Origin: Deltaproteobacteria bacterium
GTDB taxonomy: Bacteria; Myxococcota_A; Polyangia; Haliangiales; Haliangiaceae
Reading direction: 5' to 3'
DNA: 64,000 nucleotides
Assembly (NCBI GenBank): GCA_013812655.1
Contig: JACCTC010000081.1
Span: 1-64,000 of the forward strand
Part shown: one piece after another, positions 1-64,000 of the stretch
Position numbering within the stretch: position 1 is the stretch's first letter
Layout: each line of letters begins with the position of its first letter
Made by a program: the position numbers and the translations under genes
The notes under the pieces: model-generated
The model's database searches: none
Seen by the model: the letters and a program-made list of their open reading frames with translations, nothing else
Told to the model about the DNA's origin: nothing

Positions 1-889
1 GCCGGCGCGGCTCGGCGAGCTCGTGCGGCCGGGCCTGCTCCGCCGGCGCGGTGACCTCTCGGCGTCGGCCGCGCTCGGCACAGTCGCGGTCGAGCGCGTC
101 GTCGACGGCCTGCTGGTCTCGCTGTTCGTGTTCGGCGCGCTGTTCGCGATGCGCGGGCCCGATGCGCCGAGCTGGATGATGCCGACGGCGTACGTCGCGC
201 TCGGCGTGTTCGCGGCGGCGCTCGTGTTCGTGGTGTTCGCGACGCGGCGTCCCGAGGCGACCGTCGCGTTCTGCATGAAGATCTCGCTGCTGCCGAAGCT
301 CGCGCCGCGCATCGCCCGCGTGATCGAGACCAAGCTGCTCGAGATGGTGCGCGCGTTCGTCGTGATCCGCGACGTCCGCAACATGACGATCTTCGTCGTC
401 TGGAGCACGGTGTACTGGGTCGCGAACGGCCTCGGCGTCTACGTGCTCGCGCGCGGGTTCGGTCTCGACCTCTCGGTGATGGGCGCGTTCGCGACGATGG
501 GCGTCTGCGCGGTCGGCATCATGCTGCCGAACTCTCCCGGCCTGGTCGGCCAGTTCCAGTACTTCACGCTGCTCGGCGTCGGGCTCTACCTCGGCTTCGA
601 TGCGCGCCTCGATCAGAGCGTGCAGCCGCAGGTCTACTTCACGGCGTACGCGTTCGCGAACGTCCACTACCTGATGCAGGTGTCGTGGTACGTGCTGTGC
701 GGCGCGCTGGGCCTCGCCTCGCCGTGGGTGTCATTCAGCGACCTGCGCCACGCGCGCCACGATGCGACCGCCGCCGCCAGCCCCGAGGAAGCAGCGCGTG
801 CCGACGACGACCGCCAGAAACTGGCGCCCCCGGCCATGGAGAGCGACGCTCGCACGGACCGTGAAGAAGACGCGCTGGCTCCTCGCTAG
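1..889 (+). CDS. Lysylphosphatidylglycerol-synthase-TM / YbhN-like flippase-family membrane protein (5' truncated)
   Basis: This is the last 295 residues of an integral membrane protein that enters the window from the left. The reading frame is open from base 2, and the first in-frame GTG (23) lies inside a conserved stretch, GELVRPGLLRRRG, so the true start is upstream. The pattern GEL-R, then SASAALGTVAVERVVDGL, is typical of the LPG_synthase_TM/UPF0104 family, whose members are polytopic and are thought to move or help make lipids. At least five hydrophobic segments follow (residues near 38-52, 57-75, 128-150, 163-180 and 225-245 of the visible part). The C-terminal 50 residues are charged and low-complexity. 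The aminoacyl-transferase domain of true MprF is absent. Family assignment is good; the substrate is unknown. Confidence 0.75.
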   Translation, partial: PARLGELVRPGLLRRRGDLSASAALGTVAVERVVDGLLVSLFVFGALFAMRGPDAPSWMMPTAYVALGVFAAALVFVVFATRRPEATVAFCMKISLLPKLAPRIARVIETKLLEMVRAFVVIRDVRNMTIFVVWSTVYWVANGLGVYVLARGFGLDLSVMGAFATMGVCAVGIMLPNSPGLVGQFQYFTLLGVGLYLGFDARLDQSVQPQVYFTAYAFANVHYLMQVSWYVLCGALGLASPWVSFSDLRHARHDATAAASPEEAARADDDRQKLAPPAMESDARTDREEDALAPR

Positions 890-1370
890 TCTCATCGTCG
901 CCGCCCTCGCCGGCCCCGCGCTGGCGCGCTCGGAGAAGACGCTCGCCTACCAGCGCGAGCAGTGCTGGCCAACTGCAGTCCGGTTCCTCCGCGTCGACGA
1001 GGGCCTCAAGCTCATCGAGAAGGACGCCGACGCCGGCTACGTCCTGTTCGAGCTCAAGGAGGACGGCAAGACGTTCCGCGGCTCGCTCGAGGTGATGACC
1101 GTGAGCGTCGACGGCCGCACGGTCGTCCGGTTCGTCATCCAGATCGAGGATCGGCCGAGCTGGCTCGAGATCGCGATGCTGACGCGGCTCGAGCGCAAGC
1201 TTCGCTCCGAGCTCGGTGCGCCGTCACCGCCTCCCTCGAAGGCCAAGGATCGCGACAAGGATCGCGACAAGGAGAAGGCCGACAAGGACCGCCCGAAGGA
1301 CGAGCCTCCGAAATCCAGCGATCCGCCGCGACCCGACGAGGGTGGTCCGCCGGTGTCGCCGACGCCCTGA
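861..1370 (+). CDS. Small exported protein with Lys/Asp-rich tail, function unknown
   Basis: A 169-residue protein. The GTG at 861 is preferred because it opens directly onto a signal peptide ([22 protein letters not shown], cleaved after ALA). Starting at the upstream ATG 762 would put about 33 Arg/Pro-rich residues in front of it. The gene overlaps the end of the preceding membrane-protein gene by 29 bases, suggesting co-transcription. The mature part (about residues 24-118) is a compact alpha/beta-looking domain with no family I recognise. The last 50 residues are low complexity ([15 protein letters not shown], then Pro/Ser), made partly by a 12-base direct repeat near 1248-1271. It is probably periplasmic. 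Confidence 0.6.
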
Positions 1371-1376
1371 GCACAG

Positions 1377-1382
1377 TAAGCT
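1377..1382 (+). promoter_or_regulatory. -10-like hexamer TAAGCT placing the transcript start at the ltaE ATG
   Basis: TAAGCT ends 7 nt before the ATG at 1390 and no Shine-Dalgarno lies between. This is the spacing expected between a sigma-70 -10 box and the transcription start, so the mRNA would be leaderless. The same arrangement recurs at many starts in this window. Confidence 0.5.
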
Positions 1383-1389
1383 CGGCGTC

Positions 1390-2415
1390 ATGACGCCGGT
1401 CGATCTGCGAAGTGACACCGTCACCCGTCCCACCGGCGCGATGCGCGCGGTGATGGCGACCGCCGAGGTCGGCGACGATGTCTACGGCGAGGATCCGAAC
1501 GTCCGCACGCTCGAGGAGCGCGTCGCCGATCTGCTCGGGACCGAGGCCGCGCTGTTCGTGCCGTCCGGCACGATGGCGAACCAGATCGCGCTGCGCGCGC
1601 ACACCAAGCCCGGCGACGAGATCTTGATCTCGCGCGACGCGCACTGCTGGCGTCACGAGTCCGGCGCGCTCGCGGCGATCGCGGGCGTCCAGACCCAGAT
1701 GCTGCCGGGCCACACGTTCACGGCTGCCGAGGTGCGCGCCGCGTTTCGTCCCGAGGATCCGTACCAGTCGCCGAGCCGGGTCGTCACCGTCGAGAATACC
1801 CACAACATGGGCGGCGGCATCTGCTGGGAGCCCGCCGCGCTGACCGAGGTCACGGCAGTCGCGAAGCAGCTCGGCCTGCTCGCGCACCTCGATGGCGCGC
1901 GGCTGTGGAACGCCGCGGTCGCGACCCAGACCTCCGAGAAGGAGCTCGCGCGCGGCTTCGACTCGGTCGCCGTCTGTCTGTCGAAGGGCCTCGGCGCGCC
2001 GGTGGGCTCGCTCGTCGCCGGCAGCCGCGACTTCATCCGGCGCTGCCACCGGTTTCGCAAGATGCACGGCGGCGGCATGCGCCAGGCCGGCATCCTCGCG
2101 GCGGCGGGGATCCACGCCCTCGATCACCACCGCGCGCGGCTCGCCGACGACCACGCGAACGCGCGGGCCCTCGGCGAGGCGCTCGTCGGCGCCTGGGCGA
2201 TCACGGTCGACCTCGCGCGGATCCACACCAACATCGTGATGATCGACCTCGAGCGCGGCACCGCCGCCGCCGTGGTCGCGAAGGCGCGGGACGAGGGCAT
2301 CCTGCTCGGCGTGGCCTGCGCACAGCGCGTCCGCGCCGTCACCCACCTCGATGTCGACCGCGAAGGCGTGCTGCGCGCCGCGAAGGTCATCGCCGGCATT
2401 GCGGCCGCGATGTGA
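1390..2415 (+). CDS. ltaE: Low-specificity L-threonine aldolase
   Basis: A 341-residue PLP enzyme (fold type I) that cleaves L-threonine/L-allo-threonine to glycine and acetaldehyde in the cytosol. It begins with the family hallmark [26 protein letters not shown] forms the cofactor-phosphate region and [12 protein letters not shown] the cofactor-binding Asp/Arg region. The PLP-binding lysine sits in [10 protein letters not shown] near residue 201. Length is normal for the family. The ATG at 1390 is chosen because it begins the conserved sequence and has a TAAGCT hexamer 7 nt upstream; the ORF reaches further upstream only as Arg-rich noise. The stop overlaps the start of the next gene by 4 bases (GTGA). 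It could supply glycine or detoxify amino acids. Confidence 0.93.
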
Positions 2416-3428
2416 GGACGCTCGCCCTGCTCGTGATCTGCGTCGCGTGCTCGGCGCCAGCGACGCTGCCGGAGCTGAAGACGGCCGAGATGCGCGCGGA
2501 TCAGGGCGACGTCGAGGGCGCGCTCGTCGCCTATCGCGAGGCGCAGGGGACGTGCCGGGGCCTGCGGCCGGTACGGCGCGCGCGGGCGGCGTGCAGCGAG
2601 GCGCTGCTCGGCGAGGCCGAGGTGCTCGAGCGAACCGGTCGCACGCAGGACGCGATCGCCGCATATGTCGCGATACCCGGGCGCGCCCCCGGCGACAAGA
2701 TGACCGCGTCGATCGCGATCTACCGGGCCGGCGAGCTGCTGATGCAGGGCGGCAACGCGAAGGACGCGCGGGCCGCGCTGTGGCGCGTCGTGACGGAGTG
2801 GCCCGACGAGCCGACCGCAGCTGATGCGCTGAAGACACTCGTGGTCGACGGCCGCGCCGGCGACGCACCCGCGCTCGCCGAGCAGCTCGCGCGCGTACTC
2901 GGCTCGCTGGCGACGACGAAGGTCGCCGACAATCTATTGTGGTGGCTCGCGGACCTCACCGAGCGCGAGCTGGCGAACCTCGCAGGGGCGCGCGCGCTCT
3001 ACGACCGGATCCCCGTCGAGCACAGAGGCAGCGGGCTGCGCGACGACGCCCGGTGGCACGCCGCGCGGATCTCGCGCGCACTTCGCGATCCCGAGGGCGC
3101 GGTGAAGCGGCTGCGCGCGCTCGTGGCCACCCGCGAGGTCGCGTTCGGTGCCGGCTCGTACTTCTCGATCTGGCTCGACGATGCCCAGCTCGAGCTCGGC
3201 CGCGTGCTGCGCGATGACCTCGCGGACCTGCCGGGCGCGATCGCCGCGTTTAGCAAGCTGCCGAAGGACTATCCGGCGTCGATCCTCAGGGACGACGCGC
3301 TGTACGAGCTCGCGATCACGCAGGACCGCGCGGGTGATCACGTCGCGGCGTGCGCGACGATCGCGAAGCTCGCGAAGCAGTCGCCGGACTCGAAGTACGT
3401 CACCCGGGGCGGCGTCACGTGTCGGTGA
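2412..3428 (+). CDS. TPR-type lipoprotein
   Basis: A 338-residue exported protein starting at the GTG that overlaps the ltaE stop. The N-terminus ([18 protein letters not shown]) is a short lipoprotein signal with a somewhat atypical lipobox (CVAC). The rest is all-helical with repeated 34-residue-like units (for example [44 protein letters not shown] and [17 protein letters not shown]), as in tetratricopeptide proteins such as BamD/YbgF-like lipoproteins. Its stop overlaps the downstream ATPase gene, so it may be a periplasmic partner of the Mla/Mce-like transporter, but that is only a context inference. Confidence 0.7.
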
Positions 3429-4218
3429 CCACCGCCCCGCTCGTCGGCGGTGACGCGACGATCCGGTTCGTCGACGTCCGCAAGCGCTACGGCCGGCGCG
3501 TCGTCCTCGATGGCATCTCGCTCGAGGTTGCCCGCGGCGGCCGGCTCGGGTTGATCGGCCCGGCGGCCACCGGCAAGAGCGTGCTGTGCAAGCTCGCGTG
3601 CGGCCTCGAGGAGCCCGATGGCGGCACGATCCAGGTGCTCGCCGAGAGCGTGGTGGGCCGCCGCGAGGCGGACCTCGGCCCTCTGCGCCGGCGGATCGGC
3701 ATGCTGTTCCAGAACTACGCGCTGTTCGACTTCCTCACCGTCGAGCAGAACGTCGCGTTTCCGCTCGAGCAGCGTGGCGGCATGACCGCGGACGCGATCG
3801 CCGAGCGGGTCGCCGAGCGGTTGCGCGCCGTGGGCCTCGCGGGGAGCGAGCGCAAGCTCACCGCCGAGCTCTCGGGCGGCATGAAGAAGCGCGTCGGCAT
3901 CGCGCGCGCGACCGTCGCCGATGCCGAGCTCGTGATCTACGACGAGCCGTCGGCCGGCCTCGACCCGGTGACGACGCAGAAGATCTACGACCTGCTCGCC
4001 GCCGATCAGGAACGGACCCGGGCGACCGTGCTCGCGGTGTCCTCCGACGTCGTCGCGCTCGCGCGGTTCGTCGACGAGATCGCGTTCCTCTATCACGGCA
4101 AGATCACGTACCGCGGCCCCGCCGCGACAATCGCCGATGCCCCCGACCCGCTGGTCCGCCAGTTCGTGCGCGGCGACCTCGAGGGACCGCTCGAAGAGCG
4201 TGGTGCAGAGGCGGCCAC

Positions 4219-4222
<4 letters not shown>
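3419..4222 (+). CDS. Mla/Mce-type ABC transporter ATPase 1, with Ser in place of the H-loop His
   Basis: A nucleotide-binding subunit of about 265 residues of the MlaF class, which powers lipid transport between the membranes. Visible motifs are Walker A GPAATGKS (residues near 46), Q-loop LFQNYALFD, signature LSGGMKKR, and Walker [14 protein letters not shown] with its catalytic Glu. The switch position that normally reads SHD reads SSD ([14 protein letters not shown]), so the conserved H-loop histidine is missing. In-frame GTGs at 3419 and 3425 are both possible; the latter gives a 4-base GTGA overlap with the upstream stop. The gene is the first of a four-gene ATPase-permease-permease-ATPase run with 4-base overlaps. 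The partner ATPase (5810-6574) has the His but an altered signature. Confidence 0.9.
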
Positions 4223-4991
<769 letters not shown>

Positions 4992-4995
<4 letters not shown>

Positions 4996-5813
4996 CCGTG
5001 GCTGGCTTTCTCACCACCCGGATCACCGCGCTCGGCGCAGCCGTGCTCGCGGCCACCCGCGCCGGCGTCGAGCTGTGGCTGGTCTACGTCTCGACGATCG
5101 CCGGGATCGTGCGCGGGTTCTCGCGCAAGAACCGTCGCAACCGCGGCGAGCTCGCGCGTCAGCTCCACGCGGTCGGCAACAAGTCCCTCGTGTTCATCAT
5201 CGTCACGCTCGGCTTCATCGGGATGGTGATGACCTATCAGGCGTGCCTGCAGCTCGGCCGCGTGACCGGCGATTACTCGCAGGTCGGCAGCCAGTTCCTG
5301 CGCCTGATCGTGTCGGACTTCGGACCGACGCTGACCGGGCTCATGCTCGCGACCCGCGTCGGCGCCGGCATCGCCGCCGAGATCGGCTCGATGAAGGTCA
5401 CCGAGCAGATCGACGCGCTGCGGATGTCGGGTGTCCTCCCGATCGATCACCTGATCGTGCCGCGGTTCGTCGCGTGCGTGGTGATGACGCTCGCGCTGTC
5501 GGTGATCGGCAGCCTCGTGATGTATGGCGCCGGCGGTCTCACCGCGCAGTACTCGTTCGGCGTCAACCCGCACACGTTCTACGATCTGTCGTTCATCCGG
5601 CCGCGCCACGTCGTGCTGATGGTCGTGAAGGCGCTCGCCTATGGCGCCGCGATCCCGATCGTCGCGGGGTTCTGCGGGCTGCGCGCCCGCGGCAGCTCCG
5701 AGGGCGTCGGCTGGGCGACGACGGCGGCGGTGATCGGCGGGTCGTTCGCGGTGATCGTCCTCGACTTCATCATCTCGGCAGCCGCGCTGTTCGTGACCGG
5801 TGGTGATCTGTGA
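4992..5813 (+). CDS. MlaE-family ABC permease 2
   Basis: A 273-residue MlaE-family permease that starts with an ATGA overlap on permease 1. Conserved features are [23 protein letters not shown], the segment [20 protein letters not shown], and the coupling loop [19 protein letters not shown], followed by several membrane helices. It diverges strongly from permease 1, which supports a permease heterodimer matching the two different ATPases. It is in the same translationally coupled unit. Confidence 0.92.
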
Positions 5814-6574
5814 GCACCGCGTTCATCGAGTTCCGCGGCGTCACCAAGGCGTTCAGCGGCAAGCCCGTGCTGCGCGGCATGAGCCTCGCCGTCGACAAGG
5901 GCGAGGTGATGTTCATCATCGGCACCTCGGGCGTCGGCAAGTCGGTCACGATCAAGCACCTGATCGGGCTGCTTCGCATCGACGAGGGCGAGATCTGGTT
6001 CGACGGCGCGCGCGTCGACCAGCTCCCCGAGCGTGCCCTCGCGCCGCTGCGCAAGCGGATCGGGATGGTGTTCCAGAGCTCGACCTTGTTCGACTCGATG
6101 ACGCTCGCGGAGAACGTCGCCCTGCCCCTCCGCAAGCACGGCAAGCTGTCACACAACGACGCGCTCGCCGAGGCCCGCGAGCGGCTCGCGCAGGTCTACA
6201 TGGCCGAGTACGCCGACCGCTACCCCGCCGAGCTCTCCGACGGCATGCGCAAGCGCGCCGCGATCGCGCGCACCCTCGCGCTGTCCCCCGAGGTCGTGCT
6301 GTTCGACGAGCCGACGACGGGCCTCGACCCGGTGAGCGCACGCCGCGTGGATCGTCTCATCCGCGAGCTCGCCGACAAGCTCGGCATGACCGCGATCGTG
6401 GTCTCGCACGATCCGCCGTCGATCTTCGGCGTCGCCGACCGCGTCGCCTTCCTCTACCGCGGCGTCGTCCACGTGGTCGCGACCCCGGCCGAGCTACGCG
6501 CGTCGCCTGACCCGGTCGTCCAGCAGTTCATCACCGGCCGGTCGAAGGGCCCGATGGAGACCCCGGGCTTCTGA
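5810..6574 (+). CDS. Mla/Mce-type ABC transporter ATPase 2, signature LSDGM
   Basis: A 254-residue MlaF-class ATPase that begins with a GTGA overlap on permease 2 and ends the plus-strand unit. Walker A is GTSGVGKS, the Q-loop VFQSSTLFD, Walker [14 protein letters not shown], and the H-loop [11 protein letters not shown] with the histidine intact. The ABC signature reads LSDGMRKR, with Asp in place of the usual first Gly of LSGG. Compared with ATPase 1, the defects are complementary. Pairing ATPase 1 Walker/H-loop with this LSDGM would give a non-canonical site, and the opposite composite site would be fully canonical. Confidence 0.92.
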
Positions 6575-6581
6575 CCGGGTT

Positions 6582-6625
6582 GGCCGTACGGCCGAGCGAC
6601 CGCGAAGCTCGCAAGTGTCGCGGTC
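6582..6625. terminator. Inverted repeats between convergent transporter units
   Basis: The gap between the ATPase 2 stop and the MCE stop holds a perfect 12-base palindrome (GGCCGTACGGCC, 6582-6593). It also holds an 8-bp stem (GACCGCGA 6598-6605 with TCGCGGTC 6618-6625) around a 12-nt loop. No T-tract follows. Position and convergence suggest a bidirectional terminator or transcript end. Confidence 0.4.
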
Positions 6626-7670
6626 ACTTGTCCGAACGGATGATGATCCGCCACGGCTTGCGCTTCATGATCTTGCCGAGCGCCTTGGCGTCCTCAGGAA
6701 ACTCCGGATCATTGGCGAGCTTGCCGAGCGAGCCCTCGCCTCGCGCCATCCGTGCCCGGATGTCAGCGGCCGTCGCGAGCAGCGGATCGATCTTGTCGAT
6801 CGCGGCGCGCATCCGGTCGATCGCGAGCTCGATCGCCGCGAGCGCTGCCGGACCACGTGTGCCGAGCCGCCCGCGCAGGCCATCGACGCCCGCGGTCAGC
6901 GCCCGGGCCCGCGCGCCGAGCTGATCGAGGACCTCGCGGGCTTGCGCGAGCGTCAACCGCGCCTGCGCGATCACCGCGTCGACCTCCGCGAGGCCGGGCT
7001 CGCCACCGAGCGTGACGTCGCGGAGCTTGCGGGCCTCGGCGAAAAGGCTGGCGACCTCGAACCCGAGGCCGGCCATGCCGCCGATGTTCGGCGCGAGCGC
7101 ATCGAGCGACGTCGCGAGCTCGGACAGCCGGAGCCGCAGCTCGTGAAGCTCGGGGCCCACGTCCTCGGCGAACTCGCGCGCGATCGTCAGGTTGACCCAC
7201 GTCCGCTGCAGCACGCGATCGAGGCTGGGTGGATCGCGACCGAGGAGGTCGGAGGGATCGTCATCGAGCGATGGGCCCGGGCCAGGTGCCGGACCGATCT
7301 CGAGGTAGCGCGCGCCGAGCGGCCCGCGGGACGTGATGAAGACGTCGCCGCCTCGCGTGATCCGCGCTGCCTCGTCGGCCGCGATCGCGACCATCGCGAC
7401 CACGCCCTCGTCGCCTTTCAGCGGATTCTTGACGTCACGCGGCGCGAGCGCGATCGACTCGATCACGCCGATCTCGCGGCCGGCGACCACGAGCGGCGCG
7501 CCCTCACGCATGCCGCCGATGTGATGGAAGTACACGCCGATCCGGACGTGCCGCCCCCACTCGAGCCGCGGATACACGAACACGACGAACACGATCGCCG
7601 CGGCGAGCACGAACAAGACGATCGCGCCAACCCGGCGCGTCAACCGCTCGTCCTGGGCGAGCAGGCTCAC
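6624..7670 (-). CDS. MCE/MlaD-family lipid-binding protein A
   Basis: A 348-residue membrane-anchored periplasmic protein starting at GTG 7670. One N-terminal membrane helix (residues about 14-34) is followed by the MCE domain (HVRIGVYFHHIGGMREGAPL, then VVAGREIGVIESIAL and GARYLEIG at its end). A long helical C-terminal region follows, as in MlaD/Mce proteins that form hexameric rings or needles. The C-terminus LGKIMKRKPWRIIIRSDK resembles the Trp-rich tail of its neighbour. It follows MCE protein B after one base, so the two are cotranscribed. They face the ATPase/permease genes and are the likely substrate-binding half of the same transporter. Confidence 0.9.
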   Translation of the reverse strand: MSLLAQDERLTRRVGAIVLFVLAAAIVFVVFVYPRLEWGRHVRIGVYFHHIGGMREGAPLVVAGREIGVIESIALAPRDVKNPLKGDEGVVAMVAIAADEAARITRGGDVFITSRGPLGARYLEIGPAPGPGPSLDDDPSDLLGRDPPSLDRVLQRTWVNLTIAREFAEDVGPELHELRLRLSELATSLDALAPNIGGMAGLGFEVASLFAEARKLRDVTLGGEPGLAEVDAVIAQARLTLAQAREVLDQLGARARALTAGVDGLRGRLGTRGPAALAAIELAIDRMRAAIDKIDPLLATAADIRARMARGEGSLGKLANDPEFPEDAKALGKIMKRKPWRIIIRSDK

Positions 7671-7671
7671 G

Positions 7672-8703
7672 TCATTCCTTCCAGAAGAACTTCCACGGAT
7701 TGCGCTTGAGGTCGCGGATGAGCTCGCGCAGATCGCTATAGAGCTCGTCGCGTGACAGCAGCGCGCCCGCGGTGCCCTTGCCGGCGCGGAGGTCGGTGAC
7801 GAGGCCGTTGACGTTGTCGATCAGACCGCCCGCCTGGCCGGCGGCGATCGCGGCCTTGTCCGCCGCGTTGATCGCACGATCGATCCGCTGCTCGGTGATG
7901 ATGCCGGTGACGCGGGTCGCGTCGGTCATCAGCGCCTGCGCGGATGGCGTGAGCGTCGTCATCGTGGTGTTCGCGGTGCGCAGCGTCGTGCTGGCGTCCG
8001 CCAGGAGCGTCGCGACCGGGCGGCCGTCGCCGAGGCCGTGGTTGACCTTGGCGAGCGTCGTCTTCGCTTCCTTCGCGAGCAGCGCGCCCTCGGTGATCAG
8101 CTGGCCGAGCTGCGCGCGGTTCTCGACGAGCAGCTTGTTGACCTCGGAGACCGCCTCGGCGCCGTTCTTCAAGAGATTCTTGATCGACGTGCGCTCGTCG
8201 CGGAGCACCGACGACACGCCCTCGAGGACATCGTAGAGGCGCGCGACCACGAGGTCGGTGCGCGGCGGATCGTGGACGTGCTCGTCGTCGTCGATGATCG
8301 TGTCGGCCGCGATCGGCGGCTTCACCCAGTCCGTGCCGGGCACGATCTCGAGGTACTGCTCGCCGAGGACACCGGCGGTGTTGATGAAGAACTCGGCGTC
8401 GCCGCGGATGCTGTCGCGCACGCGGTCCTCGACCCACGCGGTCACCCGGACCTGGACGCGCTTGCCAGTCTTCGGATCGATCTTGCCGCCGAGGAACTCG
8501 ACCTCGGCGACCTTGCCGACCTTGATCCCCGAGACCTTGATCGGCGCGCCTGGCTGCAGGGACCCCACGTAATCGAAGTCGACATAGAGGTTGAAGCCCG
8601 AGCGCAGCGAGAAGTTGCCGAGCACGAAGATGAACGCGAACAGGATCGCGCTCGAGATCAGGATCAACAGGCCGACCTTGAACTCCAGGCCACGTTCACG
8701 CAT
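7672..8703 (-). CDS. MCE/MlaD-family lipid-binding protein B
   Basis: A 343-residue paralogue of the adjacent MCE protein. Residues about 10-30 form a membrane helix (VGLLILISSAILFAFIFVLG). The MCE domain follows (FNLYVDFDYVGSLQPGAPIK, then VSGIKVGKVAEVEF and GEQYLEIVPG), then a long coiled/helical segment of Ala/Thr/Leu-rich repeats. The tail is LRELIRDLKRNPWKFFWKE. The ATG at 8703 has the hexamer TACGAT 7 nt upstream and no Shine-Dalgarno. Two different MCE proteins, two permeases and two ATPases imply a hetero-oligomeric lipid transporter. Confidence 0.92.
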   Translation of the reverse strand: MRERGLEFKVGLLILISSAILFAFIFVLGNFSLRSGFNLYVDFDYVGSLQPGAPIKVSGIKVGKVAEVEFLGGKIDPKTGKRVQVRVTAWVEDRVRDSIRGDAEFFINTAGVLGEQYLEIVPGTDWVKPPIAADTIIDDDEHVHDPPRTDLVVARLYDVLEGVSSVLRDERTSIKNLLKNGAEAVSEVNKLLVENRAQLGQLITEGALLAKEAKTTLAKVNHGLGDGRPVATLLADASTTLRTANTTMTTLTPSAQALMTDATRVTGIITEQRIDRAINAADKAAIAAGQAGGLIDNVNGLVTDLRAGKGTAGALLSRDELYSDLRELIRDLKRNPWKFFWKE

Positions 8704-8710
8704 CGGCGCG

Positions 8711-8716
8711 ATCGTA
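8711..8716 (-). promoter_or_regulatory. -10-like hexamer TACGAT for the MCE pair
   Basis: Read on the minus strand, TACGAT ends 7 nt before the ATG at 8703, with no ribosome-binding site between. It is consistent with leaderless transcription of the two MCE genes. Confidence 0.45.
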
Positions 8717-8796
8717 GCCCGGAAACAGGAACGCCGCCGGGCCCGAAGGCGCGACGGCGTGGTGGCCGGGGTGTGATCCAGCAGCGAGCGTGCGGC

Positions 8797-10632
8797 TTAC
8801 TGCCAGCCGCCACCCTGCTGCGGCGGGTAACCACCACCGCCAGGCGGCGGATAGCCTCCACCGGGCGGCGGATAGCCTCCACCGGGCGGCGGGTAACCAC
8901 CACCGGGAGGCGGATAGCCGCCACCTTGCGCGGGCGGCGAACCGCCACCCTTCACCAGCCGCATGATCTCGTCGTACGCGGCAGGGGCGACGCACATCAG
9001 CACGCCGAAGTACGCGACGACTGGCAGCAGCATGTGCGCGAGCGCGAGGATCGCGCCGATGCCCGCGCTGAAGTGCACGAGACCGACGAGCATGATGAGC
9101 ACCGGCGAGATGACGAGCCACGCGAGCAGGATCGCCGCGAACAACGGACCGAGCGCATCGATCGCGCGCAGCGCCGGCGGCAGCTTCTGCGGCGGCACGA
9201 CGAACGCGATGCAGACGATGCCGATCAGCATCACCACGAACCACAGGAGGTTGTGGACGATCATCAGCGCCGGCGCGTTGAACTCGAACACGAGGCTGAA
9301 CGCATCGAAGAAGAACGGCACGAGCATGCCGGCGCCCACCGCGATCACGATGCGCGCGAGCTGGTCGGTCGGGTTCGCGATCCGTGCGAGCAGACCGAAC
9401 ACGAGGATCGCGTAACCGAGCACGTAGATCGAAGCGCCACCGCCGTAACCGCCGGGTGCACCGAGCATCATCATCAGTGCGAACAGGCCGAGGCCAACCT
9501 TCGCGACGAAGATGCCGATGAACGACACGCCGAACGGGATCCATTGCAGAACCGCCGGCGGAATCTTCTGCCGAATGTCAGGCGGTGCCGCGGAGACGAG
9601 GAGGTACGCGCCACCGGCGACGATCGGCCAGTACAGCGTCGCGAACGTTCCGCCGCCCGAGAACGGGAAGATCGTCGGCGACAGTCGATACGGGATCACG
9701 ATCGAGATGAGCAACGCGACGCCCGCCACGAAGAGCATCTTGCGCTGGAGCGCGGCATCGCGAAGCTGCGCGACCGGGAACCCGAAGATCGTGCCGGGCG
9801 CAGAGCCCGGGATACGGCGCGCGAGATCATCGAGCGGCCCCGGCAGATCGTGACCCGGTTGCGCATAGCCTTGCTGCGCCGGTGGCGGTGGGTATCCGCC
9901 CTGCTGCTGCGGCGGCGGATAGCCACCCGGCTGCTGACCGAAACCTTGCTGCGGTTGCGGCTGACCGAAGCCACCCTGCTGTGGCGGCGGATAGCCACCT
10001 GGCTGCTGACCGAAAGCGTGTTGCGCCGGCGGTTGCGGCTGGCCGAAGCCACCCGGCTGCGGGCCACCCGGCGGCGGATAGCCACCAGGCTGCGGCTGCT
10101 GACCGAATCCTTGCTGCGGTTGCGGCTGACCGAAGCCACCCGGCTGCGGGCCAGGCGGAGGATAGCCACCCTGCTGCGGCTGACCGAAGCCACCCGGCTG
10201 CGGGCCACCAGGCGGAGGATAGCCACCCTGCTGTGGCGGCTGACCAAATCCTTGCGGCGCGGGCGGCTGACCAAATCCTTGCGGCGCGGGCGGCTGACCG
10301 TAACCCTGCGGTCCCGGCGGCTGACCAAACCCATGTTGCGGCTGTCCGGGAGGCTGGCCCGGCGGAGGATATCCAGGCTGACCCGGCGGACGGGCGGCAG
10401 GCGGCGGCGCAAAGCCCTGCTGCTGCGGCGGCGCGAAGCCCTGGCCGGGCTGCGCGGGCTGTCCCGGCTTCGGCACCTGAGGGGCGGCGTAGCCGAACAT
10501 CGTCTTGGCCGGCTGCGCTCCCGGTGCACCTGCCTGCATCGGCGGCATCGGTCGACCGCAGGTTCCGCACGCGGGTGCGTTCGTGAGCACCGCCGCACCG
10601 CAGTACGGACACGGCCTAGTTGGAGTCGCCAT
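8797..10632 (-). CDS. Zinc-ribbon, Pro/Gly/Gln-repeat, eight-TM membrane protein
   Basis: A 611-residue protein in four parts. (1) Residues 1-30 are a zinc ribbon (CPYC ... CGTC). (2) Residues about 45-260 are a low-complexity linker of degenerate repeats such as GFGQPPAPQ and GGYPPPG. (3) Residues about 285-560 contain roughly eight hydrophobic helices and look like a Yip1/DUF-type membrane domain. (4) A C-terminal tail is made of GGGYPPP units. The ATG at 10632 follows an AGGGG ribosome-binding site; the ORF continues upstream without coding character. A cytoplasmic zinc ribbon joined by a flexible linker to a membrane bundle is common in myxobacteria, but the role is unknown. It is divergent from the amine oxidoreductase genes. 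Confidence 0.8.
   Translation of the reverse strand: MATPTRPCPYCGAAVLTNAPACGTCGRPMPPMQAGAPGAQPAKTMFGYAAPQVPKPGQPAQPGQGFAPPQQQGFAPPPAARPPGQPGYPPPGQPPGQPQHGFGQPPGPQGYGQPPAPQGFGQPPAPQGFGQPPQQGGYPPPGGPQPGGFGQPQQGGYPPPGPQPGGFGQPQPQQGFGQQPQPGGYPPPGGPQPGGFGQPQPPAQHAFGQQPGGYPPPQQGGFGQPQPQQGFGQQPGGYPPPQQQGGYPPPPAQQGYAQPGHDLPGPLDDLARRIPGSAPGTIFGFPVAQLRDAALQRKMLFVAGVALLISIVIPYRLSPTIFPFSGGGTFATLYWPIVAGGAYLLVSAAPPDIRQKIPPAVLQWIPFGVSFIGIFVAKVGLGLFALMMMLGAPGGYGGGASIYVLGYAILVFGLLARIANPTDQLARIVIAVGAGMLVPFFFDAFSLVFEFNAPALMIVHNLLWFVVMLIGIVCIAFVVPPQKLPPALRAIDALGPLFAAILLAWLVISPVLIMLVGLVHFSAGIGAILALAHMLLPVVAYFGVLMCVAPAAYDEIMRLVKGGGSPPAQGGGYPPPGGGYPPPGGGYPPPGGGYPPPGGGGYPPQQGGGWQ
8811..8935. repeat. Tandem 21-base repeats coding for GGGYPPP
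   Basis: Five or so imperfect head-to-tail units (consensus on the plus strand ccgggcggcggatagcctcc) encode the C-terminal tail of the zinc-ribbon membrane protein. Frame is kept throughout, so copy number can vary without breaking the gene. Confidence 0.8.
9858..10440. repeat. Degenerate Pro/Gln/Gly-coding repeat array
   Basis: A long run of 24-45-base imperfect repeats (recurrent plus-strand words ggctgaccgaagccacc and gcggcggatagccacc) encodes the linker of the zinc-ribbon membrane protein. The identical copies around 10245-10300 (GFGQPPAPQ twice) suggest recent expansion by slippage or unequal exchange. Confidence 0.8.
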
Positions 10633-10716
10633 CGGATTCCCCTGACCTTTCGAAGGCGAACGGTATCCCACGGCTACACGTGTTCGCAACGCAGTGACGA
10701 TCTTTTGGGCGACGTG

Positions 10717-10722
10717 TACTGT
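10717..10722 (+). promoter_or_regulatory. -10-like hexamer TACTGT, with GTGACG 17 bases upstream
   Basis: TACTGT ends 6 nt before GTG 10729. GTGACG (10694-10699), a 4-of-6 match to a -35 box, lies 17 bases upstream. Together they place the start of transcription at or next to the GTG, favouring it over the in-frame GTGs at 10714 and 10723. Confidence 0.45.
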
Positions 10723-10728
10723 GTGCCC

Positions 10729-12021
10729 GTGGCGCGCCGGCTTGCGGGACACGACGCGGTGCGAGGGGAAGCTGTCGAGGTCCGGATCGCCGATACCTCG
10801 GTGCGCGCATTTGCCGACGAGAGCATCGCCGCCGCCCTGGTCGCGAGCGGCGCGCACGTGCTCTCCCGCTCGCTGAAGTACCATCGGCCACGCACGTTCT
10901 TCTGCCTCGAAGGTCACTGCAGCGGCTGCCTCGTCCGGATCGGTGGCGTGCCGAACCTCCGCGCGTGTCAGGCCCCGTGTCTCGCCGGTACCGAGGTGAT
11001 GGGGCAGAACGCGTTCCCCTCCGCCGAGGTCGATCTACTGGGCGCGGTCGACTTCGTGTTCTCGCGTGGACTCGATCACCACACGCTGATGACCGGATCG
11101 TCGATGCTGAACCGGCTCGCGAACAAGGTCGTGCGCCAGCTCTCCGGCCTCGGCAAGCTCCCCGACGTCGCGGCGTCGCAGCATCCGGAGGTCCAGCGCT
11201 ACGATGTCGACGTCTGCGTGATCGGCGGCGGTCCGGCCGGGCTCGAGGCCGCGAACCAGGTCGCGCGCGCCGGTCGATCGACCGTGGTCGTCGACGATCA
11301 GCTGCGCCCGGGCGGCAGCTTGCGCACCGATCCACGCGCCGGTCGCGCCCTCGCCGAGGCAACCTGGCGTGCCGCGACGTCCGCGGGTGCGGCAGTGCTC
11401 TCGCGCTCGACGGCGATCGGGTTCTTTCCCGAGGACGATGGCGGTGTGCTCGCGGTCGCGGCTCCCGACCGGCTCTACCGGATCTATGCGAAGCAGTGGA
11501 TCTGGGCGACCGGAGGCTACGCGGCGAACCTGCCGTTCCCCGACAACGATCGTCCCGGCGTGATCGCCGCGCGTGCGGTCGGCCGGCTGCTCGTCGATCA
11601 CGGCATCCTCGCCGGCGACCGCGTTTGCGTGATCGAGGTGCCGCGGATGGTCGACGCCGCCAGCGCGCTCGCCGCCGGCCTAGTCGAGGCAGGCGCCGAG
11701 GTTCATCGCGTCGCGCTCGATCGCGTCGAGGGCGTGCGCGGGCGGAGCTGGACGAGCGCCGTCGACACCGCCGACGGCAAGTACGACTGCGATCTGGTCG
11801 CGGTCGCGGCGATTCCTGCTCCTGCCTCCGAAGGCGCGCGCCAGCAGGGTTGCCAGGTGGTTCTCGATCCGACCGTCGGTGGCTTCAAGATCGTCGTCGA
11901 CGACCTCGGGCGGACGTCGACACCGAACGTGTGGGCGTGCGGCGATGTCTGCGGCTACCTCGGTCCCGCTGCGTCCGCCGCGGATGGTGCCCGCGTGGGC
12001 GCGAACGTGGCGGCCTCGTAG
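10729..12021 (+). CDS. Amine/opine oxidoreductase alpha-type subunit ([2Fe-2S] + FAD/NAD domain)
   Basis: About 430 residues. The N-terminal 100 form a ferredoxin-like [2Fe-2S] domain, with [11 protein letters not shown] as in sarcosine oxidase alpha and cysteines CLEGHCSGC followed by a fourth Cys (ACQAPC). A pyridine-nucleotide-disulfide-type FAD domain follows, with dinucleotide motif [20 protein letters not shown] near residue 163 and a C-terminal [21 protein letters not shown]. It lacks the folate-binding T domain of tetrahydrofolate-dependent sarcosine oxidase, so it resembles HcnA+HcnB or the opine/D-amino-acid dehydrogenase alpha subunit. The BFD-like iron-sulfur segment usually at the C-terminus is encoded separately by the next gene. 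The substrate cannot be told from sequence. Confidence 0.8.
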
Positions 12022-12034
12022 TATCGTCCACGTC

Positions 12035-12336
12035 GTGGCAGGCAAGATCGTGCTGTGTCGTTGCGAGGACATGACGTTGTCCGACCTCGAGCACAGCGTC
12101 AGCCGTGGCTACCAGGATATCGAGGAGGTCAAGCGCTACACCGGCTTCGGGACCGGGCCGTGTCAGGGCAAGGAATGCCTCGCCCTCGTCGCTTCGGAGC
12201 TCGCGCGGCTCACCGGGCAACCACCGTCGACGATCAAGCCGTTCACGTCGCGCCCGCCGCTCGCGCCGACCCCGCTGCGCCTGCTCGCGCGCGATCCGGG
12301 TGCGCATCGCTTCGACGACGACCGCGAGGACGGCTG

Positions 12337-12337
<1 letters not shown>
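12035..12337 (+). CDS. BFD-like [2Fe-2S] small subunit of amine oxidoreductase
   Basis: A 100-residue protein with the bacterioferritin-associated-ferredoxin-like pattern CRCEDMT near residue 9 and [10 protein letters not shown] near residue 40, giving four cysteines for one [2Fe-2S] cluster. In many sarcosine-oxidase-alpha and HcnB proteins this module is fused to the C-terminus of the FAD subunit. Here it is a free subunit, 13 bases downstream of it. The start codon GTG 12035 opens directly onto the domain. Its stop overlaps the ATG of the next gene by one base (TGATG). It presumably relays electrons inside a heterotrimer. Confidence 0.8.
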
Positions 12338-13608
<1,271 letters not shown>

Positions 13609-13621
13609 GCTTGCGGCTGCC

Positions 13622-14149
13622 ATGGTGGAAGCTCCGGGCCGAGATGGAGGGGCCGGGATTGACTCCCGGCCCCGGGACAAGACCGTTCCCTTGCGACTCG
13701 TGTGCTTCGAGCTACGCGGTCAGGAGCTCGCGTTGCCGATCGCGGATGTCCGCGAGACGTTGCCGGTCCTCCCGATCACGAAGGTCGTGCTGACCCCGTC
13801 GTGCCTCGCCGGCGTGTTCAGCCTGCGCGGCGAGATCGTGCCCGCGATCGATCTCGGCGTGCTGCTCGGGCTCGCGCGCACCGAGGTCGGCGACGCGAGC
13901 CGGATCGTCGTCGTCGAGCACGAGGGCAGCTCGATCGGGATCGTCGTCGACGGCCTCCGTGATCTGCGGACGTTGACGGAGGCGCTCGAACCACCACCGC
14001 CAAGCCTCGCCCCTGATGTCGCGAAGCTGTTGCTCGGCGTCGCGGCGACTTCAACTGGCACGGTACGCGTGCTCGATGCTTCGGCGATCGTGTCGGCAGA
14101 ACCGCTCCGCGCGCTCACGCGTGCTGCGGACGAGGAAGGTAGATCGTGA
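13622..14149 (+). CDS. cheW: CheW-like adaptor
   Basis: A 175-residue coupling protein linking receptor and CheA. The CheW domain starts near residue 24 (LVCFELRGQELALPIADVRE) and includes GVFSLRGEIVPAIDLGVLLGL and IGIVVDGLRDLRTL. The first 23 residues are polar and lie over a strong inverted repeat (13649-13673), so a downstream TTG or GTG near 13691-13700 is a possible alternative start. The stop overlaps the MCP start. It is the first gene of the six-gene chemosensory operon. Confidence 0.87.
   Translation: MVEAPGRDGGAGIDSRPRDKTVPLRLVCFELRGQELALPIADVRETLPVLPITKVVLTPSCLAGVFSLRGEIVPAIDLGVLLGLARTEVGDASRIVVVEHEGSSIGIVVDGLRDLRTLTEALEPPPPSLAPDVAKLLLGVAATSTGTVRVLDASAIVSAEPLRALTRAADEEGRS
13649..13673 (+). 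promoter_or_regulatory. Perfect 10-bp hairpin at the 5' end of cheW
   Basis: GGGGCCGGGA (13649-13658) and TCCCGGCCCC (13664-13673) form an uninterrupted stem around the 5-base loop TTGAC. It lies 27 bases after the proposed cheW ATG and 41 bases after the preceding stop. No T-run follows, so it is not a classical terminator. It could attenuate read-through from the oxidoreductase genes or control cheW translation. Confidence 0.5.
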
Positions 14150-16215
14150 TGATTTCTCGGAAGCGTCGCTTCCCCATGTTCCTCAAGTTCCTGTTCGCGT
14201 GCCTCTCCCTGGCGGCGCTGCTGATCGTTGGCGGCATCTTCATGGTGAAGGAGAAGTCGCAGTTCCAGAACCGCGGCAAGTTCATGGTCAAGCACCTCCG
14301 GCGCTACCAGTTCTATCAAGAGCGTGTCGGACGGGGCCTGACGGGTAACGCAGAGATCCTCGCCGGCGAGACCGCGATCCGCAACGCGCTGGCCGCGACC
14401 CCAGCAGCCGGCCCCGAGCCAACGCCGGAGCTGAGCGTCGCGGGGGTTGCGACGTCGATGTACGACCGGATCGCGACGAAGCACGGGATCCAGCCCGACC
14501 TGTTTGCCGTGTTCAGCGACAGCGGACGCGTGCTGTGGGCGAGCAAAGGATCGCCGATCAGCGCAGGGCAGATCTCCACGATCGCTGCCGTCAAGGACGC
14601 GCGCGCCGGCAACGTCTTCCCGCATCGCATCCAGGTAATCGACAACACCGCGTACCAGATCTCGGCGATGCCGGTCCGAGCACCTGGTGCGGAACGTGTC
14701 GTGGGCGGCATCGTGGTCGGCGTCAAGCTGCAACGCATGATGCTCGAGTACGCCGAGCAGAGCGACGAGGTCGCGGAGTTACGTTACCGCCCGACGCTCG
14801 TCGACGGGCCGCGCGTCCTCGCGACCGCGCTACCTGGTGAGCTTGCCGACGTCACGCGCGCCGTCCAGCCCGACAAGCTCGCGAAGGTCACCGTCGGCGA
14901 GGACACCCGGGAAGTGATCCGCCTCAAGGACAACGACTACGACTTCTATGCGGAGGACCAGGATGGTTACAAGGAGGGCGATCCAGTCACCGTTGGCAAG
15001 CTGTACATCACGCGTAGTCGCGCGCGCGTCATCGATCCGGCGAAGTCGTTGCCGTGGGGCGAGATCGCCGTCGGGGTCGGGGCGTCGCTCGTGTTCTCGT
15101 TCCTGCTCGGGATCTGGGTGACCCGTCCGATCAAGCAGATGGTGAAGCAGTCGCGCGACCTGCTGACCGGCGACACCGATCTGACGCAGCGGATCGTCGT
15201 CAACTCGCGCGACGAGACGGCAGACCTCGCGGACAACATCAACCAGGTCTTCGCGCGCGTCCATCACCTCGCGAGCGGCGTGCAGAGCGCCGCATTCCAG
15301 GTCGGCGCGTCGAGCGCGGAGATCAGCGCGGCCTCGCGGCAGATGCTGACCGGGCTGCGCGATCAGACGCTGAAGATCGAGAGCTCGACGACGGCGGTCA
15401 CCGAGCTGTCGGCGTCGATCCAGCAGGTCGCGGGCAACGCCGCGCAGGCGACGGACGTCGCGGAGCAATCGAGCACCGCGGTGACCTCGGCGGTCGCGCG
15501 CATGGAACAGATCCGTACTGCCGTCGACGATGCTGCCGCGAAGATGCGAGACCTCGGCGAGAGCAGCAAGCGGATCGGTAACATCGTCGAGGTGATCCGG
15601 CAGATCAGCGAGCAGACGTCGATGCTCGCGCTCAACGCCTCGATCGAGGCGGCGCACGCCGGTGAGCAGGGTCGCGGCTTCGCGGTCGTCGCCGACGAAG
15701 TGTCCTCGCTGGCGCGCCGCGTCGGTCAGTCCGCGAAGGACATCGAGGCGCTGATCCAGACGGTCAAGGAGCAGACCCAGGCCGCGATCCAGTCGATGGA
15801 TGTCGGCACCCGCGAGGTGCTGAACGGCTCGCAGCTCGTGACCGGCACGTTGACCGGCCTCGGGCAGCTGATCAGCGTGGTCAAGGAAACCGCGACCGCG
15901 GTGCACGAGCAGGCGGTGGTCTCCGATGAGATCGCGCGGAACATGGACGCGGTCCGCCACCTCGCGGGCGATGCGCTGAACGGCTCCGAAGAATCGGTGG
16001 TCCAGGCCGAACGCCTGCACGAGCTCGCGTACGAGCTGGAGGAGTCGATCGGCGGGTTCAACCTCGACGGCACCAAGGTCGGGAACCGGCCGCGCGTGGC
16101 CGCATCGATCGGCACCGGCGCCGCGGGCGATGCGAGTCGTGCGCTTCCCGCCGGCAAGCCGAAGCTGGCAGGGAATGGCCGTGCCAAGGGTAAGCCGCAC
16201 GAGGCGAGTGACTGA
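14146..16215 (+). CDS. Methyl-accepting chemotaxis protein with Cache-like sensor
   Basis: A 689-residue receptor. TM1 is near residues 14-34, followed by a periplasmic region of about 265 residues that resembles a double-Cache/PAS-like sensor (LFAVFSDSGRVLWASKG, then GGIVVGVKLQRMML). TM2 is near 304-325 (IAVGVGASLVFSFLLGIWVT), then a HAMP domain and a long coiled-coil signalling domain. The hairpin tip SMLALNASIEAAHAGEQGRG (about 491-510) matches the receptor-CheA contact site. The C-terminal 60 residues are low complexity with no obvious CheR-tethering pentapeptide. GTG 14146 overlaps the cheW stop; ATG 14149 is the alternative, with a GAGGAAGG site upstream. The ligand is unknown. Confidence 0.9.
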   Translation: MMISRKRRFPMFLKFLFACLSLAALLIVGGIFMVKEKSQFQNRGKFMVKHLRRYQFYQERVGRGLTGNAEILAGETAIRNALAATPAAGPEPTPELSVAGVATSMYDRIATKHGIQPDLFAVFSDSGRVLWASKGSPISAGQISTIAAVKDARAGNVFPHRIQVIDNTAYQISAMPVRAPGAERVVGGIVVGVKLQRMMLEYAEQSDEVAELRYRPTLVDGPRVLATALPGELADVTRAVQPDKLAKVTVGEDTREVIRLKDNDYDFYAEDQDGYKEGDPVTVGKLYITRSRARVIDPAKSLPWGEIAVGVGASLVFSFLLGIWVTRPIKQMVKQSRDLLTGDTDLTQRIVVNSRDETADLADNINQVFARVHHLASGVQSAAFQVGASSAEISAASRQMLTGLRDQTLKIESSTTAVTELSASIQQVAGNAAQATDVAEQSSTAVTSAVARMEQIRTAVDDAAAKMRDLGESSKRIGNIVEVIRQISEQTSMLALNASIEAAHAGEQGRGFAVVADEVSSLARRVGQSAKDIEALIQTVKEQTQAAIQSMDVGTREVLNGSQLVTGTLTGLGQLISVVKETATAVHEQAVVSDEIARNMDAVRHLAGDALNGSEESVVQAERLHELAYELEESIGGFNLDGTKVGNRPRVAASIGTGAAGDASRALPAGKPKLAGNGRAKGKPHEASD

Positions 16216-16218
16216 CGC

Positions 16219-17421
16219 GTGGCCGTGGCGTCGGACATCGTCGTCGCGATCGCGCGGCGGCTCGCCGAGCGTGCGGGGCTCGAGCTGCCCGCGTGGGTCG
16301 TCGAGGCGCGCGCGGCGACCCGCATGGAAGCGCTCGCGTTGCCGGCGGCTGACTACGTCCAACTGATCGAATCCTCGCGTGGCGGCGCCGAGCTCGACGA
16401 GCTGATCGAGGCGGTGCGCGTCGGCGAGACCCGGCTATTCCGGCACCGCGCGCAGATCGCGGCGCTCGTCGATGTGATCGCACCGGCGCTGCGCGCCTCC
16501 CGCAAGCGCACGATCCGGGTCTGGAGCGCGGGCTGTGCCGCCGGCGAGGAGCCGTACACGCTCGCGCTCGTGCTCGCGCGCGCCCTCCCCGGCGTGCAGC
16601 TCTCGATCGCCGCGACCGACGTCAGCGCCGACGCGCTCGCGATCGCGCAGATCGGCGCCTATCGTGCGAGCGCGCTCGCGGATGTCCCCGAGGAGTACCG
16701 CGACGGCTTCGTGTCCGACGGCGAGCTCATCCGCTTGCGGCCCGAGCTCGCGGCGCTCGTGCGCTTCGAACGCGCGAACCTCGTCGACGGCGCCGCGCCG
16801 CGCCAGTGCGATCTGGTGTGGTGCCGCAACGTGCTCATCTACTTCACGCCGGATGCGCGGCGGCGCGCGATCGAGCGTCTGGTGGCTGCGACGGTTCCCG
16901 GCGGTTACCTGTTCGTCGGCTACAGCGAGACGCTGCGTGACATCGCGGCGCTCGACGCGATGCGCAGCGGCGAGACGGTCTACTACGTGCGGCGCGACGG
17001 AACGGCCGAAGCGCCGCGGCGCCCCACCCCGCCACCCGTCGCGCGGCGGCCGCTACCGTCGACGGTACCGCCACCGGATGCGGCCAATCCCTGGCGCAAC
17101 GTCCGCGATACGCCGCCGCCGATGCGAATCCCTGCGACGCCGCCGCCGATCGACGTGCTCGCGCTGCGTGGTCACCCCGATGCGCGCACGCTGACTGCGG
17201 AGCTCACGGTGCGGCTCGCGGTCGCGGGTCTCCAGAAGCTCGTGATCGACCTCGATGCCGCCGAGCTGCTCGCAGATGATCTCGCACCGGTGCTACGGCG
17301 AGCCCGCGCCGCGTCCGCGGCCGCGCACGTCGTCCTCGAGCTACGCGCCACCCGAACGGGCACGCGGCGATGGCTCGCGCGGCACGGCCTCGCGGACAGC
17401 GCCACCGGAGAACAACCATGA
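16219..17421 (+). CDS. cheR: CheR receptor methyltransferase with a C-terminal STAS-like domain
   Basis: A 400-residue protein. Residues 1-265 are a standard CheR: an N-terminal helical domain, VGETRLFRH, then the SAM-binding loop VWSAGCAAGEEPYTLAL (near residue 97) and LVWCRNVLIYF. It methylates receptor glutamates with S-adenosylmethionine. A Pro-rich linker (about 268-310) leads to an 85-residue C-terminal module (LVIDLDAAELLADDLAPVLR, then VLELRATRTGTRRWLARHGL) that fits the STAS/anti-sigma-antagonist pattern. The phosphorylatable Ser of true antagonists is not evident (LADD at that place). The start GTG is 3 bases after the MCP stop, and the stop overlaps cheA by 4 bases. Confidence 0.85.
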   Translation: MAVASDIVVAIARRLAERAGLELPAWVVEARAATRMEALALPAADYVQLIESSRGGAELDELIEAVRVGETRLFRHRAQIAALVDVIAPALRASRKRTIRVWSAGCAAGEEPYTLALVLARALPGVQLSIAATDVSADALAIAQIGAYRASALADVPEEYRDGFVSDGELIRLRPELAALVRFERANLVDGAAPRQCDLVWCRNVLIYFTPDARRRAIERLVAATVPGGYLFVGYSETLRDIAALDAMRSGETVYYVRRDGTAEAPRRPTPPPVARRPLPSTVPPPDAANPWRNVRDTPPPMRIPATPPPIDVLALRGHPDARTLTAELTVRLAVAGLQKLVIDLDAAELLADDLAPVLRRARAASAAAHVVLELRATRTGTRRWLARHGLADSATGEQP

Positions 17422-20126
17422 GCGGCACGCTGTGGGACGCCTTTGTCTCGAGCGGCGGCCGTGATGCCGCGTTGCTCGCCGATGCCGCGAAGCCCGACGC
17501 CCGGCTCGGCCATGTCGCGTTCCGGATCGGGTTGTCGTCACTCGGCATCGGCGCGGAGCCGGTCGGGCGCCTCGCGCTCGCGATCGAACGCGCGCTCGAT
17601 CGATCGGCGGCGCTCGACGATCGCGGACGCACCGCCGTCGCCGCCGCGATCGCGACGCTGCGCGAGGCGTTTCACCAGCTCGCGAACCCGGACAAGTCGG
17701 GCGCCCGCGTCGAGGATCTCCCGCTCGCCGACCGGATCGCCGCGATCGACGCGGTGATCGGCGGCCTCGCGGCGGCACCGGCAGCCGCCCCCGCGCCGGC
17801 GGCCCCGCAGGCCACGGAAGCCGAGACAATCATCATCGCCGCTGGCGTCGCGACGATCCCCACCGCTTCCGCGTTCGTGTGGACGCCCGCGGTCGACGAC
17901 GACATGATCGAGATGTTCTTCGACGAGGCGACCGAGCGGCTCGACGCACTCGCCGGCAAGCTCGTCGAGATCGAGCGCCGCCCGGGCGACGTCGAGCTGT
18001 TGCGCGACGTGTTCCGCGACATGCACACCGTCAAGGGCAGCTCTGCGATGGTCGGGCTCAAGCCGGTCAACGATCTCGCGCACGCCGCCGAGGATCTCGT
18101 CGGTCAGGTCCGCGACTCCGGCCGCGTGCTCGACGGGCCCGTCGTCGACGCGCTGCTCGCCGCGCTCGACGCACTCCGCTCCATGCTCGACCAGGCGCGC
18201 GCGAGGACGCCGATCACCGTCGACCCCTCCCCGGTGATCGCGCGGCTCCGCAACCCGGCAACCGCGGCGGCGCCGACGGCCACGATCAGCAGCACCGCCG
18301 CGCCCGCGAGCTCGACGGCCAGCTCGGCGTCGACCGCCGAGGCTCGGCAGACCATCCGCGTCGACTTCGACAAGCTCGATCGCCTGCTCAACCTGGTTGG
18401 CGAGCTCGTGCTCGGCCGCGACGAGCTGCGCGGTGCGGTCGCCTCGCTGGGCTCGGTCACGAGCGAGCTCGCCGCCGATCGCGGGATCGCCCGCAAGGTC
18501 GCGCACGCGGTAGGCCAGCACGCCAGCCATCGCAACGTCGAGGAGCTCGGCAAGAACCTCGGCAAGAATCTCGGCGAGGAGCTCTCGCGCGTCGAGCGCG
18601 TGCTCTCGGAGGTCACGACCGATCTCGATCACGGCACCGATCGGCTGGACGCGATCTCCGGCGAGCTGCGCCAGCAGGTGATGCGACTGCGCATGGTCCC
18701 GGTCTCCGGCGTGTTCCGCAAGCACGTGCGCACCGTCCGCGATCTCGCGGCGAGCCTGGGCAAGCGCGCACGCCTCGACCTCGAGGGCGATGACACCGAG
18801 CTCGACAAGCTCCTCGTCGAGGCGCTCGACGAGCCGCTGATGCACCTCGTCCGCAACTCCGTGGATCACGGCATCGAGACGCCCGACAAGCGCGTCGCCG
18901 CCGGCAAGCCGCCCGAAGGCATCGTCAAGCTCGTCGCCTGTCATCGCGGCAACCAGGTCGAGATCCGGGTCTCCGACGACGGCCGCGGCCTCGACTCCGA
19001 GAAGCTGAAAGCCAAGGCCGTGGAGCGTGGCCTGATCACGCCCGTCGAGGCCGAGATCATGGACGACCGCGCGGCGCGTGACCTGATCTTCCGCGCCGGG
19101 TTCTCGACGGCGGCGACGGTCAGCGAGGTCTCGGGCCGCGGTGTCGGCATGGACGTCGTGCGCCAGACGATCGTCACCCGCCTCAAGGGCACCATCGAGG
19201 TCGAGTCCACACCCGGCCAAGGGAGCGCGTTCGTGCTGAAACTGCCTCTGACGCTCGCGATCATCCAGGTCCTGGTCGCTCGCGCGGGCGGCGAGACCTT
19301 CGCGATTCCGCTCGATGTCGTGCAGCGCGTGCTGACGATCGCACCGCACGAGGTCGAGCTCGTCGGCGACCGCGAGGTCTGCGTGGTGCGCGGCAAGCAC
19401 GTCCCGCTGATCCGGCTCGACGTCACGCTCGAGCTCGACGGCGGCGCCGACGGAGACCTCCAGCTCGTGCTCGTCGAAAACGCTGGCGGGGCCTATGCCC
19501 TCGTCTGCGACCATCTGCTCGGCAAGCGCGAGATCGTGATCAAGTCACTCGGCAAGCTGCTCGGCAACGTGCCGTGCGTCGCCGGCGCCACCTTGCTCGG
19601 CGATCGCGTGGCGCTCATCCTCGATGTCCCCGCGATCATCGCACGCGCGCTGTCGACCCCCGCCGTCGCGCGCCGCGCCGCTCGCACCACCGCGGGCGCC
19701 AGCTCGTCGCACATCCTGCTCGTCGAGGACTCCGACATCGTCCGCGAGTCGCTCCGCCGGATCCTCGCCGAGGCGGGCTACATCGTCACGGTCGCGGTCG
19801 ATGGCGCGAACGGCCTCGAGCTCGCGCAGACCCGGCGCTTCGACCTGGTCTCGACCGACGTGATGATGCCGCGGATGGACGGCTACGACCTCACCCGTGC
19901 GCTTCGCGCGATGCCCGAGTACGCGAACATCCCGATCGTGATGGTCACGAGCATGGGCGAGCGCATCGATCGCGTGCGCGGCTTCGACGCCGGCGTCGAC
20001 GAGTACATCACCAAGCCGCACGACCGCACGCAGCTCCTGCGCGTGGTCCGCAAGCTGCTCGGCCACAGCGCGCCGCGCGACCGCGACGGTGACGGCGAAG
20101 CCGATCCGGAGAAAGCCCCCTCGTGA
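17418..20126 (+). CDS. cheA: Hybrid CheA histidine kinase with C-terminal receiver
   Basis: A 902-residue kinase. Residues 1-150 are an extra N-terminal helical region with a Pro/Ala linker. The P1/HPt domain follows (about 158-260), with phospho-acceptor His203 in MHTVKGSSAM. P3 dimerisation begins near 313 (VDFDKLDRLLNLVGELVLGR), and the ATPase N-box is LMHLVRNSVDHGIE (about 473). ATP-lid glycines lie in VSDDGRGLD and SGRGVGMDVV. The P5 CheW-like domain spans about 610-750. A CheY-like receiver spans about 765-890, with Asp814 in STDVMMPRMDG and Lys in ITKPHD. The P2 domain is not evident. The fused receiver may act as a phosphate sink. The ATG overlaps the cheR stop (ATGA). Confidence 0.92.
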   Translation: MSGTLWDAFVSSGGRDAALLADAAKPDARLGHVAFRIGLSSLGIGAEPVGRLALAIERALDRSAALDDRGRTAVAAAIATLREAFHQLANPDKSGARVEDLPLADRIAAIDAVIGGLAAAPAAAPAPAAPQATEAETIIIAAGVATIPTASAFVWTPAVDDDMIEMFFDEATERLDALAGKLVEIERRPGDVELLRDVFRDMHTVKGSSAMVGLKPVNDLAHAAEDLVGQVRDSGRVLDGPVVDALLAALDALRSMLDQARARTPITVDPSPVIARLRNPATAAAPTATISSTAAPASSTASSASTAEARQTIRVDFDKLDRLLNLVGELVLGRDELRGAVASLGSVTSELAADRGIARKVAHAVGQHASHRNVEELGKNLGKNLGEELSRVERVLSEVTTDLDHGTDRLDAISGELRQQVMRLRMVPVSGVFRKHVRTVRDLAASLGKRARLDLEGDDTELDKLLVEALDEPLMHLVRNSVDHGIETPDKRVAAGKPPEGIVKLVACHRGNQVEIRVSDDGRGLDSEKLKAKAVERGLITPVEAEIMDDRAARDLIFRAGFSTAATVSEVSGRGVGMDVVRQTIVTRLKGTIEVESTPGQGSAFVLKLPLTLAIIQVLVARAGGETFAIPLDVVQRVLTIAPHEVELVGDREVCVVRGKHVPLIRLDVTLELDGGADGDLQLVLVENAGGAYALVCDHLLGKREIVIKSLGKLLGNVPCVAGATLLGDRVALILDVPAIIARALSTPAVARRAARTTAGASSSHILLVEDSDIVRESLRRILAEAGYIVTVAVDGANGLELAQTRRFDLVSTDVMMPRMDGYDLTRALRAMPEYANIPIVMVTSMGERIDRVRGFDAGVDEYITKPHDRTQLLRVVRKLLGHSAPRDRDGDGEADPEKAPS

Positions 20127-21886
20127 ACATCGTGGTGATCTCCGACGAGCCGGTGCTCGTGACGCTCGCGCGCCGGCCGCTCGAGCCGCTGGGCCACGAG
20201 GTCCACAGCTTCGCGTCGATCGGCGAGCTCGAGAAGAAGCTCGACAAGATCGCGCCGCGCGCCGCGCTGTTGCCGCGCCGGCTGCCCGACCGGTCATTGG
20301 CGGACACCGTCGCGCTGCTTCGCAACCGCGCCGAGCCGGTCGCGGTGATCATCGTCGGCGTCGCGACCGCCGATCGCAACATCGCGCGCGACGTCGACGC
20401 CGACGGCTTCCTGCAGGTGCCGTTCTCCGACGCCCAGGTGCTCGACGTGCTCGGTGCGACGACGCGCGCCAAGAAGCTGATCATCCTCGCGGACGACTCG
20501 CCGCTGATCCATCGCCACACCGTGCCGATCCTCGAGGACGACGGCTACGACGTGATCTCGGCGAACGACGGTGCCGAGGCGGTCGAGCTCGCGAAGCTCC
20601 ACAAGCCCGACCTCGTGATCACCGACGTCGAGATGCCGAAGCTCGACGGCTATGGCGTCTGCAAGGCGCTCAAGGGCGACCCGGCGAGCGCGCACGTCCC
20701 CGTGCTGATCTGCAGCACGCTCGGCGAGGCCGCCGATCTCGAGCGCGGCTTCGACGCCGGCGCCGATGACTACCTCGTCAAGCCGGTGATCCCCGAGGAG
20801 CTGTCGACCCGCGTACGCGCGCTCGTCCAGGGCACGCTGCCGGGCGCTCGCGAGCGCGTGCTCGTCGTCGACGACTCTCCCGCGCAGCGTCACTACGTCG
20901 CCGACTGCCTCGCGCGCCAGGGCTTCGACGTCGCGACGGCCGAGGACGGCAAGGTCGCGCTCAAGAAGGCACAGGCGGTCAAGCCGGCGCTGATCGTCAG
21001 CGACTACGAGATGCCGAACATGACCGGCTTCGAGCTCGTGCACGCGCTGCGTCGCGATCCCGAGCTGCGCCAGATCCCGGTGATCATGCTGACCGCGCGT
21101 GACTCCAGGCGCGACATGGCACAGATGCGCGCGGCCGGAGCGTCGGCGTACCTCGTGAAGCCGTTCTCCCAGGACAAGTGCATCGCGCTCGTCGAGCGCA
21201 CGCTCGCGGAGCGCCGGCTGATCGCCTACAAGGAAGCGTCCGCGCTGTTCATCTCCGAGGGTGCCCGCGAGGCCGCCGAGGAGCGCGCGTCGAGCGGCGA
21301 CTCGCTCGCGTTCCGCGCCGACGAGCGCACGGTCAGCGTGATGTTCTCGGATCTCGTCGGCTTCACGCCGATGTCGTCGACGCTGACGCCAGTCCAGCTG
21401 ATCTCGCTACTCAACGACTACTTCGACGTGATGTGCCCGATCGTCAAGCAGTTCGCCGGCGACATCGACAAGTTCATCGGCGACGCGATCATGGCGATCT
21501 TCGAGGAGGAGCGCGGCCGCGAATCCTCGGCGATGCGTGCCAGCCGCGCGGCCCTCGCGATGCAGGCGGCGATGGCCGGGTTCAACGCGGCGCGCACGAT
21601 CCAGCTCGTGATGCGAATCGGCATCAACACCGGGCCGGTCGTCCGCGGCGACCTCGGCTCGCGCGTGTTCCGCCGCGACTACACCGTGATCGGCGACACC
21701 GTGAACCAGGCGAATCGCTACGAGGCGCGCTGCCCGCCGGGCGAGGTGCTGGTGTCGGCGTCGACGCGCGCGGTGCTCGGGGAGCTCGCGCAGGTCCGCG
21801 AGGTGGCGGGCACGCAGCTCAAGGGTGTCGCCGCCCCGGTCACCGCCTACGTCGTCGAGTCGATCGCACCGGAGGAAGAGCTATGA
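20123..21886 (+). CDS. Three-receiver response regulator with class III adenylate cyclase output
   Basis: A 587-residue protein. The first receiver-like domain (1-117) is degenerate: the phospho-site region reads LLPRRLPD, without the Asp. The second (about 117-240) has ITDVEMPKLDG and VKPVIPEE. The third (about 248-365) has VSDYEMPNMTG and VKPFSQD. The cyclase domain (about 400-580) has both metal aspartates (VMFSDLVGFT and FIGDAIMAIF), the adenine-selecting Lys and Asp (DKFIGD and DYTVIGDTVNQANR) and the transition-state Arg, so ATP-to-cAMP activity is predicted. Phosphorylation by the adjacent CheA would connect receptor signalling to cAMP. The start overlaps cheA (GTGA) and the stop overlaps cheB. 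Confidence 0.9.
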   Translation: MNIVVISDEPVLVTLARRPLEPLGHEVHSFASIGELEKKLDKIAPRAALLPRRLPDRSLADTVALLRNRAEPVAVIIVGVATADRNIARDVDADGFLQVPFSDAQVLDVLGATTRAKKLIILADDSPLIHRHTVPILEDDGYDVISANDGAEAVELAKLHKPDLVITDVEMPKLDGYGVCKALKGDPASAHVPVLICSTLGEAADLERGFDAGADDYLVKPVIPEELSTRVRALVQGTLPGARERVLVVDDSPAQRHYVADCLARQGFDVATAEDGKVALKKAQAVKPALIVSDYEMPNMTGFELVHALRRDPELRQIPVIMLTARDSRRDMAQMRAAGASAYLVKPFSQDKCIALVERTLAERRLIAYKEASALFISEGAREAAEERASSGDSLAFRADERTVSVMFSDLVGFTPMSSTLTPVQLISLLNDYFDVMCPIVKQFAGDIDKFIGDAIMAIFEEERGRESSAMRASRAALAMQAAMAGFNAARTIQLVMRIGINTGPVVRGDLGSRVFRRDYTVIGDTVNQANRYEARCPPGEVLVSASTRAVLGELAQVREVAGTQLKGVAAPVTAYVVESIAPEEEL

Positions 21887-22941
21887 GCGTCACCAGCGCC
21901 GCGGGGAGCCGGAGGATCCGGGTCCTGATCGTCGACGACTCGCTGTTCATGCGGGCGGCGATCGCGAAGGCCCTCGCGAACGGGCCGTTCGAGGTGATCG
22001 GCCAGGCCAAGGACGGCAACGACGCGCTCGCGCAGATCGTGCGGCTCCAGCCCGACGTCGTGACGATGGACTTCAACATGCCTGGGATGAACGGCGTCGA
22101 GACGGTGCGCGCGCTCATGCAGCAGCGGCCGACGCCGGTCGTGATGTTCTCGGCGCACACCAAGCAAGGCGCGAAGGAGACCTTCGACGCGCTCGCCGCG
22201 GGTGCCGTCGACTTCGTGACCAAGCCGGCCGGTGAGGTCTCGGTGGATCTGTCGAAGATCGCCGAGGAGCTGACCCGCAAGCTGATCGCCGCGTCGTCCG
22301 CACGGCCACGCGCCGCGCCGCCGCCGCAACCACCGACGCGCACGTCCGGGCCGATCGGGATCCCGCGCGCGACGCTGAGTGGCGGCCTGCCCCGGCTCTG
22401 CGTGATCGCGATCTCGACTGGCGGCCCGGCGGCGCTGTCCGAGGTCGTGCCAGCGCTGCCCGCGGATCTGCGCCTCGCGATCGTGGTCGTCCAGCACATG
22501 CCCGCAGGCTTCACCGGCCCGCTCGCCGAGCGCCTCGACGCCGCGAGCCGGGTCAGCGTTCGCGAGGCCCAGACCGGCGACCGCCCGCTCGCCGGCTCCG
22601 TGCTGATCGCGCCCGGCGATCGCCACCTCGAGTTCGACGAGCGCGGCATGGTCGTGCTCACCGAAGGTCCGCTCGTCAACGGCTGCCGGCCCGCCGCCGA
22701 TGTCACGATGCTGTCGGCAGCGAAGGTCTACGGCCGCCGCACGCTCGGTGTCGTGATGACCGGGATGGGCAAGGACGGCGCGGCCGGCGCGCTCGCGATC
22801 AAGAAGGTCGAGGGCAAGACCTGTGCGCAGGACCAGCTGACGAGCGTGATCTACGGCATGCCGAAGGCCGCCGTCGACGTCGGCGCGATCGACGAGGTCG
22901 TGCCGCTCGCGGATATCGCCGGCTGGCTGCGCTACGCATAG
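21883..22941 (+). CDS. cheB: CheB protein-glutamate methylesterase
   Basis: A 352-residue enzyme that removes methyl groups from (or deamidates) receptor glutamines/glutamates. The N-terminal receiver (about 10-130) has VLIVDDSLFMR, phospho-Asp in VTMDFNMPGMNG, and VTKPAG. A Pro-rich linker follows. The C-terminal catalytic domain (about 165-350) has the active-site triad in AISTGGPAA (Ser), VVQHMPAGFTGPLAERLD (His) and VMTGMGKDGA (Asp). It is the last gene of the operon, with an ATGA overlap at its start. No separate cheY or motor genes are nearby. Confidence 0.94.
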   Translation: MSVTSAAGSRRIRVLIVDDSLFMRAAIAKALANGPFEVIGQAKDGNDALAQIVRLQPDVVTMDFNMPGMNGVETVRALMQQRPTPVVMFSAHTKQGAKETFDALAAGAVDFVTKPAGEVSVDLSKIAEELTRKLIAASSARPRAAPPPQPPTRTSGPIGIPRATLSGGLPRLCVIAISTGGPAALSEVVPALPADLRLAIVVVQHMPAGFTGPLAERLDAASRVSVREAQTGDRPLAGSVLIAPGDRHLEFDERGMVVLTEGPLVNGCRPAADVTMLSAAKVYGRRTLGVVMTGMGKDGAAGALAIKKVEGKTCAQDQLTSVIYGMPKAAVDVGAIDEVVPLADIAGWLRYA

Positions 22942-22984
22942 GTCCACGTACATCCCCCCCGTTTCGGCCGGGGTCGCGACCAGC

Positions 22985-22990
22985 TAGCCT
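22985..22990 (+). promoter_or_regulatory. -10-like hexamer TAGCCT before a lipoprotein gene
   Basis: TAGCCT ends 6 nt before ATG 22997; only gatcgc lies between, so no ribosome-binding site is possible. This is a leaderless geometry. Confidence 0.45.
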
Positions 22991-22996
22991 GATCGC

Positions 22997-23356
22997 ATGC
23001 TTAACCTCGATCGAATCACATCTTCGTTCGTGCTCGCAGTGGCCACCATGGTCGTGATGTTCGCCTGTGGTGGTGGGGACGGCGTCGGCCTCGGCGGTGA
23101 TCTCGTCGGCGGACCATGCGTCGACGAGCGTGACTGCGACTTCCGCTGTCAGACCGGCGACGACTATCCGCAGGGCACGTGCATCAAGCCGTGCAACACC
23201 GACAATGATTGCCCCGACGGTACACACTGCATCAACACCGACGGCGGCATCTGCCTGCTCGGCTGCGACGTGCCCGCCGACTGCCGTGGCGGCTACAACT
23301 GCGAGGGCAAGGAGAACCGCGGCACCGGCGGCGATTCGCTCGTCTGTAGCGGCTGA
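22997..23356 (+). CDS. Cys-rich secreted lipoprotein
   Basis: A 119-residue exported protein. The signal (SSFVLAVATMVVMFAC) ends in a lipobox-like MFAC followed by a Gly-rich stretch. The mature part has at least ten cysteines in short loops (CVDERDCDFRC, CIKPCNTDNDC, CLLGCDVPADC), the spacing seen in many myxobacterial surface proteins with Dickkopf/EGF-like disulfide modules. Function is unknown; it is probably an outer-membrane-anchored, disulfide-stabilised domain. Confidence 0.75.
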   Translation: MLNLDRITSSFVLAVATMVVMFACGGGDGVGLGGDLVGGPCVDERDCDFRCQTGDDYPQGTCIKPCNTDNDCPDGTHCINTDGGICLLGCDVPADCRGGYNCEGKENRGTGGDSLVCSG

Positions 23357-23388
23357 CCGCGCCGGTCGTAAGCGGTCGCGGCGTGGGG

Positions 23389-23394
23389 TAGGCT
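23389..23394 (+). promoter_or_regulatory. -10-like hexamer TAGGCT before proC
   Basis: TAGGCT ends 6 nt before the TTG start of proC. The intervening bases tgcggcc-type sequence contain no Shine-Dalgarno. The match supports the unusual TTG start and a leaderless mRNA. Confidence 0.45.
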
Positions 23395-23400
23395 GCGGCC

Positions 23401-24228
<828 letters not shown>

Positions 24229-24229
24229 C

Positions 24230-24532
24230 GTGAGTGCCAGCGGCCGTACCTGCTTCAAGCGTGGCGGCGATGGCGCGATCACCGTCGACATCCTCGTGCA
24301 GCCTCGGGCCTCGCGCGCGCAGATCGGCCCGCTCCACGACGGCCGCGTCAAGATCGCGGTGACCTCGCCGCCCGTCGACGGCGAGGCGAATGCCGCCGTG
24401 ATCGAGCTGGTCGCCGATGCCCTTGGCGTCTCGAAGTCCGCGGTGCAGGTCGTCGCCGGGCTGTCGTCGCGGCGCAAGACGCTCAAGATCTCTGGCATCA
24501 CCGTCACGCAGCTCGAGGAGCTCGTGACGTGA
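24230..24532 (+). CDS. DUF167 / YggU-family protein
   Basis: A 100-residue protein of the UPF0235/DUF167 family. It shows the conserved run VDILVQPRASRAQIGPLHDG, then VTSPPVDGEANAAVIELVAD and VQVVAGLSSRRKTLKISG. Its biochemical role is unknown; in many genomes it follows proC and YggT-like genes. The GTG start is one base after the proC stop, and its stop overlaps the following lipoprotein start (GTGA), so the three form one unit. Confidence 0.92.
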   Translation: MSASGRTCFKRGGDGAITVDILVQPRASRAQIGPLHDGRVKIAVTSPPVDGEANAAVIELVADALGVSKSAVQVVAGLSSRRKTLKISGITVTQLEELVT

Positions 24533-25848
24533 GGCACGCGCTGCTGCTCGTGCTGGCGATCGCGCTCGCGGGCTGCCCCGCTGGTGACATCGGCACGATC
24601 GAGCTTGGCCTGACCACGGCACCCGGTTCGCCGCTGCTCGACGCCGTCACCCGACTGCGCGTCACGCTGACGTCGCCGCGACAGGTCGTCGAGGCCGATC
24701 GCACCGAGCGCGGCTTCGTGCTCGAGCTCGACGTCGATGCGACCGGCGGCTTCGGCTCGCTGATCGTCGAAGGCTTCGATGTGACCGGCGGGCTGATCGC
24801 CGCGGGGCAGTCACCGCCGTTCGCGGTCGCCGCGCTCGACGCGCGCATCGTCGTCTACCTCGCCGCGCCGTTCACCGTCGGCGCCGCGCCGCCGAGCTAC
24901 CTGATGGATGGTCGCGAGGCGATCACGAACCTGACCGCGGCACCGCTCGCCTACGGCGCGCTGCTCGTCGGCGGTCGCGCACTCGACGGCTCGCCGAGCC
25001 GCGGCGTCCACGTCTACAACGCCTACGACCACGGCGTGACGGCGGGCCGCGACCTCCCCGCACCGCGCGAGGGCGCCGTGATCGCGAGCGGCGCGCGCGG
25101 GCTCGTGTTCGTGTTCGGCGGCACTGGCGCAGATGGCGCACCAACCGGCACGAGCTGGGTGTTCGACACCACGGTCTCGCCCGCAGGTGCCTATACCGAG
25201 CTCGCGTCGCTCCCCGAGCATGCGCGCACCGACGAGCTCGCGATCCAGCTCGGCCCCGACGTGTTCGTGATCACCGGCGCGCCGCCGCTCGATCTGCGAG
25301 GCGGGGCGATCGCGGCGCGCGAGGACGCCACGGATCTCGCGCCGAGTGGCGCCTCGCTCGTCATCGCCAGCACGCCGGTCGCGCTGCTCGCCGCGCGCGA
25401 TGGCCGCTTCCTGCTGCTCCGCGGCAACACCCTGACTCCGCTCGAGCTCGCACCGCGCACCGGGGCCGCGATCGCCGCGCTGCCCCGCGGCCGGTTCGCG
25501 ATCGTCGGCGGTACGACCGCCGGCGCGCCGGTGCCGGCGATCGAGATTGTCGATGCCGCGACCGGCATGGCGACGCCGGTTCCCCCGCTGGCCGTCGCGC
25601 GGCGCACACCGGTGCTCGCGGTGACCTCGCGTCACCTCGTCGTTGCCGGCGGCACGATGATGCCCGGCGACGTCCCGTTCGATCAGATCGAGATTTTCGA
25701 TGCGCTGACGCTGGAACCCCTCGCGACCGCGACGCACGCCGTGCCGGCGACCGGGAACGCGATCGCGCTGCCGAACGATCAGGTGCTGTTCGTCGGGAGC
25801 TCGCTCGAGCTGAGCCTGTTCACGCCCCCGCCGCCTGCTCTGCCGTGA
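24529..25848 (+). CDS. Kelch-like beta-propeller lipoprotein
   Basis: A 439-residue exported protein. The N-terminus RHALLLVLAIALAGCPAG ends in the lipobox LAGC. A beta-rich N-terminal domain (about 25-125) precedes six or so repeats with the Kelch-like pattern of Gly-Gly strands (ALLVGGRALDGSPSRGVHVYN, LVFVFGGTGADGAPTGTSWVF, FAIVGGTTAGAPVPAIEIVD, LVVAGGTMMPGDVPFDQIEIF). It is probably a surface lipoprotein with a beta-propeller. It is translationally coupled to the DUF167 gene although functionally unrelated. Confidence 0.8.
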   Translation: MRHALLLVLAIALAGCPAGDIGTIELGLTTAPGSPLLDAVTRLRVTLTSPRQVVEADRTERGFVLELDVDATGGFGSLIVEGFDVTGGLIAAGQSPPFAVAALDARIVVYLAAPFTVGAAPPSYLMDGREAITNLTAAPLAYGALLVGGRALDGSPSRGVHVYNAYDHGVTAGRDLPAPREGAVIASGARGLVFVFGGTGADGAPTGTSWVFDTTVSPAGAYTELASLPEHARTDELAIQLGPDVFVITGAPPLDLRGGAIAAREDATDLAPSGASLVIASTPVALLAARDGRFLLLRGNTLTPLELAPRTGAAIAALPRGRFAIVGGTTAGAPVPAIEIVDAATGMATPVPPLAVARRTPVLAVTSRHLVVAGGTMMPGDVPFDQIEIFDALTLEPLATATHAVPATGNAIALPNDQVLFVGSSLELSLFTPPPPALP

Positions 25849-25870
25849 CGCCTGCGGTATACCCGCGCGC

Positions 25871-25876
25871 AGGAGG
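25871..25876 (+). promoter_or_regulatory. Strong Shine-Dalgarno AGGAGG of osmC
   Basis: A perfect AGGAGG, one of the few in the window; its spacing decides the osmC start in favour of ATG 25882. Confidence 0.8.
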
Positions 25877-25881
25877 CAATG

Positions 25882-26322
25882 ATGGTGAAACGAACTGCGA
25901 CCGCGGTATGGCAAGGCACGGGTCCCAAGGGCTCGGGCAAGCTCTCGACGTTGTCGGGTGCGATGAAGGATCAGGGATACAGCGCGAACGCGCGGTTCGT
26001 CTCGGAGGACGGCAAGGCCGGCACGAACCCCGAGGAGCTGATCGCCGCCGCGCATGCGGGCTGCTTCACGATGGCCCTCAGCTTCGGGATCACGAACGCC
26101 GGCCACGAGCCGACCGAGCTGCGCACGCTCGCGACGGTCAGCATGGAGAAGCAGGATCCGGGCTGGACGATCGTCGCGATCAACCTCGACGTCGAGGGCA
26201 CGGTCCCCGGCCTCGACGCCGCGAAGTTCACCGAGCTCGCCGAGGCGGCCAAGAAGGGCTGCCCGATCTCACGCGCGCTCGGTGCGGTGTCGACGATCAC
26301 GATGACCGCGAAGCTCGCGTAG
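25882..26322 (+). CDS. osmC: OsmC-family peroxide reductase
   Basis: A 146-residue protein that reduces organic hydroperoxides through two cysteines. The family pattern is clear: VKRTATAVWQGTGPKGSGKL, NPEELIAAAHAGCFTMALSF with the peroxidatic Cys, and KKGCPISRAL with the resolving Cys. AGGAGG (25871-25876) is 5 nt before ATG 25882 and only 2 nt before ATG 25879, so 25882 is preferred. A TATACC hexamer lies just upstream. It converges with the following minus-strand gene with 3 bases between. Confidence 0.94.
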   Translation: MVKRTATAVWQGTGPKGSGKLSTLSGAMKDQGYSANARFVSEDGKAGTNPEELIAAAHAGCFTMALSFGITNAGHEPTELRTLATVSMEKQDPGWTIVAINLDVEGTVPGLDAAKFTELAEAAKKGCPISRALGAVSTITMTAKLA

Positions 26323-26325
26323 CCG

Positions 26326-28437
26326 CTACTCGGGCTGCAGCACGAACCAGTGAAACACGCGATACGGCCCGGCCGCACGCGTGCGCAGGGTGGCGTCGCG
26401 TGACCCGAGCCGGACGTCGAACGTGATCTCGACGAGGCTGCCGGTCGGGGCGGGCAGCTCGGCGCGCCCGAGCACGGCGCCGTCGCCGTCGAGTAGCTCG
26501 ATCGCGACCGGCTTGGTGATCGCCTCGTGCCACGGGTAGTCGCGTTTGCCACCCGTGCGCAGCACGACGCGCACCGGGCGCGTCGGGTCGACCGTCACGG
26601 TGAGCTCCTCGTGACCGCCGCGGATGGTCCGGCCACCGTCGAGCAGAAGCCCGTGCACCGGGTGGGTCTCCTTGTGAAACATCGTCCACCGCGCCGTCGG
26701 ATCACCGAACTTGCGGCGGCCGATCGCGCCGCGCCACCCGTGCGCACGCTCGCTCGCGAGATCCGCGACGTCGACGCGATCGACGATCTTCCAGCCGTCG
26801 CGCGGCACGACCGGCAGCTCGGCGGTGTGAACGTGCGCCCACCGCGCCTCGATCAGCTGCATGTCGTGATCCCCGACGAGCCGGCGCTGATGAAACGGCG
26901 GTTCGAGCGGCGTCTGCAGGACCGTCGTCCCGAACAGCTCACCCTGCCCCATCCACGCCGGATAGTAGGTGAAGTGCGTCGGCCGCTGCGCGGGCGGCAA
27001 GCTCTCCAGGAACTCGAAGCGCGAGCCGGGCCCGTGGTTCGCGATGCCGGCCTGGTAGTTGGTGACGAGCCCGAGCATGTCGTAGACACGGGTGTCGCCG
27101 TAGTACGCGACCGCGCCGGCGTCGTGGAACATCAGGGATGCGTCGGGCAGCTTCTTGTGGACGTAGCGGCCGAGCGTGACGACCTGACGGTCGAGATCGG
27201 TCGCGTTCTGCGCGAACAGCGCGATGTCCGCACGCATGCCCGGTAGCGCCGCGCGCAGGTACAGCAGCACGAGCACGCACGCGGCGGCGAGCCAGGCGCG
27301 GTTCGCGATCAGCGTCGGAATCCGCGCCGGCCAGCGCGGCGGTACGAGCGCACACGCGACCGTCACCATCAGCAGCGGGAACGCCGGCGCGATGTAGCGG
27401 TAGTTCTGAAAGCTCCACGCACCCGACGACGCGATCACCGCCAGCACGAGACCGAGCGGCGCGGTGACGACGAGGAACCCCGCGAGGTAACGGGTCTCGC
27501 GCTTCGCCCACCACGCGACGCGAACCGCGCCGACGATCCACAGCAGCGCGACCAGCCGTGGCCACACGAGCGGGCTCTTCGCGTCCCAGAACAGCGTGCC
27601 GAGCATCTTGCCGGTCTGCGTCGTGACCGCCTGCCACCAGTACGTCCAGTCGAAGCCCGGCAGGTAGAAGTGACTCTTCGCGACTCCGGTGTTCGGCGCG
27701 AAGTTGCCGGCGAGCAGCTTGTTCGCGACGAGCCACGCGACCGGCGCGATCAGCGGAACCGCCCACAGCGCGGCTGCCCGCCAGCTATGTTGCCGTAGCC
27801 GCTGCACGACCGCGACCGCGACAACAAATCCGACGATCATCATCGCCTCGGGCCGCGACAGCGACGTCGCCGCGAGCAGCGCGATCAGCCGCTTGGTCGG
27901 CGGGCCCTCGCGCGGCGCGCGTACGAGCGAGATCACCAGCCACACCAGCAGCGCACTCGCGAACGCGACCTCCATGCCCGCGAACGAGGTCCACGCGAAC
28001 GGCGCGATGCCGAGGACGAACGCCGCCGCGAGCACACCGGTGACCTGCCCGGCGAGGCCGCTCGCGATGTCGCGGACGAGCCGGTAGCAGCCGACGAGCG
28101 TCGCCGCATAGAGCGCCGCGCACAGCCCGTACGACACCCACACGAGCGCGTGTCCGCGTGCACCGAGCGTCCAGAACGGCGCGATCACCATCGGCCACAG
28201 CGCGCTCGTCGAGCCCGCCGAGTAGCCCCCACCCGGGAAGTACGTGAACGGCTCACCGCGCCCGAACTGCTTCGCGTACGTCAGGTAGATGTACGAGTCA
28301 TCGAGCGGCAGCCCGAACGACCGGGTGTGCCGCAGAACGCCGTGCGCGAACGTCCAGGCGAGAGCGACGGCGCAGGCCGCGATCACGAGGGCCGGCACGT
28401 ACGGCACGAGCCGCTGCGCCAGGCGCCGGAGGTTCAT
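26326..28437 (-). CDS. GT-C-type polytopic glycosyltransferase-like membrane protein
   Basis: A 703-residue membrane protein. A first TM helix (about 12-30) is followed by the acidic pair LDDSYIYLTYAKQFGRGEPF, the place of the catalytic DD/DE motif in ArnT/PMT/GT39-like GT-C enzymes. About ten more hydrophobic helices follow up to residue 410. The C-terminal 290 residues are soluble and beta-rich, presumably periplasmic. The second part includes AGAVAYYGDTRVYDMLGLV, typical of mannosyltransferase-like proteins of Actinobacteria and Myxococcota. It would transfer a sugar from a polyprenyl-phosphate donor; the acceptor is unknown. ATG 28437 has the hexamer TACATC 7 nt upstream. Confidence 0.75.
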   Translation of the reverse strand: MNLRRLAQRLVPYVPALVIAACAVALAWTFAHGVLRHTRSFGLPLDDSYIYLTYAKQFGRGEPFTYFPGGGYSAGSTSALWPMVIAPFWTLGARGHALVWVSYGLCAALYAATLVGCYRLVRDIASGLAGQVTGVLAAAFVLGIAPFAWTSFAGMEVAFASALLVWLVISLVRAPREGPPTKRLIALLAATSLSRPEAMMIVGFVVAVAVVQRLRQHSWRAAALWAVPLIAPVAWLVANKLLAGNFAPNTGVAKSHFYLPGFDWTYWWQAVTTQTGKMLGTLFWDAKSPLVWPRLVALLWIVGAVRVAWWAKRETRYLAGFLVVTAPLGLVLAVIASSGAWSFQNYRYIAPAFPLLMVTVACALVPPRWPARIPTLIANRAWLAAACVLVLLYLRAALPGMRADIALFAQNATDLDRQVVTLGRYVHKKLPDASLMFHDAGAVAYYGDTRVYDMLGLVTNYQAGIANHGPGSRFEFLESLPPAQRPTHFTYYPAWMGQGELFGTTVLQTPLEPPFHQRRLVGDHDMQLIEARWAHVHTAELPVVPRDGWKIVDRVDVADLASERAHGWRGAIGRRKFGDPTARWTMFHKETHPVHGLLLDGGRTIRGGHEELTVTVDPTRPVRVVLRTGGKRDYPWHEAITKPVAIELLDGDGAVLGRAELPAPTGSLVEITFDVRLGSRDATLRTRAAGPYRVFHWFVLQPE

Positions 28438-28477
28438 CTCCGACGATGTACACCAATCAGCGTGCTGTCGCCCTACG

Positions 28478-30172
28478 CTACGGCCGGTTCAGCGCGCAGT
28501 ACGGCGTGGCATCGGGCGGGACCTCGACATCGGATGCGGTCGCGCGCTGCGTGCACGGCTCGTCCTCGGTCCACGGCCGCCACTCGGTGCCGCGCCCGAG
28601 GGTCTGCGCGTAGCTCGCCCAGCCCAGGTAGCCATCGAGCTGCGACTTGAACACCGTCGGGGCGACGCACGTGCCGGCCTGCTGGGCACGCGCGCGCTTC
28701 ATGATGATGTCGTACATCGCCGACGTCGACGAGTTCCAGCAGCACGTCTTCGAGCGCGTGTACTCGAGCTCGCCGAACACGTAATCCTCGAGCGTGCGGT
28801 GCGCGGCATCGACCTGCGCGACCGACTGACCGAACGAGCGCTCGGAGAGCTCGTAGAGCGTGGCGAACGCATGCTCGCGGCGCTCGCGGGCCGAGCACGA
28901 CGACGGGTAATTCGCGAGGTGGCGGCGTGCATCGGTGATCTGCTGCAGCAGCTCGATGCGCTGCTGGTCCGGAGAGACCTGGCCGAGGATCTGCTCGAAG
29001 CGAGCGGTGCGCGCCGCGAGTCGCGGGTAGTCCGTCGAGTTGATCCAGCTCGCCTCGTCGCCGGCCATCCAGGTGTTGGTCCAGTAGCCGCCGATGTTCT
29101 TCGCGACGCGCCAGCGCTTCACACCACCGCCGAGCTTCGCGTAGAGGTGCCCCTCCTCGTTGACGCCGGGACCGCCGGCATAGGCGCTGACGAAGTAGCT
29201 CTTCGAGGCCTGGCCGGATTCGCGGCGACCCTGGCGGCGCGGCATCGAGCCCGAGATCGTCGTGATGTCGCGGCTGCCACCGGCGAGCTCGGTGACATCC
29301 TTGACGACGAGCGTGTGGCCGATGCCGCTGCGCTGCCAGCACTCGATCAGGAAGTCACCCGAGCGCACGGCGTCGGCCGCGAGGTTGTACGCGTTCGCGG
29401 AGTCCGCGAGGTGGACCGAGCCGAGGTAGTCGAGGACGAGCACGGTGAAGTAGCCCGCGCGCTTGTTGAGGTGGATCTCGTCGAGGTACGCGCCGAAGTG
29501 CGCGCCCGGGGCGAGCTGCGGCTGGAGCTGGTCGCCGCCCGCGATCCGCTTGTCACGCAGCACGCGATCGGTCGGCCACGTGCCGCCGGCGTACGTCGCC
29601 GTGTGGTCCTTGTACTTCAGCGCGAACTCCGGCGAAGCCGCATAGCGACCTGCCGTCGTGCGCACGCCGTTGTGCCCGAAGTACACGCGCCGGCCCTGGC
29701 CATCGACGGCCTCGAAGAAGAGCGGCAGCTCGTACCAGGCGGCAAACGTGATCCGCAAGAACAGCGAGAGCTCCGCGCACTCGAGGACCGGCGAGGGCAG
29801 CGTCTTGCCCCACGGCGTCGTGAGTTGCACCGTCATCGAATAGCCGTCGATGCCCGGGATCCACGCGAGCGAGCCGATCCACTTCGCGTACTTCGCATCC
29901 CACGTCAGACCGCTGTTCGCGGGCCACGCCATGCCCGCGGCCGCAGCGGCGGGCGTCGTGGTGTCCTCCCACTTGTTGCGCGCCGTCCAGACCTGGGTCG
30001 CCGACGTGTTGGTGGCAACCAGGAGCCCGCGCCGATGCTCGGAGTCTTCCTTCCCCGGCGGCGGGGTCGGGGTCATCGGACCCTCCATGCCCCATTCTTC
30101 GTCGGGGGTCAGCACGTCATCGTCCGCACAGGCAGTGGCGAGCACGAGCAGCAAGAGAGCGAGCGCTTTCAT
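28478..30172 (-). CDS. Large exported lipoprotein of unknown family
   Basis: A 564-residue protein with signal KALALLLLVLATACADDD (lipobox LATAC). After a Pro/Glu-rich linker it has a beta-rich domain (about 50-250, including WAWPANSGLTW-like and WIPGIDGYSMTVQL strands). A middle part with YFVSAYAGGPGVNEEGHLY follows, then a helical C-terminal third with CCWNSS. It contains several Cys and many aromatic residues, as expected of a secreted folded protein. No family is recognised. It lies upstream of the GT-C gene on the same strand with a 40-base gap, so the two may be cotranscribed. Confidence 0.7.
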   Translation of the reverse strand: MKALALLLLVLATACADDDVLTPDEEWGMEGPMTPTPPPGKEDSEHRRGLLVATNTSATQVWTARNKWEDTTTPAAAAAGMAWPANSGLTWDAKYAKWIGSLAWIPGIDGYSMTVQLTTPWGKTLPSPVLECAELSLFLRITFAAWYELPLFFEAVDGQGRRVYFGHNGVRTTAGRYAASPEFALKYKDHTATYAGGTWPTDRVLRDKRIAGGDQLQPQLAPGAHFGAYLDEIHLNKRAGYFTVLVLDYLGSVHLADSANAYNLAADAVRSGDFLIECWQRSGIGHTLVVKDVTELAGGSRDITTISGSMPRRQGRRESGQASKSYFVSAYAGGPGVNEEGHLYAKLGGGVKRWRVAKNIGGYWTNTWMAGDEASWINSTDYPRLAARTARFEQILGQVSPDQQRIELLQQITDARRHLANYPSSCSARERREHAFATLYELSERSFGQSVAQVDAAHRTLEDYVFGELEYTRSKTCCWNSSTSAMYDIIMKRARAQQAGTCVAPTVFKSQLDGYLGWASYAQTLGRGTEWRPWTEDEPCTQRATASDVEVPPDATPYCALNRP

Positions 30173-30328
30173 GAGGGGCGCTATCAGCAGGCCGCGTGCC
30201 TCGTCGGGTTCTCGGGTCCGCCGTGCAATGTCGTGGACTTGCCGGCGCCGGCCCTACGGTGGTCGGACCCTAGCAACCCGAGTGGCCGGGCCACGAGGCC
30301 GCACCGGCCAGCGCGAACCGCGCGGGTC
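30173..30328. other. Intergenic region with short inverted repeats
   Basis: 156 bases between two minus-strand genes. It contains the palindrome CCGGCGCCGG and a small hairpin (GTGGC, CGG, GCCAC) but no T-tract. It presumably holds the end of the peroxiredoxin transcript and the promoter of the large lipoprotein (GATAGC 7 nt before its ATG). Confidence 0.35.
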
Positions 30329-31048
30329 TCAGCGCTGCGCGGTCATGTAGCGCTCGAGCTCGTCGCAGCCGCCGATGTACTTGCCGTCGATGAACACCTG
30401 CGGCGTCGACGTCTTGCCACTGACCGCGCGAAGCCGCCGCGGCGACGCCTCGACCTCCTCGTAGGCCCAGCCGCGCTCGTCGAGCAGCCGCTTTGCCTTC
30501 GTGCAGTACGAGCAGCCGATCCGCGTGAACATCACGATGTCGTGCGGAGGCGGGGCACCGGGATCGAGGTGCTTCAGCATGGTGTCGGCATCCGAGACCT
30601 CGAACGGATCGCCTTCCTGCTCGGGCTCGACGAACATCTTCTCGATCACGCCATCGTTGACCAGCATCGAGTAGCGCCACGACCGCTTGCTGCCGAGGTC
30701 GGCCTTGTCGACGAGCATGCCCATGCGATCGGTGAATTCCGCCGTGGCATCGGGCACGAACGCGATCTGATCCGCGTGCTGCGTCCGTCCCCACTCCTCC
30801 ATCACGTACGGATCGTTGACCGAGATGCACACGATCGCGTCGATCCCGCGCGCCTTGAATGCGGGCGCGAGCTCGTTGTAGCGCGGCACGTGCGCGGACG
30901 AGCAGGTCGGCGTGAACGCGCCCGGCAGCGCGAACACCACCACTCGCTTGCCGGCAAACAGCTCCGCCGTGGTGAGCGTCGCCCACGCGCTGTCGCGGCG
31001 GACGCGAAACTTGATCTCGGGGACGCGCTGACCTTCTCGGCTCTTCAT
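30329..31048 (-). CDS. Peroxiredoxin-glutaredoxin hybrid (Prx5 type)
   Basis: A 239-residue fusion enzyme that reduces peroxides with glutathione. Residues 1-160 are a Prx5 domain with peroxidatic Cys in VVFALPGAFTPTCSSAHVP and the typical GSKRSWRYSMLVNDGVIE. Residues about 165-239 are a glutaredoxin domain with the dithiol CSYC (IVMFTRIGCSYCTKAKRLLD) and cis-Pro region KTSTPQVFIDGKYIGGCDEL. The same domain order occurs in Haemophilus hybrid Prx5. ATG 31048 is supported by the conserved N-terminus and a TAGACG hexamer 7 nt upstream. Together with osmC it gives the region two hydroperoxide-removal genes. Confidence 0.94.
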   Translation of the reverse strand: MKSREGQRVPEIKFRVRRDSAWATLTTAELFAGKRVVVFALPGAFTPTCSSAHVPRYNELAPAFKARGIDAIVCISVNDPYVMEEWGRTQHADQIAFVPDATAEFTDRMGMLVDKADLGSKRSWRYSMLVNDGVIEKMFVEPEQEGDPFEVSDADTMLKHLDPGAPPPHDIVMFTRIGCSYCTKAKRLLDERGWAYEEVEASPRRLRAVSGKTSTPQVFIDGKYIGGCDELERYMTAQR

Positions 31049-31092
31049 GGCGAGACGTCTACCACGATGACTCGGACTCGGTGGCGCCCGCC

Positions 31093-31416
31093 TCAAAGAT
31101 GAGCGTGAGCCTGGCAGCGGTCGGCCCACGCCATCTCGCCGAGGGCCGCGTCGCCGAGGTCGACGTCGCAGATCTCGCAGCGCCCGAACGAGTCATCCCC
31201 GGCATCGAGCAGTGCGCGCCGCTGCTCGATCTGATCGAGCGCCCACCGCAGCTTCTCCTCGGGCCGCATGCCGGGCTTCCCCGCGATCCCGAGTGTGCCG
31301 AGCTTTGGCGCCACTGGCTTGCCGGCGAGCACGTCCGCGAGCAGCGTCGCGAGCACGCGGCCTCGCTTCAGCAGACCCTGCCGCAGCCGCGCGCTCATCG
31401 CGTCGTCGAATCGCAC
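31093..31416 (-). CDS. Small DksA/TraR-like zinc-finger protein
   Basis: 107 residues starting at GTG 31416 (101 if ATG 31398 is used). An N-terminal helical part (MSARLRQGLLKRGRVLATLL) and a conserved helix MRPEEKLRWALDQIEQRRALL precede FGRCEICDVDLG ... WADRCQAH. These three cysteines and a His resemble the C4 zinc finger of TraR/DksA proteins, though one Cys is replaced. It starts 4 bases after the stop of the next Cys protein, so they form a two-gene unit. The role is unknown; RNA-polymerase secondary-channel binding would be the analogy. Confidence 0.6.
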   Translation of the reverse strand: MRFDDAMSARLRQGLLKRGRVLATLLADVLAGKPVAPKLGTLGIAGKPGMRPEEKLRWALDQIEQRRALLDAGDDSFGRCEICDVDLGDAALGEMAWADRCQAHAHL

Positions 31417-31420
31417 GCGT

Positions 31421-31714
31421 TCAGTGTGCCACGTCGAGCTGCGCGCCAGGCCCACTCCACCAGCGCGCCGCCCAGCGCTCGAGCTCGGCCGCGAGCCGCG
31501 CCGCGAGCCGGGGATCCGAGGACAGATCGCCGACCTTGCGCCGCGCGATCGACGTCGCGCGATCCGTGGCAGGCCATGGCCGCGTCCGCGGGACTTGCCG
31601 CGCGACATCCATCGCCCAGACCTCCCCGCGGCACGCGGCCACCCCACGGAGCTGCGCGAATGCGTCGTCGAGGCAGCGATCGCAGAGCTCGTCACGTGCA
31701 CAACCGCAGACCAT
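31421..31714 (-). CDS. Small Cys-containing protein, function unknown
   Basis: 97 residues. The N-terminus MVCGCARDELCDRCLDDAF has CxC and CxxC pairs and could bind a metal; the rest is helical and Trp-rich (LERWAARWW). I do not recognise a family. Support for it as a gene comes from a TAAGGT hexamer 6 nt before its ATG, and from tight linkage to the downstream zinc-finger gene. Confidence 0.5.
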   Translation of the reverse strand: MVCGCARDELCDRCLDDAFAQLRGVAACRGEVWAMDVARQVPRTRPWPATDRATSIARRKVGDLSSDPRLAARLAAELERWAARWWSGPGAQLDVAH

Positions 31715-31881
31715 GCGTTCACCTTACGAGGCGGGTCCGACGGCGCACCGTGAGGTCGTCTGCACCGTCGCGCGGGGCTAACGTCAGGCGGCCTCACCGG
31801 CAGGCCTGGCCACCACTCGAGTTGCCACCCCATGTGATCACGCAGGCTTGCGGACGCACGCAGCTTGCAGCCCCGGCACGC

Positions 31882-33447
31882 ATGATCGGGGACATCGTCG
31901 AGAATCGCTATCGCATCGAGGCGGAGCTCGGCGCCGGCGCGATGGGACGCGTCTATCGAGCGCGCCACGTCAAGGTCGGCTGTAGCGTCGCGATCAAGGT
32001 GTTGCACCGCGAGCTGCTCACCGTGCCGACCGTCGTCGAGCGGTTTCACCGCGAGGCTCGCATCGCGGCGCGACTTCGCCACCCGAACGTGATCGGCGTG
32101 CTCGACGTCGGCGAGACGGCCGCCGGCCAGCACCTCATGGTCCTCGAGCTGGCTCCCGGCATCCCGCTCTCGCAGCTCGTCAGCGCGCCGCTACCGCGTG
32201 CTCGCACGATCTCGATCATTGCCCAGCTCCTGCGCGGCCTATCTCACGCGCACGCCGCCGGGCTCGTCCATCGCGATCTCAAGCCGGAGAACGTCCTCGT
32301 CGAGACCTCACCCGCAGGCATCGATACCGCACGTATCGTCGACTTCGGGATCGCCGTCCTCCGCGATCGCGACGACGTTGCCGCCGGTCCACGGCTGACC
32401 GACGCGAACCTGATCATCGGCACGCCCCACTACATGTCACCCGAGCACGCGACCGGCGCGCCCGTCGATGGCCGCACCGATCTGTTCTCGCTCGGCATCA
32501 TCGTCTACGAGCTCCTCGCCGGCTGCCTGCCATTCGCCGGCTCGGGCGCCGACGTCGCATTCGCGAACGTCACCCGCGACCCGCCGGCCATCGCCGAGCG
32601 CGCGCCGTGCGCGACCGTCGACCCGCTGCTCGAAGCCTTCGCCCGCCGGCTGATGGCTCGCCGCCTCGACGAGCGATTTCAGAGCGCGCAGGAAGCGCTC
32701 GCAGTGCTCGAGCTGATCGAGCTCGATCGCACGGCCGCCACTCGGCTGCTCTGTCGCGCGGCCACCGCGCCCGCCGTCGTCGCGTACGTTCCGCAGCGAG
32801 TCGCGCCTGCGGTCGTCGTCGATCCACCGATGCGATCGGTGTTCGATAGCGACGCCCTGTCGACGATGCCGATCGAGACGATCGAGACGATCGCGCCGCG
32901 CACCCGGATCCGCCGCCGTGTTTGGTCCGTGCTCGCGGCCACCGCAATCGTCATCGCGATCGCGGCCGGCTGGGCGATGCCGACCACCACCGCGCGCGCG
33001 CCCGCGATCGAGCTCACGTCCACCGAGCCTGGATCGGCGGTCCGCGTCGTCACTCGCGATGTGCGTGTCGGCGAGTCGCAGCGACGTGTCGAGGCCCGCA
33101 GGCGTGCGCCCGCGGCTGCGGTCGATACGCGCGCGCCGGCGAGCGAGCCGGCGGCCGAGCCGGCGGCCCAGATCACGGTCGAGGTCGCGTCCGCGATCCC
33201 ACGCGTGGACGAGCCCACGAGCAGCGCCCCCGTCGCCGATAGCGCGTCGGCGATCGCCGCCCGCTACATCGCGATCGGCAAGGCGCTGCGCGCATGCAGC
33301 GGCGACGATCCGCTGTGGCAGCGCTACCGCTGGATCCGCATCGACGATGCGGTCGGCAGCAAGGCCGCGCGCCACGCGGCGAGCACGATCCTCGACAGCA
33401 TCGAGCGCGAGCTTGCAATCCGCTCGAGCGCGCCACGCGCCTCGTAG
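31882..33447 (+). CDS. Membrane-anchored Ser/Thr protein kinase
   Basis: A 521-residue eukaryotic-like kinase. The Gly-rich loop is LGAGAMGRVYRARH (about residue 16), ATP-binding Lys in SVAIKVLHRE (about 38), catalytic loop LVHRDLKPENVLVE (about 130), DFG in IVDFGIAVL, and the activation segment ends GTPHYMSPEHATG. A linker (about 265-340) is followed by one TM helix (about 347-366, VLAATAIVIAIAAGWAM) and a 150-residue periplasmic Ala/Arg-rich tail. ATG 31882 opens onto the kinase domain; the ORF extends upstream without kinase sequence. It converges with the lipoprotein gene at 33455 with only 7 bases between. Confidence 0.92.
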   Translation: MIGDIVENRYRIEAELGAGAMGRVYRARHVKVGCSVAIKVLHRELLTVPTVVERFHREARIAARLRHPNVIGVLDVGETAAGQHLMVLELAPGIPLSQLVSAPLPRARTISIIAQLLRGLSHAHAAGLVHRDLKPENVLVETSPAGIDTARIVDFGIAVLRDRDDVAAGPRLTDANLIIGTPHYMSPEHATGAPVDGRTDLFSLGIIVYELLAGCLPFAGSGADVAFANVTRDPPAIAERAPCATVDPLLEAFARRLMARRLDERFQSAQEALAVLELIELDRTAATRLLCRAATAPAVVAYVPQRVAPAVVVDPPMRSVFDSDALSTMPIETIETIAPRTRIRRRVWSVLAATAIVIAIAAGWAMPTTTARAPAIELTSTEPGSAVRVVTRDVRVGESQRRVEARRRAPAAAVDTRAPASEPAAEPAAQITVEVASAIPRVDEPTSSAPVADSASAIAARYIAIGKALRACSGDDPLWQRYRWIRIDDAVGSKAARHAASTILDSIERELAIRSSAPRAS

Positions 33448-33454
33448 GACGCGG

Positions 33455-33895
33455 CTACTGGAACGTCGGCGGCTCGGACGTGATGAAGCCGTCCAGCTGG
33501 GCCGGCTGATCGGCGGCAGGATCGGCGGCGTACCAGAAGTTCGTGACCGCGTACTTCGGGGTCGCGAGGTTGAACGGCAGCTCGAGCGTGACTCCCGGAA
33601 CGTCATCCGTGGTCGCCGTCAGCACGTGATCGCCGGGCGCGAGCTCGAACTTGAACTCGTGCCACGAGTGCTGGCCCTCGACGTCGAAGTCACCGGTGAC
33701 GGCGAGCTGGCCATCGATCTGCACGTTGATATCGACGACCTCGCGATCGAAGCTCTGGTTCGACACGTAGAGCGTGAAGTTCGGATTGGTGGCGACCGGC
33801 AGGTGCTGGCGCGCCGACCCGGCGCCGGGATCGGTGGCGCAGCCGGCGGCAGAGAGCACGAGGACGAGTGTGGACAACTGGGCTAGGCGGGACAT
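33455..33895 (-). CDS. Lipoprotein of unknown function
   Basis: 146 residues. The signal LAQLSTLVLVLSAAGCATD ends in the lipobox SAAGC. The mature part is one beta-sandwich-like domain (NFTLYVSNQSFDREVVDINV, then GDHVLTATTDDVPGVTLELP), similar in layout to small carbohydrate-binding or Ig-like domains. The ATG at 33895 has GAGGTG 6 nt upstream. It is the distal minus-strand gene of the group that includes the two barrels and the kinase-like lipoprotein, with a 177-base gap before it. Confidence 0.72.
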   Translation of the reverse strand: MSRLAQLSTLVLVLSAAGCATDPGAGSARQHLPVATNPNFTLYVSNQSFDREVVDINVQIDGQLAVTGDFDVEGQHSWHEFKFELAPGDHVLTATTDDVPGVTLELPFNLATPKYAVTNFWYAADPAADQPAQLDGFITSEPPTFQ

Positions 33896-34072
33896 GCCAG
33901 ACACCTCGAGCAAGCGCAGTGCCTTCGCCAAGCTCGCGTAACTGCATCGTGCAACCTCGAAATTCTGTCGTTCGCGGTATCCATATCCTCGGCAAAGTCG
34001 CCGGGAACACGGCGGCCGTCGCATTCGGGCGACCAATCTCCGCGATCGCGCGCGTCGGCTACGTCAACCGCG

Positions 34073-35152
34073 CTACCTGGCTGGCAAGAAGTCGGACTCG
34101 AACGCGAAGCCTGCGAGCAGGTATGGAAACGCGCGCGGCGTGAAGTCGTCGTCCGTCGTGTCAGCCGCGATATCGGTCTGCTCGCCGGTGCGCCAGCGGT
34201 GCGTCAGATACCACGAGGCGATCAGGATCACCGTTGGCTTGTTGAACGTCGACGGGCCACGGTCGCGCAGCGTGTATGCCGCGAACAGGCCAGCGCGCTG
34301 GTGGCCGTTGTCGCCCTCGTACGCGGCGCGGTCACCGCCGCTGGCGAAGTGCGAGTCCCGGTAGAACGGCTTGACCCAGGTATGCCGCACGCCGATCGCG
34401 AGGCCGGGGCGACCGATAAACAGCACGTCGGTATCGGTCGAGAGCGTCCAGCCGTTGTCGGGCAGCAGCGTGTCGAAGGTCGCCTCGTACGCGACCGTGT
34501 CGCCATCGCGAATGCGGAGAGCCCAGTAGTCGAGCTGGAACAGCGCGCGCACCGCGATCGGGCCCACCTTGAGCTGGAGCAGCGGCTGCAGCGAGGCGTG
34601 ATAGATCGTCGCGGTCTGGGGCTCGCGCGTCGGGTCGTCGCGCAGATCCTTGAGCCGCTGGTCGGAGTAGTTCGCGGTCGCCGACGGGAAGGACTGCAGA
34701 TAGCCCAGGATGCCGAAGTACTTCTGGACCTCGACGGTCGCGCGCAGGTTGAAGATCGACGCTGGCTGCAGCTCGCCACCGACCGCGAGGTGTGCACTCA
34801 CCGGGTTGAGCTTGGGATACACACCCGCGAACATGAAGTTGTTCTGCGTGATCGGTTTTGTCGACGCGTAGAGCCGCTTCTGGATGCCGATCCGCGCCCG
34901 CGTCTCGAGCCCGAGCGGGTTGAGCCGCAACACGGTGAGATCCGAGAGCATGAAGCGCGTTGCCGGTGGTGACCGCGGCGTGGCCTCTGCAGGCGGTGCG
35001 CTCGGCGTCGGCGGCGCGGGTGCCGCGGCAGGCTCGGCGACGGGTGGTATCGGCGCGCCGGCAGGCTCGGCGGCCGGCGGCGTCGGTTCGGGCGCCTGCG
35101 CCAAGGCGACGGCAGGCATGATCGCGATCAGGACCCCCAGCACTCCACGCAT
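34073..35152 (-). CDS. Outer-membrane beta-barrel protein with Pro/Ala linker
   Basis: 359 residues. Signal MRGVLGVLIAIMPAVALAQA is cleaved after ALA. A Pro/Ala/Glu linker (about 20-62) is followed by about ten amphipathic strands (TRARIGIQKRLYAS, IAVRALFQLDYWALRIRDGD, LAIGVRHTWVKPFYRDSHF, PTVILIASWYLTHRWRTG) and it ends in FAFESDFLPAR. The aromatic girdle and alternating pattern indicate an outer-membrane barrel, family unknown. ATG 35152 has TAGGAT 6 nt upstream, so it has its own promoter. Position suggests a link to the kinase-like lipoprotein block. Confidence 0.72.
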   Translation of the reverse strand: MRGVLGVLIAIMPAVALAQAPEPTPPAAEPAGAPIPPVAEPAAAPAPPTPSAPPAEATPRSPPATRFMLSDLTVLRLNPLGLETRARIGIQKRLYASTKPITQNNFMFAGVYPKLNPVSAHLAVGGELQPASIFNLRATVEVQKYFGILGYLQSFPSATANYSDQRLKDLRDDPTREPQTATIYHASLQPLLQLKVGPIAVRALFQLDYWALRIRDGDTVAYEATFDTLLPDNGWTLSTDTDVLFIGRPGLAIGVRHTWVKPFYRDSHFASGGDRAAYEGDNGHQRAGLFAAYTLRDRGPSTFNKPTVILIASWYLTHRWRTGEQTDIAADTTDDDFTPRAFPYLLAGFAFESDFLPAR

Positions 35153-35158
35153 CGGCGC

Positions 35159-35164
35159 ATCCTA
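35159..35164 (-). promoter_or_regulatory. -10-like hexamer TAGGAT
   Basis: On the minus strand TAGGAT ends 6 nt before ATG 35152, with gcgccg between. It is one of the clearest leaderless-type sites here. Confidence 0.45.
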
Positions 35165-35203
35165 TGCGAGGGCCGTCTGCACCGGGTCGTCGCCGCGAAG
35201 TTT

Positions 35204-36844
35204 CTAACGTCGATCGAGGCCGATCACGCGCATGCCGGTGCGGCCGCGCGCGACGTGCACGAACAGCGGGGGCATCGGCCTGGTGCCACGCCTCACCTCG
35301 AGCTCGACGATCGTGTAGCCGTCGCCCGCGTTGCCGGCCGGCAGGTTGAAGATGCACGAGCGTGCCTCGCCGGGCGGAAGCCAGGCGCTCGCGGCGGCCA
35401 GCGGTCGGCCGGCGTCGTCGAAGACCCGCGTGCGGTACGCCGTGGTGGCGGCGCTGCCATACGCGTACGCGAGCCACAGGTCGGTGAAGCACAGCTCGAT
35501 GACACCGGCGAGATCGGTCGCCTCGACCTCGGTCAGCGGCGCGACCCGCGAGAACGCGTGGTGACCGATCTTGCGCTGGCGCTCGAGCAGCGTCTTGACG
35601 ACGTACGCGGACGTGCGCGGGTCGCTGTACGCGCCGGCGGCGACCGCCGCCTCGATGTGCTCGCGGGTCATCCGCATCAGGATCTCGGCGGCCCACAGAT
35701 CATCGAACCGATCGGCGGCGTCCGCCGGGCGCCAGTGGTGAGCCGGCGTCCACCGCGCCGGATCGAACAGCTCGCTCTCGAAGTTACCGAGCCCGCGTAG
35801 CTCGGGATACGAGATGCGCTTCTCCCACGGCTCGACGCGCAGCCCGAGCGTGAAGAGCGAGGTCAAGAAGCCGGTCAGCGAATAGACGCCTCGGTAGCCG
35901 AGGATCGGATACGCCGTCGTGCGAGCAGTCACGCCGAGCGAGTCACCGAAGTCGATCGCGTACCACTCGACGTACTTGCCATCGGTGTACGTCGCCAGCG
36001 TGTTCTGCGACTTGAGGTCGACGTGATCGACCCAGGCCCACAGCATGCGCTGGCCGCGTAGATCGCGGCGCAGCTCGTGCGGGACGCGATCGTTCGGATC
36101 GCCATCGCGTACCCCGCCCGGCTCGACGCCACCGACGATCTTGCCGGCGACGAACTTGCTCGCGAGCGCGCGATAGCGGCCGTCGGCCTCGGGCGTCGCC
36201 ATGCCGATATACTTCTCGAGATCTGCCTGCGTCATCGGTCGCTTCGCGCCGGTCCGCAACTTCACCTCGGCGGACGGATCGAGGACGAGCTGGGGTCGCT
36301 CGAAGTACACGACGGTGTTGTCGGGGACGTTGTAGCCGAACGCCCAGGTCAGGCGCTGGACGATGACGTCGGCGGCGGTCTCGGTCTCCGGGAAGTCGCG
36401 CTCGTCGAACTTCAGCACGTAGCGATCGCCGCGTCCGTCCTTGATCGTGATGCCGATCGCCGCGCCGCCGACCTTGACGCCGATCACGCGCCACGGTTCG
36501 CTGCGATCGGGACCATCGCCGCCTGGCCCGCGGCGAACTTGCTCGGGGGTCACGTTGCGGTTCGTGAACCACGCCGAGTCCGGCACCGCACCGATGCTGT
36601 TCGCGTTCGCGGCGCGGCGCGGCGTCTCGATCGTCAGGGCGCGCCGCGTGGGCTCCATGAGGTTCTCGTGGACGTAGTACTCGAAGATGCTCTCGTCGAA
36701 CGTCTTCGGCGGCGCGATCGGCCGGCGGTCGTTGACGAGCGTGACCGGCTCGCGGTTTGCGAACCGCAACGGACCCGGGCCATGGCGCGCCGGTCCGGCA
36801 CAGGCGCCGAGCAGCACGAGCAGTGCGATCGAGGAGGGCTTCAC
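35204..36844 (-). CDS. Exported lipoprotein with protein-kinase-like motifs (paralogue A)
   Basis: 546 residues. Signal KPSSIALLVLLGACAGP has a good lipobox (LGAC). The core (about 105-330) has the ordered hallmarks of a protein-kinase-like fold: a strand with Lys (RYVLKFDERDF), a helix with Glu (ETETAADVIVQRL), a loop DHVDLKSQNTL matching HxDxKxxN, then VEWYAIDFGDSLG matching DFG. The C-terminal half is helical then beta-rich. Its paralogue at 39847 keeps every one of these residues. The ATG overlaps the stop of the Omp85-like gene (ATGA), so the two are made together. Kinase activity outside the cytoplasm is unproven; ATP supply is a problem. A peptide- or sugar-binding pseudokinase is the alternative. 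Confidence 0.6.
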   Translation of the reverse strand: MKPSSIALLVLLGACAGPARHGPGPLRFANREPVTLVNDRRPIAPPKTFDESIFEYYVHENLMEPTRRALTIETPRRAANANSIGAVPDSAWFTNRNVTPEQVRRGPGGDGPDRSEPWRVIGVKVGGAAIGITIKDGRGDRYVLKFDERDFPETETAADVIVQRLTWAFGYNVPDNTVVYFERPQLVLDPSAEVKLRTGAKRPMTQADLEKYIGMATPEADGRYRALASKFVAGKIVGGVEPGGVRDGDPNDRVPHELRRDLRGQRMLWAWVDHVDLKSQNTLATYTDGKYVEWYAIDFGDSLGVTARTTAYPILGYRGVYSLTGFLTSLFTLGLRVEPWEKRISYPELRGLGNFESELFDPARWTPAHHWRPADAADRFDDLWAAEILMRMTREHIEAAVAAGAYSDPRTSAYVVKTLLERQRKIGHHAFSRVAPLTEVEATDLAGVIELCFTDLWLAYAYGSAATTAYRTRVFDDAGRPLAAASAWLPPGEARSCIFNLPAGNAGDGYTIVELEVRRGTRPMPPLFVHVARGRTGMRVIGLDRR

Positions 36845-38247
36845 AGGGCACCCAGCGTGATGAAGCCCCCGACGTCACCGCTGCCGGAGCCCGCGATCTG
36901 GATACGTGCCCACGCGCCGGCTGCGCCGACGAACCTGATGCCGCCGCCATACCCGGCATGGAAGCGCGACGCCGCGAGCTCGCTCACCCCGGGATGCACC
37001 GCGCCGGTCTCGACGAACAGGAAGCCGGAGCTGCGCGAGTCGAGCGGCCACGAGTACTCGACGTCGGCATGAGTCGCGGTGCGATCGCGCAGCTCGTCGC
37101 GGGCGAACGCGCGCATGCGTTCGCTGCCACCAAGACCCGGCAGGCGATCGAACGGCAGCTCGGTCGCGGACGCGGTGACGGCCTCGAGGCTGGCGCCGAT
37201 CGTCAGCACGCGGTCGCCGTGAAACAGATCGAACAGCCGGCGCGCCTCGATCGTGCCACGGCTGGTCGCGAAGTCGCCCGTGCGCGACGCCGTCCCGGCG
37301 GTGTACCCGTAGGCCCCGCGCAGATAGAGCCCGGTCGACGGCGCGCCACGCTTGTTGAACCGATAGCTCGTCCGCCGAGTGTCGTACGAGACCGCGACCT
37401 CGCCAGTGCCTGCACGCTGGGTCTCGTCGAACCCGACCAGCGCCATGCCATCGTAGGACCCGGTGAAGGTGGCGTCACCATCGTCGGATCGGAGAACGTC
37501 AGCGATCGCGCGCGCCTCGATCTTCACGCCGCTGGTCCGCGCGACGAGCCCGGCCGACGTCTCGAACATCCGGGTGTCGTAGGTCGCGCGCGGCCCGCTA
37601 CGGTAGGGATCGAACGGGATTGGGGGCGCATCGCCGATGCCCGCGAACGCACGGGTGAGGCTCCGGCCCACATCGAGGGTCAGCACCGGCTCGACGTCTG
37701 CCTCGGTGAACCGACCGAGCGTCGCCCGCAATCCGCCGCTCTGACCGCGTGGGCCAAATAGCCCACCGTGGGCGTCTACGCTCGCCTCGCCGAAGCCGTG
37801 CCCGACGCGGACGCCGATGCTGGCGCCGAGCTCGGTCTCCCAGTCGACCACGGCGCCGAACCGCCAGCCGCCCTGCTTGGTGACATCGCGGCCGCCGTAG
37901 CTCGGGCTCTGACTCTCGCGCTTGCGATCGAGCCGCACGGCGGCGTAGCGAGGGCCTTCGAGCAAGAACAGCGCGATCGTGCGGGGCACCGCGAGCAACG
38001 CATTGGCGACGCGATGACTCGGGTGCGGCGGCTCGACGATGACGCCCGACGCGCGATCTGCCGGTGGTGCCGCTGCCAGCTGGTCCGGGATCGGCATCGG
38101 TGCGGCGACGGGAACGGGTGCGACTACCTCGGCGGGAATCGCCGGGACGTCGGCCGCGCTCGCGGACGGGTTCGTCGTCGCGAGCGGATCCGCTGCGACT
38201 GGAGTGCTGCCGAGCAGGAGCAGTAACCAGATCGCGCGACGTCCCAC
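36841..38247 (-). CDS. Omp85/BamA-like surface-antigen barrel
   Basis: 468 residues. A signal peptide (GRRAIWLLLLLGSTPVAA) and a Pro/Ala-rich stretch precede a C-terminal barrel of about 300 residues. Conserved pieces are GGWRFGAVVDWETELGASIG, VSYDTRRTSYRFNKRGAPSTG, and the lid-lock-like LGGSERMRAFARDELRDR, close to the bacterial surface antigen (D15) signature. There are no POTRA domains. Single-barrel Omp85 relatives often act with a partner lipoprotein or patatin-like passenger. Here the stop overlaps the ATG of the kinase-like lipoprotein. A TAAGCT hexamer lies 9 nt before GTG 38247, and a divergent metallophosphatase gene starts 148 bases away. Confidence 0.78.
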   Translation of the reverse strand: MGRRAIWLLLLLGSTPVAADPLATTNPSASAADVPAIPAEVVAPVPVAAPMPIPDQLAAAPPADRASGVIVEPPHPSHRVANALLAVPRTIALFLLEGPRYAAVRLDRKRESQSPSYGGRDVTKQGGWRFGAVVDWETELGASIGVRVGHGFGEASVDAHGGLFGPRGQSGGLRATLGRFTEADVEPVLTLDVGRSLTRAFAGIGDAPPIPFDPYRSGPRATYDTRMFETSAGLVARTSGVKIEARAIADVLRSDDGDATFTGSYDGMALVGFDETQRAGTGEVAVSYDTRRTSYRFNKRGAPSTGLYLRGAYGYTAGTASRTGDFATSRGTIEARRLFDLFHGDRVLTIGASLEAVTASATELPFDRLPGLGGSERMRAFARDELRDRTATHADVEYSWPLDSRSSGFLFVETGAVHPGVSELAASRFHAGYGGGIRFVGAAGAWARIQIAGSGSGDVGGFITLGAL

Positions 38248-38395
38248 GGGCGCTCGAGCTTACAACGTCTGTGCCGGGTTAACTCGTGTGCTCGGGAACG
38301 TCACTGTCGCGCCAGCGCACGGTGATCGTCCTGGCATCAGCAAAAGCCGTAGAGGGGCGTGCATCCCCGGCACATACCCTGCAACTCTCCCCACC

Positions 38396-39850
38396 GTGCG
38401 TTTTGTCCGGCCTCTGATCCCCTTCGCCCTCATCGCGATCTTCGCGAGCGCGAGCAGCTGTCATCTGGTGCCGGTCTGGGACGGCAAGGTCGAGGTACGG
38501 GCCCTCGAGCGCAAGTCGATCGCGGCGTGCGGAACTGGCGCGCTCACTCCCGAGGGCGCAAAGCGCATCACCCGGTCGCCCTATATCCAGAACACCACGA
38601 CGACGAGCACCAACGTCGTGTGGGGATCGATCGACGGCAAGGCCGCGGTCGTGCTGAGCGAGCCCAACAAGGGCGAGGTCGTCCGGACGGTTCCCGCGGT
38701 CTATGCGGCGGATCCCGGTCGCGCGGCAGCGCGGCTCGCGGCGCAGGTGGCCCCCGGCAAGGAGCTCGCGGCGGACAACATCCTCGTCGTCAAGTCCGAG
38801 CTCACCGGCCTCAAGCCAACGCACCTCTACTGTTACCAGGTCGTCGCCGACGACGGGCCACTGACCGAGCTCGCGCCACTGACCACGGCAGCGGCACCCG
38901 GCCTCGACCAGCCCACGCACTTCGTCATGGTCGGCGACACCGGCACCGGCGGCGCCGCGCAGGTCGCGATCGCGAAACGGATGTCCGAGGTGCCGTTCGA
39001 TCTGATGGTGTTCCTCGGCGACATCGCCTACGAGTCGGGAACGCCGACGCAGCTCGAGAACAAGTTCTTCCAGATCTATCGCGACTACCTGCGCTACGTG
39101 CCGGCGTATCCCGCGATCGGCAACCACGAGCGGCGGACCCGTCAGGGGCGCCCGTACTTCGAGGCGTTCGTGCTGCCCGAGCCGGAGCGCTACTACTCGT
39201 TTGACTGGGGCGATGTTCACTTCGTCGCGATCGACACGACACAGCGCGACTCGAAGCAGCTGCAGTGGCTCACCGAGGATCTCTCGAAGAACAAGCTTCC
39301 GTGGGTGATCGTCTTCGGTCATCACCCGATGTACACGAACGCGCTACGTGGCCCGCAGCGCGGCATCCGTCGCGCATTCGCCAAGATCTTGACCGACCAC
39401 AAGGTCGATCTCGTGGTGATGGGTCACGAGCACCACTACGAGCGGTTCCGCGTCGGCGGCGTGAACTACATCGTCAGCGGCGGCGGTGGTGGTCAGCTCA
39501 CGCGGTTCTTCGGCAGCTTCGGCTCGCTCAAGAAGGCGACGGTGCACCATTACCTCGCGTTCGAGGTCACCGCGAAGACGCTCGTGATGAAGGCGATCAA
39601 CATCAGCGGCAAGGAGATCGAGGAACTGCGGCTCACCAAGGACAGCGACGGCGCGATCAAGGTGAAGGTCGACGACAAGCCGGAGACCAAGTCGACGCCG
39701 GTCGCCCCCGAGAAGCAGACCACGCCGGACGAGAAGCTTCACGACGAGCCCGACGACGATGTGAAGGAACAGCCCACGCCGCCTCCCGCGGCGCCGCCAA
39801 AGATGCCGGTGCCGACGCCGACCACCACGCCACCGAAGAAGGCGCCATGA
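38396..39850 (+). CDS. Exported purple-acid-phosphatase-like metallophosphoesterase
   Basis: 484 residues. The N-terminus (RFVRPLIPFALIAIFASASSC) is a lipoprotein-type signal. A fibronectin-III-like domain (ITRSPYIQNTTTTSTNVVWGS) precedes the calcineurin-like catalytic domain with metal motifs VMVGDTGTGG, VFLGDIAYESG, AIGNHERR, VIVFGHHPMY and MGHEHHYER. All the classic Asp/Asn/His ligands except the first-motif His are visible. The last 75 residues are Lys/Pro/Thr-rich and probably span the periplasm or reach the surface. Start GTG 38396 is chosen from the signal peptide. The stop overlaps the ATG of the second kinase-like lipoprotein (ATGA), pairing a phosphatase with a kinase-like protein. 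Confidence 0.87.
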   Translation: MRFVRPLIPFALIAIFASASSCHLVPVWDGKVEVRALERKSIAACGTGALTPEGAKRITRSPYIQNTTTTSTNVVWGSIDGKAAVVLSEPNKGEVVRTVPAVYAADPGRAAARLAAQVAPGKELAADNILVVKSELTGLKPTHLYCYQVVADDGPLTELAPLTTAAAPGLDQPTHFVMVGDTGTGGAAQVAIAKRMSEVPFDLMVFLGDIAYESGTPTQLENKFFQIYRDYLRYVPAYPAIGNHERRTRQGRPYFEAFVLPEPERYYSFDWGDVHFVAIDTTQRDSKQLQWLTEDLSKNKLPWVIVFGHHPMYTNALRGPQRGIRRAFAKILTDHKVDLVVMGHEHHYERFRVGGVNYIVSGGGGGQLTRFFGSFGSLKKATVHHYLAFEVTAKTLVMKAINISGKEIEELRLTKDSDGAIKVKVDDKPETKSTPVAPEKQTTPDEKLHDEPDDDVKEQPTPPPAAPPKMPVPTPTTTPPKKAP

Positions 39851-41493
39851 ACCGGCGCGGCGCAGCGTCACGCGTGATGGCTCGCTGGCCAGCCCTGCCG
39901 GTCGTCGCGATCTGTGCGGCGTGCTCGCAACCCGACGGCAATGCCGCGCCCCCGGCGCCGGCCACGCCAGTCGCGAAGGTCGACGATCGCCAGCCGATCC
40001 CGAAGCCGCCGTCCGAGCCGGTCAAGACCCCGATGCCCGCGCCGTTTCCGTCGAACGCGATGGCGCTGCAGCCGATCGCCGACCCACGCATCGTCAGCGT
40101 CAACAGCCTCGACGAGGTGCCCGACTCGACGTGGTTCACCAATCGCAACACGGTGAGCCCGCTGTCGGCGGACGCGATCCGCAAGGGTCCGGGCCCGCAC
40201 GCGACGCCTCGCGATGATGCGCGCTGGACGATCATCGGCGTCAAGGAGACCGGCGTCGCGCTCGGATTGCGCGCGGTCGACGAGACCGGTGCGAAGTTCT
40301 TCCTCAAGTTCGATCCCGATGGCCACCACGAGGTCGAGACCGGCGCCGATGTCGTCGTCCAGCGATTGCTGTTTGCCGCCGGCTACAACGTTCCGGAGAA
40401 CGACGTCGTGTATGTCTCGCGCGCAGCGCTGACGATCGATCCGAAGGCGACCTTCGGCCGCACGAAACGCGCGCTCCGCGGCGCGGACGTCGACCGCCTG
40501 CTCGCACGTGCAGCACGCGAGACCGATGGCCGCTACCGCGTGCTCGCGAGCCGGTTCCTCCCGGGGTCGGCGCTTGGCGGCACCGAGCCAGCGGGTCGCC
40601 GTCGCGGTGATCCGAACGACGCGATCCCGCACGAGCACCGCCGCGATGTGCGCGGCCTCTATACGCTCGCGGCGTGGCTGAACCACACTGACATCAAGTC
40701 GGCGAACACGCTCGACGTCTGGATCCCTGACCCGGCCGATCCGTCGCGCGGCCACGTCGTCCATTACCTGCTCGACTTCGGCAAGGCCCTCGGCGCGATC
40801 ACGCGGATCGATCCGCGACCGGAAGCCGGCTTCGCGCACGACGGCGCGATCAAGCATCGCGTCAAGGAGATCGCGACGCTCGGGCACGTCAAGCCGCCGT
40901 GGGCTGACATCGGCCCGTTCCCGGACCTACGAGGTCTCGGCTGGATCGAGAGCGAGCGCTTCGATCCAGCGAACTGGAAGCCGCTCCATCCGTGGCTGCC
41001 GTTCGTCGCTGCCGACCGCTTTGACAAGTTCTGGGGCGCGCGGATCGTCATGAGCTTCACGCCCGAGCAGATCCGCGCCGCACTCGCGGCCGCGCGCTAT
41101 ACCGATCCGCGGACGGTCGAGTACCTCGCGCGTGTCCTCGTCGAGCGTCAGCGCAAGATCGGCGAGCACTTCTTTGGCCGGGTCGCGCCGCTCGAACGGT
41201 TCCGCGTGAATCGCGACGCGCTCTGCTTCGATGATCTCCGCGTGCGCTACGGGCTCCGCAGCAACGATGCGATCTACGCGGCAGAGGTCCGCGGCGATCA
41301 CGCGCAGCCATGGCGTCAGACGGGGCGCAGCAACGCGCAGGGCACCGTGTGTCTCGCGGATGTCCCGCGCCTGCCCGAGGCCGTCACGACGGCGATCGAG
41401 GTGCGGGTCGCAGGTCCAGGGCGTGTCGATCCAGCGACCGTCGTGCATCTCACCGGCGGCCGGCCAGCGGTCGTCGCCATCGAACGCCGCTGA
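39847..41493 (+). CDS. Exported lipoprotein with protein-kinase-like motifs (paralogue B)
   Basis: 548 residues. The signal (MARWPALPVVAICAACSQPDG) ends in a lipobox-like CAAC; the upstream ATG 39847 overlaps the phosphatase stop. It is a paralogue of the protein at 35204-36844 over its full length (shared DEVPDSTWFTNRN versus GAVPDSAWFTNRN; RQRKIGEHFFGRVAPL versus RQRKIGHHAFSRVAPL). The kinase-like set is conserved: KFFLKFDPDG (Lys), HEVETGADVVVQRLL (Glu), NHTDIKSANTLDVW (HxDxKxxN) and HYLLDFGKALG (DFG). Gly-rich-loop function may come from IIGVKETGVALG. The two paralogues sit in divergent operons with different partners, so they may act on different substrates. Confidence 0.62.
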   Translation: MNRRGAASRVMARWPALPVVAICAACSQPDGNAAPPAPATPVAKVDDRQPIPKPPSEPVKTPMPAPFPSNAMALQPIADPRIVSVNSLDEVPDSTWFTNRNTVSPLSADAIRKGPGPHATPRDDARWTIIGVKETGVALGLRAVDETGAKFFLKFDPDGHHEVETGADVVVQRLLFAAGYNVPENDVVYVSRAALTIDPKATFGRTKRALRGADVDRLLARAARETDGRYRVLASRFLPGSALGGTEPAGRRRGDPNDAIPHEHRRDVRGLYTLAAWLNHTDIKSANTLDVWIPDPADPSRGHVVHYLLDFGKALGAITRIDPRPEAGFAHDGAIKHRVKEIATLGHVKPPWADIGPFPDLRGLGWIESERFDPANWKPLHPWLPFVAADRFDKFWGARIVMSFTPEQIRAALAAARYTDPRTVEYLARVLVERQRKIGEHFFGRVAPLERFRVNRDALCFDDLRVRYGLRSNDAIYAAEVRGDHAQPWRQTGRSNAQGTVCLADVPRLPEAVTTAIEVRVAGPGRVDPATVVHLTGGRPAVVAIERR

Positions 41494-41511
41494 TCCCGCA
41501 CGACAACTGAG

Positions 41512-41540
41512 CCACGAGCCGCGAGCAGCCGTGGATTTTT
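41512..41540 (+). terminator. Intrinsic terminator after the phosphatase/kinase-like operon
   Basis: CCACG (41512-41516) and CGTGG (41530-41534) form a stem around a GC-rich loop, followed by ATTTTT (41535-41540). It lies 19 bases after the stop at 41493. The TTGACA that starts within this T-run (41539-41544) could be the -35 box of the next gene. Confidence 0.55.
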
Positions 41541-41613
41541 GACAGCTTCAGGCGCTAACCGGCCGGAACCGCGCACCGTCGGGGCGGGCACGAACCGTGC
41601 TGAGTCCGCGCCC

Positions 41614-42039
41614 ATGTCGCCTGACCTTCGCTTGCCTCTCCTCTTCGCTACCTCGCTCCTCGCTGCCGGCTGTGGCGATGGTTCGCAGCCCGCCGGACCG
41701 GACGCCGCCGTCATCGATGCCACTGGCTCGTACGAGCGCGTGATGCCCGGTTACGACACCGAGGCCGCTTGTCGCGCGGCGAACAGCGATGCGCTGGTCA
41801 ACTGCGTCGAGCAGATCTCGCTCTGCGCGAATGGCCGTGTTGCGTGGCTGTTCACCGACATCGTGTTCGACGGCACGTGGGCCGCGCGCGGTGACGAGAT
41901 CGACGTCGTGATGAGCTCGTTCGAGGATGGCGACGGCAGCTTCGTCTTCGAGCGGCGCGCTGACTCGAGCCTGTTCTCCGCCGAGGTCTACGGCGATCGC
42001 GCGTTCACCGTGGCGACGGGCGACGGCCTGTGCCCGTGA
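41614..42039 (+). CDS. Small lipoprotein, function unknown
   Basis: 141 residues. ATG 41614 begins a signal (SPDLRLPLLFATSLLAAGCG) with lipobox LAAGC. The mature domain is beta-rich with four cysteines (ACRAANSDALVNC, ISLC, GDGLC) and contains FDGTWAARGDEIDVVMSSFE, a layout like small META/lipocalin-like domains. The family is not recognised. A TTGACA (41539-41544) lies upstream but without a convincing -10 at 17 bases. Confidence 0.65.
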   Translation: MSPDLRLPLLFATSLLAAGCGDGSQPAGPDAAVIDATGSYERVMPGYDTEAACRAANSDALVNCVEQISLCANGRVAWLFTDIVFDGTWAARGDEIDVVMSSFEDGDGSFVFERRADSSLFSAEVYGDRAFTVATGDGLCP

Positions 42040-42062
42040 TGTCCGCGCGAACCGGCTGATGA

Positions 42063-42068
42063 TAACTT
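42063..42068 (+). promoter_or_regulatory. -10-like hexamer TAACTT
   Basis: TAACTT ends 6 nt before GTG 42075 (cgaggc between), a leaderless geometry supporting that start. Confidence 0.45.
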
Positions 42069-42074
42069 CGAGGC

Positions 42075-42923
42075 GTGCGGTACCTCGTCGTCTTGTGGTT
42101 TGCGATCGTGCTCGCGGCATGCAGTGGCGAGCGCAAGCCCGAGGACCGGCGCACTGCGTTGCAGCGAACGCTTCGCGAGTCGGCAGGCGAAGCGTTCGAC
42201 CATGCCGCACGCGAGTACCGCGAGCTGCTCGGCGAAAGTCCCGAGGCGCTGCGCGACCTCGCCGAGATCCATCGTGAGCGCGGCGAGCGTACCGAGGAGC
42301 TGGCGCTGCGGCGGACGCTCATCCTGCGCAAGCAGGCGACCGCCAAGGACCGGCTGCGGGCGGTCGACCTTCTGGCGTTGAAGGACACGCCGATCGACGA
42401 GCCGACCTACCAGACCGGTCTTGGCTGGTTGACCGATGCGCTCGATCAAGAGCCGTCGTCCTGCGAGATCGCGGACTCACTCGTGATGTGGACCCAACAA
42501 CGTTCCGAGCATGCGGGCGTGATCGAGCGCGGGCTCGCGCGCTGCCCGATCGACCATTATCGCGCCCGCTGGTTCGGCATGCGGATCAAGGATCACCCGG
42601 CCATCGCATGCGATGCGGTGATCCACGGCGATGCGTCGGTCGCGCAGGCGTGTGTCGACGCGGGGGGAGCGCCCTGGAAGGTCGCGGTCGCCAAGGCGGT
42701 GCTGGGCGAGGCCCCGCTGGACAACCTGCGTGCCGCCAGCCGCGATCCGGGTGCGACGGTGTACGTGCTGGTCCGGCTTGCCAGTACGCCGGGCATCCCC
42801 ACCGACGAGGCCTGCCAGGCGATCGCTCGCGCCAGCAAGCTCGAGGCGGGCTGGCCGCACCGCGCACCCGAGGGAGTGCATGCGACATATGCCGTCCTGC
42901 GCAAGCGCGCTGGATGTTTGTGA
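42075..42923 (+). CDS. Helical-repeat (TPR-like) lipoprotein
   Basis: 282 residues. The signal RYLVVLWFAIVLAACSG has lipobox LAAC. The mature protein is all-helical with TPR-like pairs (AFDHAAREYRELLGESPEAL, RTEELALRRTLILRKQ), then a Cys-containing second half (CEIADS, CPIDHY, ACVDAG, CQAI, GCL). It is likely a periplasmic scaffold. It precedes the three-gene AAA+ block by 77 bases, but whether it is cotranscribed is unclear. Confidence 0.68.
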   Translation: MRYLVVLWFAIVLAACSGERKPEDRRTALQRTLRESAGEAFDHAAREYRELLGESPEALRDLAEIHRERGERTEELALRRTLILRKQATAKDRLRAVDLLALKDTPIDEPTYQTGLGWLTDALDQEPSSCEIADSLVMWTQQRSEHAGVIERGLARCPIDHYRARWFGMRIKDHPAIACDAVIHGDASVAQACVDAGGAPWKVAVAKAVLGEAPLDNLRAASRDPGATVYVLVRLASTPGIPTDEACQAIARASKLEAGWPHRAPEGVHATYAVLRKRAGCL

Positions 42924-43000
42924 GATCTTCGAGGACGGCGCGGAAGGTTCCTCACGCGTGATACGTAGATCAAGGAGCCCCGCGTCGGGCCGAGGTCCAT

Positions 43001-44158
43001 ATGGGTAAAGAGAACGACACGAAGCAGCCCGGCAAGACTGAACCCGCAAAGGCCGCTCCTGCCGGCGAGACCAAGGCCACCGAGACCACCGCTGGCGCGG
43101 TCGACTTCGCGGCGCTCGATGCGGCCTACGAGAAGGCGGAGAACGCGCAGGAAAGCCTGATGGATCGACGCGCACTCGGTATCCGCCAGGTGCTCGGAAA
43201 CCTCCAGGAGGCCGACGAGGCGTCGCTCGCCGACGAGCTCGTCAAGACGCTCGCGGTGGCAGGGCTCGCGTTCGCCAGCCAGTACGTCACTGCCGCTGTC
43301 GCCGGCAAGATCTTCATCGACGCTGGTACACGCCTCGCCCAGTCGGTGCAGGAAGGCCTGCACTCCGGTCTGCAGGACGCGGCAGGCAAGATCGCTGGCA
43401 AGCTGTCGGCAGTGGATGGCCAGTCCAAGGTGTCGTACTTCGCAGGCCAGGAAGAAGGCATCCTCGACCTCAAGCTGAAGTCGGTCGACAAGATCGCCGA
43501 GGACAAGCTTGTCGCCAAGGGCAAGGTCACGGGTGTTGCGACCGACAAGCAGGCCGACGAGCTCACGAAGCAGGTCCAGGGCGCGGAGCAATTCCGTGCA
43601 TCCGCTCTCGCGCAGCTCGAGACCGCGCGCACCGTGCAGTATCGCGAGAGCCTCTCCAAGTGGATGAACGCGATGTCCCAGAGCGCGCTCGGCAAGGACG
43701 GCGGCGGGACCGGCCTCGGTAAGGCGGTCGACATGTCCCCCAAGGATCACTATGGCAAGGCGGGCGCGAAGGGCGTCATCTACGTCGCTTTCGCGTCGCA
43801 CCCGGCGTCGCGTCCGTTCGCGGTGTCCGGCAAGCGCGCGACGATCAAGGTGTCCGGCATGACGTCGGCCGCGCGCGATCAGATCAAGAGCGTCCCGATC
43901 AAGGACCTCGGTATGCCGATCGTCGCCAGCGGCTTCATCTACGACGGCTTCCTGGACGGTCTGTCGGTGGGCATGGGCGATAACGAGGCTGCATTCGGCA
44001 AGAACGAAGCCGGCAGCGTGTGGTGGGAGGGTCATCCCGATGCGGCGGCGGCCCTCAAGAAGGCCGCGAACAAGTCCAGCGTCACCGAGGCTGCCCGCGT
44101 GATCCTCGATGAGGACATCGGGATCTCGACGCTCGAACACGCGACCACCATGGCGTGA
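43001..44158 (+). CDS. Unknown protein upstream of an injection-system-type AAA+ ATPase
   Basis: 385 residues with no signal peptide. The first 35 are disordered Lys/Pro/Thr-rich. A helical, Ala-rich region follows (about 40-230) with an amphipathic/hydrophobic stretch LAVAGLAFASQYVTAAVAGK and coiled-coil-like LGNLQEADEASLADELV. The C-terminal 150 residues are mixed alpha/beta (GVIYVAFASHPASRPFAVSG, PIVASGFIYDGFLDGLSVGM). No family is recognised. Lys content is higher than in neighbours. GAGG lies 6 nt before the ATG. The stop overlaps the next gene (GTGA), and the AAA+ gene follows, so these three probably act together, possibly with this protein as the client. Confidence 0.6.
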   Translation: MGKENDTKQPGKTEPAKAAPAGETKATETTAGAVDFAALDAAYEKAENAQESLMDRRALGIRQVLGNLQEADEASLADELVKTLAVAGLAFASQYVTAAVAGKIFIDAGTRLAQSVQEGLHSGLQDAAGKIAGKLSAVDGQSKVSYFAGQEEGILDLKLKSVDKIAEDKLVAKGKVTGVATDKQADELTKQVQGAEQFRASALAQLETARTVQYRESLSKWMNAMSQSALGKDGGGTGLGKAVDMSPKDHYGKAGAKGVIYVAFASHPASRPFAVSGKRATIKVSGMTSAARDQIKSVPIKDLGMPIVASGFIYDGFLDGLSVGMGDNEAAFGKNEAGSVWWEGHPDAAAALKKAANKSSVTEAARVILDEDIGISTLEHATTMA

Positions 44159-44847
44159 GGCTCCCGCTCGAACGTGCACTGGCGCTGGTCCGCGAGGGCC
44201 AGACCACCGAGGCAGAGGGAATGCGGAGTCAGCTCGAGCCACTCGAGCAGGCCCGCCTCGATCTGGCGCTCGCGGTGCGCGCGGACGATCCGGCGCGTGC
44301 GCTCGAGCTCGCGGCGTCGCTCTGGTATCGCGTCGAGGTCGACGCGACCGTGCTCGCGACGCTGGTGCGCTACGAGCATCCCGAGCTGCGCGAGACGGCC
44401 GCCGACGCGCTCATGCGCAACACCAGCGATGCCGCCTATGACGTGACTGCGGCATGGCGAACGCTCGCGACGGTGCCGGATGACCTCGACGCGTGGCGAG
44501 ACGTGCTGATCTCGCTGGTGGCGAACGGCCGCGACCTCGAGGCCGTCGACGGCGTGGCCCGCGCGCTCTCCGAGCGCCAGGCCGACTTCGGGCTGTGGGC
44601 GCTGCTGACCACGACCCTGTTGACCTACCGCCGCGGTACGGCATTACGCCATGCGATCCGGCTCGGTCGGAGCGCGTTCGAGGATGCGCCGCAGGCCCTG
44701 GCGACGAATGCGCTGATCTATGTCGGGCTCGGCGAGCTCGCGGCCGCGCAACGCGAGCTCGATGTGATCGGTGCCCGGGAAGCGGCGCACCCGCTCGTGG
44801 TGGCAGCACGTGCAGCGGTCAGCGAGGCCGTTGCCGCCGCGCGCTGA
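44155..44847 (+). CDS. Helical-repeat protein of the AAA+ gene block
   Basis: 230 residues, cytoplasmic, almost entirely helical, with HEAT/TPR-like spacing (RADDPARALELAASLWYR, ETAADALMRNTSDAAY, VDGVARALSERQADFG, LGELAAAQRELDVIG). It starts with a GTGA overlap on the preceding gene, and the AAA+ gene follows within 15 bases. Such repeat proteins often serve as adaptors. The exact family is not recognised. Confidence 0.6.
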   Translation: MRLPLERALALVREGQTTEAEGMRSQLEPLEQARLDLALAVRADDPARALELAASLWYRVEVDATVLATLVRYEHPELRETAADALMRNTSDAAYDVTAAWRTLATVPDDLDAWRDVLISLVANGRDLEAVDGVARALSERQADFGLWALLTTTLLTYRRGTALRHAIRLGRSAFEDAPQALATNALIYVGLGELAAAQRELDVIGAREAAHPLVVAARAAVSEAVAAAR

Positions 44848-44862
44848 GTTATGCTCGGCACG

Positions 44863-46830
44863 GTGCGCGGCCCCACTGCTCATGCCGCGCGGATCGCCCG
44901 GGAACGGTTGCGACTCCAGACCGCTGCCGGTGGCGATCCGGCGCCCGATATCTCCGTCCAGCTCGCCGAGCTGACGCGCGCGATCCACGCAGCCGACGAC
45001 GCTGACCCGATCGCGGCGCTCGCACGGCGCCTTGACGTCGACCGCCGCAGCGAGGACTTCCTGGCATTCGTGATCGCGTGCTGTACGGATCCGGTGTGCG
45101 CCGCCGCCTTGCTGCGCCTGCAAGGCTCGTCGGCGCAGCACGGCCCGACGATCGCGTCGTACGTGTCGGTCTCGGGCGCCGGCGATGACGCCCGAGAGCT
45201 CGCGCTGGAGCTCGCGACGACGCACCCGCTCGTCGAGACGTCGATCCTCGAGACACGGAGCGATCCAGGCGTCACCCCGGTCTTGCGGCTGTGGTCGGTG
45301 AGCCCACGCGTCGCCCGGCAGCTGACCGGCGATACCGCGGTCGCCGAGCCGCTGCAGACCGTGACCGTGCCAGAGCTGGCGCTGTTCGACGAGGAGCAGC
45401 GGCACATCCTCGACGCGCTCGGCCGCGCGCTCGCGAGCGATCGTCCACTGACGATCCTGATGGAAGGCCCGACGGGATCCGGACGCGCGACCGCGGTCGC
45501 GGCGGCGGCCGAGGGGCTCGCACGGCCGGTCGCGATGCTCGCGCTCGACCGCATCGATCGGACCCCGGAGGCGCTCGAGCATGGCTTGCGCGCGCTGCGC
45601 CGCGAGACCGCGCTCGCCGGCGCGATCGCCGTGATCCGCGGGCTCGAGGAGCTCGACGGTGCCGACGAGACCGCGCGACGCCGACGGCTCGAACACTTCA
45701 TCGGCACGGCACGCCAGCCGATGGTCGTGATCAGCTCGCTCGCGGGTCAATCGATCCGCGTCCCCGGTGAGATCGTACGCGCGGACTGGACCGCGCCCGG
45801 GACGGCCGCGCGTCGCAACATGTGGAGCGTGTTACTCGAGCTCCACGATCCCGAGCATGGGCTATCGGACCTCGATCTCGACGAGCTCGGTCATCGCTAT
45901 TCGCTGGGACCGGGTGCGATGCGCGACGCGATCGCGACCGCAAAGCTGGCTGCCGGGCGCAAGCAACTGACGATGGCGGGCGTCGTGTCGGCGCTCCGTC
46001 AGCGCACGACCGAGCGCCTCACCGGCCTGACGACGCACGTCCGGGTCCGTCAGGAATGGTCAGACCTCGTCGTGGCGCAGGACACCCGTGATCAGATCCA
46101 GGCGCTGATCTCGCGCGTCCGTCACAGTCACCAGGTCCTCGAGCGCTGGGGCCTCGAGCAGCGCGTCGGCCGTGCCACCGGCGTTGCCGCCCTGTTCAGC
46201 GGTGCACCGGGCACCGGCAAGACGATGGTCGCGGGTCTGGTCGCAAAGGAGCTCGGGCTCGACCTCCACCAGATCGAGCTCTCTCAGGTGCTCTCGAAGT
46301 GGATCGGCGAGACCGAGAAGCAGCTCGCGCAGATCTTCGACGCCGCCGGCACCGGCCACTGTTTGCTGCTGTTCGACGAGGCCGACGCGCTGTTCACCAA
46401 GCGGACCGAGGTCAAGTCCTCCAACGACCGCCACTCCAACCTCGAGGTGAACTTCCTGCTCCAGCGGATGGAGGCGTTCCGCGGCATCGTCATCCTCACG
46501 ACCAACCTCGATTCGTCGATGGATCCGGCCTTCAAGCGCCGGCTCGCCTCGCACATCGTGTTCTGGCCGCCCGACGACGACGAGCGCGACCGGCTCTGGA
46601 AGAGCTATCTGTCCTCGGGGCTACCGGTCGCCCAGGATCTCGACATCGACAAGCTCGTACGCAACTACCCCGACCTCTCGGGCGCGCACATCCGCAATGC
46701 CGTGCTCAATGCGGCGTTCGCCGCTGCCACGCGCGGTGGCATCGTCACCCAGGCCGCGCTCGAGTCCGCCGCCCGCAACGAGTACGCGACGATGGGCCGC
46801 GTGCTCGCGCGCGACGGCCGGATCCGCTGA
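44863..46830 (+). CDS. Tandem AAA+ ATPase related to contractile-injection-system (Afp15/Pvc15-type) ATPases
   Basis: 655 residues. The first P-loop is degenerate ([13 protein letters not shown]: the Walker Lys is Arg, the Ser/Thr is Ala). The second is canonical ([20 protein letters not shown] near residue 446), with [14 protein letters not shown], Walker [17 protein letters not shown], sensor-1 ILTTNLDSS and arginine finger region [11 protein letters not shown]. The spacing [13 protein letters not shown] before the P-loop and IGETEK/DEADALF resemble the AAA+ proteins of extracellular contractile injection systems. No sheath, tube or baseplate genes occur here. GTG 44863 is preferred to ATG 44851 because TATGCT (44850-44855) ends 7 nt before it; the ATG lies inside that hexamer. 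Confidence 0.8.
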
Positions 46831-46931
46831 GATATCGCGATGGTCAACGCGAAACGACCACGGTGAGGTGAGCGCCACAGCGCGAATGTCGCTGGTCCCG
46901 TTCGCCGTCGCCGTTCGTCCGAACACCGAGA

Positions 46932-46961
46932 GCCCTGCGACGTCAGTCGACGCCGCAGGGC
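46932..46961. terminator. Strong bidirectional hairpin between convergent genes
   Basis: GCCCTGCG (46932-46939) pairs with CGCAGGGC (46954-46961), and inside it CGTC pairs with GACG across one A/C mismatch and a 4-base AGTC loop. This gives about twelve base pairs. It stands in the 149-base gap between the convergent AAA+ gene and the lipoprotein at 46980. There is no T-run on either side. Confidence 0.55.
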
Positions 46962-46979
46962 CCGTGCGTGCCTGACGAT

Positions 46980-47231
46980 CTAATCGAGCAGCGCGCTGTA
47001 AGCGCTCTCGTTATCTTCGTCGGCATCCGGCAGCTCCGCGAAAGCCGCGGCCTCCACCGGCTCGGTATCGTCCGCCGTCTGGTTCTGGACCAGATCGATC
47101 ACGAACGCCGCGAAGCTGCCTTCCTGCGGATTGTCGGACGGGTCATCGGGCCCGCCACCGCTGCGATCGTCGCTGGTGCTGCATGCACTCGCGGCCACCA
47201 CGAGCGCCACGACGATGCCGAGGCGTCTCAT
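46980..47231 (-). CDS. Small acidic lipoprotein coupled to DUF4331 gene
   Basis: 83 residues. Signal MRRLGIVVALVVAASACSTS has lipobox SAC. The mature part is acidic and low in complexity (GGGPDDPSDNP, FAELPDADEDNESAY) and probably extended. Its ATG overlaps the stop of the DUF4331 gene by 4 bases, so it is made with that protein. Function unknown. Confidence 0.65.
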   Translation of the reverse strand: MRRLGIVVALVVAASACSTSDDRSGGGPDDPSDNPQEGSFAAFVIDLVQNQTADDTEPVEAAAFAELPDADEDNESAYSALLD

Positions 47232-48796
47232 GGCGCACCCGGGATCGGCGTGTTGAGGTACGGGAAGCTGGTGCGGAACTTCATCGCGTTCGTTCCGGCC
47301 CCATCGACGTACGGGAGGCAACCCGTGCTGTCGGCGTGCAGACACCCGCCCGAGGGCGCATCCGTCCGGTTGACGAGCGCGCCCATCGCCACGCGGAGCT
47401 CGATGTCGACAACATCGTCACCGGGCCGGCGGCCATTCGGGAAGCCGGCCGGGTCGCAGTCTTCGTTGGTGGTGTCGAGCTTCGCGTTCTCCGTGGCCGT
47501 GGGATCATCGAAGCACCCCGAGGCGCCGTACGGACTCTGCGCCGTGCACGTCGTCGCCGGGATCGCGGTGTTGAGCCGCTGCATCTCGGCGGTCGAGCCG
47601 TTCGCATTCACGTCGGGCACGCCCGTCAAGAACGCGGCGACGAGGTCGGTGCGCGGGAAGTTGTTCGGCGCTCGAACGCCGGCACCGCCGAACGCGATTT
47701 CGACGACCTCCGGCAGTGTCGGGTGAGTGACGTAATCGGCGAGCTTCGCATCGTCCTTGGGCTCGGCCGCGTTGAAGAGGTTCTTGTCCTTGAGCCCGAT
47801 GATGATCTCGTTGACCAGCGGCATCCCGAGCCGCGAGACCTGGACCCACGGACCACCAACGCGCGCCGGCTTCTCGAAGCTCGGCGTCGGGTCCACGACC
47901 TCCGCCTGGCGAACGCTCGCCGTGATCCAGGCACCGATGATCGGTGTGCTGGCATCCTTGGTCAGGCACGCCTTCGGTACCTCGACCGCGATCGTGGTGA
48001 CATTCTTGTGCTCGAGGTCGTTGGCGCCTTGCTCCTGCGCTCCGAGCACGTTGGCGACGCGATCGGTTCCGGCAGGCTCGAGGTTCAGCGTGTCGAAGAT
48101 CTGGCCAACGTTGACCGAGAAGCCTTCTTTGCGCTGGCCGACGAACACGCGCGCCATACCCGCGGTGCAGCCAGGCAGCTCGACGTCGTACATGAACTTC
48201 GCCGCGTAGGCTGGGTAGTTCGGGATCGTCTTGGGGCCGATGTTATCCAGCGGCTTGCGAAAGACGTCCGAGCCGTTGTGATGCTTCACGGCGGACACCT
48301 GGCCCGTTCGCCGGTCGCCACGTACGACCTTGAGCTTGTAGGTCTCGATCACGTTCTGCCCGGCATCGTTGCCGGCCGAAATCGGTCCGATCGCCGTGAA
48401 CGGCACTGCGATCGACTTGGTTGCACCGGACGGCCCGACGTCGAGCGCGATGCCACTGCCGCCGGCGAGATTCATGTCGAAGTCGAACCGAAACGTGATG
48501 TCTTCGATCGCGTCCCCGTTGTTGTCGACGTGGATCTCGTAGAGCGCGTCGGGATCCATCGTGAAGTAGTTCGGACCTCCGTACGGATCCTGGAGCGGCT
48601 GGAAGTTCGCGAGGAGGGTGACGTACTGGTCCCGACCCGTTTCGTAGCTGTTGAACAGGTAGAGATCGGTGGCGTCGACCTTGGGCCTCTCGGTGATGTA
48701 TGGGGCCTCGCGATGGCTTGAGGCGCCGACCGTTGCCGGCGCTAGCATCGTGACCAGCGCGGTGGCGCCTCCGGTTATCCGATTTCTCAGTCGCAT
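47228..48796 (-). CDS. DUF4331-family exported protein
   Basis: 522 residues. The signal (ALVTMLAPATVGA) is followed directly by the family hallmark SSHREAPYITERPKVDATDLY. Further conserved pieces are YFTMDPDALYEIHVDNNGD, FRFDFDMN, SRLGMPLVNEIIIGLKDKN and VDIELRVAMGALV. DUF4331 proteins are secreted beta-rich proteins of unknown activity. The ATG at 48796 has a clear AGGAG site 7 nt upstream. It is part of a minus-strand group of secreted proteins (46980-49351). Confidence 0.9.
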   Translation of the reverse strand: MRLRNRITGGATALVTMLAPATVGASSHREAPYITERPKVDATDLYLFNSYETGRDQYVTLLANFQPLQDPYGGPNYFTMDPDALYEIHVDNNGDAIEDITFRFDFDMNLAGGSGIALDVGPSGATKSIAVPFTAIGPISAGNDAGQNVIETYKLKVVRGDRRTGQVSAVKHHNGSDVFRKPLDNIGPKTIPNYPAYAAKFMYDVELPGCTAGMARVFVGQRKEGFSVNVGQIFDTLNLEPAGTDRVANVLGAQEQGANDLEHKNVTTIAVEVPKACLTKDASTPIIGAWITASVRQAEVVDPTPSFEKPARVGGPWVQVSRLGMPLVNEIIIGLKDKNLFNAAEPKDDAKLADYVTHPTLPEVVEIAFGGAGVRAPNNFPRTDLVAAFLTGVPDVNANGSTAEMQRLNTAIPATTCTAQSPYGASGCFDDPTATENAKLDTTNEDCDPAGFPNGRRPGDDVVDIELRVAMGALVNRTDAPSGGCLHADSTGCLPYVDGAGTNAMKFRTSFPYLNTPIPGAP

Positions 48797-48823
48797 GATG
48801 ATTCTCCTAGGGGTTGTTAATGA

Positions 48824-49351
48824 TCAGAGACTCGTGAACGTGAGGGCCGCGCGGGTCGCGATCTCGGTGCCCGTGTCGGCGCTCGGCCGAGTGATCGAGA
48901 GCAGCGTCGGTCCGTGCAGGACGCGCTTCGCGTGGGGCGTCATCGCCGCGAACCGCCGCTCCATGAATCGTCGCCCGGCCTCGGCCGCCTCGGGCGACGT
49001 GTACTCGCAGACCGAGATCGCGATTCCCTCGAGGGTGACGCCGCCGGCGCAGTACCCCGCTTGCATCGTCACGCCGAGGTACTGGCGCTGCCCGCGCACC
49101 GGGACGCCCGCGCGATCGAAGGCCGCGAAGACTTGCTCCGCCGTGACGCCGCGCTGCGGCCGGTGCTGCGCTTCCCACGCGAGGCGTTCGGCGATCGACG
49201 AGAGATCCTGGCTGGGCTCGAGAGCCAACGGCTGATCAGCCGCGCGTTCACGCAGCGGTGCCTTCGCTGCTGGCTGAGCCGCGGGTGGCTCGTCGCGACC
49301 GCACGATGCTGCAGCGAGCAGAATGATCGCCATAAAGATTTGATCACGCAT
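48824..49351 (-). CDS. Lipoprotein of unknown function
   Basis: 175 residues. Signal RDQIFMAIILLAAASCGRD has lipobox AASC. A Pro/Ala linker precedes a small alpha/beta domain (QRQYLGVTMQAGYCAGGVTL, ISVCEYTSPEAAEAGRRFMERRFAAMTP). It lies upstream of the DUF4331 gene with a 27-base gap that contains the ribosome-binding site of the latter, so it may lead the same transcript. Confidence 0.65.
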   Translation of the reverse strand: MRDQIFMAIILLAAASCGRDEPPAAQPAAKAPLRERAADQPLALEPSQDLSSIAERLAWEAQHRPQRGVTAEQVFAAFDRAGVPVRGQRQYLGVTMQAGYCAGGVTLEGIAISVCEYTSPEAAEAGRRFMERRFAAMTPHAKRVLHGPTLLSITRPSADTGTEIATRAALTFTSL

Positions 49352-49818
49352 GGGTTTCCCAATTTCTCGTGAAGAGTACCCAGAGGCACGAGTGCACCTG
49401 ACGTACCGTCATCGGAACAGGAAGCGGTGACGGCGCGTACGACCGATCAACACCAGTGATTCGGGCACATCCTCGAGGACGATGCGAAGAACTCGAACCC
49501 GCCGCGAGCGAGCGCCCCTCGCGCACTGCCCACGACGTCACCTGAGGGCGCTCACGTAGCCGAACATCGCGCAGCGAGACCGTGGCGAAGGCGATCCGAA
49601 GTCGGCCGACGCTCGTAGCTCGCTCTCGTCGCGAGCTGATCACGATGACCGTGACGTCACGAATCCTCGGGGGCTGCCCCACACGAGGGCCGGCGATCCG
49701 AATCGCGACGTCCACCCTGCGTCATCGCGGATCGAATCTGCACGTGGCTCGCGCCGGCGGTCGCCGCGCGTAGGGGCGCCCGACGGCGTGCCCGGGAAGT
49801 ACGCTGTCAGCCTCGCGT
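49352..49818. other. Gene-free region
   Basis: 467 bases without a convincing gene; open frames on both strands lack start signals and protein-like composition. It contains a perfect 10-base palindrome GTGACGTCAC (49651-49660) that could be a regulator site, and GC-rich short inverted repeats. It may hold a degraded gene. Confidence 0.4.
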
Positions 49819-50999
49819 TCAGCGCTTGGCTTGCGCGCCGGTCAGGCCGGACTGAACCTTCTTGGCTTCCTCGAGGTGGGCCGCGACATGGCCCCGCGTG
49901 GCAGTGAGGTGCTGCTTGACCGCGTCGTTCTTCGCGCCGGGGAGGAGCTTGCCGTCGATCATCGCGAGCACGTCGGTATGCCCCTTGATCATCGCCGTCA
50001 TGAACGCGGCAGCGAAGCGTTCTCCGTCGAGCGGAAGGAGCTTGGCGAGCTCGCCTGCACCCTTCATCCGCATCTCGTCGACGCGTGCGCTCTCGACCGG
50101 CATGATCTTCGCCTTCATGCCCAGCTTGAGGGTGTCCACCGCGTTCTTGCCGTGCGCCTTGTGGAGCATGCGTGCATATGCGAGCACCTCAGGGCTGACC
50201 TTCTTGTGAGCCGCCTCGGCTGCGGCGAGGACCTCGTTCTCGTCGATCGCCGCGACCATGGCGAGGATCTCCGCGTCGGTCATCGGACTCGCGTCGTCGC
50301 TGCCCACGTCGGGAGCCCGCTTCGGCGCGCCCGGAATCACGGCGAGGTCGGGGTCCGCAACGGCCGCCATCGCGGAGGGCGTGAACTGGAGAGTCGTCAC
50401 GTAGGGCGGATTCTCACCCTTGACGTCGGCGACTACATTCTTGCCGAACGTGACGCGCGCCTGCTTGGCGTTCGTCTTACCCGTCGCGATGTCGTTCGCC
50501 AGGTTCAGTGTGAGGATGTTGTGTCCTCGAGATCACAGCGCGCCGACATCTCGCCCGCGGTGCGATCGACGACGACGCTGCCATCGAACGCGACGAGCGC
50601 GGAGGCCTTTGCCGACGACACCCGATAGTTGACCGTGTGCATCAGATAATCCATGTGCGGCTTGGGGAAGTCGTGCGGGATCTCGATGCGCGTCACCGTG
50701 ATCCGTTTGTACGGCCCCTGATCGTGCCACACGAGTTGCTCGGATGTGGCTTCCTGCGGCAGTCCGTACTTCGCGAGCATCTGCTGCGCTGCGAGCACGG
50801 GGCGTGGCGACCACGTTGCGAGGATCTTGTCGACGGCGGCGCGCGCCGCTGGTGTGGCGGGTGGAGGCGGAGCCTTCGTCGTCTTCGCCGTCTTCAGCGG
50901 GTCGGCCTTGGTCGTCTTCATCGGGTCGGCCGTGGCCGCGCCACCGACAGCAAGGAGGCCGAGCGCGGCCATTCGGAACGAGTTCGAGATCATCATCAT
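49819..50999 (-). pseudogene. DUF4142-like exported protein gene with a single-base frameshift
   Basis: Two adjoining frames read as one protein. The 5' part (50999 to 50505) has a signal peptide (SFRMAALGLLAVGGAATA), a Lys/Thr/Pro linker and a domain ending GEMSARCDLE, then runs into DTTSSH and stops. Adding one base near 50525-50530 turns the next codons into GHNILTLNLANDIATGKTNA and continues through KGENPPYVTTLQFTP without a stop. It then reads into the C-terminal DUF4142-like domain (DAEILAMVAAIDENEVLAA, VSPEVLAYARMLHKAH), ending at 49819. GTG 50400 could start the C-terminal part alone but would lack a signal peptide. GAGAGG precedes the ATG. It is either a recent pseudogene, a sequencing error or a programmed shift. 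Confidence 0.75.
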
Positions 51000-51336
51000 G
51001 GTGTCCCTCTCTGCGTTGAGTTGAGCGAGAGGTGGTGCACGACCAGGGCCGCCATGCAGGGGCCACGGGACCGGCTGTGCCGGGTCGTGATTCTGTTCGT
51101 GCGCCGGTGTCGCCCCGGACGCCGCGCCGGCTCATGTGACGACCAGCATCCTGATCGCCGACGCGAAACGTCCGCATGCTCGCGCGTGGCCAGCGGCGAC
51201 GATGTGGCGCGTGCTCAGCGATCCTTGCAGCACACAGATATGCTAGTTCCTGCTGCGTGCGCGATCCGCGCCGCGGCGCTCACCGCGTGGCCTGATAGAT
51301 GGGGACGCGTACCGATCTGCGTGACCGGCAACGTGC
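51000..51336. other. Intergenic region
   Basis: 337 bases between two minus-strand genes. It holds the ribosome-binding site (GAGAGG) and presumably the promoter of the frameshifted DUF4142-like gene. I see no other gene or clear hairpin. Confidence 0.4.
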
Positions 51337-52956
51337 CTATGGCTGGATCTCGCGGATGCTGCCGCGCTTGTAGACCAGGCCATCGGTGCCAACGCCGTCG
51401 CTGCGGAAGTACACTGTCATGTTCGGCTTGCCGGTCTCCGACGCCGAGCGCGTCGGCGAGGCCGTGAGGCGCATCGCCGGATCGACGCCGCTCTTGCACG
51501 GCGTACCGCCGACGCCGAAGTTCGCGCCGGTATCGATGATCTCGTTGAGCTTCACCCACGTGCCGCCGTTCGCGCCGTCGGTCGTGTCGAGGTAGAGCTC
51601 CTGCTTCACGTTGCCGTCGGGCAGGTCGTAGACGAGCTGCTTGTAGCCAATCCACACGTGCTTCGGCAGGCCGCCGCTCCACTGCGTCTTGTTGTAGACC
51701 GCGGTCGAAGCCGGGTGACTCGTCTCCTTCTCGAAGTCGATGTGACCGTCGTAGCGCATGCGCGCGATGATGCCGCGCGTGTCGCACCGGTTCGTGGTCT
51801 CGCTGCCGATCGTGCCGTGGTTCGAGCGCGCGACCGCGACGAGCCCGCCCCATGGCGTGCCGCTGTCGGCGACGCGCATGAAGTACATCGTGATCTCGAC
51901 GTTGCGCCACTGATCGAGCTTCGCGGGATCGTGGATGTACATGCGTGGCGTCGATCCGCTGATCTTCAGCTGGCCCTGCCCGTCGACCTTGTAGCTCGCG
52001 CTGCCGTGGTTCGCGTTGAACCACGGGTCCGCGGGGTCGATGCCCGAGAACGAGCGTGCCGTGCCGGTGTCCCACTTCGAGATCCACTCCTTGCCGCCGG
52101 TCATCGTCGGGTAGAGCTTCTTGATCCCGAACTTGTCGGCGCCGGTCGTGCCGCCACCGCCCCCGCCGCCGATCTGCTCGTACGGATTCGTCACCGAGAA
52201 CCACGCTTTGTTGCCGGCCTTGTCGGTCACACGCGCGGTCAGCTTGTGGGTTCCGACGGTCACGCTCGCCAGCGACAGGCTCCACGTCGACCAGTCGGTG
52301 GCGGCCACCGGGGTCGCCGCCTGATACGTGGCACCGTCGACGCTGAGCTCGACCTTGTGCACGCCGCTGCCGCCCAGATCGCTCGCGGTCCCGGTGACTG
52401 CCACCAGGCCGGCAGCGACGCTCGCGCCCGTGCTGGGCGTCGTGATCGCGACCTTCGGAGGCGTCGCGTCGATTGCGGACGCGTCGACGCGGAGCTCGTT
52501 GATGCTCGCCCACGAGTTCTGCGTGTTGCCGTTGACGGTAACGCGCAGGTAGCGCCCCGCAGTCGCAGGCACGTCGTAGCGCTCGACGCTCGTCGTGGTG
52601 CCGCTGCTCGCGCCCATGAACACCTGCGTGAACGTCACGCCGTCGTTCGAGACGCCGAGCTGAAAGCGGCTGATGCGCTCGTTACCGGCGTACCAGGCGA
52701 TCGATGCGTTCGAGATCGTCTGCACGTTACCGAGGTCGGCCTGGATCCACGAGCCAACGCCGAGGTTCGACCACCGCGTCGAGTAGTTGCCGTCGATCGC
52801 GTTGCCGGCTCCGTTGCCCGCCTCGGCGCTGCTCGCGGTGACGCCGACGATCTGCAGCGCGCTAGCTTCTCCTACGGAGACGTCGTGGCTGTGATCGGAC
52901 TCCGCGACACAGGCGCACGAAATCGCAGTCACGATGCAAAGAACTCTTGTTTTCAT
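51337..52956 (-). CDS. Secreted discoidin (F5/8 type C) and Ig-like domain protein, probable glycan-active
   Basis: 539 residues. Signal [20 protein letters not shown] is lipoprotein-like. Residues about 30-160 are a discoidin/F5-8C carbohydrate-binding domain ([25 protein letters not shown], shown here in part as [11 protein letters not shown] and SWIQADLG). Residues about 165-250 are a bacterial Ig-like domain ([33 protein letters not shown]). After a Gly run, the last 260 residues form a beta-rich jelly-roll-like domain ([30 protein letters not shown]) as in polysaccharide-lyase or concanavalin-like folds; catalytic residues cannot be assigned. Start ATG 52956 is set by the signal. Confidence 0.78.
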
Positions 52957-53258
52957 CACCCAAAACACGGGTAACACGCGTGAAGAACGTCTGACTATTG
53001 GAGCACTTCGCACCGGTTCTCGACGGTAGCCGCCGCTACACACCGGTGCGGTCACGACGGCGAATGCGATCGCATCGACGACAGTTACGCCGGGTCGAAG
53101 CATGTGCGTGGAGCACAGCCGAACACACGAACCTTCGTTGGCTCGCGTGCCAACGGATCTGCGTCCGCGCGGCATTCCGCGGGTTGCACACGATCGTGCG
53201 CGGTGATCGAAGCGCGATGCGCGTTGCGTGCACGACGTCGCTCGCCGTATGAGTGCGC

Positions 53259-54380
53259 ATGATGCAAGAGGTCCGTGCGCTGCTCGAGAAGGCGTTCCGT
53301 CGCTCCGCGATGTGGGCCTATGCGTTGAACCAGTCGCACGCGAAGATCGTGATGGATCCGATCTACCTCGCGGTCGCGAAGCGGTTGCTGCGTGGCACCG
53401 ACGGCCCGAGCGCGAAGCTGCGTGACGAGAAGTTCCCGTCGAACCTGTTCTTCCCGTATCGCGCGCAGTCGAGGAAGCTGCAGTACTTCATCGAGGACTG
53501 GGACTGGAGCGAAGCGCGCCCCGAGCTCCTGACCGCGCGCCAGCGCCAGATGATGCACACCGTCGCGCTCGGCGAGACCAGTGGCGCCGCGGTGTCCGAC
53601 GGCTTTCTCCGCGCCTTCCGCACGCAGCCCGAGCTCGCCGCGTTCTTCGGCACGTGGTTCACCGAGGAGCTGAACCACTTCGTCGGCTATCACATGTACC
53701 TGCGGCAGATGGGCGAGGCGTGGCCCGCCGCGCGCGGACTCGCCGTCGCCGAGACCAACGTGTTGCCTTACGCCGACAACGCGATGGAGGTCGCGGCGTG
53801 CAACATGTACCAGGAGCTGCTCGGCTTCTTGATCTATCGCTCGCTCGCGAAGCAGGTGAAGGATCCGTTCCTCGGCCGCATGCTCGCGCAGTTCGCGAAG
53901 GACGAGTGCCGGCACTTCCGGTTCTATCAGGACGTCGTCGCGCGCCACCTCCAGGAGAACCCGGCGTTCCGGCCCGTGGTCCTCAAGGTCTTCTTGAAGG
54001 CGACGTCGCCGTACAACCAGATCTCCGGCGGCCCCGCGAACGTCCTCGATCACCTCACGATGGGTGCGTTCTACTTCCGCAAGCCCGAGTACGAGTACTT
54101 CCTCGGCGAGATCGAGTACCTGCTCGGCACGAGCCTCCGCCCGTTCTGGGACTGGTACTTCCGGGGCGTCGTCGACGCGTGCACGTTCTGTTCGCGCCCG
54201 CCCTACCAGTGCGACTGCGATCACTTCGAGGACGGCAAGCCAGCGCCAGTCAAGAACCCCGGCTGGTGGAAGCAGGTCTCGACCTCGAAGACCTACGACA
54301 AGCGTATCGACATCGACGAGTGGGCCAAGGCCCTGATCGGCATGCGCGGCGAGCGTGGTCCGGCCACCCCACCGTCCTGA
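53259..54380 (+). CDS. Acyl-ACP-desaturase-like diiron protein
   Basis: About 373 residues. It has the four-helix diiron pattern: first Glu in [14 protein letters not shown], then [15 protein letters not shown] (E..H), [13 protein letters not shown] (Glu), and [14 protein letters not shown] (ExxH), as in soluble stearoyl-ACP desaturases and related ferritin-like oxidases. A Cys cluster near the C-terminus ([15 protein letters not shown]) is unusual and might bind another metal. It would use O2 and electrons to oxidise an acyl or similar substrate in the cytosol. TATGAG (53248-53253) ends 5 nt before ATG 53259; GTG 53253 is the alternative start. Confidence 0.8.
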
Positions 54381-54480
54381 CCGGCGCACACGACGCTGGT
54401 CACCTGTAACGTCGCCCGCAACACCTCGATCCGGCTTGCCAAGCCGTTTCGCGGCCTTGCATGCTGGCTCGACCCTTGCT

Positions 54481-54486
54481 TATCGT
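54481..54486 (+). promoter_or_regulatory. -10-like hexamer TATCGT
   Basis: TATCGT ends 7 nt before ATG 54494, and gaaccgc between shows no ribosome-binding site. It supports the start of the M23 peptidase gene. Confidence 0.4.
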
Positions 54487-54493
54487 GAACCGC

Positions 54494-55369
54494 ATGCACG
54501 CTGCCTGTCGCACCCTCTTCGCCACGCTGCTCGCGGTCGCGCTCGCGGCTTGCGCGGGTCAAATCACCGGCGAGGATCTCGACCCGGCCAGCACCGACGA
54601 GGAGATCGGCGACGACGGCCCGCTTCCGGAGGACGAGCCGTCCGACGACGTGCCCGTGGATGTGCCCGACGTCGACGAGAACGTGTTCCAGTTGCCGTTT
54701 CCGTGCGGCGAGGTCTGGGCCGGCCAGACGCGCACGAACCACAGCCCGCAGCTCTCGGTCGACTTCAATCGCGCCGACGACGACGGCGACACCGTGGTCG
54801 CCGCGGCGAGCGGCACGATCACCCGCGTCGCGAACACCGGCAGCACGAGCTACGGGCGCTGGATCGAGATCGCGCACAGCGGTAACCGGCGCACGCGCTA
54901 CGCGCACCTGTCGTCGCAGACCGTGACCGTCGGCCAGTTCGTGCGTCGCGGACAGAAGATCGGCACGCTCGGAAACACCGGCGGATCGACCGGTCCGCAC
55001 TTGCATTACGAGCAGCACCTGAACGGCATGGCCGTCAGGGTGGTGTTCGACGAGAAGCCCTCGCTGTATTACGGCTCGAAGAACTACACGAGCCAGAACA
55101 GCTGCGGGGTCGAGGCCGGCAGCGTCGTCGGTCGCGTCAACACCGACGGCGCGGATCTCGTCGTTCGCGCGGGCGCGAGCACCGCGACCGCCACCGTCGG
55201 CAGCGTCGCCGATGGTGCGATGGTCGTCATCACCTGCCAGACGCAGGGCGAGTCGGTGACCGGCACCTACGGAACATCGACGCTCTGGGACAAGATCGGC
55301 ACCGGCTACATCCCCGACGCGTTCGTGTCGACCGGCTCCGACGGCCAGGTCGCGCCGGACTGCCCGTAG
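54494..55369 (+). CDS. M23-family metallopeptidase lipoprotein with SH3-like domain
   Basis: 291 residues. Signal (RTLFATLLAVALAACAG) ends in lipobox LAAC. An acidic linker (about 25-65) precedes the LytM/M23 domain with metal-binding pieces NHSPQLSVDFNRADDDGDTV (His and Asp), RYAHLSSQTVTVGQFVRRGQ and GSTGPHLHYEQ (HxH). A bacterial SH3-like domain ends the protein (VVGRVNTDGADLVVRAGAST, then DKIGTGYIPDAFVST). It likely cleaves peptidoglycan cross-bridges or prey/secreted peptides. ATG 54494 is chosen from signal position and promoter spacing. Confidence 0.9.
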   Translation: MHAACRTLFATLLAVALAACAGQITGEDLDPASTDEEIGDDGPLPEDEPSDDVPVDVPDVDENVFQLPFPCGEVWAGQTRTNHSPQLSVDFNRADDDGDTVVAAASGTITRVANTGSTSYGRWIEIAHSGNRRTRYAHLSSQTVTVGQFVRRGQKIGTLGNTGGSTGPHLHYEQHLNGMAVRVVFDEKPSLYYGSKNYTSQNSCGVEAGSVVGRVNTDGADLVVRAGASTATATVGSVADGAMVVITCQTQGESVTGTYGTSTLWDKIGTGYIPDAFVSTGSDGQVAPDCP

Positions 55370-55409
55370 CTCGCGGCTCGCGTCTTCGTGATCGCAGTCC
55401 TCGCCGCGA

Positions 55410-56021
55410 TCAACCGAGCACGGCGACCGTCATGCGCGCGAGCAGGCCCTTCGCCGCCGCGCGCTCGCCTGCGAACACGGCCGTTGCCTCGTCGCGTGCT
55501 GCAGGTGGCATGCGCGCGAGGATCGAGCTACGCGCGAAGTCGACCGGCGCGCAGATGAGCGCGAACAGCGGACGCCATTCGGGCGGCAGCTCGTCGACGA
55601 TCTCGACGACGAGCGATTCTTCGAGAAACACCAGCTTTGCAGCGAGCTCGCGAAGGACCGGCTCGTTCGCACCGCCGCCAGGGGCCGCAGCGTTCGCGAT
55701 CGTGGCGAGGAGCAGTGCCGCACACGCGCGGATCGCGACCGGGATGGGCGCGGAGGCACACGTCGCGAGCAGCCCATTGATCTCCCGCTTCGCGACGGGT
55801 TGCAGTCCACCCTCCGGTTTCCACAAACAATCCCACGCGTCCCAGAATGAAGCGCGGCGCTCCTCGAGATCTGGATCGTACAGGCCACGGCCCGAGCGGC
55901 TCAGCGTATTTGTCAGGATGCGCTCGTCGAGCTCGGTCAGCCCCCAAAATTCTCGGTTCTCGCGCGCGACCGCATCGATCGCTTCCTGCCGACGCTGTGC
56001 CGGCGTCTTTCGCTTCGCCAT
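55410..56021 (-). CDS. Hypothetical helical protein
   Basis: 203 residues, cytoplasmic, helical, with a basic N-terminus (AKRKTPAQRRQEAIDAVARE), WGLTELDERILTN, Trp-rich WDAWDCLWKPEGGL and an Ala/Leu-rich C-terminal half. No family recognised. It starts 15 bases after the end of the frameshifted TIGR02996-type gene and probably belonged to the same unit. A CGGGAG site lies just upstream of the ATG. Confidence 0.6.
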   Translation of the reverse strand: MAKRKTPAQRRQEAIDAVARENREFWGLTELDERILTNTLSRSGRGLYDPDLEERRASFWDAWDCLWKPEGGLQPVAKREINGLLATCASAPIPVAIRACAALLLATIANAAAPGGGANEPVLRELAAKLVFLEESLVVEIVDELPPEWRPLFALICAPVDFARSSILARMPPAARDEATAVFAGERAAAKGLLARMTVAVLG

Positions 56022-56036
56022 CGCTCCCGATGTGTA

Positions 56037-56460
56037 TCAGCCGGAATCGTGATTGCGAGCAACGGCGACCGGCCAGATGTTGGCGTTCTCCGGCCGCCGC
56101 GCGATGACGTGTCCGGAGGCGTCCAGGCCGCGCACCGTCGGCGTGAGGTCGTCGGTCAGGAACACGAAGCGCCAGTGGTCCGAGGTGGCTCGGCTGGGCC
56201 GTGTAATTGATGCCGCGGCGCAGGTGGATCCCGCGGAGCAAGCCGAGGCACGTGCCGACGGTCAGGTCGTCGTCTCCAAGAACCTTGCCGGCGAGCACTC
56301 GAAACGCAGCATGGTCGGCCGCGCTCGGCAGCTCCCGAATCGCCAGCTCGCGCGCTATCCGCACGCCGCGTGGATCGCCCTGGACCTGCAACCAGTCTGC
56401 ATACACGGACCACTCCTCGAGATCAGCCGAGGTCGCGGGCAAGTGAACGGGCCGGTCCAT
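56037..56460 (-). pseudogene. TIGR02996-type (Myxococcus repeat-companion) protein gene with a frameshift
   Basis: The first part (56460 to about 56190) encodes VYADWLQVQGDPRGVRIARE, the signature of TIGR02996 domains found at the N-terminus of myxobacterial proteins, and then RGINYTAQP. In that frame the sequence turns into Arg/His-rich noise. Removing one base near 56178-56195 continues as ATSDHWRFVFLTDDLTP, then RGLDASGHVIARRPENANIW, to a stop at 56037-56039. Intact length would be about 140 residues. The same caveats apply as for the other frameshift: genuine inactivation or sequencing error. Confidence 0.65.
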
Positions 56461-56547
56461 CCCGTGAAGGACGCCCTGATTCGACCGACGCGATCAGCAC
56501 CGATGCCACCGAAGGGCGTGCTCCGCCGCGTCGGCTTACCGGACAGC

Positions 56548-56925
56548 TCAACAGGCCGATTCGAGGCTGCGCAGCAGACGCGTCACGTTCACGGGCTTCG
56601 AGATGAAGTCGGCCTCGATACCCGTCGGGTCGCCATAAGCGGATACGACGATGATCGGGATCTCGCGAAGGCGCGGCTCGACCTCGCAGGTCGCGAGGAA
56701 GGAGTAGCCGTCCATGTCCGGCATCTTCAGGTCGACGACGATCGCGCAAGGCGCGCTGGACTTGTCCTCGCGCGTCTCGAGCCATGTCAGCGCGCTGGTC
56801 GCCGACGTACAGGTCTCGACGACGTAGCCGCGATCGACGAGCAGCTCCCGGATGCTGGTGCAAAACTCCACGTCGTCGTCGATGACGAGAACGCGCTTAT
56901 CACAGCCTGGAGGGCCCTCCGTCAT
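56548..56925 (-). CDS. Single-domain response regulator
   Basis: 125 residues forming one receiver domain: acidic pocket VLVIDDDVEF, phospho-acceptor Asp in AIVVDLKMPDMDGYSF, Ser/Thr in IIVVSAYGDPTG and Lys in FISKPVNVTRLL. No output domain. The ATG has AAGGAG about 8 nt upstream and overlaps the stop of the hybrid kinase gene by 4 bases. The likely pair is kinase to regulator, which may act as a diffusible CheY-like protein. Confidence 0.92.
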   Translation of the reverse strand: MTEGPPGCDKRVLVIDDDVEFCTSIRELLVDRGYVVETCTSATSALTWLETREDKSSAPCAIVVDLKMPDMDGYSFLATCEVEPRLREIPIIVVSAYGDPTGIEADFISKPVNVTRLLRSLESAC

Positions 56926-58121
56926 GTACGTGCTCCTTGAAGTTTCGGTGCGTGCCGCGGCCAGCACGTCGTGAACGTCGTGCCCGTCTCTGCCGTCGAC
57001 TGCACGTCGACGGAGCCGCCATGTGCACGCAAGATCTCGTGGACGATGAAGAGGCCAAGGCCGAGGCCTCCGCCGCTGTTGGAGCCCTGGCGGAAGGGCT
57101 CGAAGATGGTTGCCATCTGCTCCGCCGGGATCGCCTTACCGGTGTTGTGGATCGCGACGGTGACCTCGTCGGTGCTGCCGGTCGCGGTGACCCGTAGCTC
57201 GCCGACGCCATGCGTCAGCGCATTCGCGAGCAGGTTCGAGATCACCTGCTCGACGCGCTCGCGATCCCACTCGCCGACGAGGTCGCCAGCACGCTCGAGG
57301 TGGATCTTGCGGTTACCGTGGAGCAGTGAGATCTCGTCGATCATCGACGCGCAGATCTCGCCCATGTTCGCGCGCCGCGGAATGATCGGGATGCCGCCGG
57401 CGGCCTGCCCGCGCGTATAGTCGATGATGTCGCGAATCAGCGCGGCCATTCGCTCGCCGTTGCGCGCGATGCGCAGCACGCTCTCGCGATCCTTGGCACC
57501 GAGGGTCTGCCCCATCAGCATCATGCGCGCGCTCATGAGCATCGCGCTGAGTGGATTGCGCAGATCGTGCCCGAGCACGCCGAGATAGAGATCCTTGGTG
57601 CGGTTCGCGGCGGAGGCTTGTTCGAGCGCCGCCTTGGCCTGGATGATCTCCGTGTGTTGCTTGGCGATCATGCGCTCGCGTCGCCGCAGCTCGGCGCCGC
57701 GGCGGTGCAGCGTGAGCAGCACCTCGAGCTTCGCGCGTAGCTCGTTGGCGTCGACGGGCTTCATGAGGAAGCCGAGCGCACCGAGCTCGTAGCCGCGACG
57801 CTCGGTGATCCAGTCAGGCTCCTCGGCGGACAGGAACAGCACGGGAACGTTACGACCGTGATGGTGCCGGCGAAGCTTCGTCACGATGGCGTGGGCGTCC
57901 TCGCCAGGCAGGTGCACGTCGATCAAGATCGCGGCGAGCTCGCTGGACACGCCGATGCGGAGCGCCTCTTCGCCGCTGTGCGCCTCGGCGATCCGCGCGA
58001 GCGGCGCGACCATGCCGCACAGAATCGCCCGGCTCTCCCGGTCCGGATCGACGAGCAGGATCTCGGGCTCGGAGTCCGGAACAGCGTCGTCGACGACGCG
58101 AAGTGGCTGAGAGCTGGACAC
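56922..58121 (-). CDS. Hybrid sensor kinase: receiver followed by histidine kinase
   Basis: 399 residues without a TM. Residues about 18-135 are a receiver (ILLVDPDRESR, phospho-Asp in ILIDVHLPGEDAHAI, FLMKPVDANEL). A coiled coil (about 137-175) leads to the HisKA domain with the phospho-His in LGVLGHDLRNPLSAM (about 185). The ATPase domain has N-box VEQVISNLLANALTHG, G1 VAIHNTGKAIP and G2 SGGGLGLGLFIVHEIL. The start GTG 58121 directly abuts the TAA of the upstream ADYC lipoprotein gene, and its stop overlaps the response regulator. Confidence 0.92.
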   Translation of the reverse strand: MSSSQPLRVVDDAVPDSEPEILLVDPDRESRAILCGMVAPLARIAEAHSGEEALRIGVSSELAAILIDVHLPGEDAHAIVTKLRRHHHGRNVPVLFLSAEEPDWITERRGYELGALGFLMKPVDANELRAKLEVLLTLHRRGAELRRRERMIAKQHTEIIQAKAALEQASAANRTKDLYLGVLGHDLRNPLSAMLMSARMMLMGQTLGAKDRESVLRIARNGERMAALIRDIIDYTRGQAAGGIPIIPRRANMGEICASMIDEISLLHGNRKIHLERAGDLVGEWDRERVEQVISNLLANALTHGVGELRVTATGSTDEVTVAIHNTGKAIPAEQMATIFEPFRQGSNSGGGLGLGLFIVHEILRAHGGSVDVQSTAETGTTFTTCWPRHAPKLQGART

Positions 58122-59066
58122 TTACGGCGTGAGGCCGCCGGAGGGTGTCTCGTTCACGAGCAGGGTGCCGAGGCCATACGCATTACCACCGCAGCCCACC
58201 TCGACCCGCGCGTCGTAGCACGGGATCCCGGCGCGCGACCGGTTCAGCGGGTTGAAGCAGCGGGCGCCGTTCTGGTCCCACTCGGCCTCGAACACCCAGC
58301 TCTCGGTGTCCTGCTGGATCCCGAGCTGGTCATACACGTTCACACGGTTGCCGTTCTGCGTGTAGCTGGCACCCGTGCCGCAGTAGTCGCCACGCATGAG
58401 CCGGATGCAGGACTGGTGATGCCCCGCGAGGCTCACCGTGCCGAAGCTCTCCCACGGCTCGTAGCCCATCGCGATGCACTTGGCGATCGCGCCCGTGCCT
58501 TCGCAGGCGAACGTGAACTTGTCCGTCGACGCACTGTGCGCGCCGCCGCCAGCCACGCCTTGACGGTGGTCCCAGATACCATTCACGGGGATCGCCGCGC
58601 GTGGACCGCTCGCGTCCTCGCAGACCGGATACCAGATGTTGTCGGTCTCGCGGTACTCGATGAAGTAGCGCCAGGTCGTGTCACCTGCTGCGGCCGGAAC
58701 GATGTCGCGCACGCGTACGCGGACCGTGCGTCCATCGCCGCGCATCGCCTGGAACTCGGCCTGGATGAAGCCCAAGCCTGTCTGCGTACCATCGGCGGTC
58801 GCGAACACGGTCCGGTTCAGCGTGACGGTCACGCTCTTGCCGTTGAGCTTCACGCCCTGAAGGCTCGTCCAGATCGTGAACGTGCCGGCGTCAGGCCCGT
58901 TGAGGTTCTGGCCATTCAAGTTTTGACCGTTGAGGTTCTGGCCGTTCAAGTTCTGGCCGTTGAGGTTCTGCCCGTTCTCGATGACCAATGGCGTCTCGGT
59001 CTGAGACAGGTCCTCGGTCGTCGTGCACGCGGCGATCAACAACAGGCCTAGCGTGATGCGATGCAT
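58122..59066 (-). CDS. ADYC-domain lipoprotein with NGQNL pentapeptide repeats
   Basis: 314 residues. Signal HRITLGLLLIAACTTTED has lipobox AAC. Residues about 30-55 are five NGQNL/NGQNLNG-like five-residue repeats, pentapeptide-repeat-like. The rest is an ADYC domain, a family seen in myxobacteria. Its hallmark RLMRGDYCGTGASYTQNG is followed by VFEAEWDQNGARCFNPLNR and conserved cysteines (VCEDASGP, FACEG, KCIAMGYEPW). It is presumably surface exposed. It abuts the histidine kinase gene on the same strand, hinting that it may be the sensory or target protein of that two-component system. Confidence 0.8.
   Translation of the reverse strand: MHRITLGLLLIAACTTTEDLSQTETPLVIENGQNLNGQNLNGQNLNGQNLNGQNLNGPDAGTFTIWTSLQGVKLNGKSVTVTLNRTVFATADGTQTGLGFIQAEFQAMRGDGRTVRVRVRDIVPAAAGDTTWRYFIEYRETDNIWYPVCEDASGPRAAIPVNGIWDHRQGVAGGGAHSASTDKFTFACEGTGAIAKCIAMGYEPWESFGTVSLAGHHQSCIRLMRGDYCGTGASYTQNGNRVNVYDQLGIQQDTESWVFEAEWDQNGARCFNPLNRSRAGIPCYDARVEVGCGGNAYGLGTLLVNETPSGGLTP
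58905..58975. repeat. Five tandem 15-base repeats (NGQNL coding)
   Basis: The plus-strand unit gttgaggttctggcc and its variants (gttcaagttctggcc, attcaagttttgacc) are repeated head to tail about five times, in frame, within the ADYC lipoprotein gene. Differences are mostly synonymous, so the peptide repeat is under selection or recently amplified. Confidence 0.8.
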
Positions 59067-59098
59067 TTTCGCGTGGCTTGGGAGCAAGTTGCGTTCCA

Positions 59099-62059
59099 CT
59101 ATTCGACGATTGCTGCAGGCGACGAAGCGCACACCCGGAGGCCGACCGTGAGGTCGCGATAGCTCGCCTCGGGCAGCTCACGGTTCGTGACCCTCGCTGT
59201 ATTTCCTGCGAAATAGTAGCTCCCACCACGCGCGACGACCTGCTCGGAAACGAGGCTCGAGCTGACCCACTCCCAGACGTTGCCGCTCAAATCCGTGACG
59301 CCGAACGGGCTCGTGCTCCGCGGATGGCTACCGACCTCGTCGGGCCCGAATCCGCCGGCGCTGATGCGCGCCTCGGGCGTGACGGTCAGCGTGAGGTGCG
59401 CAGGTGCCGCGAGGCGGGCACGGCGCGCACCGTCGGCGTCGTACGCGGCGAGCCGCGCGACGAGCTCGTTGTACTCCTCACGGCGGCCGTCGTCATCGGC
59501 GAGCAGCGCGCGCTCGAGGAGCACGTCGCCATAGCGTGCACGAACGTCCGTGCGATCCGCATCCCGGAGCAGCGCACGCTCGAGCGCCGCCGCCGCATCC
59601 GCGAGCCCGACGCGCGCGACGGCGGTCTGATCGAGCATCGTCTTCCAGGTGCGCTCCGCGTCGGCCGTCGCCTTGCGATCCCACGCCGCGAACGCGGCAG
59701 TCCGAGCTGCCGCACGGCTCGTCATCGCGACGTGCGCCGCATCGAGGCGAGCATCCGCGGCCGTGAGCTCGGCGGCGACGGCGCGGTTCACGTCGCGCCG
59801 GTGTACGAGCCGCGTCCCCGCATACGTGCCGACGACGGCAAGCAGTGCGGCGGCGACGAGACCGCGCCGCACCCACCGCACCGTGCGACGCGCACGTCGT
59901 GACTCCGCGACGAACGCGCGCTCGCGGCTGGCGATCCCCTCGAGGGCGCGCTCGTCGAGCTCGGCGAGCTGACGGCCGCTCCACAGCAGATCGCGCTGCT
60001 TGCCGGCGCGCTGCCACTCGGCGGCGGCGTGCTCCAGGCGATGGCGTGCGGCGCGCAGCTCCGCCTCCTCGGCGAGCCAGTGCGCGAGCGTGCCCCAGCC
60101 GCGTACAAGCGCCTCGTGTGCGATCTCGTACGTCGCGCCCTCGGGCGCTTCGCTCGCGACGAGCAGGCGACCGCGGACCAGCGCCTCGAGAACCACCGGT
60201 GCGCTCGGCGAGACGGCGCGCAGCTCCTCGTCGCTGCGGCGTGCGCGCGTGTCGTCGACCGTGACGAGCCGCAGCAGCAGCTGGCGTGCGACGAGCCGCT
60301 CGGGCGCGGACAGCGAGACGAGCACCGCGTCAGCGTGACGCGCGAGCGCGCCCGATACGCCGCCCACGGAGGCGAGCGCGGCGGCGGTGATCGTGTTGGT
60401 CTCGCGATCGCGGCGCTCCCACAGCTCGGCGAGCGTGAACTGCAAGAGCGGCAGCGAGCCCTCGGCTGCGAGCGTCGATTCGACGAGGCTCGTGACGAGA
60501 TCGTCCGACTCGTACGTCGCGCCCTTCAGCGAAGCGGGACCGACGATCGCCTCTCGGATGTCGGCCTCGAGCATGGGACCGAGCAGCAGCAGCGCGGGTG
60601 GCAGCCGCTCTGCGAACGCGGGCAGCCCGGCGAGGCGCGACAAGAAATCACTGCGCGCGGTAGCGATCACGCGTGCGCCTGGCAGGCCATCGGCGAGCGC
60701 GCCGAGCGCCTCGGACACGCGCGCCGCCTCGTCGCCGCTCTCGAGCGTGACGAGCTCCTCCATCTGGTCGATGTACAGGAGCAGGCCGAGCTCCTCGCGC
60801 AAGGCACCGCGCACGACGCGCCCGAGATTCCTCGGCTCTTGCTCGAGCGTGCGCGTGACCTCGTCGACGGGCAGGCCGAGCAGCTGCGCGAGCAGCGTCG
60901 ACACGTTGCGCAGCGGCGTGCGGCCCGGGACCGTTCGACCGACGATCCAGCGGCGACCGTCCTCGAGCGCGCCGTCGGCGATCGCCGGCAGCACGCCGGC
61001 CGCGCAGAGCGAGGACTTGCCGACGCCGGAGTCGCCGGTCACGACGAGTAGGGGCTCGGCACGCAGCCGCTCGATCGCGAGCTGCAGGGGGCGCGTGCGG
61101 CCGAAGAACAGCGCGCGGTGCTCGGCCTCGTAGGTGCGCAGGCCGCGATACGGATTACCCTCGGGCACCGCTGCGTGGCCGCGCGTCGGCGAGATGACGT
61201 CGAGCGCGCTCAACAGCTCGTCCGCGTTGCCGTAGCGTGCATTGCGGTCGAGCTTCAGGCAGCGATCGACCACGCGCGCGAAGCCCTCCGGCACGGTCGG
61301 CGCGATCGCGTGCAGCGGCCGCGGCGCCTCGCGCTGGGTCTCGTTCGCGAGCTCCTTCACCATGAGGTGTCGGAATGGTCCGGCGCCCGCGAGCAGCTCG
61401 TACATCACGAGGCCCAGGGAGTACAGGTCCGAGCGCGCGTCGAGGCCTTCGCCGCGCCACGCCTCGGGGGACATGAAGTACGGTGTCGCGACGACGCCAT
61501 CCTCGGCGGGCGCGCTCGAGTCCTCACCGCTCTTGAGGTCTTCGGCGCGGGCATCTTCGGGCGTCTGCGGGACGTCGAGCAGCGCCGCGAGTCCGAAGTC
61601 GACGAGCTTGGCCTCACCGCCATCCGCGACGACGATGTTTCCCGGCTTGATGTCGCGATGGAGGACGCCACGTCGGTGCGCCGCGGCGAGCCCGCGTACG
61701 ACGTCGGTCGCGATCCGCAGCATGATCTCCGGTGCGACCGGCTTCTCGAACTGATCGAGGCTCTTGCCGCGCACGAGCTCCCAGACCAGGTATGCATGCA
61801 GCTCGATGCGTCCGACGCGATAGAGCGTCGCGACGTTCGGGTGCTGGATGCGCGCGGCCGCGCGCGCCTCGTTGAGGAAGCGAGCCAGGAGGGTCTCGTC
61901 GAGCGCGGGGATGAACTTCACCGCGACGTGACGGTCGAGCAGCGTGTCGTGCGCGACGTGCACGACACCCGTGCGTCCGCGGCCGAGCTGCTTGACGAGC
62001 TTGTACTCGTCGAACTCGGATGGCGGCGTCCATGCCGGCGGACGCGGGAGTGGAGACAT
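59099..62059 (-). CDS. Ser/Thr kinase-nSTAND-NTPase with a truncated FGE-like C-terminus
   Basis: 986 residues. Residues about 20-290 are a Ser/Thr kinase (HVAVKFIP Lys, LHRDIKPGNIVVAD near 134, LVDFGLAAL, TPYFMSPEAW). Residues about 310-720 are an nSTAND NTPase (NPYRGLRTYEAEHRALFFGR, Walker A VTGDSGVGKSSLCAAG near 338, Walker B LLLYIDQMEELVT). A TM lies near 728-748. The tail begins with LTLTVTPEARISAGG and jumps to FGPDEVGSHP, then VTDLSGNVWEWVSSSL and VARGGSYYFAGNTA, the last 90 residues of a formylglycine-generating-enzyme-like domain. The front of that domain is missing without a stop. ATG 62059 opens on the kinase. Confidence 0.88.
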   Translation of the reverse strand: MSPLPRPPAWTPPSEFDEYKLVKQLGRGRTGVVHVAHDTLLDRHVAVKFIPALDETLLARFLNEARAAARIQHPNVATLYRVGRIELHAYLVWELVRGKSLDQFEKPVAPEIMLRIATDVVRGLAAAHRRGVLHRDIKPGNIVVADGGEAKLVDFGLAALLDVPQTPEDARAEDLKSGEDSSAPAEDGVVATPYFMSPEAWRGEGLDARSDLYSLGLVMYELLAGAGPFRHLMVKELANETQREAPRPLHAIAPTVPEGFARVVDRCLKLDRNARYGNADELLSALDVISPTRGHAAVPEGNPYRGLRTYEAEHRALFFGRTRPLQLAIERLRAEPLLVVTGDSGVGKSSLCAAGVLPAIADGALEDGRRWIVGRTVPGRTPLRNVSTLLAQLLGLPVDEVTRTLEQEPRNLGRVVRGALREELGLLLYIDQMEELVTLESGDEAARVSEALGALADGLPGARVIATARSDFLSRLAGLPAFAERLPPALLLLGPMLEADIREAIVGPASLKGATYESDDLVTSLVESTLAAEGSLPLLQFTLAELWERRDRETNTITAAALASVGGVSGALARHADAVLVSLSAPERLVARQLLLRLVTVDDTRARRSDEELRAVSPSAPVVLEALVRGRLLVASEAPEGATYEIAHEALVRGWGTLAHWLAEEAELRAARHRLEHAAAEWQRAGKQRDLLWSGRQLAELDERALEGIASRERAFVAESRRARRTVRWVRRGLVAAALLAVVGTYAGTRLVHRRDVNRAVAAELTAADARLDAAHVAMTSRAAARTAAFAAWDRKATADAERTWKTMLDQTAVARVGLADAAAALERALLRDADRTDVRARYGDVLLERALLADDDGRREEYNELVARLAAYDADGARRARLAAPAHLTLTVTPEARISAGGFGPDEVGSHPRSTSPFGVTDLSGNVWEWVSSSLVSEQVVARGGSYYFAGNTARVTNRELPEASYRDLTVGLRVCASSPAAIVE

Positions 62060-62277
62060 GCGAAGCGCGTGGACTATAGCGAGCGTTCCGGCGCACGCAG
62101 TGCGGCTCGTACGGTCACTTTGCTGATCCCTCGCGTCTGGTCGCCGCGATTTTCCTCGGTCTAGCGGAGCTGTCGACGCGGTTCCAGAGCCGGACGAATC
62201 AGATGTCTCGTTCCCGTAAAGATCACGCGAACTTACGGTCGCGATTCGACTTTGAAATCGGGCCACCTCTTGAGGAT

Positions 62278-62895
62278 ATGAAGCATCTCGTCCTCGTCGT
62301 CGCCGCCGCCCTCGCCGCTTGCGTCATGCCCCAGTCGGGCGCGTTCGACCCCACCTACGCCACCCAGTCGCAGACGTCAGTACTCGAGGCGCGCGACGGC
62401 AACTGGCGCGACTACGCGCTGCCTTCGACCGAATGGCCAGCGCGCCTCGAGGCCGAGCTCCGCTACGTCGACGAGGTCATCCAGCAGCTGCGAACCGACC
62501 TCTGTGTTCGTGACGATGGGCTGTTCGCGATGGGCTTCAGCGGCGGTGGATCATTCTCCGGCGCCCTCGCGTGCCGTCGCCCCGATATCCGCGCGATCGC
62601 CGTGGGTGGGGCCGTTCTCTACGTGCCAGCCAGTGAGTGCACGCGTCCGCTTCCCGCGTGGATCACGATCGGGACGATGGAGCTCGAGCCCGCGCGTGAA
62701 GTGTACCGCGACACCTCCCGCGTTCTCGACGGCTGTACGGCGACCTCGGCACCGGTCGCTCCATCACCCTGCGTTGCCTATGATGGCTGCACGATGCCGA
62801 TCCACTACTGCCAGCACGCAGGTGGCCACATCTGGCCAGCATTCGCGAGCATGGCGACGTGGCAGTTCTTTCGCACGCAGCTGATGAAGATCTGA
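62278..62895 (+). CDS. Truncated PHB-depolymerase/feruloyl-esterase-like lipoprotein
   Basis: 205 residues. Signal KHLVLVVAAALAACVMP has lipobox LAAC. The nucleophile elbow GFSGGGSFSGALAC and a C-terminal GGHIWPAF with the catalytic His match secreted esterases of the LpqC/PHB-depolymerase family, and RYVDEVIQQLRTDLCVRDDG is the usual helix before the elbow. The 90 or so residues that normally form the first strands and oxyanion loop are missing: the signal leads within 30 residues into the middle of the fold. The hydrolase may be inactive. TTGAGGAT just precedes ATG 62278. Confidence 0.65.
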   Translation: MKHLVLVVAAALAACVMPQSGAFDPTYATQSQTSVLEARDGNWRDYALPSTEWPARLEAELRYVDEVIQQLRTDLCVRDDGLFAMGFSGGGSFSGALACRRPDIRAIAVGGAVLYVPASECTRPLPAWITIGTMELEPAREVYRDTSRVLDGCTATSAPVAPSPCVAYDGCTMPIHYCQHAGGHIWPAFASMATWQFFRTQLMKI

Positions 62896-63081
62896 TTGGA
62901 GGCATCGGTCTCGAGGTCGCGCATTCGCGTGTTCGAGGCCGACAAGCTGACGGCGACGGCGCACCACCGCGGCCAGCCCCATGTGGTCGCGACTTCGGGT
63001 CGTGGCTGCCCATCCAGGTCAATTGCGGCAACGGGCTGGTTTGTGGAACCTCGTGCGCATCACCTGGGGCATGCTCGCAAC

Positions 63082-63831
63082 GTGGCACCTCCTCCGCCGG
63101 GCCCGACGCTGGGCGCGCTCCTCGACATGATGCGTGCTGCCGGGGATCACGGGATCGATCGGAGCGCGTACAGCCTCGGCGACTACAGCGCGACCGCGCT
63201 CCTCGTCCGCGAGGGGCAGACGTTTCGCCTGTTCGCGCTCCACGGAGGCGTGCTGGGTGTCTCTCCGGAATGCGACCGCGCACCCGACGTGGGGGAGCTC
63301 CTGTTCGAGGCAACCAGCGTCGACGACCTCGTCGGCAGACTCCTCGACGCGTGGACTCCGCGCTTCGGCAAGCTCCTCGCCGCGAACGAGCGGCTCTACG
63401 CCCGCATCACCGGCGTCGACCGCGCGCCTCTTCTACAAGCGCTCCGCAAGGCCCATCACGACGGCGTGTCCTTGGCCGATGCCGCTAAGCTCGTCAATGG
63501 AGCGTTCGCACTCGACGCGTCGCATGCACGAACGGTCGCGAGCGTGACGCGCGAGCTGGGAGCAACCGTGGTCTGGGTTTGCAAGCGCGTGCAGATTCGT
63601 TATGAGGTCGTGATCACCGCGCTGGGCAAGGACGGCGTGACGTCGGCGCTGATCAACAACGTGGCGAGTCGCGCACGTGTCTCGAGCGCCGTCATCGGAG
63701 AGAGGTTGCGCGGTCCACTGCCGATCATGCTTCCGGCGAAGGACGAGACAATCGGCGCGGCGATTCGCCAGAGCGTGGTCAGCCACGGAGCGCAGGCGGA
63801 GCTCCGCGAGCACGTCATCGAAGCCCCGTGA
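63082..63831 (+). CDS. Unknown protein with possible tandem L7/L12-C-like domains
   Basis: 249 residues from GTG 63082, which has CATGCT 6 nt upstream; the ORF from 62896 to 63081 lacks protein-like character. After an N-terminal domain (about 1-105), residues about 115-165 (LLQALRKAHHDGVSLADAAK, LVNGAFALD, then VTRELGATVVWV) follow the helix-helix-strand pattern of ribosomal L7/L12 C-terminal domains. Residues about 175-245 repeat it (VVITALGKDGVTSALINNVA, then AIRQSVVSHGAQAELREH). The resemblance is by eye and weak. Function unknown. Confidence 0.5.
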   Translation: MAPPPPGPTLGALLDMMRAAGDHGIDRSAYSLGDYSATALLVREGQTFRLFALHGGVLGVSPECDRAPDVGELLFEATSVDDLVGRLLDAWTPRFGKLLAANERLYARITGVDRAPLLQALRKAHHDGVSLADAAKLVNGAFALDASHARTVASVTRELGATVVWVCKRVQIRYEVVITALGKDGVTSALINNVASRARVSSAVIGERLRGPLPIMLPAKDETIGAAIRQSVVSHGAQAELREHVIEAP

Positions 63832-64000
63832 TCGGACGCGACAGTTGGTCGTGGCCGCGAGCGATCAGCTGGCGCGGTCTGAACCTCGGCGTCACGCCGG
63901 TCAGCCGTGGCAGTCACGACGCCTGCGCCGCTGGCACACCTCACGACAACGTCGTCTTGACCGCCGGCGCGGAGCGCGCTACTTCATCGTTCGTCGACGG
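63832..64000. other. Window end, no gene assigned
   Basis: 169 bases. No frame here can be called with confidence; a gene entering from the right edge cannot be excluded. Confidence 0.3.

Follow-up and report, generated by a model that had tools for sequence, protein, structure and literature searches.

The window analysed here, a stretch of 64,000 nucleotides, derived from an 8.1 Mb genome assembled in 508 contigs, whose close relatives in the named genome collection were Kofleriaceae and further metagenome-assembled genomes of Myxococcota. Two divergent transcription units were located between positions 35204 and 41493. On the reverse strand, a gene encoding a POTRA-less Omp85 β-barrel of 468 aa (36841–38247) was followed by kinA (35204–36844), which encodes an exported lipoprotein of 546 aa with a predicted protein-kinase-like domain and a C-terminal β-sandwich. 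The forward-strand unit started with a gene for a purple-acid-phosphatase-like lipoprotein of 484 aa (38396–39850), for which the GTG at 38396 was the best choice of start codon, and continued with kinB (39847–41493), encoding a second exported kinase-like protein of 548 aa with no barrel gene adjacent to it in this unit. According to the gene coordinates, 148 bp (38248–38395) separated the divergently transcribed genes for the barrel and the phosphatase. This gene order agreed with the sequence-only reading of the DNA, as did the presence of two full-length paralogous open reading frames, the products of which were homologous end to end (40% identity, E = 1e-113). The same reading described both junctions as ATGA overlaps; this was correct for the 4-nt overlap of the phosphatase gene with kinB, whereas the 4-nt overlap of the barrel gene with kinA was GTGA.

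The strand lysine, the HxDxKxxN loop and the DFG motif ascribed to both paralogues were all found. In kinA (reverse strand) they corresponded to K145 in VLKFD (36410–36412), the catalytic loop HVDLKSQN at residues 274–281 with D276 and N281 (36002–36025) and DFG at residues 298–300 (35945–35953). In kinB (forward strand), they corresponded to K154 in FLKFD (40306–40308), the loop HTDIKSAN at residues 280–287 (40684–40707) and DFG at residues 310–312 (40774–40782).

The conservation of these positions was determined in 123 homologues, using kinA numbering. K145 was retained in 117 (95%), D276 in 118 (96%), N281 in 114 (93%) and D298 in 119 (97%) of the sequences, and this conservation at 93–97% extended across phyla, indicating that the motifs did not appear by chance. 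The aspartate of KFD, D147, was present in 120 homologues (98%) and was far better kept than the helix glutamate, which had also been listed among the core residues. The latter was present, but its conservation was only moderate, with Glu at position 153 in 85/123 sequences (69%) and at position 155 in 38/123. In an alignment of 109 sequences (A2), from which a degenerate subgroup was omitted, D276 and D298 were invariant, together with a set of positions beyond the classical kinase motifs (S90, G170, D249, D252, R259, R260, R263, W384 and R422). The degenerate subgroup consisted of four members (L146–L149), in which all catalytic residues were lost and the barrel was kept, so the partnership with the barrel is independent of catalysis in this subgroup.

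Lipoprotein signals had been assigned to both paralogues. A canonical lipobox (LGAC, with the Cys at residue 15) was confirmed in kinA, whereas the corresponding sequence of kinB was irregular (AICAAC). Export signals across the family were scored by consensus matching rather than with a trained predictor, and a simple consensus rule detected a lipobox in at least 96 of the 116 members with an intact N-terminus. Of the remaining 20, most possessed either a lipobox that narrowly failed the rule or an ordinary Sec signal lacking the Cys, the latter mainly in Acidobacteria, and one or two of these 20 were truncated. Such counts indicate that crossing of the inner membrane is general in the family and that lipidation is common, but not universal. 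It is the signal sequences of the kinase-like proteins that point to export beyond the inner membrane.

Seven paralogues, kinA and kinB included, were encoded in the source genome. The nearest relative of kinA was a copy on a different contig (61% identity, compared with 40% between kinA and kinB), which indicates an old, expanded family and no fresh tandem duplication. The term "duplicated", applied earlier to the pair, was therefore loose: kinA and kinB are paralogues, but they represent two of seven old copies. A GTDB-wide scan, from which the best 80 of 128 matches were retrieved, revealed relatives in at least nine phyla. The carriers among these best 80 matches were Myxococcota/Deltaproteobacteria, Acidobacteria, Nitrospira, Gemmatimonadetes, Zixiibacteriota, Latescibacterota, Caldithrix/Calditrichota, Omnitrophota and Eisenbacteria, and they included the complete genome of Nitrospira moscoviensis (L112). 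All of these lineages are diderm. The spread was patchy: of 284 genomes sampled from the source phylum, about 10% carried the family. A phage or defence origin was rejected, as kinA, kinB and the barrel gave no PADLOC match and kinA and kinB gave no PHROGs match; the phosphatase showed only a weak PADLOC match (0.008). No plasmid relatives were found.

Neither Pfam nor NCBIfam contained a model covering the kinase-like family, as judged with kinA, kinB and 30 diverse members, and a sequence-profile search of the PDB with the family matched nothing. HipA_2 was the sole Pfam family touched (2 of the 30 members, best E-value 4e-4). HipA_C was not matched in the profile tests of the family, and sequence comparison identified no known kinase family matching across the whole domain. 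A profile alignment to HipA placed the N-lobe in the expected register with a weak score of 33 (median of the shuffles, 15); one of 150 shuffles scored higher (136), through an edge artefact of 18 columns. The Pfam family PI3_PI4_kinase was essentially absent from the source phylum.

The fold was predicted with AlphaFold from an alignment of 109 members, giving a model of kinA with a pLDDT of 95.5 and a pTM of 0.94. The N-lobe was modelled as a small-lobe sheet with K145 at a strand end and a helix at residues 154–169, the remainder as a helical lobe, in which the HxDxKxxN loop and DFG are situated, and a β-sandwich at the C-terminus (437–546). The top Foldseek matches in the PDB were Fam20C (2e-4), VPS34 (6e-4), CtkA (6.5e-4) and PI4KII-alpha (7e-4), followed by HipT and PINK1, and nearly all of the top 50 were kinases, with modest support (E-values between 2e-4 and 1e-2, TM below 0.4 over the query). 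In the viral library, PI3K/PI4K, CotH and Ser/Thr kinases were matched. The kinase-like fold proposed from the motifs was therefore also the one predicted, and we regard it as almost certain. By predicted fold and catalytic residues, the family is a member of the atypical protein-kinase-like superfamily. Membership in the CotH family (PF08757) was rejected, as no Pfam match was detected in kinA, kinB or the 30 members and the hhalign probability was 0.5%. Fam20C profiles of Pfam also matched none of these proteins, the likeness to Fam20C being one of fold only.

The barrel matched the BamA sequence profile (1.3e-13) and the TamA barrel fold (8.8e-12) and, on the basis of this profile and of its model, belongs to the Omp85/TpsB superfamily. 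The modelled 16-stranded barrel was preceded by a poorly ordered N-terminal stretch of about 75 residues and a single helix (76–111), and no POTRA domain was present in the model, which fits the noNterm class of Omp85. The L6 RGF/RGY motif appeared in the barrel-family consensus as LGGxxxLRGYxxxRFRDR, with MRAF in the window copy.

The linkage between the barrel and kinase-like genes noted at this locus was borne out in most of the family. A barrel gene was located directly upstream on the same strand in 77 of the 86 family genes for which sufficient upstream sequence was available, frequently with 4-nt overlaps. The exceptions included kinB of the window and the second tandem kinase-like copies in L059 and L082, two loci in which one barrel serves two tandem kinase-like genes. 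In other exceptional loci the barrel gene lay just past the distance limit (L103), farther upstream (L067) or in the opposite orientation (L064). Seen from the barrel side, 47 of the 50 strong matches to the barrel subfamily in 56 genomes had a kinase-like gene no more than 1.5 kb away, and the six strongest barrel matches of the source genome were exactly those adjoining six paralogues. The barrel and kinase distance matrices were correlated over 98 pairs (r = 0.81, 0/999 permutations), as were those of the six pairs of the source genome (r = 0.94, exact Mantel 8/720), a correlated divergence that is partly shared ancestry and, within the genome, concerns paralogues. It is very probable that the barrel and the lipoprotein function together. 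An apparent barrel-kinase fusion (L125) was rejected; its open reading frame was without the barrel end and the kinase start, and was therefore taken for the product of a deletion or a misassembly and given no weight in considerations of topology.

The third gene encodes, as judged from its sequence, a purple-acid-phosphatase-like metallophosphatase lipoprotein. It matched Metallophos with an E-value of 6e-17, and all five metal-ligand motifs, GDxG, GDxxY, GNH[E/D], GHxP and GHxH, were complete (GDTG, GDIAY, GNHE, GHHP and GHEHHYER). Related metallophosphatases adjoined the module at about one-sixth of its loci, with cases from Myxococcota, Bryobacterales and Eisenbacteria and with varying orientation and gene order (P-K, K-P, B-K-P and divergent P/B-K); in the source genome, they were found beside three modules (the window, L008 and L012). 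The phosphatase is thus a recurrent neighbour in several phyla, but a facultative one. Candidate phosphatase neighbours at L052, L071 and L115 were antisense shadow open reading frames and were discarded. Heinz and Lithgow (2014) described an Omp85 subfamily, "Metallo", in which PF00149 (Metallophos, labelled there as a metalloprotease) is fused to a barrel similar to noNterm (PMC4104836). This fusion provides an independent hint that the Metallophos type of enzyme and the POTRA-less type of barrel cooperate.

Taken together, the gene pair is real, conserved and, as a pair, apparently undescribed, with components from known superfamilies; a literature search of open-licence papers found no description of such a gene pair or system. 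Our main reading, to which we assign a probability of roughly 0.6 from the sequences and models, is that of an envelope phosphotransferase (or nucleotidyl-transferase) module with a dedicated POTRA-less Omp85 barrel. For this module, we infer the catalysis, the donor, the acceptor, the topology and the role of the phosphatase as follows. The kinase-like lipoprotein and the barrel encoded upstream of it would form a two-gene cell-envelope module as partners in the outer membrane, the enzyme being exported, mostly lipid-anchored and of an atypical HipA/PI3-4K/Fam20-type fold. After export by Sec, the lipoprotein would dock on its own barrel and, at the interface with it, use a nucleotide as donor to phosphorylate (or nucleotidylate) a protein, LPS or lipid of the outer membrane. 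In this scheme the barrel would be a scaffold that also gates the substrate, as PlpD does; alternatively, it would transport the enzyme to the surface. A scaffold or gate with a periplasmic active site is slightly favoured, and a function of the barrel as an exporter seems rather doubtful. A linked purple-acid-phosphatase-like lipoprotein, where there is one, might erase the mark or dispose of the nucleotide product; that it antagonizes the kinase-like enzyme is conceivable, and we propose this with reserve.

Genuine phosphoryl or nucleotidyl transfer is probable, and the joint retention of K, D, N and D in over 90% of sequences from nine phyla is what catalysis predicts. The modest fold scores, the lack of a known kinase family matching in sequence, the poorly kept helix glutamate, the degenerate subgroup, the missing barrel next to kinB, the share of common ancestry in the correlated divergence and the facultative, variably ordered phosphatase weigh against the main reading. 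Its main difficulty is the donor, as the periplasm is presumed to be free of ATP. For CotH, the source of ATP is likewise stated as an open question (PMC7821199). The presumed lack of periplasmic ATP would fit better with a protein of kinase-like fold which is no phosphotransferase but a subunit of an Omp85 complex with a structural or ligand-binding role, its conserved residues binding a phosphorylated ligand or a metal. The retention of the barrel by the degenerate subgroup and the invariant D249, D252, R259, R260, R263, W384 and R422 outside the classical motifs point in the same direction. However, the loss of catalytic residues was limited to that one small subgroup and, with the conservation of the active site elsewhere, makes a non-enzymatic function quite unlikely.

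In another scheme, the barrel would be a dedicated exporter, of a Slam/type XI-like or two-partner kind, presenting the enzyme on the surface, where it would act on extracellular substrates with released ATP. One barrel per cargo, with the barrel gene first and coupled junctions, the frequency of lipid anchors in the family and the general role of Omp85 proteins in moving or inserting proteins (PMC4104836) speak for such a scheme, which we nevertheless hold to be unlikely: the barrel belongs with BamA/TamA and not with Slam, and is devoid of POTRA, some loci (L059 and L082) have two tandem kinase-like genes to one barrel and the enzyme domain of PlpD, the closest studied Omp85-plus-enzyme protein, is periplasmic (PMC11116518). 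Insertion of outer-membrane proteins is the canonical Omp85 role (PMC4104836), and the near-obligate pairing would also be expected if the lipoprotein were only an assembly partner, a BamB-like chaperone or plug of a barrel engaged in such insertion. Yet BamB is a β-propeller, not a kinase-like protein, and the occurrence of multiple paralogous pairs in one genome, their active sites conserved, fits better with substrate-specific enzymes, so this explanation is improbable.

Few bacterial kinases, to our knowledge, work outside the cytoplasm. If true, the envelope phosphotransferase reading would give POTRA-less Omp85 barrels an enzymatic role and reveal a post-export route to envelope modification. 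From the sequences and models it might further be supposed, with somewhat less than even confidence, that the family constitutes a widespread diderm outer-membrane phosphorylation system, in which exported kinases with their own POTRA-less barrels, and sometimes a phosphatase, covalently mark envelope lipids or proteins. The presence of the family in the cultured and completely sequenced Nitrospira moscoviensis makes it open to experiment.

Among known systems, CotH, described as a distant relative of Fam20C (PMC7821199), and Fam20C, the top Foldseek match, share a kinase-like fold placed outside the cytoplasm. The family described here differs from them in its HxDxKxxN...DFG active site and its Omp85 barrel partner, and its members are neither sporulation proteins nor eukaryotic. 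HipA-like kinases (HipA_C, HipA_2, HipT and CtkA) gave the best sequence-level hints as well as the fold matches to CtkA and HipT. They are cytosolic, whereas the present family is exported and possesses an N-terminal SxWFxNR element, a DxND..H..RR..R motif and the C-terminal β-sandwich; no gene for a HipB-type antitoxin was seen among the listed neighbourhoods of the kinase-like genes. Slam/type XI secretion, which exports surface lipoproteins, likewise combines an outer-membrane barrel gene with a lipoprotein gene, but its barrel is of a different family and its cargo is not kinase-like; the window barrel showed no Pfam or NCBIfam match to a DUF560-type Slam barrel with a TPR domain. The noNterm subfamily of Omp85 shares the POTRA-less barrel, and the text of the survey of Omp85 subfamilies does not mention a kinase (PMC4104836). 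In PlpD, which consists of patatin, POTRA and Omp85 barrel domains, an enzyme is likewise joined to an outer-membrane Omp85 barrel, and a mutant has altered membrane lipids (PMC11116518). Although PlpD is a lipase, a single polypeptide and equipped with a POTRA domain, among studied proteins it comes closest to the proposed arrangement of an enzyme at an Omp85 barrel.

In the kinase-like family members of loci L146, L147, L148 and L149, which form a subgroup, the catalytic Lys, both Asp (of HxD and DFG) and the loop Asn (K145, D276, D298 and N281 in kinA) were all missing, and the gene for the POTRA-less Omp85 barrel still adjoined the kinase-like gene. Judged by these residues, the four are natural pseudoenzymes inside the kinase-like/barrel system. 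The lipid anchor was not universal in the family, because acidobacterial members (L089, L095, L097, L113, L114 and L116) carried a Sec signal lacking the lipobox Cys. In L125, a single ORF (L125:181-2928) encompassed most of the barrel and of the kinase-like domain, with the barrel end and the kinase-like domain start both absent; this joined ORF was probably the result of a deletion or an assembly error.

Downstream of kinA (35204-36844, minus strand), and on the same strand, the window encoded a 359-aa exported protein (34073-35152) and a small lipoprotein (33455-34036), both without a confident family. A conventional Ser/Thr kinase with a Pkinase domain (31081-33447) was located about 2 kb from the atypical kinases, to which it is probably unrelated; such kinases are abundant in genomes of this type. 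A redoxin-glutaredoxin hybrid protein was encoded at 30329-31129. On the other side, beyond the paralogue kinB (39847-41493, plus strand), two genes (43001-44158 and 44155-44847), whose products gave no Pfam matches, directly preceded an AAA ATPase gene (44851-46830), and a DUF4331 protein (E 1e-136) was encoded at 47228-48796.

The Omp85 'Metallo' subfamily is labelled metalloprotease in PMC4104836 (section 10), whereas PF00149, its Metallophos domain, is the calcineurin-like phosphoesterase family.
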